Source: Pseudomonadota bacterium
GTDB lineage: Bacteria; Desulfobacterota; Desulfobulbia; Desulfobulbales; SURF-16
DNA: 38,478 nt
Direction of reading: 5' to 3'
NCBI GenBank assembly: GCA_018897105.1
Contig: JAHILF010000119.1
Span: 1-38,478 of the forward strand
Below the pieces are notes generated by a model. It saw only the letters and a list, made by a program, of their open reading frames with translations, was not told where the DNA came from and did not search any database. Position 1 is the first letter of the stretch. The number at the start of each line of letters is the position of its first letter. Shown here piece after piece: positions 1-38,478 of the stretch. The position numbers and the translations under genes are program-made.

Positions 1-90
1 AAATCCACCCATGCAGCCTAATAAAACGATCAATCTGACCAGAAAAGCAGCAAATAATGACAAGAATGAAAACTTGCTCCGGAGGCGCAT

Positions 91-1200
91 ATGACCACCA
101 TTTCCCTTGCCGAGAGGAGGCTTCTCCTTTTTTCTATTCTCACCCTTGCCTTAAGCCTGTCTGCTGGCAATGCTGCAGCAAAAGTGAGCGGAGTCTGCGG
201 CAACTGTCACACCATGCATAACTCCCAGGACGGCGCACCTGCCCTGCATAGCGGAGTTGGCGCAGGCTGGGCGGATGATGGTACTTTCAACGCAGGGGAG
301 GCCTCGACGACGCCGGCTGGCTATCTACTCATCTCCGATTGTGTCGGCTGCCACTCTTCCACGTCGGCAGACAAAACGATTATACAGCTGGGCGATAACC
401 GGATTCCCATTGTCTTTAATACAGGGCAATACCCGAGCAAGGCCCTGGCCGGCGGAAATTTTTACAATGTTTCTCGAGGACCGGACTTTGACGGTTATGG
501 TCACAATGTCTACGGCATCTCGGAACATGACAGCAAGCTGACAACCGCGCCCGGCAATGACCGCTGCGGCACTGCCAACTCCTGCCATAATACCCTTGCC
601 GTGGCGCCAAGCAGCCAGAACTACGACCGGGGCGGCTGCCAGGGTTGCCATTACAATGTCTATCACCACCAGGACAGTAACGTATACCGTTTCCTCAATT
701 CCCATGAGGAAAAGTTTGGCGCTTACGTAGAAGGCGTAGAGCATGCCTCCTGGGAATACCCGGACGACACCACATCAACTGAACATAATTTCTATAAGGG
801 GGTCGACAGGAATGATACCGGACAGGGCGGAACCCTCGAACTGAAGCAAACACACAGCATTTCAAGCTACTGCGCAGGCTGTCACAATACATTTCACAGT
901 ATTAACGGAATAGGCATGGACACTTGGCTGCGCCATCCGACGGATATCGTTCTGCCCGAGACAGGAGAATACGCCCAGTACAACCCGGTGAGTAACTATG
1001 AGGTTCAGTCGCCGGTGGCCTGGATTGATCCTGCCAGTCCCCAGAGGGACGAGGCCATTGTCATGTGCCTCTCCTGCCACCGGGTGCATGGTTCAGAGTA
1101 CCCGGACATCCTGCGCTGGGATTACAGTAAAATGATCGCCAACGAAGCAGGCGATGAAGAAGGAAACGGCTGCTTCGTCTGCCATGCGACAAAAGATTGA
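91..1200 (+). CDS. Periplasmic/extracellular multiheme c-type cytochrome
   Basis: A 369-residue secreted cytochrome, presumably carrying electrons in the periplasm or at the cell surface. A Sec signal peptide covers about residues 1-30 (hydrophobic stretch 11-25, AxA-type end before Lys31). Six standard CXXCH heme c motifs start at residues 36, 84, 183, 261, 326 and 361. A seventh, non-standard Cys-X5-Cys-His lies at 159-166. Many extra histidines could act as distal ligands. Pairs of motifs are widely spaced, unlike compact tetraheme cytochrome c3. The ATG is preceded by CCGGAGG at 79-85, spaced 5 bases, which fixes the start. It converges on the gspG-like gene and shares a hairpin with it. 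The exact family and redox partner cannot be told from sequence alone. Confidence 0.93.
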   Translation: MTTISLAERRLLLFSILTLALSLSAGNAAAKVSGVCGNCHTMHNSQDGAPALHSGVGAGWADDGTFNAGEASTTPAGYLLISDCVGCHSSTSADKTIIQLGDNRIPIVFNTGQYPSKALAGGNFYNVSRGPDFDGYGHNVYGISEHDSKLTTAPGNDRCGTANSCHNTLAVAPSSQNYDRGGCQGCHYNVYHHQDSNVYRFLNSHEEKFGAYVEGVEHASWEYPDDTTSTEHNFYKGVDRNDTGQGGTLELKQTHSISSYCAGCHNTFHSINGIGMDTWLRHPTDIVLPETGEYAQYNPVSNYEVQSPVAWIDPASPQRDEAIVMCLSCHRVHGSEYPDILRWDYSKMIANEAGDEEGNGCFVCHATKD

Positions 1201-1207
1201 AATAACC

Positions 1208-1237
1208 CTGGGAATAGCGCATTGGCGCTATTCCCAG
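1208..1237. terminator. Hairpin between convergent genes, probable bidirectional terminator
   Basis: A perfect 13-bp inverted repeat (1208-1220 and 1225-1237) with a 4-base loop lies 7 bases after the cytochrome stop. It also spans the TAG stop of the opposing gspG-like gene at 1228-1230. Neither side has a long T run; the minus-strand side has a short TTATTT. Termination in both directions is an inference. Confidence 0.7.
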
Positions 1238-1686
1238 CTTCCCACATCCGCATTTTCTTTTTCCCCACCCTCTCTGTTGTCAGCCCCAAGAGAATAGATA
1301 TCCACTTCCCCATGCTCACCCGGATTCTGGTAGTGGTATTCGTTGTCCCATGGGTCCATGGGCACCCCTTTCTTTAAATAGGGTCCATCCCACTTATCTT
1401 CACCAGGGTTGACCACCAAGGCATCGAGGCCTTCCTGTTGGGAAGGATAATGGCCGATATCGAGCCGATAGGCATCCAATGACGCCATCAGCATGCCAAT
1501 CTGAGTTTGTGCTGTTTTCTGCTTTGCCGTGCCCAGTTTTTTAAACATTGCCGGGCCGACCAGAGATGCGAGAAGGCCAAGTATGACCATAACAATCATC
1601 AGTTCCATAAGGGAAAAACCACGCTGATTGCGCAGTCTTCTCTCAGTCTCCCTTTTCCCTCTGTTCGTCAATTCCGCTTTTGTCAT
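1228..1686 (-). CDS. gspG: Type II secretion major pseudopilin GspG
   Basis: Major pseudopilin that forms the periplasmic pseudopilus of a type II secretion system. The protein is 152 residues from the ATG at 1686. An upstream in-frame codon at 1719 would add 11 residues, but 1686 has GGAGG spaced 6 bases and is preferred. The prepilin peptidase site is Gly-Phe in RGFSLMEL after a basic leader of about 23 residues, with Glu at mature position 5, followed by a hydrophobic helix. The C-terminal part carries the GspG pattern: DPWDNEYHY, then PGEHGEVDIYSLGAD and a Gly/Glu/Asn/Asp-rich calcium-loop segment ending in SW. No other gsp gene is nearby; it sits last after lon and mltG on the same strand, so the rest of the secretion system must be elsewhere. 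Confidence 0.92.
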   Translation of the reverse strand: MTKAELTNRGKRETERRLRNQRGFSLMELMIVMVILGLLASLVGPAMFKKLGTAKQKTAQTQIGMLMASLDAYRLDIGHYPSQQEGLDALVVNPGEDKWDGPYLKKGVPMDPWDNEYHYQNPGEHGEVDIYSLGADNREGGEKENADVGSWE

Positions 1687-1745
1687 GACAAGCCTCCGCC
1701 TGAAACTTTTTTTATACATAATGAATTTTAACTTTCATAACTGAT

Positions 1746-2873
1746 TCACTGTTTTTTTTCCAGCGCTGATTCTTTTGCTGATAACCTTCTCTGCTTCTGA
1801 AAACGGATCACCGCCTTGTTATGTTCCCGCAAATTATTGGAAAAATAGTGACTGCCATCGTTTTTTGCGACAAAATACAGATAATTAACATCTGCCGGAT
1901 GAAGAATTGCAACCAGTGACTCCTGCCCGGGATTAGCAATAGGCCCGGCGGGTAAACCTGTTTTGGTATAGGTATTGTAAGGAGAAGGTGTAGCCAGATC
2001 TTTGCGGGTGATGTTGCCATTGAAATCAGCAATCCCGTATATAACGGTGGGATCAGCCTGTAATTTCATCTTGTTTTTGAGCCGGTTGAGAAAAACAGCG
2101 GCAATCAACGGCCGTTCTTCCGGCAGGGCGGTTTCTTTTTCAACAATAGAGGCCAGAATGACAACCTCATGGACAGAATGGATTGGCCGGGCTGATAGGC
2201 TGGAAAGATCATCCTGAGTGGAAATTTCGGCAAAAACATCGTTAAAGCGATGCACCATCATTGATATAATCTCACTAAGCAGCTGTCCCCTGGTAACAAA
2301 GTAGGTATCAGGAAACAGATATCCTTCCAGCGAGGGCACATCGAGCCCCAGCGATTTGATAAACTTCTCATCCCGCACCTGTCGCAGAAAGTCGTTGCGA
2401 TCATAACCGAAACCGGTTGCCAACAGGTCCCCGATCTGAAGGATATTAAATCCTTCCGGGATGGTCAGCGGACGATAGAAGACCTCTCCCCTGGCAAGTT
2501 TTTCAATAATTGCCTGGTTGGAGAGACCGCCCGTAAAGCAATATTCGCCGGCCTGCAGTTTACCGACAACTCCCATTCTGCGCGCCAGCAAGCCAAAACG
2601 GATATCTTCTGCAATGACATGGTTATCAATCAGTGTTTTTCTGATCGAGGCAAAGCCGTTATCAGGGGGGATGTAAAGGACAATGGACTCATGATCGCTA
2701 CCGGATCGCGGCATAGAAGACGCGTAGGATGACACCCATAGACGGAAGCCTAAAGTGATGGCGAGCACAACAAACAAGGCAAGGACAAGCCATTTCTGCC
2801 AATGGCGTCCTCGCATTATCCACATTGCCAACCCATCTCTAAGAAGCTGCTTGACCTTTTCTCCTTCTTTCAC
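1746..2873 (-). CDS. mltG: Endolytic murein transglycosylase MltG
   Basis: Inner-membrane lytic transglycosylase that cuts nascent peptidoglycan strands and helps set glycan length. The 375-residue product has a cytoplasmic N-terminus, one membrane segment at about 27-46, then a YceG-like periplasmic domain. The family signature ASIVEKET places the catalytic glutamate at Glu245, followed by AAVFLNRL and the conserved LQADPTVIYG. The chosen start is GTG at 2873 with AGGA about 7 bases upstream. An ATG at 2825 just before the membrane helix is possible, since start evidence is not strong. The gene lies 30 bases after lon and 59 bases before the gspG start on the same strand, so co-transcription is likely. 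Confidence 0.93.
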   Translation of the reverse strand: MKEGEKVKQLLRDGLAMWIMRGRHWQKWLVLALFVVLAITLGFRLWVSSYASSMPRSGSDHESIVLYIPPDNGFASIRKTLIDNHVIAEDIRFGLLARRMGVVGKLQAGEYCFTGGLSNQAIIEKLARGEVFYRPLTIPEGFNILQIGDLLATGFGYDRNDFLRQVRDEKFIKSLGLDVPSLEGYLFPDTYFVTRGQLLSEIISMMVHRFNDVFAEISTQDDLSSLSARPIHSVHEVVILASIVEKETALPEERPLIAAVFLNRLKNKMKLQADPTVIYGIADFNGNITRKDLATPSPYNTYTKTGLPAGPIANPGQESLVAILHPADVNYLYFVAKNDGSHYFSNNLREHNKAVIRFQKQRRLSAKESALEKKQ

Positions 2874-2903
2874 CAGAGTCCTGCATCATGCGAATGGATG
2901 ACT

Positions 2904-5273
2904 TTAAAAAATCTTAGCCAGGAGCTGGTCAACATTTTTTACGGTAACAAAATTTATCTGATCCCGCAGAACCTTGGGAATTTCAACTAGATCGGTCTTG
3001 TTCTGCTCGGGAATAATCACCGTGGTGATTTTGGCGCGCAGAGCAGCCAGGGCTTTTTCCTTTAATCCGCCGATGGGCAAAACCCGACCGCGCAAGGTTA
3101 TCTCGCCGGTCATGGCAACGTCCTGACGCACCTTCTTGCCGACTAAAGCCGAATAGAGCGCAGCAACTATCGTCACGCCGGCAGACGGACCATCTTTTGG
3201 AATGGCTCCGGCAGGCACATGAACATGAACATCGATCTCATCAAAATAGTTCTCATCCTTGCCAAGCTTTTCCAGGCGGGAGCGGCAGACGGTCATCGCC
3301 GCCTGGGCCGACTCCTTCATAACATCGCCAAGCTGTCCGGTAAGAGTCAGACGGCCCTTGCCTTTGAGCAGAGAGACCTCAACATAAAGGATCTCACCGC
3401 CAACCTCGGTCCAGGCTAAACCAGTGGCGAGACCAGGCTGATCAATAACATCAATTTCCGATTCCGGCTGGTACTTGGGCGGCCCGAGATATTTGTTGAG
3501 TGTGCGCTTGTTAACCGCGTATGGCCCCTTCCCGCCTTCCGCTACCCGGCGCGCCACCTTGCGGCAGACCTTACCGATCTCCCGTTCCAGGTTCCGCAGT
3601 CCTGCCTCCTTGGTATAGTTGGTGACCATGAGACTTAAGGTTTCATCATCTATACTGAAATGCTTCTCTTGAAGACCGTTCTGTTGCAGTTGGCGCGGCA
3701 CAAGATAGCGTTGGGCTATAACCACTTTTTCCTCCAGGATATAGCCTGAAAGACGGATCACCTCCATGCGGTCGAGCAATGGGCTGGGAATGGTGTCCGT
3801 CACATTGGCGGTGGTAATAAACATTACCCTGGACAAATCATAAGGCTGATTGAGATAATGATCGGTAAACTCAAAATTCTGTTCCGGATCAAGCACCTCA
3901 AGCAGCGCAGAAGAGGGATCCCCCCGATAATCCGATCCCACCTTATCGATCTCATCCATCATGAAAACCGGATTATTGGAAGCGACAATCTTCAACCCTT
4001 GAATAATCCGGCCCGGCATGGCACCGATATAGGTGCGCCGATGGCCGCGGATCTCGGCCTCGTCCCGCATGCCGCCAAGGGAAAGGCGGTAGAATTTCCT
4101 GCCCATCGCCCGCGCAATTGACTTGCCGAGGGAGGTCTTGCCCACGCCCGGAGGGCCGACAAAACAGAGAATAGGTCCCTTGGTGGAGCGATTGAGCTTG
4201 CGAACTGCCAGATATTCGAGAATACGCTCCTTAACCTTCTCCAGGCCATGATGATCCTCATCAAGAACCTGACGGGCAAGCTTCAGGTCAAGAAAATCCT
4301 TGGTGCTTTTGCGCCAGGGCACATCAAGCATCCAGTCAAGGTAAGTACGGACTATGGTTGCCTCCGAGGCATCAGGGTGCATCATCTCCAACCGCTTCAC
4401 CTGTTTCAGACTTTCCTTCTTGACATTGGAAGGCATTCTGGCCTTTTCGATCTTGAGCCGCAGTTCCTCGATCTCTTCGGACTTGTCATCGATATCGCCA
4501 AGTTCCTTTTTCAGGGCCTGGAGTTGCTCCCGCAGAAAATACTCGCGCTGGGTCTTACCCATTTCCTCCTTGGCCTCGGACTGGATCTTGGCCTGCATGG
4601 TGGAAACTTCCAGCTCCTTGTTGAGAAATTCAGCCACCTTTTTCAGGCGGTCGATGGGATCAATCGTCTCCAGAACCTGCTGCGATTCCGCTGTCTTCAA
4701 CCGCAGATTGGACACCACCAGATCCGCCAGTCTCCCAGGCTCCTCGATTTCGTTGAGAATAACCATCAACTCGGAGGAAACCACTCCTTTAAGCGATAAG
4801 ATCTTTTCGGTCTGCTCCCGCACACTACGCATCAGCGCTTCGGTTTCAACCGACACATCCGTGGGTTTTTCTTCAGGGAAAAGCTCCACCTTGGCGGTAA
4901 AATGGGGCACTTCCTGCACGACCTTTTTCACCTGGGCCTTGTGCAGGGCCTGCACCAGCACCTTCAGCCTGCCGTCAGGCAGCTTCAAGGTCCTCATGAT
5001 CATGCATACCATTCCCACCTTGTAAATATCATCCTGGCCCGGCTCATCGATGGTCGAGTCCTTCTGGGTGACCAAGAGAAGCAGCTTATCACCGGCAAGG
5101 GCCTCCTGGATGGCATTGACGGATGCCGGTCTTCCGACAAAAAGCGGGATGATCATATAATTAAAAATGACCACATCCCTCACCGCCATCATCGGCAATA
5201 CCTCCGGAATTTCCGGCTCTTCCATCTCTGTTATTTCATCCTTGTCGTGATAGATCGGGTCATCATTTTGCAC
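2904..5273 (-). CDS. lon: ATP-dependent protease Lon
   Basis: Cytoplasmic AAA+ serine protease that degrades misfolded and regulatory proteins. At 789 residues it has the usual LonA length and order: N-terminal substrate domain (about 24-215), coiled coil (about 220-290), AAA+ module with Walker A GPPGVGKT at 373-380 and Walker B Asp440-Glu441, and the protease domain. The catalytic dyad is Ser697 in DGPSAGVT and Lys740 in GGLKEK, 43 residues apart as in E. coli Lon. The start is GTG at 5273 with GGGAGG spaced 6 bases; a nearby ATG is out of frame. It is probably the first gene of lon-mltG-gspG. No clear heat-shock promoter was recognised in the 240-base divergent gap upstream. Confidence 0.97.
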
Positions 5274-5513
5274 AGCATACCTCCCTTCAGCCTAAATATG
5301 TATAGAAAGGCCAGTTAATCAAGCTGACATAACGTCATCACTGTACCATTTTTGTCAAAATTTTTACACTAAACATTGCACCCGGTTAAGTCAAGTAAAG
5401 CCAATGAGTGCCGTCGCCTTTTTCCAGAAAATCTGTTGAACTTAATTACAATTTGCTCCATTATATACAATTGTGAAAAAAACCTTAAATACCAATGGAG
5501 ATGACATAATCAC

Positions 5514-6311
5514 ATGCTGAAACCAGACTCTTTTTTCGACCTCTCCCTTTTTGAACATGGTGAAATTTTTTCCGCAGCCGAATATGTTTGGGACGGACTC
5601 AAAAAACTCAAATCCTATATGGACAGCCGGAACTACCCAACCCTCCCGGATGATGCAAAAAAAAGCGAACCTTTGCTGAAAACCCTTGTCTTTCATGATA
5701 ATACTTTTCTGGATGGGCATGGGCTGACGATTGATTACGGAGACGCCACCAAAGGAAAGCTGATGGTATTCAGGGGCAAGGAACTTCTGGAAGGGGCCAG
5801 TGTCATCATGGCGGGTGCCGTGCTGGTTGGTGATAAGATACAATTCGGCAAAGGGGTCAAAGTGGAGCCCGGAGCGTTTATCGCCTCACCGACAATCATC
5901 GGCGACATGACGGAAATCAGGCAGGGAGCCTATTTGCGCGGTTACTGTCTGATCGGTAGAAGATGTGTCGTCGGCCATGTTACCGAAGTAAAACACTCCA
6001 TTTTCCTGAATGATGCCAAGGCCGGACACTTTGCCTACCTGGGGGACAGCATACTGGGAAACGAGGTCAATCTCGGGGCAGGGACCAAACTGGCCAACCT
6101 GCGCTTCACCCCTGGCAATGTTAAGATCCGCACCCCGGACGGTCCTGTGGATTCAGGATTACGAAAGTTCGGGGCCATCCTGGCGGACTTCGTCCAGACC
6201 GGCTGCAATTCTGTGACGAACCCGGGAACCATTCTCGGCAAAAAGTCCCTGCTGCTGCCAAACACCACCGCGCCCTCCGGGCTGCATGAAAAAAACAGTC
6301 TCATCAGGTAA
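5514..6311 (+). CDS. Left-handed beta-helix (hexapeptide repeat) sugar-nucleotide/acyltransferase-like protein
   Basis: A 265-residue cytoplasmic protein without signal peptide. Residues 1-40 (ending IFSAAEYVWDGLKKL) resemble the entry segment of GlmU-like left-handed beta-helix proteins. From about residue 90 on there are repeated hexapeptides of the [LIV]-G-x4 type (VIMAGAVLVGDKI, AYLRGYCLIG, NEVNLGAGTKLAN, NPGTILG), which fold as a left-handed beta-helix. There is no N-terminal nucleotidyltransferase domain, so this is not full-length GlmU. GlmU-type proteins of this length are often called UDP-GlcNAc diphosphorylase-like, but the substrate here is not determined. A GGAG lies 13 bases before the ATG, longer than usual. 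The next gene downstream is an unrelated periplasmic isomerase. Confidence 0.82.
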   Translation: MLKPDSFFDLSLFEHGEIFSAAEYVWDGLKKLKSYMDSRNYPTLPDDAKKSEPLLKTLVFHDNTFLDGHGLTIDYGDATKGKLMVFRGKELLEGASVIMAGAVLVGDKIQFGKGVKVEPGAFIASPTIIGDMTEIRQGAYLRGYCLIGRRCVVGHVTEVKHSIFLNDAKAGHFAYLGDSILGNEVNLGAGTKLANLRFTPGNVKIRTPDGPVDSGLRKFGAILADFVQTGCNSVTNPGTILGKKSLLLPNTTAPSGLHEKNSLIR

Positions 6312-6383
6312 TTGATGGTTTCCATGTACCTTTTGTACGGATTATCAATTACCGTTTTCCGTTACTTTCGTTAAGGGGTCTTC

Positions 6384-7253
6384 ATGTTTAGAATCAAAAT
6401 CCTGTGCATCGGAACTTTCTTCCTGCTGTTTTCCCACAGCCTGCTCATGGCCGAAAATCTCCCCAAAACCGATGAGGTTCTGGCCCAGGTTGGCGACAGC
6501 AGACTAACCTCCTCGCGGCTTGACATGATGATTGACCTGATGCCCCCCCAGATTCAGGTAATGCTGCGCTCCAATGACCAGATGAGAAAAGAGCTGATCA
6601 ATCGCTGGGTCGATATCAACCTCATCGTCCAGGAAGCACTGGCTAGCAAAATTGACCAGGACCCTCTGGTTAAGATCAAAATAGATGAGATGAAAAACAG
6701 GGTTCTGGTTGAGACGCTCATCAGCCAGCGCCTTGACACCCAGACACCTATCCCCGCAGAAGAGATCGCAGCATATTACGCCAAACACAGCAGTGAATTT
6801 GAACAGGGCGAGCAGGTGCATGCCCAGCATATTCTTATTCGTCTGGAGACAAATGCCAGCGAGGCAGACAAGGAAAAGGCCGGAAAAACCATTGACATGA
6901 TTCAAGATAAACTGAAAAATGGCGAGTCCTTTGCAACTCTTGCCGAACAGTTTTCCGAAGATCCGGGATCGAAAAACAAGGGTGGCAATCTGGGCTATTT
7001 CGGCAGGGGGCAGATGGTCAAGGAGTTTGAAGACGCGGCATTTGCAACCAAACCCGGTGAAACCAGTCCACCGGTGCAGACAAATTTCGGCTGGCACCTG
7101 ATCCACGTTCTCGACAGAAAGGCACCGCAAAAACTGCCCCTGGAGCAGGTCAGTAAAGAAATCGAAGCCAGACTCAAAGCTGAGCGCAATGAGCAGGCAT
7201 TAAAGAAACTGATTGATGAGCTGAAGAGTAAATACCTTGTGACTGTCAAATAA
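6384..7253 (+). CDS. Periplasmic peptidyl-prolyl cis-trans isomerase, parvulin (SurA/PrsA-like)
   Basis: Secreted folding catalyst that isomerises proline peptide bonds and probably chaperones envelope proteins. The 289-residue product has a Sec signal peptide at about 1-23 (ending LLMA before Glu24), an N-terminal helical chaperone region (about 28-135), and one parvulin domain at about 144-246. The parvulin signatures are HAQHILIRLE, the GESFATLAEQFSEDPGS block, GGNLGYFGRGQMVKEFEDAAF and the closing FGWHLIHVLDR. SurA normally has two parvulin domains, so this is closer to the single-domain PrsA/PpiC type. AGGGG lies 5 bases before the ATG. It stands alone on the plus strand, about 70 bases after the beta-helix gene. 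Confidence 0.93.
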   Translation: MFRIKILCIGTFFLLFSHSLLMAENLPKTDEVLAQVGDSRLTSSRLDMMIDLMPPQIQVMLRSNDQMRKELINRWVDINLIVQEALASKIDQDPLVKIKIDEMKNRVLVETLISQRLDTQTPIPAEEIAAYYAKHSSEFEQGEQVHAQHILIRLETNASEADKEKAGKTIDMIQDKLKNGESFATLAEQFSEDPGSKNKGGNLGYFGRGQMVKEFEDAAFATKPGETSPPVQTNFGWHLIHVLDRKAPQKLPLEQVSKEIEARLKAERNEQALKKLIDELKSKYLVTVK

Positions 7254-7281
7254 CCGTTGAAGGACTCGCCAAAACTGAAAA

Positions 7282-7370
7282 TTAACCACAGAGAGCACAG
7301 AGCTCGCAGAGATAACTAATTGTAATTAAAAATTTTTTCTTTGTGATCTCTGTGTGCTCCGTGGTGAAAA
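7282..7370. repeat. Dispersed palindromic element, type 1, copy 1
   Basis: An imperfect palindrome of about 89 bases with CACAGAG-rich left arm (7286-7311) and CTCTGTG-rich right arm (7345-7366) around an AT-rich centre. The reverse complement of 19862-19953 aligns with it over its whole length, including the centre, so both are copies of one element in opposite orientation. No open reading frame is inside it. It lies between the isomerase and the converging small membrane protein gene. Confidence 0.85.
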
Positions 7371-7387
7371 CAGACACTCTTACTCCG

Positions 7388-7687
7388 CTATACCTGTCCC
7401 TGATTGAGATAATGATACATTCCGAAAAAAAACTCGGCAATCAGACCAAAGGTCAGATAGATCCTTGCTATGCGGTTCTTCGGTATTTTTTGCCCCACCA
7501 CCTTTTGCATCACCGAGACTACCAGAATTGTCACTGCTATAATATAGGGAACGGATTCCAGCAGATGGCTCATCGTGGCCGAAAGAGTTTCCATCGGCCG
7601 GTTCGGGAAATATCTGACGCTGAAAATCAGATAAAAAACAATAAGCAAAAACAGTGAAATTTTTTCTTTTGTGCTCATGAGACCCAT
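7388..7687 (-). CDS. Small predicted membrane protein, function unknown
   Basis: A 99-residue hydrophobic protein with two or three predicted membrane segments (about 9-24, 45-62 and 77-92) and basic stretches between them (KVVGQKIPKNRIAR). Nothing identifies its function. Met4 is an equally good start, since no clear ribosome-binding site precedes either ATG. It is flanked by two different dispersed palindromes (7282-7370 and 7704-7762), so it might be a stray inserted gene. It is on the minus strand while both neighbours are on the plus strand. It could also be non-coding, but the hydrophobic pattern and basic loops favour a real gene. Confidence 0.55.
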   Translation of the reverse strand: MGLMSTKEKISLFLLIVFYLIFSVRYFPNRPMETLSATMSHLLESVPYIIAVTILVVSVMQKVVGQKIPKNRIARIYLTFGLIAEFFFGMYHYLNQGQV

Positions 7688-7703
7688 GTCGTTTTAAGAT
7701 TTA

Positions 7704-7762
7704 GGGGCCGTTGCGAAATAACCATTACACCTTAGAATCATTTCGTTACGGTTCCTTATGTC
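7704..7762. repeat. Dispersed palindromic element, type 2, copy 1
   Basis: A block of about 59 bases containing GCGAAATAACC, a variable centre, then ATTTCGTTACGG and TCCTTATG. The reverse complement of 22221-22278 matches it closely at both ends, with a less similar centre. The two conserved ends are themselves near inverted repeats. The remainder of the gap up to 7931 holds only AT-rich sequence with no gene that could be supported. Confidence 0.75.
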
Positions 7763-7931
7763 ATTCACAGTATCGCGATGTTACAGTTATTTTTTTTCTA
7801 CGGCTTCCCACTCTTGCCAAAAAGCCAAGAGCAGCGTAAAGTGCAAATTCCTTTCTGCGGCTATTGTCACATTTTTTTTGCGGCAATGACTTTCAAATAA
7901 ACCATCACATCCTTAATTTACATATTAAATC

Positions 7932-9053
7932 ATGCTGCCACTCACTGCACTTTATTTTCCCAGGACATCAGTAAGCACCCTGCAAGTAAGCCAGGAGCTT
8001 GTTTTTTTTGATAAAATTTTTCACTATCTGTCTGCAGAAGAACCTGAAGAATCAACCACAGATGAGGCATATCCCGAGCTCTGTGCAGGATATGCGCCGG
8101 TCCCCTTTCATGGCGATCTGGACCGGTTCCGACAACTTATCAGAGAGCTCAAAGGAAATGAAGCAGAATTTTACAGCGGCCACCTTTCCACCATAACCGC
8201 CGGCAATGAAAAAAACCGCGATGAACAATCGGTCAAAAGCCTGATTCAGTCAATTGGCGGGAAATCCGCAGCTGAAGCCAAGGAACAATCTCAGGTCAGA
8301 GAAGACCTGTGGCGGGCCCGCCTGCTGCTCAAGCTTGCCGAAATCCTCTATCAGGAGGAGCAAGAGCTGCAAAAAGAACTGTCAGCCGTTTCCATTAAAG
8401 AGCACGAGCTTTTTGAGGCACTGAAAGGGGAACCGGAAATTCCATTTACCCCTACCCCTTTCCAGCAAATGGAAAGCACGCTGCCGATGAGACCGAAAAT
8501 TCTTGTCAAGGCGTGGGCGAAACTCTTTCTGGCCGACCGGCAGCAAGGCAACTACTCAATGCTGGTCAGCGATCAGACAGATGCGGCTGAACTTCTCTTT
8601 GACGCAAACGAAACATTGACCCAAAAAAGGCCGGTGCGCCTCTTTCGTATCCCGTTGCCCGCAAGCGGCGAAATGGAACTTGCTGCCTCTATCCAGGCGA
8701 GAACGGCATTCAGGGAGGCGGCAAAAGAGACCCTGGCAGGGTTCCGATCACTGCTGTCAGATACTGCGGCAAAGGGCACAACCCCGGATACCCTGAAGAA
8801 TTTTTCCGCTCTTGCCGCGGAATGGACCAAGATATTTAATGACAGCAAGGCCTGGCACCAGCCCGCAGGCAAAGCGCCGCTCAATGCAAACTCCTCGGGC
8901 GAGCCCCATCTTGAGGTCTATCTGTGCAACGAGAGCCTACCGAGCTTACTGGGCCATGTCTGTAAAACAGCGGTTCAGCCCCAGGCAGCAACAGGCAGCA
9001 GCCTGGGCCTCATTGCCCTGAAATCAAAAAGAAAATCTACTTGTAAGGGTTAA
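7932..9053 (+). CDS. Uncharacterised 373-residue cytoplasmic protein
   Basis: No family was recognised with confidence. The product is acidic to neutral, lacks a signal peptide or membrane segment, and is rich in predicted helices. A helical, Glu/Gln-rich section runs at about 120-165 (EDLWRARLLLKLAEILYQEE and what follows). Residues 170-195 hold a Pro-rich linker (GEPEIPFTPTPF), then a segment with MRPKILVKAWAKLFLAD. No catalytic motif stands out. There is no good ribosome-binding site before the ATG at 7932, so a later start remains possible. Its last 17 bases overlap the end of the converging universal stress gene. It may be a lineage-specific protein, but this cannot be tested here. Confidence 0.8.
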   Translation: MLPLTALYFPRTSVSTLQVSQELVFFDKIFHYLSAEEPEESTTDEAYPELCAGYAPVPFHGDLDRFRQLIRELKGNEAEFYSGHLSTITAGNEKNRDEQSVKSLIQSIGGKSAAEAKEQSQVREDLWRARLLLKLAEILYQEEQELQKELSAVSIKEHELFEALKGEPEIPFTPTPFQQMESTLPMRPKILVKAWAKLFLADRQQGNYSMLVSDQTDAAELLFDANETLTQKRPVRLFRIPLPASGEMELAASIQARTAFREAAKETLAGFRSLLSDTAAKGTTPDTLKNFSALAAEWTKIFNDSKAWHQPAGKAPLNANSSGEPHLEVYLCNESLPSLLGHVCKTAVQPQAATGSSLGLIALKSKRKSTCKG

Positions 9054-9480
9054 TTGTCAATACCGGACACGGCGAGTTTTTGACGAGCTTTTCGGCAATA
9101 CTGCCGAAAAGAACCTTTTCCAGTCCCTTGTAGCCATGGGTGCCCATGACGATTAAATCCACCTTCTGTTCCCTGGCATAGTTGCGAATCGTCTCGGCAA
9201 TGTCTCCGGCCATGACCACACCCTTGCAGACCACAGCAGGCTCAAGCGATTCCGCCAGAAAGGCCTTCATCCTCTCCCTGGCACTGGCAACCAGATCTTC
9301 CTCAAACTGAATAACAGGCATATGGGGTTCAAAAAACTCTGAATAATCCTGAAAGGTCTGAGCGACAAAAATCGCCTCCATCTCCGCCCCGAACTGGCTG
9401 GCCACAGAGGCACCATACTTGATAATACGATTGGAATTTTCCGAGAAATCCACCGGCACCAGAATTTTCTTCACCTGCAT
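9037..9480 (-). CDS. Universal stress protein, UspA family, ATP-binding type
   Basis: A 147-residue single-domain Usp protein, a cytoplasmic stress and energy-state responder. The N-terminus KKILVPVDFSENS is the usual first strand and helix. The ATP-binding pattern G-X2-G-X9-G-S is present as GTHG, nine residues, then GS, followed by IAEKLVKNSPCPVLTI. This motif predicts nucleotide binding rather than the non-binding UspA type. GAGGAGG lies 7 bases before the ATG. Its 3' end overlaps the converging 373-residue gene by 17 bases. Which stress it answers cannot be told. Confidence 0.94.
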   Translation of the reverse strand: MQVKKILVPVDFSENSNRIIKYGASVASQFGAEMEAIFVAQTFQDYSEFFEPHMPVIQFEEDLVASARERMKAFLAESLEPAVVCKGVVMAGDIAETIRNYAREQKVDLIVMGTHGYKGLEKVLFGSIAEKLVKNSPCPVLTINPYK

Positions 9481-9596
9481 AAAACCACCTCCTCATTTTT
9501 TCTTTTATTCTATTCATAAGTCTCCCAGATACAAAATATTTTTTCTTTGTATCTTTATCCCATAGCGGTTATGTAGCATCCAGGATTGACATCATC

Positions 9597-11621
9597 ATGG
9601 ATGAACTTCTTGCTAAAATCAAAAATATTTTCTCTCCCGGTGGAATTCTCAGCACGAAACTGCCCGGCTTTGAAGCCCGCGCCGGTCAGCTCGCCATGGC
9701 AACGGCCGTGGCGCAGAATTTTACCGGGGATGAATCATTTAGCCCATCTGCCGGGTCAGGCACCATGCTTGCCGTGGAGGCGGAAACCGGTATCGGTAAG
9801 ACCCTTGCCTATCTGGTACCGGCCGCATTAAGCAATCAGAAGGTGGTGGTTTCAACCGGGACACTGAACCTCCAGGAACAGATTCTCAACAAAGAGATTC
9901 CCTTTATCAAAGAGCATATTGCCCCGCACCTTTCCGCTCTCTGCGTCAAAGGTCGACAAAACTACCTGTGCCTCTACCGCTGGCATCAGCTCTATGACTC
10001 TCCTCAGCTCCCCCTTTTCGACAACGATCATCTTGACGCCGTTGCCGACTGGCTTGGCTCAACCCATACCGGGGACCGGGCCGAACTTGACTGGCTTCCA
10101 GACCATTCAAGCCTGTGGCGGGAGGTGAGCGCCACCTCCAGTCAATGCCTGGGCACAATCTGTCCGGACGGCGCCGACTGCTTCATCAACCAATTGCGCA
10201 AAAAAGCAGCCCGCACCCAGCTGCTGATCGTCAACCACCATCTCTTTTTTTCTGATCTTGCCCTGCGGCGTTTCGGTTTTGCCGAGGTTCTGCCCCGTTA
10301 TGAATCGGTTATTTTCGATGAGGCCCATCACATTGAAAATATCGCCACCCGTTATTTCGGCAACAGTGTGAGTCACTTCCAGCTGCTTGACCTGGCCCAG
10401 GACATCGAGAAACTGCTGCAGGAAAATGCCCATGATAAATCCCTGGAAAAAATTTCCAGCGCAGTCAACGGCCTGACCGCCGAGGCCGTCCGTTTCCTGC
10501 GGATCTTCCCCGAGGAACGGGGCCGCTTTCCACTTCATGAGGCAGTGGAAAAAATCAGCAACTGGGAGGAAGAATGCCTGTTGCTGACAGAATCCCTGTC
10601 CGGTCTCATCTCACGGCTTGACTCCCAGGCCCAGCGCAGTGACATATGGGGCGGCATGCAGCGCCGGGCCCAGGAGCTGCTGACCAATCTGCAGATTGTT
10701 ACCGGGCAGCAGCGCAGTTCCTATGTTTACTGGTATGAGCGGCGCGACAAATCGGTTGCCGTTTCCGCCTCCCCTATTGAAATTGCTGAGGATCTGCAAA
10801 AATCACTTTTCCCTGAGGTCAGGACAGCAATTTTCACCTCCGCTACGCTGACCACCGGCGGCAACTTCAGCTATTTTTTCGAACGCCTCGGTCTGCCTGC
10901 AACCACCAACACCCTGCGTCTGGCCTCGCCATTTGACTACGCAGGGCGGACCGAACTGTTTGTCCCGGCCAATATGCCCGAACCTGCCGCCCCGACTTTC
11001 CTGAAGGAATTGCAGCATAGCATCCTGGACATCCTGCTGGCATCCCGGGGCCGGGCTCTGGTGCTCTTTACCAGTATCAAGGCCATGCATTACCTGTTTC
11101 ATTATCTCGAGGAAAGGCTGCCTTTCCCGGTTTTCATGCAGGGCAGCGCACCGAAACAGACTCTGCTTGACCGTTTCAGCAACGAAACCCATTCCGTGCT
11201 GCTGGCAGTTGCCAGCTTCTGGGAAGGGGTGGATGTCCCGGGTGAAACCTTGAGTTGTGTGATCATTGACAAGCTTCCCTTTGAAGTTCCCAGCGATCCT
11301 GTTATCATGGCCCGGATTGCTAAAATAAAGGATGAGGGCGGCAATCCTTTCGTGGATTTCCAGATACCCAGGGCTATTCTGACCCTGCGCCAGGGGCTTG
11401 GCCGGCTCATGCGTTCATCCACCGACTCAGGACTGCTGGCCATCATGGATGTCCGCCTCTTCACCAAGCGGTATGGCCGTCTTTTCCTGAAAAGTTTACC
11501 GGACAGCCCAATCATCAGAACCCTTGAGGAGGTAACCTTTTTTTTCCATGAAAAAGCGGATACGGTAGGGGCGGTTCGCGACTTGCCCTTACAGCCAACC
11601 CCTTCAGAGACAGGAGAATAA
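9597..11621 (+). CDS. ATP-dependent DNA helicase, DinG/YoaA (XPD-like) family with Fe-S cluster
   Basis: Superfamily 2 helicase of the XPD/Rad3-DinG group, expected to unwind DNA or R-loop substrates 5'-3' in repair. The 674-residue product has Walker A (ETGIGKT, 63-69), the iron-sulfur insertion with four cysteines at 125, 184, 189 and 195, the DEAH box at 241-244, and motif VI (RQGLGRLMRS, about 598-607). The cysteine spacing matches the 4Fe-4S site of DinG-type enzymes. There is no N-terminal exonuclease domain, unlike Gram-positive DinG fusions. The stop codon is one base before the polyprenyl synthase start, so the two are translationally coupled or nearly so. Confidence 0.93.
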   Translation: MDELLAKIKNIFSPGGILSTKLPGFEARAGQLAMATAVAQNFTGDESFSPSAGSGTMLAVEAETGIGKTLAYLVPAALSNQKVVVSTGTLNLQEQILNKEIPFIKEHIAPHLSALCVKGRQNYLCLYRWHQLYDSPQLPLFDNDHLDAVADWLGSTHTGDRAELDWLPDHSSLWREVSATSSQCLGTICPDGADCFINQLRKKAARTQLLIVNHHLFFSDLALRRFGFAEVLPRYESVIFDEAHHIENIATRYFGNSVSHFQLLDLAQDIEKLLQENAHDKSLEKISSAVNGLTAEAVRFLRIFPEERGRFPLHEAVEKISNWEEECLLLTESLSGLISRLDSQAQRSDIWGGMQRRAQELLTNLQIVTGQQRSSYVYWYERRDKSVAVSASPIEIAEDLQKSLFPEVRTAIFTSATLTTGGNFSYFFERLGLPATTNTLRLASPFDYAGRTELFVPANMPEPAAPTFLKELQHSILDILLASRGRALVLFTSIKAMHYLFHYLEERLPFPVFMQGSAPKQTLLDRFSNETHSVLLAVASFWEGVDVPGETLSCVIIDKLPFEVPSDPVIMARIAKIKDEGGNPFVDFQIPRAILTLRQGLGRLMRSSTDSGLLAIMDVRLFTKRYGRLFLKSLPDSPIIRTLEEVTFFFHEKADTVGAVRDLPLQPTPSETGE

Positions 11622-11622
11622 T

Positions 11623-12645
11623 GTGAATAAAAACGAACTTCTTGCCCTGCTGCAACCTGATATCGAGCAAATCAATGAAACCATGCACAGCGAGATCTCT
11701 CAGTGCGGCAATGCGTTGCTTCAGCAAATTCTGGAATATGCCCTCTTCAATGGTGGGAAAAGGATCCGCCCGATCCTGACCGTGCTGTCGGCCAGGCTGT
11801 GCGCCTTTTCCCGCATGCCGGAAGGGCTGGCAGAGGAGGATGAACTGAAACCGCCGGTCAACCTTTACCTCCTGGCCGCGATTTTCGAATTCCTCCATGG
11901 CGCAAGCCTGCTGCATGATGATGTGATTGATAACGCCGGCAAGCGTCGGGGCAGGCCTTCAGCCAACAGTGTCTGGGACAATACCCAGGTTATTCTGGCC
12001 GGTGATTTTCTCCACGCCAGGGCTCTGACCATTGCCGGCACAGTCGGTGATCAGCATACCCTCTCGCTCATCGGCCACGCCACAGCAGCCATGATCCAGG
12101 CTGAATTTCTGCAGATGCAGACCGTGCAGGAGCGTAATCTTTCCGAAAAAAATTATTTTTCCGTGCTGCGCGGCAAAACCGGCTGTCTCATCAGCGCGGC
12201 CTGTGAGGTCGGGGCCTATTTTGCCCAAAGCGGCGATGCACATCAAAAGGCCCTGCGGAGTTACGGGGATGCCCTGGGGCTTGCCTTTCAGGTCGTGGAC
12301 GATCTCCTCGATTACCAGGGCGATCCCGGTAAAACAGGCAAGGCAGTGGGCAATGATTTTGTCGAAGGCAAGATGACCCTGCCCCTCATACATGCCTTGC
12401 AGAACTGTGACCGAAAAGAGTTTGACCGCATCATGGGTCTGCTCAAGGAAAACCCCTCGGCGCGGGCGGGACAGATCGGCGAAGTTTATGCCTTTATTGA
12501 ACAATACGGCGGCTTTGACTATGCAAGACAGGGTGCGGAAACCCTTGTTGAAGCGGCTAATGAGGCACTTGCCGTTTTTCCTGACTGTCAGTCACGCAAA
12601 ATCCTGACCGGACTGGCCAATTACGTGCTGACCCGGCAGAAATAA
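11623..12645 (+). CDS. ispB: Long-chain trans-polyprenyl diphosphate synthase (octaprenyl/heptaprenyl type)
   Basis: Makes the isoprenoid side chain of a respiratory quinone by head-to-tail condensation of IPP onto an allylic diphosphate. The 340-residue protein has both Mg-binding motifs: DDVID at 99-103 and DDLLD at 226-230. It also has the GGKRIRP substrate motif near 44-50. The residues five and four before the first DDxxD are Ala94 and Ser95; small residues there favour long products (known for the family). A Pro/Glu-rich insert at about 62-80 is unusual. The start is GTG at 11623 with AGGAG spaced 6 bases. The exact chain length is inferred, so the symbol is tentative. Confidence 0.9.
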   Translation: MNKNELLALLQPDIEQINETMHSEISQCGNALLQQILEYALFNGGKRIRPILTVLSARLCAFSRMPEGLAEEDELKPPVNLYLLAAIFEFLHGASLLHDDVIDNAGKRRGRPSANSVWDNTQVILAGDFLHARALTIAGTVGDQHTLSLIGHATAAMIQAEFLQMQTVQERNLSEKNYFSVLRGKTGCLISAACEVGAYFAQSGDAHQKALRSYGDALGLAFQVVDDLLDYQGDPGKTGKAVGNDFVEGKMTLPLIHALQNCDRKEFDRIMGLLKENPSARAGQIGEVYAFIEQYGGFDYARQGAETLVEAANEALAVFPDCQSRKILTGLANYVLTRQK

Positions 12646-13563
12646 ATGGCCAGAAAAAAAGCTGCCCGTAAAAAAAAGAAAGGCAAAAAAAGCCTGTTGC
12701 TGTGGTTTTTCCTTTTATTGCTGCTGCTGTGCAGTATTGCGGCCACGGTGTACCTTGTTTTTCTGCGTCCGGGCACCATCAAACCCCTCTCCCCGCCCAT
12801 TGCCTCGGTACCCAAGAAAAAGCCGGCCCCTATTCCAGCAAAACCTGCTGTGCCGCCGCCTCTCATCACCAGCCTACCCAGCCAAAAATCGCCGGCAACC
12901 GCCCAGCTTCCCCTGATCAGCATTATCATTGACGATATGGGATTCCAGGATAAAATCTGTGCCGATCTCATCGCCCTTGATCTTAATCTGTCGTTCGCCT
13001 TTCTGCCTTTCGGCCCCCATACCGCAGCCCAGTTAGCCGAGGCCCGACGGAAAGACCGGGACATTCTGCTGCATCTGCCCATGGAACCGCAGGACAGCAA
13101 ATGGACCCCTGGTCCAGGGGCACTTTTGACCGCTATGGACAGCTGGAAAATTCAGTCAACCCTGGCCAGGGATATTGCCGCGGTACCCCATGCCATAGGC
13201 GTCAATAATCACATGGGATCCAGCTTCACGGAGAACCGCATAGCCATGCAGGCCTGTCTCGCTCTGCTCAAAAATAACAATCTCTTTTTTCTGGACAGCC
13301 TTACCTCCGCCAACTCAGTCGGATTTTCCATGGCAAGAGAGATGGGGATGAGATCCGCCCAGCGGGATATTTTTATCGACAACAGCCAGGACGCACAGCA
13401 GATCATGAAACAGCTGGATGCGTTGATCAGCCTCGCCAGGAAAAGAGGATCTGCCATCGGCATCGGCCACCCGCACCCGGCAACCCTTGCTGCCCTGAGA
13501 AAATATCAGTCGAAACTGCAGGGCGAGATACAACTTGTCGGAGTAAGCCGGCTGGCAAAATAA
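12646..13563 (+). CDS. Divergent polysaccharide deacetylase family protein (YibQ/DUF610-like)
   Basis: A 305-residue protein with a very basic N-terminus (about 1-17), one membrane segment or signal anchor (about 18-38), a Pro/Lys-rich linker (about 45-80), and then a deacetylase-like NodB-fold domain. The domain shows SIIIDDMGF, the FLPFGPHT strand, DILLHLPMEP, GVNNHMGS and IGIGHPHPATL, which are the pattern of the divergent YibQ family. It is expected to act in the periplasm; the natural substrate of YibQ proteins is not established. The ATG at 12646 directly follows the TAA of the polyprenyl synthase gene, consistent with an operon. No ribosome-binding site is evident, so translation is likely coupled. 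Confidence 0.9.
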   Translation: MARKKAARKKKKGKKSLLLWFFLLLLLLCSIAATVYLVFLRPGTIKPLSPPIASVPKKKPAPIPAKPAVPPPLITSLPSQKSPATAQLPLISIIIDDMGFQDKICADLIALDLNLSFAFLPFGPHTAAQLAEARRKDRDILLHLPMEPQDSKWTPGPGALLTAMDSWKIQSTLARDIAAVPHAIGVNNHMGSSFTENRIAMQACLALLKNNNLFFLDSLTSANSVGFSMAREMGMRSAQRDIFIDNSQDAQQIMKQLDALISLARKRGSAIGIGHPHPATLAALRKYQSKLQGEIQLVGVSRLAK

Positions 13564-13579
13564 CAGGAGCCCAGAAAAA

Positions 13580-14371
13580 ATGACGCCGCTGCTAACATTA
13601 ACCACTGATTTCGGCTTAAACGACGAATATGCCGGGGTGATGAAAGGGGTTATCTTTAGCAGGTGCCCTGGGGCAACCATCGTTGATCTCACCCATGGCA
13701 TCCGGCCCCAGGACGTCCGACAGGCAGCCAGGGTGATTGCCTCGGCCTACCGGTTTTTCCCGCCAAATACCATCCATGTGGTGGTGGTTGACCCGGGAGT
13801 AGGCAGCAACCGACGCATTATCCTGCTGGAAGCCGCCGGCCATCTTTTCCTGGCCCCGGACAACGGGGTGATGACTTTGCTTTTCCCGCAAGCCGGCAAG
13901 GTTCATGAGGTATGCAACAGTGACCTTTTTCTGCACCCGGTCAGCCACACCTTTCATGGCCGTGATATCTTTGCCCCGGTGGCGGCCCATCTTGCCCGTA
14001 ATTTTCCACCCCACAGCACGGGCCGGGAGATCGCCGGGGAATCACTGGTCAGTCTTGCCATGGCAACGCCGGTACTCTGCGGCGATACCCTGAGCGGCGC
14101 AGTGACGGATATCGACCATTTCGGCAACCTCATTACCAATATCGACAGGGAGACGGCCGACCGATTCTGTTCCGGGGACTGGCTGAACCTGCGGGTAAGC
14201 GTGGGCGCATTGACAATCACGGGTGTGGCAGCGGCATACAGCGCAGCTGCCATTGACAGGCCGGTTGCCCTGTTCGGCAGCCGCGATTTGCTGGAGATAG
14301 GCATCTATCAGGGAAATGCTGCCAGAAAGTTGCAAGTTGGGCTGGACAGTAAAGTCAGCTTAAGCATATAA
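13580..14371 (+). CDS. S-adenosyl-L-methionine hydroxide adenosyltransferase (DUF62 family)
   Basis: Hydrolyses S-adenosylmethionine to adenosine and methionine using a water-derived hydroxide; members also include the related fluorinase. The 263-residue length is typical. The N-terminal domain has TLTTDFGLNDEYAGVMKG, VVDPGVGSNRR with Asp71 and Arg78, and APDNGVMT. His126 lies in FHGRD. The Asp-Arg-His set is the known catalytic and binding set for the family. The C-terminal beta-domain includes DIDHFGNLITNI. AGGAG precedes the ATG by about 10 bases. It is 16 bases after the YibQ-like gene and is the last gene of this plus-strand series. Halogenase activity is unlikely without the fluorinase-specific loop, which was not seen. 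Confidence 0.9.
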   Translation: MTPLLTLTTDFGLNDEYAGVMKGVIFSRCPGATIVDLTHGIRPQDVRQAARVIASAYRFFPPNTIHVVVVDPGVGSNRRIILLEAAGHLFLAPDNGVMTLLFPQAGKVHEVCNSDLFLHPVSHTFHGRDIFAPVAAHLARNFPPHSTGREIAGESLVSLAMATPVLCGDTLSGAVTDIDHFGNLITNIDRETADRFCSGDWLNLRVSVGALTITGVAAAYSAAAIDRPVALFGSRDLLEIGIYQGNAARKLQVGLDSKVSLSI

Positions 14372-14410
14372 TAATTTACTGAAAAACCTCTTTACAAAAC
14401 GTCACATAAG

Positions 14411-14438
14411 AATTAAATAATTTAATTAATCAATTAAA
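14411..14438. promoter_or_regulatory. Operator-like array of three alternating AT-rich half-sites
   Basis: Three 7-base half-sites alternate in orientation: AATTAAA (14411-14417), TTTAATT (14421-14427) and AATTAAA (14432-14438), with spacers of 3 and 4 bases. Each neighbouring pair forms a perfect inverted repeat. The array lies 13 bases before the ArsR-type regulator's ATG, where an autorepressor would bind. The role is inferred from position and symmetry. Confidence 0.5.
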
Positions 14439-14451
14439 CACTGAGTAGCCA

Positions 14452-14745
14452 ATGCAAACTGAACACATTGAATCCATTGCCGGACTGTTGAAAACCATGT
14501 CACATCCCATTAGACTAAAAATTCTCTGCCTGCTGCAGGACAAGGAAATGACGGTGGGTGAGCTCCGCGAAGAGGTAAAAACAACCAATGCCAATGTTTC
14601 ACAACACCTGTCCATATTACGCAACCAGGGGATTATTTCCTTCCGCAAAGATGCAAACTTTATCTACAACAGCATTAAGGATCCCCGTATCCTGCAGTTG
14701 ATGCAAACCCTGCGCAAACTTTTTTGCACTGAGGCCATCAATTAG
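14452..14745 (+). CDS. ArsR/SmtB-family winged-helix transcriptional regulator
   Basis: A 97-residue dimeric DNA-binding repressor. It has the ArsR pattern: MSHPIRLKILCLLQDKEM, then VGELREEVKTTNANVSQHLSILRNQGII with the recognition helix at about 44-58, and a beta-wing (FRKDANFIYN). The cysteines (residues 26 and 92, roughly) are not in an ELCVC metal-site arrangement, so classical arsenite or zinc sensing is not supported; it may sense a lipophilic ligand or redox change. An alternating AT-rich array lies just upstream. A terminator-like hairpin separates it from the downstream RND exporter gene. The likely target is itself and the following export genes, by position only. Confidence 0.88.
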   Translation: MQTEHIESIAGLLKTMSHPIRLKILCLLQDKEMTVGELREEVKTTNANVSQHLSILRNQGIISFRKDANFIYNSIKDPRILQLMQTLRKLFCTEAIN

Positions 14746-14789
14746 CGCCCAGTCCGTAGTAACCCTTCCCCTTTCACTGGGCGCTGTTT
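14744..14789 (+). terminator. Hairpin between regulator and RND gene, probable terminator
   Basis: AGCGCCCAGT (14744-14753) pairs perfectly with ACTGGGCGCT (14776-14785), followed by GTTTA. The left arm overlaps the TAG stop of the ArsR gene. The loop is about 22 bases and the T run is short, so partial termination or attenuation is as likely as full termination. Confidence 0.55.
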
Positions 14790-14827
14790 AAGCATATCAA
14801 TTACAATCGTAGTTCCGGAGCTTTTCG

Positions 14828-17443
14828 ATGAAAATCGGCAGCCGCTTAATACAGTTTTCCATTTGCCATCCCAAAATCGTTACGACCCTCATGGTGCTCA
14901 TCACCTTGGCCCTCGGCTCACTCCTTGTCAAGGTGCATGTGGACACCGACCCGGAGAACATGCTGCCGGAAGATGAAGCAGTCCGGGTTTACCACAATCT
15001 GGTCAAAAAAGAATTCTCCCTCTATGACGTGGTGGTGCTTGGCGTAGTCAACGATAAAGATCCGGACGGCGTTTTCAACCCCGACACCCTGGGGCATGTC
15101 CAGGAACTCAGCGAATTTGCCAAAACCCTGCAGGATCCAAATGATCCGGAAAAACGGGTCGTCGCCTCTGAGATGATCGCTCCCGGAGATGTTGACACCA
15201 TTGAGCAGGCAGGCCCAGGCCAGGTCCGTTTCCAATGGCTGATGGCCAAAGCGCCGGCCAGCCGGGAAGAGGCCTTAAAAATTCGCGACAGCGCCATGGG
15301 CAATCCCCTGTTGAACGGCACCCTGGTTTCCGAAGACGGTAAGGCGATCGCTATTTATATCCCGATCACCACCAAGGACTTTGCCCACCAGGTGCGCAAT
15401 GAACTGCTGAAAAAAATCAGCGCCTTCAAGGGGGATGACCAGTTCTTCATCACCGGCCTGCCCGTGGCCGAGGACACCTTCGGCAAAGAGATGTTTGTGC
15501 AGATGGCCATCTCCGCCCCCCTGGCCATGGTTGCCATTTTTCTGCTGATGCTGCTCTTTTTCAGGAAACTCTCCCTGATCATCTCGCCGATGATTGTCGC
15601 CATGGTTTCGGTCATCGCCACCATGGGCCTGCTGATCGGCACCGGCAACACCCTGCATATCATGAGTTCCATGATTCCCATTTTTCTCATGCCCATTGCC
15701 GTGGTGGACAGCATACATATCCTTTCTGAATTTTTTGACAAATACCAGACGATCAAAGACCGGCGCCGCACCATCGAGCATGTTATGGACCAGTTGTTCA
15801 TGCCCATGCTCTATACCTCGCTCACCTCAGCGGCCGGCTTTGCCTCTCTTGCCCTGACCCCGATCCCGCCGGTGCAGGCCTTCGGCATTTTTGTCGCCTT
15901 CGGCATCATGCTGGCCTGGCTGGTGACCATTGTTTTCACTCCTGCATATGTGATGCTGCTCAAGGAGGAAAGCCTGGCCAATTTCGGGGCAGCCATCCAG
16001 ATGACGGGACCGTCCAAAAAATCCTGGCTTGCCGCCTTTCTTGCCCGGCTGGCCCGTTTTACCTATCAGCAGGCAAAACTGATCATTATTGTTACCGTGG
16101 TCACCCTGCTGGTCTCACTGTACGGCATTCATAAAATTCAGATCAATGACAACCCGGTGAAATGGTTTACCAAAAATCATCCGATCCGGGTGGCGGACAA
16201 GGTGCTGAACAGCCACTTCGGCGGCACCTATGAGGCCTATTTGGTACTGGAGGCAAAAGAGGAAGCTCTTTCCCCCGCCCAAACCGCGGCCATGCTGAAA
16301 GAAAAACTCGCAGCCCTGCCTGTGGCTCAGTCACTACCATCTCTGCTCAACCAGGCAATACAGATCGTTGACGAGAGCAGTAAAACAGCGGCTGACAGTG
16401 ATCAGTTGCTGAATGTGGTTGAAAATAAATGGCTCATAAGGCAAGATGCGAGCGCTGATGCTGATTATGAATCATGGTCGGAATTCATGGACACCCTGGC
16501 CGTGGTAAAAAACCGCGGCCAGATTTTCAAAAATCCCGAAATGCTGCGCTATGTGGCCCGCTTGCAGGAGGATATGAACCGGTCCCAGGTGGTGGGCAAG
16601 AGCAACTCCGTTACCGATGTGGTGAAAAAAGTTCATCAGGAACTGTTTGCGGGGAAGACCGATTATTACAGAGTACCGGACAGCGTCAACGCCGTGGCCC
16701 AATGCCTGATTTCATTCCAAAACAGCCATAAACCTGATTTTCTCTGGCATTTTGTCACCCCTGATTACACCAAGGCAAATATCTGGGTGCAGCTCAAGAA
16801 CGGGGACAATCAGGGGATGGAGAAGGTGGTTGCGGAGGTTAATAAATTCATGAGCGCCAACCCTCCCCCCTTTACCATTGAACATAAATGGGCGGGGCTG
16901 ACCTACCTCAATGTAGTCTGGCAGGACAAAATGGTCACCGGCATGCTGGAGGCCTTCAGCAGCAGTTTTGTCGTGGTGCTGGTCATGATGATCATCCTCT
17001 TCCGCTCCCTGCTGTGGGGGCTGCTGGCCATGGTCCCGCTTTCGGTCACCATTGCCCTTATCTATGGCATCATCGGTTTCATCGGCAAGGATTACGATAT
17101 GCCCGTGGCGGTTTTATCTTCACTTACCTTGGGGCTGGCGGTTGATTTTGCCATCCATTTCTTGGAACGCACCAGAATGGTATACCGGAAAACGCATTCC
17201 TGGAGTGCTGCCATCAAGGAAATGTTCGAGGAGCCGGCCAGGGCCATCAGCAAAAACGTCATCGTCATTGCAGTAGGGTTTACGCCCCTGCTTGCCGCGC
17301 CCCTGATGCCGTATAAAACCGTGGGTGTTTTCCTTGCCAGCATCATGGCGGCCTCGGGTCTTGCCACCATGATCATTCTGCCGGCTCTCATCACCCTGCT
17401 GCAAAAATATCTTTTCAAAAATGAACAACGTCAGACAAATTAA
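14828..17443 (+). CDS. RND-superfamily exporter, MmpL/HAE-type, single polypeptide
   Basis: An 871-residue proton-driven inner-membrane exporter with the duplicated RND plan. A first membrane helix is at about 17-35, followed by a large periplasmic loop starting DTDPENMLPEDEA. A five-helix block is at about 215-385, a second lone helix at about 418-438, a second periplasmic loop (to about 690), and a final five-helix block (about 695-860). Conserved in-membrane segments VVDSIHILSEFF and VDFAIHFLERTRM sit at equivalent places in the two halves. It has no N-terminal lipoprotein or adaptor gene of the AcrA type nearby, so it is not a drug-efflux AcrAB-like set. It is followed by a LolA-like protein and an outer-membrane barrel, the set seen for lipid-type exporters. 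GGAG lies 7 bases before the ATG. Confidence 0.92.
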   Translation: MKIGSRLIQFSICHPKIVTTLMVLITLALGSLLVKVHVDTDPENMLPEDEAVRVYHNLVKKEFSLYDVVVLGVVNDKDPDGVFNPDTLGHVQELSEFAKTLQDPNDPEKRVVASEMIAPGDVDTIEQAGPGQVRFQWLMAKAPASREEALKIRDSAMGNPLLNGTLVSEDGKAIAIYIPITTKDFAHQVRNELLKKISAFKGDDQFFITGLPVAEDTFGKEMFVQMAISAPLAMVAIFLLMLLFFRKLSLIISPMIVAMVSVIATMGLLIGTGNTLHIMSSMIPIFLMPIAVVDSIHILSEFFDKYQTIKDRRRTIEHVMDQLFMPMLYTSLTSAAGFASLALTPIPPVQAFGIFVAFGIMLAWLVTIVFTPAYVMLLKEESLANFGAAIQMTGPSKKSWLAAFLARLARFTYQQAKLIIIVTVVTLLVSLYGIHKIQINDNPVKWFTKNHPIRVADKVLNSHFGGTYEAYLVLEAKEEALSPAQTAAMLKEKLAALPVAQSLPSLLNQAIQIVDESSKTAADSDQLLNVVENKWLIRQDASADADYESWSEFMDTLAVVKNRGQIFKNPEMLRYVARLQEDMNRSQVVGKSNSVTDVVKKVHQELFAGKTDYYRVPDSVNAVAQCLISFQNSHKPDFLWHFVTPDYTKANIWVQLKNGDNQGMEKVVAEVNKFMSANPPPFTIEHKWAGLTYLNVVWQDKMVTGMLEAFSSSFVVVLVMMIILFRSLLWGLLAMVPLSVTIALIYGIIGFIGKDYDMPVAVLSSLTLGLAVDFAIHFLERTRMVYRKTHSWSAAIKEMFEEPARAISKNVIVIAVGFTPLLAAPLMPYKTVGVFLASIMAASGLATMIILPALITLLQKYLFKNEQRQTN

Positions 17444-17459
17444 CTGAGGTATCCAAACG

Positions 17460-18251
17460 ATGAAAAAAACTTTTTCCGCTCTTTCCCTGGCAACCCTATT
17501 TCTCACTACGGCAACCTGTGTGTTGGCGGCCCCGAATGTTGAGGAAATCGTCAACAAGGCCAACAATGCGGCCTATTATGCCGGTAAAGACGGCAAAGCC
17601 CTGGTTGACATGACCATTACCGACTCCCAGGGCCGTACCAGAAACAGGGAATTTGTCATCCTGCGTCGTGATGACAAGGATGGCGGCAACCAGGAGTTCT
17701 ATGTTTTCTTCAGAAAACCCAGCGATATCCGCAAAACCGTTTTTCTGGTCCATAAATATACGGACAAGGACGATGATCGCTGGATGTACCTGCCCGATCT
17801 TGATCTGGTAAAGCGGATAGCCGCCTCGGATAAACGGACCAGCTTCATGGGTTCCCATTTTTTTTATGAAGATGTCTCGGGCCGCGGCATTAACGAAGAC
17901 AAGCATGAACTGCTGGAAGACGGGGATAAATTTTATGTGTTGAAAAATACCCCGAAGGATCCCGTCTCAGTGGAATTTTCCTTCTACCGGGTCTGGATCG
18001 ACAAAAAAACCTTTCTGCCCATGAAGGCCGAATACGCCAATAAGGCTGACAAGCCATACAGGGTCGTTGAAGCCTTGGCCGTGGAGGATATCCAGGGTCA
18101 TCCCACCGTGACCAAGTCCAGGGTGCAGGATTTTACCAGCGGCGGGGAGACGGTGTCGGAATTTTCCAATATCAGCTATGATCTCGGCCTCGATGCATCA
18201 ATCTTTAGCGAACGCTACCTGCGCAAACCGCCAAAGGAAGTGTACCGCTAA
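17460..18251 (+). CDS. Outer membrane lipoprotein-sorting (LolA-like) periplasmic protein
   Basis: A 263-residue periplasmic protein predicted to carry a lipophilic molecule between membranes. A Sec signal peptide covers about 1-23 (ending VLAA before Pro). The mature protein has the LolA-like half-barrel pattern: VDMTITDSQGRTRNREFVILRR, FYVFFRKPSDIRKTVFLVHKY, DDRWMYLPDLDLVKRI, and SFMGSHFFYEDVSGR. The WMYLPDL and GS-hydrophobic-DVSGR parts are characteristic of this RND-linked family. The gene starts 17 bases after the RND gene and 9 bases before the barrel gene. The three therefore probably form one export path: RND pump, periplasmic carrier, outer-membrane barrel. The cargo is unknown. Confidence 0.88.
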   Translation: MKKTFSALSLATLFLTTATCVLAAPNVEEIVNKANNAAYYAGKDGKALVDMTITDSQGRTRNREFVILRRDDKDGGNQEFYVFFRKPSDIRKTVFLVHKYTDKDDDRWMYLPDLDLVKRIAASDKRTSFMGSHFFYEDVSGRGINEDKHELLEDGDKFYVLKNTPKDPVSVEFSFYRVWIDKKTFLPMKAEYANKADKPYRVVEALAVEDIQGHPTVTKSRVQDFTSGGETVSEFSNISYDLGLDASIFSERYLRKPPKEVYR

Positions 18252-18259
18252 TTTCAGCC

Positions 18260-19570
18260 GTGAATATCTTGCGAAAAATCGGCAAACATATGACGGCCTG
18301 TGCCGCGGTCCTTGCCCTGGCTGGTTTATTCCTTGCCGCAGGAGTTGCCAGGGCGGACCTGCAGACATGGAAGGATACATTTTATGACGCTTACGGGGTG
18401 GACCTGAACGGTTTTATCGAGGCAAGAAACGGCTGGCGGCTGCAGAACGATCCCCATGAAAAGGACGTATCGCTGGCCGAGCTGCGTCTGCAGCTTGAAG
18501 CAGGCAAGGATCTTGGCTGGGGATCGTTTGGACTGAAAGGCGAACTACTCAGTGATTTTGTCACCGACGACTATACGGCCCTGCTGCGTGACGGTAATTT
18601 TCTCTTTTCGCCCCTTGCTGCCATGGATGTGAAAATGGGCAGGCAGGTGCTCACCTGGGGCACAGGCGATCTGCTTTTTATCAATGACCTCTTTCCCAAA
18701 GACTGGAAATCTTTTTTCATCGGCCGGGATGACGAGTACCTGAAGGCCCCGTCTGATGCGGTCAAGGTCAGTTATTTTCATGAACTGGCCAATGTGGATC
18801 TGGTCTTTGTCCCGGTCTTCAATCCCTCGGACCATATAGATGGAGAACGTCTGTCCTACTGGAATCCTATCCTGGGTGAGACTGCCGGACAAAACTTCTT
18901 CCTGGATACGGAGGAGCGTTCCTCTTTTGGCCGCGACAGCGAATTTGCCCTGCGCCTTGCCAAAAATTACGCAGGGGCAGAGCTCGCCCTATACAATTAT
19001 GACGGTTTCTGGAAGACGCCGGAGGGGCTTGATCCTGCCACCGGACAACTCATCTATCCGCGCCTCAGTGTTTACGGAGCAAGCGCCCGTGGCCAGCTCT
19101 GGGGTGGCATCGCCAATCTGGAAGCCGGCTATTATGATTCCCGCCAGGATCAGCACGGTGACGACCCGCTGATCCGTAACAGCGAATGGCGTTTTCTAAC
19201 CGGTTTCGAGCGGGAGCTGGCCCGGGATTTTACCGGCTCCCTGCAGTATTATGTGGAATGGATGCAGGATTACGACGCCTACCGGGATTCGCGGCCTGCT
19301 GCTTCCCCGGCCCGGGACGAATACCGCCACCTGCTGACGCTTCGCCTCACCAAACTGCTGATGAACCAGAATCTGGTTTTGTCATTTTTCGCCTACTATT
19401 CACCCTCTGATCAGGACTGCTACCTGCGGCCCAAGGTCCAGTATAAAATCGACGATCACTGGACCATCGAGGCGGGCGGCAATTTCTTTTACGGCTCTGA
19501 CGATTTTACCTTTTTCGGCCAGTTTCAGGACAACACCAATGCCTATGCAAGCCTGCGCTGGTCATTTTAA
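18260..19570 (+). CDS. Outer-membrane beta-barrel protein linked to RND exporter
   Basis: A 436-residue protein with signal peptide (about 1-32, ending ARA before Asp). The start is GTG at 18260; an ATG at 18290 is a good alternative that still leaves a signal peptide. The mature chain alternates polar and aromatic residues in strands with the glycine- and aspartate-rich turns of a beta-barrel. It ends in YASLRWSF with a terminal Phe, the usual Bam recognition signal. The strand [21 protein letters not shown] resembles the DUF1302-like proteins found beside LolA-like and RND genes. It probably provides the outer-membrane exit or entry point for the same cargo. Its start is 9 bases after the LolA-like gene. 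Confidence 0.85.
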
Positions 19571-19611
19571 AAAAACTCTCTTGCGGGAAACCCCAAAATA
19601 CGGAGAACATC

Positions 19612-19824
19612 ATGATTGTCACCGATTGGGTCCATGTGATTGCCGGCCTTTTCATCCTGCTGAGCCTTGCCCTGGGGGTGGAGGCCAGCCCCATTTTCCT
19701 GAGCAAATACTGGCTCTGGTTCACCGCCTTTGTCGGCGCCAACCTTTTCCAGTACGGCTTCTCAAAGTTCTGTCCCCTTGCCATGATCCTTAAGGCCTTT
19801 GGGGTACCCGAGAAAAGAAATTAG
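19612..19824 (+). CDS. Small DUF2892-type (YgaP-like) membrane protein
   Basis: A 70-residue two-helix inner-membrane protein. Helix 1 is at about 7-24 and helix 2 at about 32-50, followed by the family signature [12 protein letters not shown] with a cytoplasmic-side cysteine. This matches the DUF2892 segment that in other proteins follows a rhodanese domain; here no rhodanese is attached. GGAG lies 6 bases before the ATG. It begins about 40 bases after the barrel gene and may be the last gene of the export operon. Its function is unknown. Confidence 0.82.
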
Positions 19825-19861
19825 ACGAAGAACAAGTCGATGCATTCGTAAAAAGTCTTTT

Positions 19862-19953
19862 TTTCACCACAGAGCACACCGAGATCACAGAGAAATATTT
19901 TTTATTACAGTCAGTTACCTCTGTGGGCTTTGTGCTCTCTGTGGTAATTTTTT
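19862..19953. repeat. Dispersed palindromic element, type 1, copy 2
   Basis: Same element as 7282-7370, in opposite orientation. The reverse complement reads ACCACAGAGAGCACAAAG into an AT-rich centre and ends CTGTGATCTCGGTGTGCTC, aligning along the whole length of copy 1. Here it lies between the convergent DUF2892 gene and bioD and may double as a transcription terminator. Confidence 0.85.
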
Positions 19954-19970
19954 AAGCAAAACCGCTTCTC

Positions 19971-20705
19971 TTACTTTGGCTGCGACTCTGCCATCAGGCG
20001 AAATTTTTGCCAGATAGCTTTACCGACCGGCTGAAAGGCTTGCTCCAGCAGTGCATAATCGCCAAGACGCAACAGACGGCCGAACACCTCCACCCCTGCC
20101 ATGTCGCCAATGGTCCGCATATTATCCGCGACCAGAGGATCATCGACCGCCAGCCCCTCCTGTTCATCGGAAAAAACCACGCCAAGCACCGGCAGTTTTC
20201 TTTGCCGCAGGGCTTCAATAGTCAACAGGGTATGATTGACGGTGCCTAGGCCGCTGTGGGCCACGATGATAACCGGCAGCTGCAGGCAGGCCAAGAAATC
20301 CGCCAGCAGTAGATCACGTCTCAGCGGCACCAGAACGCCGCCGACCCCCTCCACCACCAGCACCTCATGCACGCCTGCGCTACGGGTAAAAATCTCTGTT
20401 ATTTTATCAGGGTCAACCTCTCTGCGCTCCTGTTCCGCGGCCAGATGGGGGGATGCCGGCATGAGAAAGCGGTAAACAACCTGGCTGTCAAGCTGCCCCT
20501 GGTCAAACTCCAGATGGTTCTTTTCCTGGCAATAGAGGAGATCCTCGGGCATCTCGCCCCCGGTGCTGACCCATTTCTGGTAACCGGCCTTGATCCCCTG
20601 CTCACGTAAAAAACCAATGAGCAGTGAACTGACCAAGGTTTTCCCCACCCCGGTGCCGGTTGCCGTGATAAAAACGGCATTGCTTGCCATAGGCGGTACC
20701 ATCAC
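19971..20705 (-). CDS. bioD: Dethiobiotin synthetase BioD
   Basis: Forms the ureido ring of dethiobiotin from 7,8-diaminononanoate, CO2 and ATP. The 244-residue protein begins the fold with VFITATGTGVGKT, whose P-loop lies at about 16-23, followed by VVEGVGGVLVPL and the conserved HSGLGTVNHTLLTIEAL. These are BioD hallmarks. The GTG start at 20705 overlaps the bioC stop by 4 bases (GTGA) and has GAGG spaced 7 bases. An ATG one codon later is also plausible. It is the last of three minus-strand biotin genes. bioA, bioF and bioB are not in the window. Confidence 0.94.
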   Translation of the reverse strand: MMVPPMASNAVFITATGTGVGKTLVSSLLIGFLREQGIKAGYQKWVSTGGEMPEDLLYCQEKNHLEFDQGQLDSQVVYRFLMPASPHLAAEQERREVDPDKITEIFTRSAGVHEVLVVEGVGGVLVPLRRDLLLADFLACLQLPVIIVAHSGLGTVNHTLLTIEALRQRKLPVLGVVFSDEQEGLAVDDPLVADNMRTIGDMAGVEVFGRLLRLGDYALLEQAFQPVGKAIWQKFRLMAESQPK

Positions 20706-21496
20706 TTTTTATCCTCGCCGGGACTGGCTGCTGTGAGAAAAAAAACCTGATAAGACAATTCAAAGTCTCCGTGGTTACGAAACCACTCTTCCAGCCTTTT
20801 CAATCTGCCTCTGGTCAACCGCGGCATTGAGGGATGGTAGCCGCCTGTCCCTGTTTTGCTGATATGGCGGAAAAGATCCTGCAGGGACAGATACATCCGC
20901 CGGTAAACCGTTTCGTCTATTTCCACCCGATGAAAGCGCGCCTGGGCAAGCTCCAGGATTTTTTCCCTGTCCGGAAATTGGGCAGCCGGCAATCTGGGCG
21001 ACTCAGCAAAGACTCCGGCAAGCGCTGCTGCCAGTTCATGCAGGCTTGATGGGCCAAAGAGAGAGGCGAGAAAAATTCCGCCCGGGGCAAGGCTCCGTGC
21101 CACATGGGAAAATGCCGTGGGCAGATCGTCAAACCACTGCATGGTGGCATTACTGGCGATCAAATCAAATTGTTGCTTGTTTTCGGCCAGATACTGCTCG
21201 CCGTCCTCACTGAGAAAGGAAACGCCATATTCCCGACATTTTTTAGCAGCCTGTTCGACCATGGCCTCGGAAAAATCCAGGGCAGTAAGACTGGCCTGGG
21301 GGAAGCGAGCCGCAAGCTGTGCCGTAAAATTGCCGGTTCCACAGCCGATCTCCAGAATTCGAGCGGCAGAAAATTGCTCAGGCAGGCATGTTGCCAGCCT
21401 GGCCGCACTTTCTTTCTGCACCAGGGCATACTCGTCATAGGTGGCCGCAGCCTTGGAAAACCGGCGGCAAATTGCCTTTTTTCTCTCTTCAGTCAT
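20702..21496 (-). CDS. bioC: Malonyl-ACP O-methyltransferase BioC
   Basis: Methylates the free carboxyl of malonyl-ACP so that fatty-acid synthesis can build the pimeloyl chain. The 264-residue protein is taken from ATG 21496 (MTEERKKAICRRFSKAAATY), the usual BioC N-terminus. An upstream in-frame codon at 21556 would add 20 unrelated residues. S-adenosylmethionine motif I is ILEIGCGTGNF (about 47-57), followed by TALDFSEAMV and the acceptor-region SNATMQWFDDL typical for BioC. The start overlaps the bioH-like stop by 8 bases and the stop overlaps the bioD start, so the three are tightly coupled. Confidence 0.93.
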   Translation of the reverse strand: MTEERKKAICRRFSKAAATYDEYALVQKESAARLATCLPEQFSAARILEIGCGTGNFTAQLAARFPQASLTALDFSEAMVEQAAKKCREYGVSFLSEDGEQYLAENKQQFDLIASNATMQWFDDLPTAFSHVARSLAPGGIFLASLFGPSSLHELAAALAGVFAESPRLPAAQFPDREKILELAQARFHRVEIDETVYRRMYLSLQDLFRHISKTGTGGYHPSMPRLTRGRLKRLEEWFRNHGDFELSYQVFFLTAASPGEDKK

Positions 21497-22166
21497 TCTG
21501 CAGTTTCTGCTGAAGATCAAGCAGCACCATGTGACCGGCACGGGGAAATACTTCATGGGTTGCGCCTAAAAACTGCGGCATTTCCTCTACCGGAGCTACC
21601 AGATCCTTACGGCCATGGATCATATGGACAGCCAAACCATCGGGTATATGGGCCGGAAGGGTAAAATTCTGCAGATAATCCAGACCAGTCATCAGTATTT
21701 CTCTAGGCAATTTCTGCAGATAATCTTCCTGCAGCTCGCGGACAAAATCATGATAGGGCTTTTTATATCCTAAAAAACATTTTCGATAAAAATCCCGCAG
21801 ATATCCCGGCAAATCAGCAGCGATTGCCCTGCGGACCGCGGCAATCTCCTGCTGCGGCCAACAACTGCGCATGGCAACAAGATCAAGTCTTCCCACCAGG
21901 TGACCATGGGTCAGGCTGAAATCAAGCCCCAATTGCGCCCCCATGGACCAGCCTACAATGACAATTTTTGTGATGTGCCTGCTCTGCAGAAATGCCGACA
22001 GCTCGGCGCTAAAACAGGCGGGATCGACAAAAGAGTTGGGCAGAATCAGGCAGTTGTCGCGGAATAATCGATACAGGTCAACCAGGCGGGCATCAAAACC
22101 CCAGCCAGGCAGGAAAAGCAAGGGCATATCACCTGGATGCGTTGCGGAAGAAAGAGAAAAAGACAT
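21489..22166 (-). CDS. bioH: Pimeloyl-ACP methyl ester esterase, BioH-like alpha/beta hydrolase
   Basis: Removes the methyl group added by BioC, releasing pimeloyl-ACP for biotin ring building. The 225-residue hydrolase has the nucleophile elbow GWSMG with Ser74, Asp188 in HGRKDLVAP and His212 in AGHMVLL, a full catalytic triad. The N-terminal LLFLPGWGFDARL supplies the oxyanion region seen in BioH. Direct coupling to bioC and bioD supports the assignment over a generic esterase. At 225 residues it is slightly shorter than E. coli BioH. No strong ribosome-binding site was seen. BioG or BioJ types are less likely given the GWSMG elbow and the sequence around it. Confidence 0.85.
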   Translation of the reverse strand: MSFSLSSATHPGDMPLLFLPGWGFDARLVDLYRLFRDNCLILPNSFVDPACFSAELSAFLQSRHITKIVIVGWSMGAQLGLDFSLTHGHLVGRLDLVAMRSCWPQQEIAAVRRAIAADLPGYLRDFYRKCFLGYKKPYHDFVRELQEDYLQKLPREILMTGLDYLQNFTLPAHIPDGLAVHMIHGRKDLVAPVEEMPQFLGATHEVFPRAGHMVLLDLQQKLQND

Positions 22167-22220
22167 GCAAACTTTCTAAACCGTTGTAATAAAATAATAT
22201 CATCGTCCGTTGTCAAAGAC

Positions 22221-22278
22221 GGCATAAGGAGCCGTAACGAAATGCTCAAAAATGAAGCGGTTATTTCGTAATGGCGCC
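22221..22278. repeat. Dispersed palindromic element, type 2, copy 2
   Basis: Reverse complement matches 7704-7762: conserved ACGAAATAACC end, variable centre, then ATTTCGTTACGG and CTCCTTATG. It lies between the ATPase stop and the bioH start and touches the ATPase TAG stop at 22278-22280. It could act as a terminator for the polysaccharide locus. Confidence 0.75.
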
Positions 22279-23477
22279 TAAAAACGAAATGAAAACCAGG
22301 AAGTCTTTTTGGTCTTTTTGTCGGAAACGGACTGCCTGCCTTCATGGGGCTCATCAGTGCCTGCGGCTGCCGGCAAGGAGCTGCTTCCTTCCAGCCACTT
22401 CACCCTTTCCTTGACCCGACCGTATTCGAGAAGCAATTTGCCGCTTTTTTTGCGCTCCTGCTCCAGCTGCGACGTAAGCTGCCGGACAATTTCATCCTTA
22501 AACCCTTCGCCGTGCTTTTCCAGCTCATCCTGCTGCAGAGTGAGTTGGAAACGAAGCTCCTGCACCTGCCTCTCCACAGTGGCGAGACGCTGGACCAGTT
22601 CGGCAAATTCGGCACCGGCGGCTCCGCCCAGTTCCAGCAAAGGCGCGGCAGCTGCCGAAGCTTCCATGGCCCAGGCGAAATCGCCTTTATCTTCAAGAAC
22701 CTGCAGTAAAATATCCTTATCTATCTTTTGCAGCTCGTCGGCAAAACCGTAGACCAGGGCAGAATCACAGAGCAGATTAATCGAGCGCGGCGTGCCGTTT
22801 GAAGCACGGTAAATTTCATCGATGGCTTCCGGGGAGAACAGCTCAGGATCCCCGCCCACCTTCTCCAGCCGCGAGGCGATATAGATCCCCGTCTCCTCCC
22901 TGTTCAACGGCATCAGATGATAATTGACCGCGATACGCTGGGTGAGCTGGGCCAGACCGGGCCGTTTCAGCTTGGCCTTCAACTCCGGCTGGCCGACCAG
23001 CATAATCTGCAGCAGCAAGGTATCATCAGCCTGAAGATTGGAGAGCATGCGCACCTCTTCCAGCACCTCATCAGACAGATTCTGGGCCTCATCAATAATC
23101 AGCAGCACCCGGCTCCGCTTGGCATACTTCTGGATGAGAAACTGGTAGATCCGGTCAAGATTTCTTGCCTTGTCAGTCCCATCCGCTTCCAGTTCAAATT
23201 CCTGGAGGATCAGACTGAGCAGTTGGTTGGCGGATACATTGGTGTTGAAGATCACCGCCACCTCGATTTCCGCCTCAATCTGATTGAGCATGTGGCGGAT
23301 CAGGGTTGTCTTGCCGGTGCCGATTTCGCCGGTGAGCAGAATAAAGCCCATTCCCTCGCGGATGCCATACTCCAGATAGGTCAGGGCATGCTGATGCTTG
23401 GCGCTGAGATAGAGGAAATGGGGATTGGGCACAATATGGAACGGTTTTTCAGAAAGACCGTAAAACTTTTCATACAT
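22278..23477 (-). CDS. XrtA/PEP-CTERM locus-associated AAA ATPase (GspA/ExeA-like)
   Basis: A 399-residue AAA ATPase of the type placed in exopolysaccharide/PEP-CTERM loci. The N-terminus MYEKFYGLSEKPFHIVPNP is the family signature. Walker A is GEIGTGKTT at 50-58 and Walker B LLIIDE at 125-130, followed by AQNLSDEVLEE and a sensor-type VGQPELKAKL. From about residue 285 the protein carries a long coiled coil (about 290-375) that GspA-type proteins lack, then a Ser/Lys-rich tail ending WFSFRF. It likely energises or positions export or assembly in the inner membrane. It is the last gene of the locus on the minus strand. No clear ribosome-binding site was seen. Confidence 0.9.
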   Translation of the reverse strand: MYEKFYGLSEKPFHIVPNPHFLYLSAKHQHALTYLEYGIREGMGFILLTGEIGTGKTTLIRHMLNQIEAEIEVAVIFNTNVSANQLLSLILQEFELEADGTDKARNLDRIYQFLIQKYAKRSRVLLIIDEAQNLSDEVLEEVRMLSNLQADDTLLLQIMLVGQPELKAKLKRPGLAQLTQRIAVNYHLMPLNREETGIYIASRLEKVGGDPELFSPEAIDEIYRASNGTPRSINLLCDSALVYGFADELQKIDKDILLQVLEDKGDFAWAMEASAAAAPLLELGGAAGAEFAELVQRLATVERQVQELRFQLTLQQDELEKHGEGFKDEIVRQLTSQLEQERKKSGKLLLEYGRVKERVKWLEGSSSLPAAAGTDEPHEGRQSVSDKKTKKTSWFSFRF

Positions 23478-23567
23478 AGGCGGTAGCGGCTGTGCCGAAA
23501 ATTAAAGATGGATAAGAGGAGCGGCGGCAGCAATTTGACAGTCTGCATGCCGGAAAATAAATAATAA

Positions 23568-24497
23568 CTAAGCCCCGGTACGGTCATTGAGCACAAAGCC
23601 GAGGAACTTCTCCTGGGGCATAAGCTCAACTGCCTTTTTGACATCAGCCAGGGAGGTAACCCCTTTTTCCACTACCATGACAATGCCGTCCACCAGCGGG
23701 GCAAAAACCATGGCATCGGCTCCATCCAGAACTGCCGGGACGTCGAGAATGACATAGCGGTCAACATAGCGGTTTTTCATTTCCGCCAGCAGTTCCTTCA
23801 TCTTCGGCGAGCCAAGCAGCTCCGTGCTGTCCGATACGGTCCGCCCCCCGGAAATGAGGGTCAGTTTCTCAATTCCCGGCCAGATGATAAAGTCTTTTAA
23901 AGGCATATCATATTCCAGGTAATCAATCAGCCCACGATCGCTGGAAAATTCAAGAAACCGGTGGATATCCTGTTTTTTCAGGTCACAGTCCACCAGCAGG
24001 ACCGTCTGATGATATTCCCTGGCAAAAGTCAGGGCCAGATTGATGGCCGTCATCGTCTTCCCCTCACCCGGTTTGACGCTGGTCACCATAATGGTGTTCA
24101 TGCCCTGCTCTTTGGTGCGTTGCAGAATCTGGGTCCGCAACACCTTGAAGGCATCTAGTTCCGGGGCATCAGAGGTAATACAGATGCAGCGATTTTTAAT
24201 GAGCTTTTGCTGATCAAGCTGCACCGACAGAGATTCTGAATAAACCGGGGCCTGCCAGACACCTCCCTTCAGGGGCGCCGCATGCTCGGACACGTCATCA
24301 TCGCTGCTAAGTACTTCATCCATCTCTACTGGCGCATCCGTCAGATTTTCCTGACGTTCCTTATTTGCTTTATCAAGGGCTTTTCGTAATTTCATATATC
24401 CCATCTCGTAAGCCGGCCCATCCAACCTGGCCGGAATAAATGTTACATCCGAGGTCTCAGCCTCGCCAGACGACAATATTCTCTCCTGCAAAGGCAT
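23568..24497 (-). CDS. XrtA/PEP-CTERM locus tyrosine autokinase-type ATPase (CpsD/Wzc-C-like)
   Basis: A BY-kinase-like P-loop ATPase that regulates polysaccharide chain length with the neighbouring chain-length protein. The motifs are Walker A VKPGEGKT (about 141-148), Walker A' VLLVDCD (166-172) and Walker B YVILDVP (248-254). The N-terminal 100 residues are a poorly conserved linker. The C-terminus ends in FVLNDRTGA with no tyrosine cluster, so autophosphorylation sites of the Wzc type are not evident; one Tyr pair (NRYVDRYV) lies near Walker B. The ATG at 24497 lacks a binding site, while TTG at 24476 has AGGAG spaced 6 bases and may be the true start. It lies 21 bases after the chain-length gene. 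Confidence 0.9.
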   Translation of the reverse strand: MPLQERILSSGEAETSDVTFIPARLDGPAYEMGYMKLRKALDKANKERQENLTDAPVEMDEVLSSDDDVSEHAAPLKGGVWQAPVYSESLSVQLDQQKLIKNRCICITSDAPELDAFKVLRTQILQRTKEQGMNTIMVTSVKPGEGKTMTAINLALTFAREYHQTVLLVDCDLKKQDIHRFLEFSSDRGLIDYLEYDMPLKDFIIWPGIEKLTLISGGRTVSDSTELLGSPKMKELLAEMKNRYVDRYVILDVPAVLDGADAMVFAPLVDGIVMVVEKGVTSLADVKKAVELMPQEKFLGFVLNDRTGA

Positions 24498-24518
24498 GCA
24501 TCGCTGATCCGTGGCTGC

Positions 24519-26081
24519 TTACATCATGCGGCGCGTCAGTTTGGCCCAGAAGACATTCAGATCCATAACAAGAAAATGAAATGCCAGGACGGCAACCAGC
24601 AGGATACCGAGAAGAAGCAAAACACCCCATCTCCTGCGGTGCTTATGCTGCTGCTTATCTTCTGCGCAGCTGATCCGCGGAATGGAGGCCAGAACCGGGA
24701 AAGAGGTTTCACTAACCAGTATTTCCGCCTTGCGGACCGACTGATCACTGAATTCCCTCAGGGCCGCCCAGGCAACTCCCGTACCCATCCCCAGCACAAT
24801 GCCGATGAGCAGAATGGCCAGCCGATTGGGTTTATCAGGCTTTTCCGGCAACCTTGCCGGATCGATCAGGGTAAACCGTTCACCTTTCTGATCCTTTTCC
24901 AGGCCATAGGCAACATTGGCCTCCATCAGCTTCTGGGACAGATCGTCAAATTTCGCCTGTTTGTTCCGCCGTTCGGAAAGGAGAGCGTTGTATGTCTCCT
25001 CAACCCGGGGAGTTGCGTCAATCGATTTATTTAATTTGTCCTCGTTTTTCTCCAGATCATCATTCTGCCGCTTCACTGATTTTATCTCGGCCTGCACACT
25101 GGAAAGCTGGGAGGACAGGTTGATATAGGCCGGATTATCCGGCAATCCACTGGGATTATTCTTCTCATTGGAGCCGATCTTCGTGGTGAGATTCGCAATT
25201 TCCTCTTTGGTTTTAATCACATCCGGGTACTGGTCGGTAAAACGGGTTTCAAGTCTGTTCAATTCAAGCTTCAGACTTTCCAGTCTCTTGATATCCTCCA
25301 TCTCCATTTTGGGGGAGAGATTGGCAAGATCTGACATCAGGGCGCCTTCCCGTTCCTTTAACGAACGGAGCTGTTCACTGAGTCTTTCTTTTGAGGCCTG
25401 GACATTGTGGCGGCTCTGCAGGTTTACCTGCAGCACCTCCGGCAGCTCATTGATATGCTCCTGCTTGAATTGGGCAATTTTCTGTTCAATCTCATCCAGA
25501 CTCTTTTTGACCTTTTTCCGCTCATCCCCAAGAAAAGTCGTAGCCTCCATGGCCTGACGCTCACGCACCTGCAGGTTTTCCTCCAAAAACAGCGAGGCAA
25601 GGATATTGGCAACCTTCTGCACTGTAGCAGGACTTTCCTCGGCCTCATAGGAAAGGGTAAAGGCGATAGTGGCCGTAGCTGGACGACCGGTTTTTCGGTC
25701 GACGACCTCCGCGCTTATATAATCAAGGCTGATATCCTCCCGCATCTTGTCTATGACTTCTTCCGTTGTCGCCTGTTGCCGTAAGTCCTTGTATATATCA
25801 AGACGGGTGATAATTTCCAGCAGTCGGCTGGTGCTCATGATCCGCTGATGAATGGACTGCAGGCGCTGCTCCGCGTAACTGGTCACCGTAGAGGTAACGA
25901 AATTGGCTGGAATTTCCTGCTCTTCAATCAAGATTGTGGAAACAGATTTATAAACCGGCGGCAAGATCAAGGCAACAGCCGCAGAAATCAGCACCACAAG
26001 GACTGCGGGCAACACCAGGCTCCACTTGCGCCGCTTCAGAACCGCCACATAATCATTCGGCGACATTTCATGCTCTTCCAT
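24519..26081 (-). CDS. XrtA/PEP-CTERM locus polysaccharide chain-length determinant
   Basis: Wzz-like inner-membrane co-polymerase that sets polymer length and partners with the tyrosine kinase. The start is ATG 26081 (MEEHEMSPNDYV), with AAAGGAG spaced 6 bases; an upstream TTG at 26096 would add five residues. The protein is 520 residues. Membrane helix 1 is at about 21-42. A long periplasmic part with coiled coils follows (about 165-370), then a GNVR-type region, helix 2 (about 440-460) and an extra helix near 490-512. Wzz proteins normally have two helices, so the third, close to the C-terminus, is a PEP-CTERM-subfamily trait. The next gene downstream is the kinase. Confidence 0.92.
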   Translation of the reverse strand: MEEHEMSPNDYVAVLKRRKWSLVLPAVLVVLISAAVALILPPVYKSVSTILIEEQEIPANFVTSTVTSYAEQRLQSIHQRIMSTSRLLEIITRLDIYKDLRQQATTEEVIDKMREDISLDYISAEVVDRKTGRPATATIAFTLSYEAEESPATVQKVANILASLFLEENLQVRERQAMEATTFLGDERKKVKKSLDEIEQKIAQFKQEHINELPEVLQVNLQSRHNVQASKERLSEQLRSLKEREGALMSDLANLSPKMEMEDIKRLESLKLELNRLETRFTDQYPDVIKTKEEIANLTTKIGSNEKNNPSGLPDNPAYINLSSQLSSVQAEIKSVKRQNDDLEKNEDKLNKSIDATPRVEETYNALLSERRNKQAKFDDLSQKLMEANVAYGLEKDQKGERFTLIDPARLPEKPDKPNRLAILLIGIVLGMGTGVAWAALREFSDQSVRKAEILVSETSFPVLASIPRISCAEDKQQHKHRRRWGVLLLLGILLVAVLAFHFLVMDLNVFWAKLTRRMM

Positions 26082-26111
26082 CTGCACTCCTTTCAACTGT
26101 ATTCATAATAT

Positions 26112-26156
26112 CTAAAGTACGTTAAAGTACTTAAAGTGCCTGAAGTACTTGAACTG
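26112..26156. repeat. Short degenerate tandem array, about 10-bp period
   Basis: Four or five degenerate copies of a unit like TTAAAGTAC occur at about 9-10 base steps between the barrel gene and the chain-length gene. The period is close to one helical turn. Just beyond, 26196-26222 holds another low-complexity stretch with AATCCCAAATCCGAAATCC. No gene is inside; a regulatory role is only possible. Confidence 0.5.
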
Positions 26157-26223
26157 AAAAGTTTTCAGAACGGCAAACCCTTTCCGCCATCTTTCAGTCC
26201 GCAATCCCAAATCCGAAATCCCT

Positions 26224-27381
26224 CTATTCAACCACCGGGTATTTATAGGTCAATTTGACAAACACCAGATTGCGATGTTTTTCGTGATCAGCTTCCCTGT
26301 CCGCTATCACGGTATAGCGGTATGCCGTCTCACAGAAAAGCTCCGGATTGAACTCATAATGCAATGAGGGTGTGAGCGTCGTGGTCAGCTCGTTGAGATC
26401 ACTGACATACGCCGCATCACGGGTCGCTTTGTTCAGGTAGCTGTCAATGCCGAAGCGGACAAAAGACCTTTCGCTGATGCGGTGTTTGAGGCTTAAAACC
26501 AGCCCGGTGCGCTTAGTGGCGCCGTCACGCCCGCTTGATCCGGTCACCTCATGAAAAATATTCATCTCCGCGGTGGTCAATTCCTCATTATAGGTCAGGG
26601 TGAACTGCCCGCCCACACCGTTATCGTATGAGGTTTCGCCTGTTCTCTTCTCACTGCCCTCTGTATACCTGGGACCGATATCAAAAACATAGCTCAATTT
26701 TTCACTGAACTGCCGACTGAAGCCGACTGTCACGCTGTAATTATCCGCCTTGGAGCTGTAAAAATTATAATGGCTGTAACGCCCGTAGAGCCTGGCAGCG
26801 GTTGGTTTGGTAAAGTCAAGGCTATGCGTCAAGCCGGCAAGAACATTCTGCCCGGTAAACTCATCCACATCACTTGTTTCAAACTGATCGTCAAGGTAGG
26901 AGTAGGAGGTGAAGAGAGAGGTTTTTTCTGAGGCCTGATAATCCCCGGAAAAAGAGTAGTCCTGTCGTCTGCGGACATCGGCGGTAAGGACATAGCCGGT
27001 GACATCAAGATCACGATCCGCCCGGGAATCGACAGAGTATCCCGCATCAGCGGACATTTTCAAAAAGGGATTCAACTGGTAGGTTACACTTCCCTTATAA
27101 TACTCTTCGACATCGTTTAATTCACTGTTATCAGCATAGGACAGGCCGTCAAATCGTGTTACCAGAGCAGCCTTCAGTAATTCCGTCCGCTCCCGCACTT
27201 CCAGACCCACCGTGCCGGTGGTAATGAAATCATCCTGCTCGATATCATCGCTGAAGAATATGTTGTCACTGTATTCCTCGCGAATGGCGGCGTAGGGTAT
27301 GACACGGAAATCATCAGCCATGCCGTTTTGAACGGGCAGAACGAATAGGGCTAGCAAGGAAAAAACGGAAAACTTTCTCAT
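26224..27381 (-). CDS. PEP-CTERM system-associated outer-membrane beta-barrel protein
   Basis: A 385-residue outer-membrane protein of the family linked to exopolysaccharide/PEP-CTERM loci, possibly the outer-membrane polysaccharide exit or an anchor. The signal peptide covers about 1-22. The mature part opens with VIPYAAIREEYSDNIFF, a family-like strand, and contains regularly spaced amphipathic strands ending in VFVKLTYKYPVVE. It lacks a terminal Phe. The ATG overlaps the stop of the export gene by 4 bases (ATGA), showing translational coupling. The family's role is uncertain. Confidence 0.87.
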   Translation of the reverse strand: MRKFSVFSLLALFVLPVQNGMADDFRVIPYAAIREEYSDNIFFSDDIEQDDFITTGTVGLEVRERTELLKAALVTRFDGLSYADNSELNDVEEYYKGSVTYQLNPFLKMSADAGYSVDSRADRDLDVTGYVLTADVRRRQDYSFSGDYQASEKTSLFTSYSYLDDQFETSDVDEFTGQNVLAGLTHSLDFTKPTAARLYGRYSHYNFYSSKADNYSVTVGFSRQFSEKLSYVFDIGPRYTEGSEKRTGETSYDNGVGGQFTLTYNEELTTAEMNIFHEVTGSSGRDGATKRTGLVLSLKHRISERSFVRFGIDSYLNKATRDAAYVSDLNELTTTLTPSLHYEFNPELFCETAYRYTVIADREADHEKHRNLVFVKLTYKYPVVE

Positions 27382-27956
27382 GGGACTACAACCACATCTC
27401 CACGGCGGAGCCGGATATTCTGTTGCAGATTCTCTCCGGCAGCAACCTCATCGTAATTGAATTTGAAAATCGTCGTATCTCCCCACTCATCGCGCATGAT
27501 GGTAATTTTTTCGCGATTGGCAAACGGGTTAAGCCCGCCTGCCATGGTAAGCGCCTGCAGCACATTCACATTGGTGCTGAGCTGAAAACGGCCAGGATTG
27601 TTCACCTTGCCGACAACATATATCAGCATGCTGTTCACCTGATGAACGATGACGGTCACCACAGGATCAGGAACAAACTGGGAAACCTTTTGTCTGATTT
27701 CCTCCTTGAGCTGGGAGACGGTTTTTCCCTCTGCCATGAGCTGCCCGATCAAGGGGAAGGAAATTGTACCGTCCGGCAGCACGATCACGGTTTTGGTCTG
27801 GGCTTCATCCTTCCACACGGAAATATCCAGCACATCGCCGGCACCTATCAGGTATGGATCTCCTGTCAGCAGGGGAGAATCCTCGGCAGCCAGCAATGGG
27901 GTGACGGCAAACAGCAGCAGACAGAAAACGAACATCAGACTGAGCAATCTTTTCAT
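27378..27956 (-). CDS. Polysaccharide export protein, Wza/BexD family, PEP-CTERM-locus type
   Basis: Outer-membrane or periplasmic export protein for exopolysaccharide. The 192-residue product has a signal peptide (about 1-23, ending LLAA before Glu) with no lipobox cysteine. It then has a Poly_export domain (DPYLIGAGDVLDISVWKDE, then GTISFPLIGQL) at about 33-115, and one SLBB-type domain (VYVVGKVNNPGRF, NVNVLQALTMAGGL) at about 120-170, ending RRGDVVVVP. Wza itself is twice as long with more SLBB repeats, so the short form fits this subfamily. GAGGAG lies 4 bases before the ATG. The next downstream gene overlaps by four bases. Confidence 0.92.
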   Translation of the reverse strand: MKRLLSLMFVFCLLLFAVTPLLAAEDSPLLTGDPYLIGAGDVLDISVWKDEAQTKTVIVLPDGTISFPLIGQLMAEGKTVSQLKEEIRQKVSQFVPDPVVTVIVHQVNSMLIYVVGKVNNPGRFQLSTNVNVLQALTMAGGLNPFANREKITIMRDEWGDTTIFKFNYDEVAAGENLQQNIRLRRGDVVVVP

Positions 27957-28077
27957 CGTACTCCTCGTAAAAACATTAGGTAGTCAGGCATATTGGCAAA
28001 CAAACCTGCTTTAGCATAGTTAGGTTATCTGTGACAAGAAAATTCCGGCGCCACGCAAAAACCTTGCAGGATCTTTT

Positions 28078-30483
28078 TTACTTCAAGCTCTTTAACAAAT
28101 CCCCGGCCTTGTCGATACCATTAAAATTCTGCCCGCTGTTCACTGCATCCTGCAGATGCTGCCGGGCTTCCTCTTTACGTCCTGTCTCAACAAGCACCAC
28201 GCCCAGGTGATAGTTGAGAATAGCATTTGTCGGGTCTGCGCTCTGCGCCTGGCTGATGATCTCCGCGGCTCGCTGGGAATTCCCCATTTTATAGTAAACC
28301 CAGCCCAGGGTGTCCAGCAGCTCAGGCTCATTAGGCCGCACCTCCTGGGCCTGCTGAACGAGCTGCAAAGCCCTTTCCATATTTTCCGGGCTTGAAGCGT
28401 ATTCACTGAGCAGAAAGGCCAGGTTGTTTGCCGCAGGCCAGAACTTGTCATTTTTGGCCAATGCCCGCTCATAGACGGCCATGGCCTTGTCATATTTCCC
28501 GGTCTGCTCATAGAGCATGGCAAGAGAAAGATAGGTCCCAGCGCTGTTGGGATCAACCTCCAGCGCCTGTTCAAATTTGGCAATGGCCACATCAGGCTTG
28601 CCTTTCATAACATAGAGGGCTGCCAGGCTGTTATGGGGGATAAGCCATTCGGGATTCAATTCAATGGCTTTGTTAAAGGCCTTTTCGGCAGGGTCAAAAT
28701 CCTTGCGGCTCAGATAAACTCGGCCCAGCAGATTATAGGTAAAGGCATCCCTGGGATTTTCCGCGATCCTCTTTTCACAGAGGGCAATGGCCTTATTAAA
28801 TTGCTTCTCAACAAGATATACCTGGGCCAGAGCAGAGATCAGCTGCAGAGAATTCTTGTTGACGCCGTACCCTTTCTCGAGCAGGGCGGCAGCCTCCTTC
28901 TTTTGCCCTTTTTTCCACAACAGATTGCTGAGGCGTAAATAACCGATGGGGTTATCAGGGGCCATGGCGATAATTTTTTCATATTCTCCTCTGGCTGCAT
29001 CCGTTTTCTGCCCGATAACATAAAAATCACCCAGTGCGGCCCGAACCTGTAGATCATCTCCGTTCTTGGCCAGAAACGCCTTGATGGTTTCCTCCGCCGC
29101 GCCGGTATCTTCTTTCACCATGTAATACTTCACAAGTCTCTGTAAAATCTCACGGGAATCCGGGTTTGCCTCAAGTCCCTTTTTCAGTGTTTCTCCCGCC
29201 AGCTCAATCTGCTTGTTCATAAAATGGGCTTCAGCCAGGCGCAGATAGGCCGGTACATTTTGCGGCTGCTCGGTGCCGATAACCCGGAACTCAGACACAG
29301 CGCTCTCACCATCCCCCTTTAACAGAAAGATGTTCCCCTTGGTGAAATGGGCATCGATACTTTTAGGATTTTCTTTCAGCACTTCATCCACCATGGAAGA
29401 CGCTTTATCAATTTCTCCCCGCCTGAGATAGATCTTGGCCAGAACATTTTTTGTCTGAAGAATGGCGGGGGCGGCAGGGTCGCTTTCAAGGGTAAGACAC
29501 TGCTCCAGCAGCTTGACCGCCTCATCAATTTTGTTGTCGTTAAGATAGAATTCACTGAGCTGGAAGCGGACCAGAAAACTTTTCGGCAGTTTGCTTAACG
29601 CCGCAATCAACGTCTCTTCGGCCAATTCCTTCTCTTTTTTTGCCGCATAGAATTTGGCCACTTTCAAGGTCACCTCATCCTCTGCCGGCTCTTTAGCGAG
29701 AAGGGCGCTTAATTTTTTTGTCGCCTCATCCTTATCTCCCTTTTCCCATTGCAGGCTGGCAAGAGCCAATTTGTGATCAATATTATCAGGCTCGATTTCA
29801 TTGATTTTCTTATAAATTGCAATGGTCTCATCAATGTTGCCCTGCTGCGCGGCCACCCTGGCAAGAATTATATGGAAATTTATCTCTTTCGGGTTAACCT
29901 TCAATCCTTGCCTGACCAAATCAAGGGCCTTGTCCCTTTCCCCGCGATGGTCATAAATCGAGGCGAGCAGAATATAGGTTTTCGGCTCGGTTACTCCCCT
30001 GTCGAGCAATCCTTTCAAGATTTTTTCGGCCTCGTCTGTTTTTTCCAGCTGGATGAGAATGGCGCTTTTTAACTGCAGCGCCTCCGTGTTCTCCGGCTCC
30101 TTGGCCAGCACCAGATCCACTTTTTCCTGGGCCTGTTCCGGACTTTTTGCCGCCAGCAGCAGCTTGCCCAGTTCAAGTTGGGCGGCAGTCAGATTCGGAT
30201 CAAGCTCCACCGCCTTGGACAATGAGCCATAAGCGCCTCGAGGATTACCATCCTTAAGATCCGTCAAACCGAGGTAATAGTAGGCTTCGGCATAATTAAG
30301 ATCGATCTGGATGGCATTCTTTAACTCCAGTCGTGCCTTGACATAATCCCCCTGTTCGTATAGAGCTTTACCCTTCTCCAGGAATCCGGCCTTCTTCTTT
30401 TCCGGGCCACCGCAACCGGCGGAGGCAAATAAAACGAAAAAGATTAGAAAGATACCAACAATTTTGCAGGAACGATTTACCAT
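28078..30483 (-). CDS. prsT: TPR-repeat lipoprotein, PrsT-like, XrtA/PEP-CTERM locus
   Basis: An 801-residue envelope lipoprotein made almost wholly of tetratricopeptide repeats (about 20), likely a scaffold for exopolysaccharide or surface-protein handling. The signal sequence ends at the lipobox SAGC with Cys24 as acylation site. From about residue 35 on, repeats such as GKALYEQGDYVKARLELKNA and LGRVYLSRKDFDPAEKAFNK follow with 34-residue spacing. PrsT proteins begin with the same lipoprotein-TPR plan but are usually somewhat longer. GAGGG lies 5 bases before the ATG. It is probably the first gene of the locus, with about 120 bases before the export gene and a divergent regulatory gap upstream. 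Confidence 0.85.
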   Translation of the reverse strand: MVNRSCKIVGIFLIFFVLFASAGCGGPEKKKAGFLEKGKALYEQGDYVKARLELKNAIQIDLNYAEAYYYLGLTDLKDGNPRGAYGSLSKAVELDPNLTAAQLELGKLLLAAKSPEQAQEKVDLVLAKEPENTEALQLKSAILIQLEKTDEAEKILKGLLDRGVTEPKTYILLASIYDHRGERDKALDLVRQGLKVNPKEINFHIILARVAAQQGNIDETIAIYKKINEIEPDNIDHKLALASLQWEKGDKDEATKKLSALLAKEPAEDEVTLKVAKFYAAKKEKELAEETLIAALSKLPKSFLVRFQLSEFYLNDNKIDEAVKLLEQCLTLESDPAAPAILQTKNVLAKIYLRRGEIDKASSMVDEVLKENPKSIDAHFTKGNIFLLKGDGESAVSEFRVIGTEQPQNVPAYLRLAEAHFMNKQIELAGETLKKGLEANPDSREILQRLVKYYMVKEDTGAAEETIKAFLAKNGDDLQVRAALGDFYVIGQKTDAARGEYEKIIAMAPDNPIGYLRLSNLLWKKGQKKEAAALLEKGYGVNKNSLQLISALAQVYLVEKQFNKAIALCEKRIAENPRDAFTYNLLGRVYLSRKDFDPAEKAFNKAIELNPEWLIPHNSLAALYVMKGKPDVAIAKFEQALEVDPNSAGTYLSLAMLYEQTGKYDKAMAVYERALAKNDKFWPAANNLAFLLSEYASSPENMERALQLVQQAQEVRPNEPELLDTLGWVYYKMGNSQRAAEIISQAQSADPTNAILNYHLGVVLVETGRKEEARQHLQDAVNSGQNFNGIDKAGDLLKSLK

Positions 30484-30636
30484 TATAACCCTCGAATTTA
30501 TTTAACAGTTTGAAAACATTTTTTTAAATTAATACTTTACTACTTGAAATCCATTTTTTCCAACACCTTTTCTTGTACAAAGCATTTTAAAACTGTATCT
30601 TAATAAATTATCTAACTTTCCATGTTATTCATTCAT

Positions 30637-30658
30637 AATTTTCAAAATTCTGAAAATT
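30637..30658. promoter_or_regulatory. Inverted repeat in the divergent prsT-glrK gap
   Basis: AATTTTCA (30637-30644) and TGAAAATT (30651-30658) form a perfect 8-bp inverted repeat with a 6-base spacer, ending 8 bases before the GTG of the sensor kinase. It occupies the place where a ribosome-binding site would be, and none is visible. It may be an operator or an RNA hairpin. The rest of the AT-rich gap 30484-30665 shows no -24/-12 promoter on either strand. Confidence 0.4.
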
Positions 30659-30665
30659 TTATCCC

Positions 30666-32099
30666 GTGAAATTTTACCGCCCAAAATCATTTCTCATTCT
30701 GCTGCTGGCTGGTTTTTTATTTGTCGCACTGCCTCTCCTGGCTGCTTTGGCAAGCTCAGCCTATTTCATGGAAAAAATGGCCGTGCACAGCACCCAGGCC
30801 GTATTCTGGTCAGCCAATTCCGCCAGGGAAAGCCGTTCATTGCTTGAACAGCTTGTTGAACAAGAGCGCCAGGCCCGCATCTACGACCTCTTTGCCGAGC
30901 CTGAAAATCTGCAGGGCATCCTGGAAAAACATGATAAAATCCAAGAAATTCTTAAAAATCTCTCTGCGTTTCCTTTTAGCGACACCATCAAAAACAGAAT
31001 CAGAAAATTAAAAACAGAGGAAAACAAACTTTTCAATCTCATTACCGATGCCGGCCAGAAGCGTGAAAGGAAAAAAAACCTTGATTATTACAGAGAACTG
31101 AGCATCCTGGCCCAGGAAATTCAGGAAGCCAGTTATAATCTGATGTTCCTGGAAACGGAAAACCTGCAGAAAGAAGCTTTCCGCTACCAGAAAATGATGT
31201 TCTGGCTCACCTCCATTCTCTTTTTTGTCAGCCTCATTATCATTTCCATCTTTGCCTATCTGCTTATCCGACCAATACGCCAGATCGACAAAAGCATCCT
31301 CAGGCTCGGCGAAGGCGATTTTGTTACTCCGGTTTACGTTTCAGGACCGAAGGATCTGGAATTCCTGGGCACAAAGCTCGATTGGCTCAGAGAAAGACTT
31401 GGCGAACTTGAGAAAGAAAAAAACAAATTCGTGGCCCACATTTCCCATGAACTGAAAACCCCTCTCTCATCAATCCGCGAGGGCACAGGCCTTCTCAGTG
31501 AAGAGGTGGTCGGTTCCCTGACCTCTCAGCAAAAAGAGGTGGTCAAAATTCTGGCAAACAACAGCAGACTTTTGCAGAAGTTGATCGAAAATATTGTTAA
31601 TTTCAATATGGCCCAGGCCCGGAATCGCCCTCCGCAAAAAAAACATTTTGCCCTGGACCAGTTGATTTCCGAGGTTGTGGAAGACCATAAACCAATTCTT
31701 CTTGTCAATGACCTGCACCTGCACCTGCATCTGATGCCAACATCAATTTTCGGTGACAGCGATCAAATTCGCACGGTAATCGATAACATTCTCTCCAATG
31801 CCATCAAACACTCGCCAGCAGCAAGCGACATCTCCATTACCTTGAAAACCGGTATGGAAATGACTATTATTGACATTATCGACTGCGGGCCAGGCGTCCC
31901 GGAGGAAGAGAGGTCAAAAATATTCCGTCCTTTTTTCCAGGGGCAGACCGCACAGAAAGGAAGAGTTAAAGGCACCGGTCTCGGGTTGGCAATTGCCAAC
32001 GAATATATGGCTAATCACCATGGAACGATCGAAGTCCTGCCAGATGCAGGAAATGGTGCACATTTCAGATTATCTCTCCCTATTGAGGAAATAATATGA
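30666..32099 (+). CDS. glrK: GlrK/QseE-like envelope sensor histidine kinase
   Basis: A 477-residue membrane sensor kinase. Helix 1 is at about 9-30. A mostly helical periplasmic domain (about 35-178) follows, rich in Glu/Lys/Gln and of the GlrK kind, then helix 2 (about 179-201), HAMP (about 202-250) and HisKA with phospho-acceptor His261 in SHELKTP. The HATPase part has DNILSNAIKHS, DCGPGVP and GTGLGLAIA. The start is GTG at 30666 with no visible ribosome-binding site. It overlaps the lipoprotein gene by 4 bases (ATGA). With the lipoprotein and sigma-54 regulator it reproduces the enterobacterial glrK-qseG-glrR order. The large PEP-CTERM kinase PrsK, with many helices and GAF, is excluded by size. 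Confidence 0.85.
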   Translation: MKFYRPKSFLILLLAGFLFVALPLLAALASSAYFMEKMAVHSTQAVFWSANSARESRSLLEQLVEQERQARIYDLFAEPENLQGILEKHDKIQEILKNLSAFPFSDTIKNRIRKLKTEENKLFNLITDAGQKRERKKNLDYYRELSILAQEIQEASYNLMFLETENLQKEAFRYQKMMFWLTSILFFVSLIIISIFAYLLIRPIRQIDKSILRLGEGDFVTPVYVSGPKDLEFLGTKLDWLRERLGELEKEKNKFVAHISHELKTPLSSIREGTGLLSEEVVGSLTSQQKEVVKILANNSRLLQKLIENIVNFNMAQARNRPPQKKHFALDQLISEVVEDHKPILLVNDLHLHLHLMPTSIFGDSDQIRTVIDNILSNAIKHSPAASDISITLKTGMEMTIIDIIDCGPGVPEEERSKIFRPFFQGQTAQKGRVKGTGLGLAIANEYMANHHGTIEVLPDAGNGAHFRLSLPIEEII

Positions 32100-32626
32100 C
32101 AAAATATATCCGCAGGATGATTTTTCCCCTGTTTTCTTTAATCATGTGCACGCTTATTGCAAGTTGTATTCCTCAACCAACGTACATTATTGTACCGGAA
32201 ACCCAGAAAGTTGAGGTAAAAACGCTGCACCCCCCCTCAGAGGAGATTCTGACCTGTCTGAATTTCAGCCTTAGTCTTCCTGCTGAGCAACTCGAAGAAG
32301 AGTTCAGCAAACAAAAGGAAGCATTCATTGCTGAGAGTACTGATAAAAACAGGTCCAAACTGATCTGCCTGAGCCTTGCACGATTGGACAAGCCTGACTC
32401 GCTGGAATACGCACAGGAGCTGATGAACGACATGCAACACATTGATAAAGCGCACTACCCGGATATCAAAGGCCTTGCAGCTCTCCTTAGTTACTTCCAG
32501 CATCTCCAGGAAAAAAGAATTGAAGATGTAAGCAGAGCGCAACAACAGGTTAACGAACTGAAGCAAAAGCTTGAAGAACTGAAAAGCATTGATGAGATTA
32601 TAAAAAAACGCAAGGATGATAATTAA
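32096..32626 (+). CDS. QseG/GlrL-like outer-membrane lipoprotein of the GlrKR operon
   Basis: A 176-residue lipoprotein between kinase and regulator. The lipobox is IASC with Cys24 after a basic and hydrophobic signal. The mature part is charged and helical, with a coiled coil at about 140-170 (RAQQQVNELKQKLEEL). In Enterobacteria the gene at this place (QseG) stimulates or localises the GlrK kinase from the outer membrane (known for that family); the same role here is inferred from position and architecture. The sequence itself is weakly conserved. It overlaps glrK by 4 and glrR by 11 bases, so the three are translationally coupled. Confidence 0.8.
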   Translation: MTKYIRRMIFPLFSLIMCTLIASCIPQPTYIIVPETQKVEVKTLHPPSEEILTCLNFSLSLPAEQLEEEFSKQKEAFIAESTDKNRSKLICLSLARLDKPDSLEYAQELMNDMQHIDKAHYPDIKGLAALLSYFQHLQEKRIEDVSRAQQQVNELKQKLEELKSIDEIIKKRKDDN

Positions 32627-33974
32627 ACCAAAAATATTGCTGGTTGACGACGACACTGATCTGCTCAGCCTTTTCACTATGCGTCTGCAAAGTCAGGGAT
32701 TTGACGTAGAGACTGCTGAAAGCGGCGAGCAGGCGCTTGCGCGCATTCCTCTTATCAATCCCCACGTACTGATTACCGATCTGCGCATGGGAGAAATGGA
32801 TGGCATGGACCTGTTTGAGGCTGTCCACAGCATGAACAGTTCCCTGCCGGTCATCGTCATTACCGCTCACGGCTCCATACCTGATGCCGTTGAGGCAACC
32901 AAACAGGGTGTATTTTCCTTTCTTACCAAACCGGTTGATAGCCAGAAGCTGATCCAGGAAATCAACTCCGCCCTGACCCTGAGCGGTGCCGTCGCAGGCC
33001 TGCATGAAAAAAAGCAGACAGAGGAAGAGGACTGGTGCAGTAATATTGTTTACAAGAGCAGCGCCATGGCCAACCTCCTGCAAAAGGCCAAGCTTGTCGC
33101 CCAAAGTGATGCCAGCGTGCTTATTCTCGGGGAAAGCGGCACAGGCAAAGAAGTGCTGGCAAATGCGATCCACAAGGCAAGCTCCCGGTCTTCCGGTCTT
33201 TTTGTTGCAGTCAATTGCGCGGCTATTCCCGAGGCCCTGCTCGAATCAGAACTTTTCGGCCACACCAAAGGTTCATTCACCGGCGCCGCTAAAAACTATG
33301 ACGGCCTTTTCAAAAGCGCCAACCACGGCACGCTGTTCCTCGATGAGATTGGCGACATGCCCATTTCCCTGCAGGTGAAACTCCTGCGTGTGTTGCAGGA
33401 AAAGCAGGTGCGCCCCGTGGGTTCCACCATAACTATTGATGTGGATGCGCGGATTATTTCCGCCACCCATCGCAATATTGATGCGGCTGTGAAAGATAAA
33501 AGCTTCCGGGAGGATCTTTTTTACCGGCTTAATGTTGTGAGTCTTGAGATTCCGCCCCTCCATAAGCGGCGTGAGGATATTCCCCTGCTGGCCCACCATT
33601 TCGTCAAAAAAATTACCGCACAAAACGGCAAGGAAATTCGCGGATTCTCCCCATCAGCCATGAAGTTGCTCATGGAGGCATCATGGCCGGGCAATATTCG
33701 GCAGCTGCAGAATGTGGTAGAACAGGCGGTTGCCCTTTCATCATCACCCCTTATAACTGAAAATCTCCTCTCCGATGCCTTAAAGCAAAAACCCATAAAA
33801 ATTATGCCTTTTGCCGAAGCACGTCGTATTTTTGAGCAGGAATATCTCGTGCAGCTGCTGCAGACCACCCAGGGTAACGTCACGGAAGCAGCCCGCCAGG
33901 CCAAACGCAACCGTACCGACTTCTACAAACTGCTCAACCGCCACCATATTGTTCCCAGTCTTTTCAAGGAATGA
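32616..33974 (+). CDS. glrR: Sigma-54-dependent response regulator GlrR
   Basis: A 452-residue enhancer-binding protein. The receiver domain (about 5-120) has Asp55 as the phosphorylation site. The AAA+ domain has Walker A GESGTGKE (172-179), Walker B FLDEIGD and the sigma-54-contact loop as GSFTGA (219-224), a serine in place of the usual alanine. A Fis-type HTH (about 419-445) ends the protein. The recognition segment NRTDFYKLLNRHHI closely resembles that of E. coli GlrR (from memory), which binds TGTC-N10-GACA. A perfect copy of such a dyad lies at 35802-35823, with a sigma-54 promoter further downstream. The lipoprotein gene overlaps its start by 11 bases. Confidence 0.92.
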   Translation: MIIKPKILLVDDDTDLLSLFTMRLQSQGFDVETAESGEQALARIPLINPHVLITDLRMGEMDGMDLFEAVHSMNSSLPVIVITAHGSIPDAVEATKQGVFSFLTKPVDSQKLIQEINSALTLSGAVAGLHEKKQTEEEDWCSNIVYKSSAMANLLQKAKLVAQSDASVLILGESGTGKEVLANAIHKASSRSSGLFVAVNCAAIPEALLESELFGHTKGSFTGAAKNYDGLFKSANHGTLFLDEIGDMPISLQVKLLRVLQEKQVRPVGSTITIDVDARIISATHRNIDAAVKDKSFREDLFYRLNVVSLEIPPLHKRREDIPLLAHHFVKKITAQNGKEIRGFSPSAMKLLMEASWPGNIRQLQNVVEQAVALSSSPLITENLLSDALKQKPIKIMPFAEARRIFEQEYLVQLLQTTQGNVTEAARQAKRNRTDFYKLLNRHHIVPSLFKE

Positions 33975-34103
33975 CGCCAATTCTTTTTGCATTCCTTGCT
34001 CACCTTGGTTAAAATGTCTCTAATCTTTATTATTGCGTACCCTTTTCATAATACGCCAATTTAAATCATAAAAATATAGCTTCCACCAAGGGGCAGTTCA
34101 TTA

Positions 34104-35801
34104 ATGAATGATTACTCGGAAAGCCTGCTTGTTCATTTCAGGCGCAGTGAAGCATTGAAACAGGAAGCCATCGGATTTCCTTCCTTTGACTTAAACCTCC
34201 GGCAACTCTGCGACCTGGAACTCCTCCTGAACCGCGCCTTTTATCCTCTGGACGGCTACCTGGACCAAGCGGACTACCAGAGCGTTCTTTCACAGATGCG
34301 CCTTACCGATAATACCGTATGGCCCATGCCCATTTGCCTTGATGTTACGGGGAAAATCGCCAACACCCTGAAGACCGGTGCCAAATTGGGGTTAAACGAC
34401 CAGGAGGGCTTTCTCCTGGCCATTCTTACCATCTCCGACATCTGGCAGCCGGATAAAAAGATGGAGGCCGCGGCAATTTTCGGCACGGCTGACGCAAAAC
34501 TTCATCCAGGGGTAAAAAATCTCTATGAGAACACAAATGAATGGTATGTCGGAGGGACTCTAGAAGGAATCAGCCTGCCCATCCATTATGATTTCAAGGA
34601 GATACGCCTCTCACCGGCAGAAACCCATCGCCGCTTCTCCTTAAACGGCTGGCGGCATGTCATTGGTTTTCACACTGATGCCTATCTCCATTGCGCCCAC
34701 AAGGAAATGATCTTGAAAGCAGCCAGAGATGCCGGGGCCAACATTTTTCTGCAGCCGGTTGCAGGTCTCGACCACCCCGGCAATCTTGACCATTATACCC
34801 ATGTCCGCTGCTATCAGGAGTTCATAAAAAAATTCCCGAGGAACATGATCAGTCTGGGGCTTCTGCCACTGGCCAGCCGGGGTGCCGGTCCCAGGGAGGC
34901 GCTCTGGCAGGCTATTATAAAAAGAAATTTCGGCTGCACTCATTTTCTGGTGGCAGACGATCATGGCGATCCCTTTGCCAGCCATCTTGACAAAGATAAT
35001 TTCTACCTCGCCGGTGTGGCGCAAAAGCTTGTCAAACAATACGAAGACGAGATCGGCATCAAGATGGTTGCCGAGGAAAAAATGGTCTACGTGGAAGACC
35101 AGGCTCAGTATGTGCCGCTGAAAGAGGTCAGCAATGATATGGGGATGAAAACCATCTCCTCAAGCGAACTGCAACGGCGTCTTGAAAACGGCCTGGAAAT
35201 CCCTGATTGGTTTTCTTACCCTGAAGTTGTCTCCGAATTGCGACGCGCTTTCCCCCCCCGCTCCAAACAGGGATTTACCATTTTCATCACAGGGCTGTCC
35301 GGTTCCGGCAAATCTACTCTGGCCAAGGTTCTGATGGTAAAATTTCTGGAAATGCGTGATCGCCCCGTTACCCTTCTTGACGGTGATATTGTTCGCAAAA
35401 ACCTGTCCAGCGAATTATCCTTTTCCAAGGAACACCGCAACCTCAACATTACCCGGATCGGTTTTGTTGCCAGTGAAATCACCAAAAACGGCGGCATCGC
35501 TCTGTGTGCCCCCATAGCCCCTTACGAAGAATCCCGGCAGGCAAACCGGGAACTTATCAGCAAATGCGGCGGTTACATCGAAGTTTATATGGCAACGCCT
35601 CTGGAAGTCTGCGAACAGCGCGATAGAAAAGGACTTTATGCCAAGGCAAGGGCAGGGAAAATTCCCGGATTCACAGGAGTTTCCGACCCATACACCCCCC
35701 CTTCAACCGCTGAGATAACCATTGACACCAGCGAAATGACCCCGGCCGAAGCAGCCCAGGAAGTACTTCTTTATCTGGAGGAACAGGGTTACATTCGCTG
35801 A
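34104..35801 (+). CDS. cysC: Sulfate adenylyltransferase-like/APS kinase fusion with altered sulfurylase motifs
   Basis: A 565-residue fusion. Residues about 1-385 are ATP sulfurylase-like; residues about 390-565 are APS kinase. The kinase half looks functional: P-loop GLSGSGKS (397-404), DGD (426-428), and the later PYEESR and GLYAKARAG with GFTG. It should make PAPS from APS. The sulfurylase half keeps AGPREA, GCTHFLV and the two histidines His196 and His199. However, the sulfate/ATP-site QxRN is HTDA (190-193) and GRDHAG is ADDHGD (284-289), replacing both signature arginines with aspartate. It probably cannot bind sulfate normally, so it may be structural or use another substrate. AAGGGG lies 10 bases before the ATG. 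The dissimilatory Sat would be elsewhere. Confidence 0.88.
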   Translation: MNDYSESLLVHFRRSEALKQEAIGFPSFDLNLRQLCDLELLLNRAFYPLDGYLDQADYQSVLSQMRLTDNTVWPMPICLDVTGKIANTLKTGAKLGLNDQEGFLLAILTISDIWQPDKKMEAAAIFGTADAKLHPGVKNLYENTNEWYVGGTLEGISLPIHYDFKEIRLSPAETHRRFSLNGWRHVIGFHTDAYLHCAHKEMILKAARDAGANIFLQPVAGLDHPGNLDHYTHVRCYQEFIKKFPRNMISLGLLPLASRGAGPREALWQAIIKRNFGCTHFLVADDHGDPFASHLDKDNFYLAGVAQKLVKQYEDEIGIKMVAEEKMVYVEDQAQYVPLKEVSNDMGMKTISSSELQRRLENGLEIPDWFSYPEVVSELRRAFPPRSKQGFTIFITGLSGSGKSTLAKVLMVKFLEMRDRPVTLLDGDIVRKNLSSELSFSKEHRNLNITRIGFVASEITKNGGIALCAPIAPYEESRQANRELISKCGGYIEVYMATPLEVCEQRDRKGLYAKARAGKIPGFTGVSDPYTPPSTAEITIDTSEMTPAEAAQEVLLYLEEQGYIR

Positions 35802-35823
35802 CATGTCGCAAAACACTGACATG
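35802..35823. promoter_or_regulatory. GlrR-type binding dyad, CATGTC-N10-GACATG
   Basis: A perfect 6-bp inverted repeat with a 10-base spacer, containing TGTC (35804-35807) and GACA (35818-35821). This is the half-site sequence and spacing known for enterobacterial GlrR. It begins one base after the APS kinase stop codon and lies about 235 bases before the sigma-54 promoter, a normal distance for an enhancer. The binding role is inferred. Confidence 0.65.
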
Positions 35824-36056
35824 ACCGGACAAACAAATCTGACTGGAAATACTCATATTTTCACTAGGGGGTTCGTAATTAAAAACTGAATAAGTGAAAA
35901 GTGTCACTCATCGTCGCCGAACAGCAACACAACAAAAACTAAGCTAGCTTCAATACGTCCAACACGATAGCCCTCCCCCCCACTACTTGCCTGTATCTAA
36001 CATTCCCCTGACTCAATTCTCACTCCTTTACCATAATTTCCACCTTGTAAAAAAAA
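35824..36056. other. Long intergenic leader between GlrR box and sigma-54 promoter
   Basis: AT-rich and low-complexity sequence with no open reading frame that could be supported and no clear RNA gene. A further TGTC half-site lies at 35902-35905 but lacks a partner at the right spacing. No clear IHF consensus site was found, although the spacer is of the length often bent by IHF in sigma-54 systems. Confidence 0.5.
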
Positions 36057-36072
36057 TGGCACGACAAATGCT
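36057..36072 (+). promoter_or_regulatory. Sigma-54 (-24/-12) promoter
   Basis: TGGCACG followed by ACAAA and TGCT matches the consensus TGGCACG-N4-TTGCW. GG (36058-36059) and GC (36070-36071) are spaced exactly as -24 and -12. The predicted transcription start is near 36083, giving a leader of about 39 bases to the ATG at 36122. Confidence 0.82.
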
Positions 36073-36121
36073 TATCCTTTGCATGTCATATATCTTTGCC
36101 TGACTATCAAAATAGTTAACA

Positions 36122-38383
36122 ATGCGTTTTATAAGGATTTTTTTCACAATGAGATTAATTTTAAAATTTCCCCTGTCGGTTTTCCATACTTTGTCTTCTT
36201 TCTCTGCCGCAAAGACTTCATTCCTGCCACAGCGTAAAATCCATCCGGCATCGATCCTTTTATCCTTTTTCTTCCTCATTTTTTTTTGCACGCCGCCAGA
36301 ATGCCACGCTGTTACCCTGACTTGGGCGGCCAATGATCCCATAGAAAATGTCACGGGGTACAAAATTTATTACGGCAGCGCCTCCCGCCAATACAGCAGT
36401 TCAAAGAATGTCGGCAATGTCACATCCTGCGAAATTGAAGATGTTATCAGTACACTTGAAGTCGGTAAAACCTATTATCTGACTGCCACTGCTTATTCAG
36501 CCACCTCTGAAAGCGATTTTTCCTCTGAACTAGTCTATACCCACACAACTGTTCTGAGCGCAGTTTCGGACACGCAAATTATTGACACAGATGGAGACGG
36601 CATCAGTGATGAGGACGAGCTCTACTATGGGTCTGACCCAAACTTGTATGATTCTGACAACGACGGCATCAGTGACGGAGAAGAGCTTGCTCTCTGGGCC
36701 CAGGACTGGGACGCGGACTACGATGCCGACTCCATTATCAACCTGCTTGATGACGATGCAGACGGCGACGGCATCCTCGATGGTGAAGACAATGACCCGG
36801 CAGCGGCGGCCCCGCTTTTCACAACTCCAGAATATCCGGAAGGGGCAGGTGTAAAAGGGCTCGCAGCATTCGACAACAACTGGCAACCCGTAACCTTTAA
36901 CGCAGGATTTACCAGTCCCGTGGTGATTGCCGGTCCGGCCTCTTACACCGATGTTGATCCTGGCCTGATACGTCTGCAGAATATTACCGGCAACTCTTTT
37001 GAAATAAAATTTCAGGAATGGCAATACATGGCCAACCAAGGCCTTGCTGCCCACGATTTTGAAGAAGCCTCATACCTGGTTCTGGAAAAAGGCGTGCACT
37101 ATATGTATGACGGTTCCATTTGGGAGGCAGGCATTTTTGAACATTCAGGTTCTACCACAAGCACCTTATGGAAAACGGTTTATTTTGCCGCCAAATTTCC
37201 GGCCACCCCGTATTTATTTCTAACAATACAGACATATAATGGATCTCAGCCGGTTATTGTCAGAGTAAATAATCTTACCGAGGCGAAATTTCAAGCCGCC
37301 CTGTTTGAAGAAGAAGCCCTGCTGGATGGTCATGCCATCGAAAAAATCGGCTATCTTGCCGTTTACAGCCCCAGCAGAGCAGGTGAATTAAATGGGGATG
37401 ACGCTACTTACCGTTTTGGCCTGAATCAGACAGATTCCATTTTCACATCAATTCATGGTCATGAGATCAAACTGCAGGAAGAACAATCAGCCGATGCCGA
37501 AACCGCGCATTCAAGTGAAAGCGTCAATGCACTGCAGATAGGCAGAACTTTTTTTGCCCAGGCGACAAGCTTCTTAGGTTCAGACCCATTCAGCCTGAGA
37601 CAGCGTCCCACTTTTTATTCAACAACCTCGGTCACCGATAAATGGTACACCGTGCCTGTGGATAAAGAATACGAAAACCCGGTTGTCATTGCAGGTCCCC
37701 CCTCTTTTAATGACGCCGACCCTGGCGTCATCCGGCTGAGCAACGTCACGGGCAGTTCCTTTGAGATAAAATTTCAGGAATGGTATTACTTAAACGCAAA
37801 AGATGCACGCATTCATAAACCTGAAGACGTATCCTGGTTGGTTATGGAACCTGGTCGTTACACAATGGCGGACGGCAGCGTATGGGAAGTCGGGACATTT
37901 AACATCTATGGAACCGGGCTCTGGTTCAACCTTAATTTCAGCCAGCCCTTTATTGCAACCCCTGCCCTCTTTTTAACTATGCAAACCGATAATGGATCCA
38001 ATACAGTAACAGTCCGGGCTCGTGGAGTCAGCCCTCTTGGCCTGGAGGCCGCGCTTTTTGAAGAAGAAGCAGATATGACAAGTGGCCACACAACCGAGAC
38101 TATCGGCTATTTAGCTATATACTACAGCCCGAACTCTTCCGGAACCGCAACAATCGATAACAAGAAAATCTCTTATACGACCACCCTTGTTTTAGCAGAT
38201 GATCACTTTACCTCTGCATCTGGCCGGGAAATAAAAATGGAAGAGGAGCAATCACTTGATAGTGAGACATCTCATCCGTATGAAATTTTGAATATTTTAA
38301 CCATCAACAATGCTTTTTTTGGTCAGGAAATCAGCTCGTTCGGAGAGGACACTGTTGCGCCCCGATACAGAATGGCGCAATAG
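36122..38383 (+). CDS. Secreted surface protein with Fn3-like domain, calcium repeats and four H-lectin-like repeats
   Basis: A 753-residue exported protein. A long, basic N-terminal extension (1-42) precedes a hydrophobic signal segment (about 43-56) and likely cleavage after CHA (63). Residues about 64-142 resemble an Fn3 strand set (VTLTWAANDP to AYSATSESDFSSELVYT). Residues about 155-225 carry DTDGDGISDEDE-type thrombospondin-3/calcium repeats. The rest is a duplication: modules at about 253-484 and 507-740, offset by about 254 residues, each with two H-type-lectin-like units (PVVIAGP, FEIKFQEW, then a second with FEEEA and IGYLA). There is no PEP-CTERM or LPXTG tail. The predicted start has no strong binding site; ATG at 36149 has AAGGA spaced 11 bases and may be used. 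It is driven by a sigma-54 promoter. Confidence 0.85.
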   Translation: MRFIRIFFTMRLILKFPLSVFHTLSSFSAAKTSFLPQRKIHPASILLSFFFLIFFCTPPECHAVTLTWAANDPIENVTGYKIYYGSASRQYSSSKNVGNVTSCEIEDVISTLEVGKTYYLTATAYSATSESDFSSELVYTHTTVLSAVSDTQIIDTDGDGISDEDELYYGSDPNLYDSDNDGISDGEELALWAQDWDADYDADSIINLLDDDADGDGILDGEDNDPAAAAPLFTTPEYPEGAGVKGLAAFDNNWQPVTFNAGFTSPVVIAGPASYTDVDPGLIRLQNITGNSFEIKFQEWQYMANQGLAAHDFEEASYLVLEKGVHYMYDGSIWEAGIFEHSGSTTSTLWKTVYFAAKFPATPYLFLTIQTYNGSQPVIVRVNNLTEAKFQAALFEEEALLDGHAIEKIGYLAVYSPSRAGELNGDDATYRFGLNQTDSIFTSIHGHEIKLQEEQSADAETAHSSESVNALQIGRTFFAQATSFLGSDPFSLRQRPTFYSTTSVTDKWYTVPVDKEYENPVVIAGPPSFNDADPGVIRLSNVTGSSFEIKFQEWYYLNAKDARIHKPEDVSWLVMEPGRYTMADGSVWEVGTFNIYGTGLWFNLNFSQPFIATPALFLTMQTDNGSNTVTVRARGVSPLGLEAALFEEEADMTSGHTTETIGYLAIYYSPNSSGTATIDNKKISYTTTLVLADDHFTSASGREIKMEEEQSLDSETSHPYEILNILTINNAFFGQEISSFGEDTVAPRYRMAQ

Positions 38384-38386
38384 GAA

Positions 38387-38478
38387 ATGGCTGATGGCTG
38401 ATGGCTGATGGCTGATGGCTGATGGCTGATGGCTGATGGCTGATGGCTGATGGCTGATGGCTGATGGCTGATGGCTGA
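38387..38478. repeat. 7-bp tandem repeat running off the window end
   Basis: ATGGCTG is repeated 13 times without error from 38387 to the end. It starts 3 bases after the stop of the lectin-like gene. The plus strand has stops in every frame. The minus strand is open in all three frames and reads the same heptapeptide, QPSAISH, in each because 7 is not divisible by 3. The true length cannot be seen. Confidence 0.95.

Follow-up and report, generated by a model that had tools for sequence, protein, structure and literature searches.

A Sulfurylase–APS Kinase Fusion with an Altered Sulfurylase Site in a Desulfobulbales Genome: A Probable APS Kinase from a Large Clade

Introduction

Among the described fusions of a sulfurylase-like domain with an APS kinase, Tbd_0210 of Thiobacillus denitrificans (PDB 3cr8) has the same domain order as the protein analyzed here. 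In 2009, Gay et al. reportedly found this enzyme to have APS kinase activity without sulfurylase activity, and less than 2% of the kinase activity is said to have been left once the first domain was removed. T. denitrificans has a separate ATP sulfurylase (Sat). A similar composition, with a domain predicted to stabilize a hexamer, is ascribed to this enzyme in the available part of PMC13213808. The same part describes EhAPSK of Entamoeba histolytica (PDB 23vk), which consists of a sulfurylase-like domain without activity and an active C-terminal kinase. Removal of its sulfurylase-like domain lowered kcat from 1270 to 9.5 per second (approximately 100-fold), together with the authors' own warning that the truncated protein aggregates, and residue E90 was located at the contact between this domain and the kinase (PMC13213808, same part).

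The bifunctional enzyme of Aquifex aeolicus (PDB 2gks) has the same architecture and fold as the present protein, and its kinase domain is termed active in the accessible text of PMC3779200 and low-activity in that of PMC13213808. The ATP sulfurylase of Penicillium chrysogenum (1i2d) also has this architecture with one of the two domains decayed; in Penicillium, the kinase-like domain decayed and is now a PAPS-binding regulator, whereas in the present protein it is the sulfurylase.

We analyzed a window of 38,478 nucleotides, i.e., the whole stretch of DNA given by contig JAHILF010000119.1 of assembly GCA_018897105.1 (Desulfobulbales). An earlier note on this window had described its fusion protein as the reverse of the fungal case. 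The description is apt in that the sulfurylase decayed and the kinase was kept, but it is not new, as the T. denitrificans enzyme and EhAPSK are published (available parts of PMC13213808, PMC3734648, and PMC6715247). The mechanism is already known in kind, and the new part is a large clade with recurrent decay. This clade is unnamed in the literature found by our search, which spanned titles and the beginnings of abstracts and left most subscription papers uncovered.

Results

Domain Layout of the Fusion Protein

The open reading frame at 34104–35801 (+) starts with ATG, encodes 565 residues, and contains no internal stop. Its features are as follows.

34104–35801 (+): pseudo-ATP-sulfurylase/APS kinase fusion, 565 residues
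34128–34571 (+): PUA-like domain (PUA_2), N-terminal, residues 9–156
34599–35246 (+): ATP-sulfurylase-like domain (PF01747, 2.8e-62), residues 166–381, fold retained according to a predicted model and substrate-binding residues altered
34671–34700 (+): HTDAYLHCAH, residues 190–199, replacing QTRNPxHRAH in the alignment
34953–34973 (+): ADDHGDP, residues 284–290, replacing GRDHAGP in the alignment
35268–35798 (+): APS kinase domain, residues 389–565, the only PF01583 match of the genome
35292–35315 (+): kinase P-loop GLSGSGKS, residues 397–404

The protein has the domain plan of the T. denitrificans type of two-domain APS kinase, in which a PUA-like domain and a sulfurylase fold precede the kinase, and all three scored far over the Pfam cut-offs, with the APS_kinase match (PF01583) spanning residues 389–541 at 4.4e-56. 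The kinase part passed TIGR00455 (180.4 bits, cut-off 138.7). The whole fusion passed NF004040, the NCBIfam model of the bifunctional enzyme (859.7 bits, cut-off 669), so that such genomes are likely credited with a second ATP sulfurylase, which is most likely a non-working one.

When aligned to the Penicillium ATP sulfurylase (1i2d), QTRNPMHRAH paired with HTDAYLHCAH and GRDHAGP with ADDHGDP. The motifs and positions given in the earlier note were exact, both for the change of QTRN into HTDA (H190-T-D-A193) and of GRDHAG into ADDHGD (A284-D-D-H-G-D289), and for the fold markers that it listed as retained, i.e., AGPREA (261–266), GCTHFLV (277–283), and the two histidines of L195-H-C-A-H199. 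The kinase motifs are likewise whole (P-loop GLSGSGKST, 397–405; LLDGD, 424–428). The best solved-structure match of the kinase was the kinase part of the T. denitrificans enzyme (300.6 bits), and the P-loop, LLDGD, CAPIAPY, and RDRKGLYA are common to the window, T. denitrificans, and Entamoeba APS kinases.

An AlphaFold2 model built from 28 sequences had a mean pLDDT of 87.7. Comparison with solved structures gave Z values of 49.5 for yeast ATP sulfurylase, 48.0 for the Penicillium enzyme (551 residues), 43.7 for the Aquifex PAPS synthetase (518 residues), and 36.1 for the T. denitrificans APS kinase (479 residues). According to this predicted model, the sulfurylase fold is retained, which by itself says nothing on function.

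The described types were then compared with the fusion. A bifunctional PAPS synthetase of the Aquifex type keeps QxRN and GRDH; A. aeolicus retains QTRN and GRDH, whereas the window protein does not. A fungal-type enzyme combines a decayed kinase with an intact sulfurylase, which is the opposite state, and a dissimilatory Sat has canonical loops and no kinase domain, a description that applies to another gene of this genome, on contig C53, and not to the fusion. The sequence features of the T. denitrificans type were all found, that is, lost sulfurylase residues, whole kinase motifs, and a separate canonical Sat (present in the window's own genome, not detected in 17 of the 101 genomes of the class that carry a fusion). 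The decay itself differs, as Tbd_0210 has QARQ and GGEH where canonical enzymes have QTRN and GRDH, and it fell outside the window's group on a motif-blind tree (see below), but on a long branch (length 1.8). EhAPSK is unlike the window protein in that it has no substrate-binding loop, forms a dimer, and is mitosomal; its sulfurylase-like domain is far diverged (40 bits to the window protein over 95 residues). Its E90 aligns with E101 in the PUA-like domain of the window protein, using a numbering offset of 23 inferred from the chain end, and E101 was invariant in all 135 rows of our alignment, canonical fusions included.

Loss of Sulfurylase Residues across a Clade

In A. vinosum Sat, as described in the available part of PMC3779200, Q199, R201, and the A299 backbone hold the sulfate oxygens of APS, whereas T200, R201, and N202 bind its alpha-phosphate. 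The ribose is contacted by G295, H298, and the backbone of R296, and D237 forms a pair with R201. Alignment to this enzyme gave H190, T191, D192, A193, and N227 as the window counterparts of Q199, T200, R201, N202, and D237, and A284, D285, H287, and G288 as those of G295, R296, H298, and A299. The earlier statement that both lost arginines touch sulfate or ATP phosphate is right for the first, but the second is cited for a backbone oxygen in that part of PMC3779200. Both HxxH histidines are retained in the window protein; changes of the HxGH histidines abolish sulfurylase activity in human PAPS synthetase 1, according to the accessible text of PMC11697783.

Within the phylum, 35 of 395 genomes gave fusion matches; within the class of the window, 101 of 257 did so. 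A pattern survey, which reaches close relatives only, gave 33 related loci from named genomes, including Desulfurivibrio, Desulfobulbaceae, and Desulfopila, names that suggest Desulfobulbia as this class; among cultured relatives, Desulfopila aestuarii has the gene (locus L015). Merging of identical sequences reduced 151 rows to 135, which were then aligned and comprised 94 with an LHC signature, by which the clade was defined, 12 that are canonical in both loops, and 29 other sequences. None or one of the six positions Q199, R201, N202, G295, R296, and R365 is retained in 85 of the 94 clade members. R285 and N193 are missing in all 94 and Q190 in 87, and H190 is present in 87. Position 192 is E in 36, D in 27, R in 21, and another residue in 10; R192 is hence lost in 73 members, and where retained it is always followed by E or D. 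The anion-binding positions vary freely in the clade, charge included (E, D, R, and K at 192). LDGD was found in 134 of the 135 rows and the P-loop in all of them (125 by one pattern and ten by eye). These motif counts agree with the earlier claim that the sulfurylase site was stripped of its signature residues and the kinase kept.

HTDA and ADDH also occur in the four nearest relatives, which are 94, 91, 90, and 89% identical and come from four different contigs, and this rules out a local sequence error; the canonical motifs in close relatives that the earlier note had named as the sign of such an error did not occur. The check that it had suggested, of whether HTDA/ADDHGD marks a conserved clade, was positive in part: there is a conserved clade with altered motifs, but the exact pair is confined to the nearest relatives of the window. 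The pair of aspartates is, in the aligned rows, one local form of a loss that spans the clade.

A tree was built by a quick search from 70 of 137 rows (the 135 plus two PDB chains) with the motif columns excluded. It united 27 LHC rows and one row without the signature in one group (SH-aLRT 99). Parsimony on this motif-blind tree gave at least 6 changes between canonical and non-canonical states, 9 for R192 alone, and 6 for R285 alone, for one tree in which four rows are long-branched and whose starred branches force fewer changes (2 for the canonical label). The tree by itself cannot separate gain from loss, of which loss is the more sensible direction to assume.

Selection on the Two Domains

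Purifying selection was observed on both domains. Among 12 rows of close relatives, the median dN/dS was 0.061 for the sulfurylase-like domain (33 of 66 pairs usable), 0.028 for the kinase (52 of 66), and 0.097 for the PUA-like domain, after pairs with saturated or too small dS, a fifth to half of the 66, had been dropped. Since these ratios show constraint, the sulfurylase-like domain is needed. A decaying pseudogene was ruled out by the dN/dS of 0.06 and by the lack of an internal stop among the matches listed for the 101 class genomes, a few of these matches being partial. One internal stop was present in 3 of the 35 phylum-wide matches, all three outside the clade.

The APS-contact positions of the clade were no better conserved than the domain as a whole (entropy 1.32 vs. 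1.18, P 0.71), also upon dropping the clade-defining positions (entropy 1.51, P 0.88). The suggestion that the domain serves another nucleotide reaction thereby gains no support. The contact positions appeared conserved in the canonical fusions (entropy 0.42 vs. 0.84, P 0.013), in a control that is partly circular as six of the fourteen contact positions had served to pick the rows; the eight non-picking positions gave P 0.35, and 13 rows taken from two tree groups independently of motifs gave P 0.07. The contrast between the clade and the canonical fusions is suggestive, and the result for the clade itself stands.

Sat, APS Kinase, and Sulfotransferase Genes

The genome of the window (4.95 Mb, 177 contigs, completeness 100) contains one separate canonical Sat (QLRN, GRDHAG) on C53 and, on a different contig from the fusion, a tandem pair of Sulfotransfer_3 genes, and no second APS kinase was found in it by PF01583. 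Similarly, 89 of the 101 fusion genomes of the class are without a further APS-kinase match. Another 76 genomes have APS-kinase matches but no fusion, and 80 have neither; the non-fusion matches listed were mostly frames of about 200–300 residues, and those APS kinases are therefore stand-alone. A sulfotransferase (PF13469) was detected in 69 of the 101 fusion genomes, 46 of the 76, and 7 of the 80, and, at completeness of at least 90%, in 82 of 116 genomes with a fusion or APS kinase vs. 3 of 32 with neither, all of these being raw genome tallies uncorrected for kinship. The sole APS kinase, the two sulfotransferases, and the co-occurrence in the class fit the earlier idea that the fusion supplies PAPS for sulfation, but its polysaccharide part is seen at one locus only (see below). 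They suggest that sulfation by way of PAPS takes place in many bacteria of this sulfur-cycle class. As a separate observation, an APS-kinase match lies approximately 245–255 bp from a sulfotransferase match on the opposite strand at G583:C13, G580:C16, G589:C14, and G581:C2 (handles for genome and contig).

A second PF01747 match occurs in 80 of the 101 fusion genomes and a single match in 21. Beyond the window's own Sat, only a few of these 80 were read, being canonical in G506, G516, and the partial copies of G407 and G615, and the rest were counted. Four of the 21 single-match genomes hold Sat fragments (70–97% identity), and neither Sat nor a fragment was found in the remaining 17 of the 101. 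This set consists of G507–G512, G526, and ten others, most of which are incomplete, with G526 being 98% complete. Six incomplete genomes of one genus are all without Sat, but G506, a single-contig member of that genus, has it. These 17 genomes stand against a simple story in which Sat supplies APS. For genomes in which Sat was not found, CysN was considered as the supplier of APS and was rejected, with 0 of 18 genomes over the cut-off. CysQ was rejected as a class-wide marker of PAP recycling, as 0 of 257 class genomes were over the cut-off; weaker matches were present in 127.

Gene Neighborhood

The region at 30666–33974 (+), upstream of the fusion, encodes a histidine kinase, a small lipoprotein-like protein of 176 residues, and a sigma-54 response regulator that is nearest to GlrR, under the cut-off of that model; the order is that of E. 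coli glrK-qseG-glrR. A gap of 129 bp separates the end of this two-component stretch from the fusion. Of the 39 clade loci with at least 3 kb on either side, 11 have a relative of its kinase close to the fusion and 11 a relative of its regulator; these lie upstream in relatives of the window but downstream in other loci. Another family is located beside the fusion in 13 loci, and its sampled member is VanZ-like. Neighborhood absences are weak because only 39 of the 93 clade loci are flanked in this way. Two further features flank this part of the window.

22278–30483 (−): XrtA/PEP-CTERM-type exopolysaccharide genes, several under the models' cut-offs
36122–38383 (+): protein with H-type lectin, TSP3, and weak fibronectin-type matches, retained on the downstream side of the fusion in L004, L005, and L006

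The exopolysaccharide genes comprise an ATPase, a tyrosine autokinase, a chain-length determinant, a TIGR03016-like outer membrane protein, an export protein, and a PrsT-like TPR protein. They lie beyond the two-component system on the strand opposite to the fusion. Among the 93 clade loci, three contained a PrsT-like gene at >60% identity, and none contained an XrtA-type ATPase, tyrosine kinase, or chain-length gene; the ATPase was present in 1 of 40 other loci. Membership of the fusion in an exopolysaccharide operon was hence rejected as a general link, the proximity being restricted to the closest relatives. The idea of polysaccharide sulfation that had been drawn from this locus is not general, but it has one direct example elsewhere, namely L023.

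At L023:995–9677, from a named metagenome-assembled genome, a sulfotransferase, glycosyltransferase-like genes (identified by eye), cysQ, and a clade-type fusion occur in one stretch. The sulfotransferase is located about 6 kb upstream of the fusion (PF13469, 66.8 bits, cut-off 27), with the glycosyltransferase-like genes and cysQ between the two, and the cysQ passes TIGR01331. Among the loci examined, L023 alone combines a sulfotransferase, a PAP phosphatase, sugar genes, and the fusion. Using the two sulfotransferases of the genome as queries, to which the L023 hit was then added, a sulfotransferase was found near the fusion in only this one of 94 neighborhoods. The check for sulfotransferase genes beside orthologues, as suggested in the earlier note, was positive at L023 but not in the other 93. 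A sulfotransferase motif matched 0 of 649 neighboring open reading frames, and this motif is too strict, fitting one of the genome's two sulfotransferases. CysQ is encoded by the next upstream open reading frame on the same strand in four clade loci (L023, L025, L027, and L028), with about 70 to 540 bp to the likely start of the fusion. These loci belong to families other than that of the window, and the support from cysQ comes from other families because no class genome exceeded its cut-off. Two genomes whose fusions lie outside the clade have a CysQ match under the cut-off upstream of the fusion: in G506 it is encoded on the same strand and ends at a distance of 60 bp, and in G403 it is on the other strand at 1.2 kb.

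Farther away in the window, 19971–22166 (−) holds biotin genes for BioD (dethiobiotin synthase), BioC, and an alpha/beta hydrolase that may be a pimeloyl esterase, and 13580–14371 (+) encodes a relative of the (R)-S-adenosyl-methionine hydrolase/fluorinase family, under the models' cut-offs.

Discussion

We consider it probable that the fusion is a monofunctional APS kinase, which converts Sat-derived APS into PAPS and retains its pseudo-sulfurylase as a scaffold or activator. The separate canonical Sat would produce APS from ATP and sulfate, and the C-terminal kinase would add a 3′-phosphate from ATP to convert this APS into PAPS. The sulfotransferases encoded elsewhere in the genome would then consume PAPS to give a sulfated product. 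The sulfurylase-like domain, presumably devoid of sulfurylase activity, would no longer bind sulfate and ATP productively; it would assemble, position, or activate the kinase, and hence be kept, as experiments have shown for EhAPSK and reportedly also for Tbd_0210.

A pure scaffold does not account for the kept Thr/His/Asp set together with the fixed C197, D289, and S353. H199 is retained in 94 of the 94 clade members, T191 in 89, H196 in 87, D286 in 86, and H287 in 84; C197 and D289 are fixed in all 94 (among the 12 canonical rows, the first of these sites is always R and the second is D in 3), and S353 is also newly fixed. It was thus considered whether the kept histidines, together with C197 and D289, form a putative regulator site at which APS, PAPS, ADP, or a different nucleotide would bind and control the kinase, a reading that we regard as unlikely. 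The Thr/His/Asp set is conserved beyond the domain background (entropy 0.36, P 0.017, for a set picked post hoc with two clade-defining positions), and a decayed partner domain became a PAPS-binding regulator in fungi, as stated in the available part of PMC3734648. C197, however, belongs to the signature that served to define the clade, so that its fixation follows in part from this choice, and the anion-binding positions are free to vary, even in charge. Furthermore, the LHxAH and DHxDP forms are also present in some neighboring lineages and may be structural. It is rather unlikely, in the same vein, that the pocket was rebuilt, with the His/Thr/Asp set, C197, and D289 forming a putative new site for a ligand or a metal, through which PAPS synthesis would be regulated. 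If true, this would mean control over PAPS in bacteria of the sulfur cycle, whose respiration also runs through APS.

It is very improbable that the domain is still an ATP sulfurylase with altered residues and the protein a true PAPS synthetase. The kept HxxH, the R192 of 21 members, and the 17 fusion genomes with no other Sat speak for such an enzyme, but R285 and N193 are missing throughout the clade and Q190 nearly so, the window's genome has its own canonical Sat, and a second PF01747 match exists in 80 of the 101 fusion genomes. Least probable of all is a kinase that acts on a substrate other than APS, e.g., an envelope sugar nucleotide, for which CysC-like kinases with other substrates in capsule loci offer a precedent and to which the fusion genomes lacking both Sat and CysN, or a PF13469 match (32 of 101), would conform, but the kinase passes TIGR00455, shares its motifs with the T. 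denitrificans and Entamoeba APS kinases, and co-occurs with sulfotransferases much as other APS-kinase matches do.

With the fusion read as a probable APS kinase on a pseudo-sulfurylase, the survey provides a natural series, made up of the canonical fusions, several other lineages with alterations, and a single large clade. This makes it testable whether an enzyme domain that is redundant through a separate Sat has repeatedly been turned into a scaffold for its partner. As a minor observation among the sequences collected, one genome carries two divergent fusions of the QTSKxIHRLH type, which are adjacent and in opposite orientation (G425:C187:2131–6237, locus L146), and additionally a clade-type fusion elsewhere.
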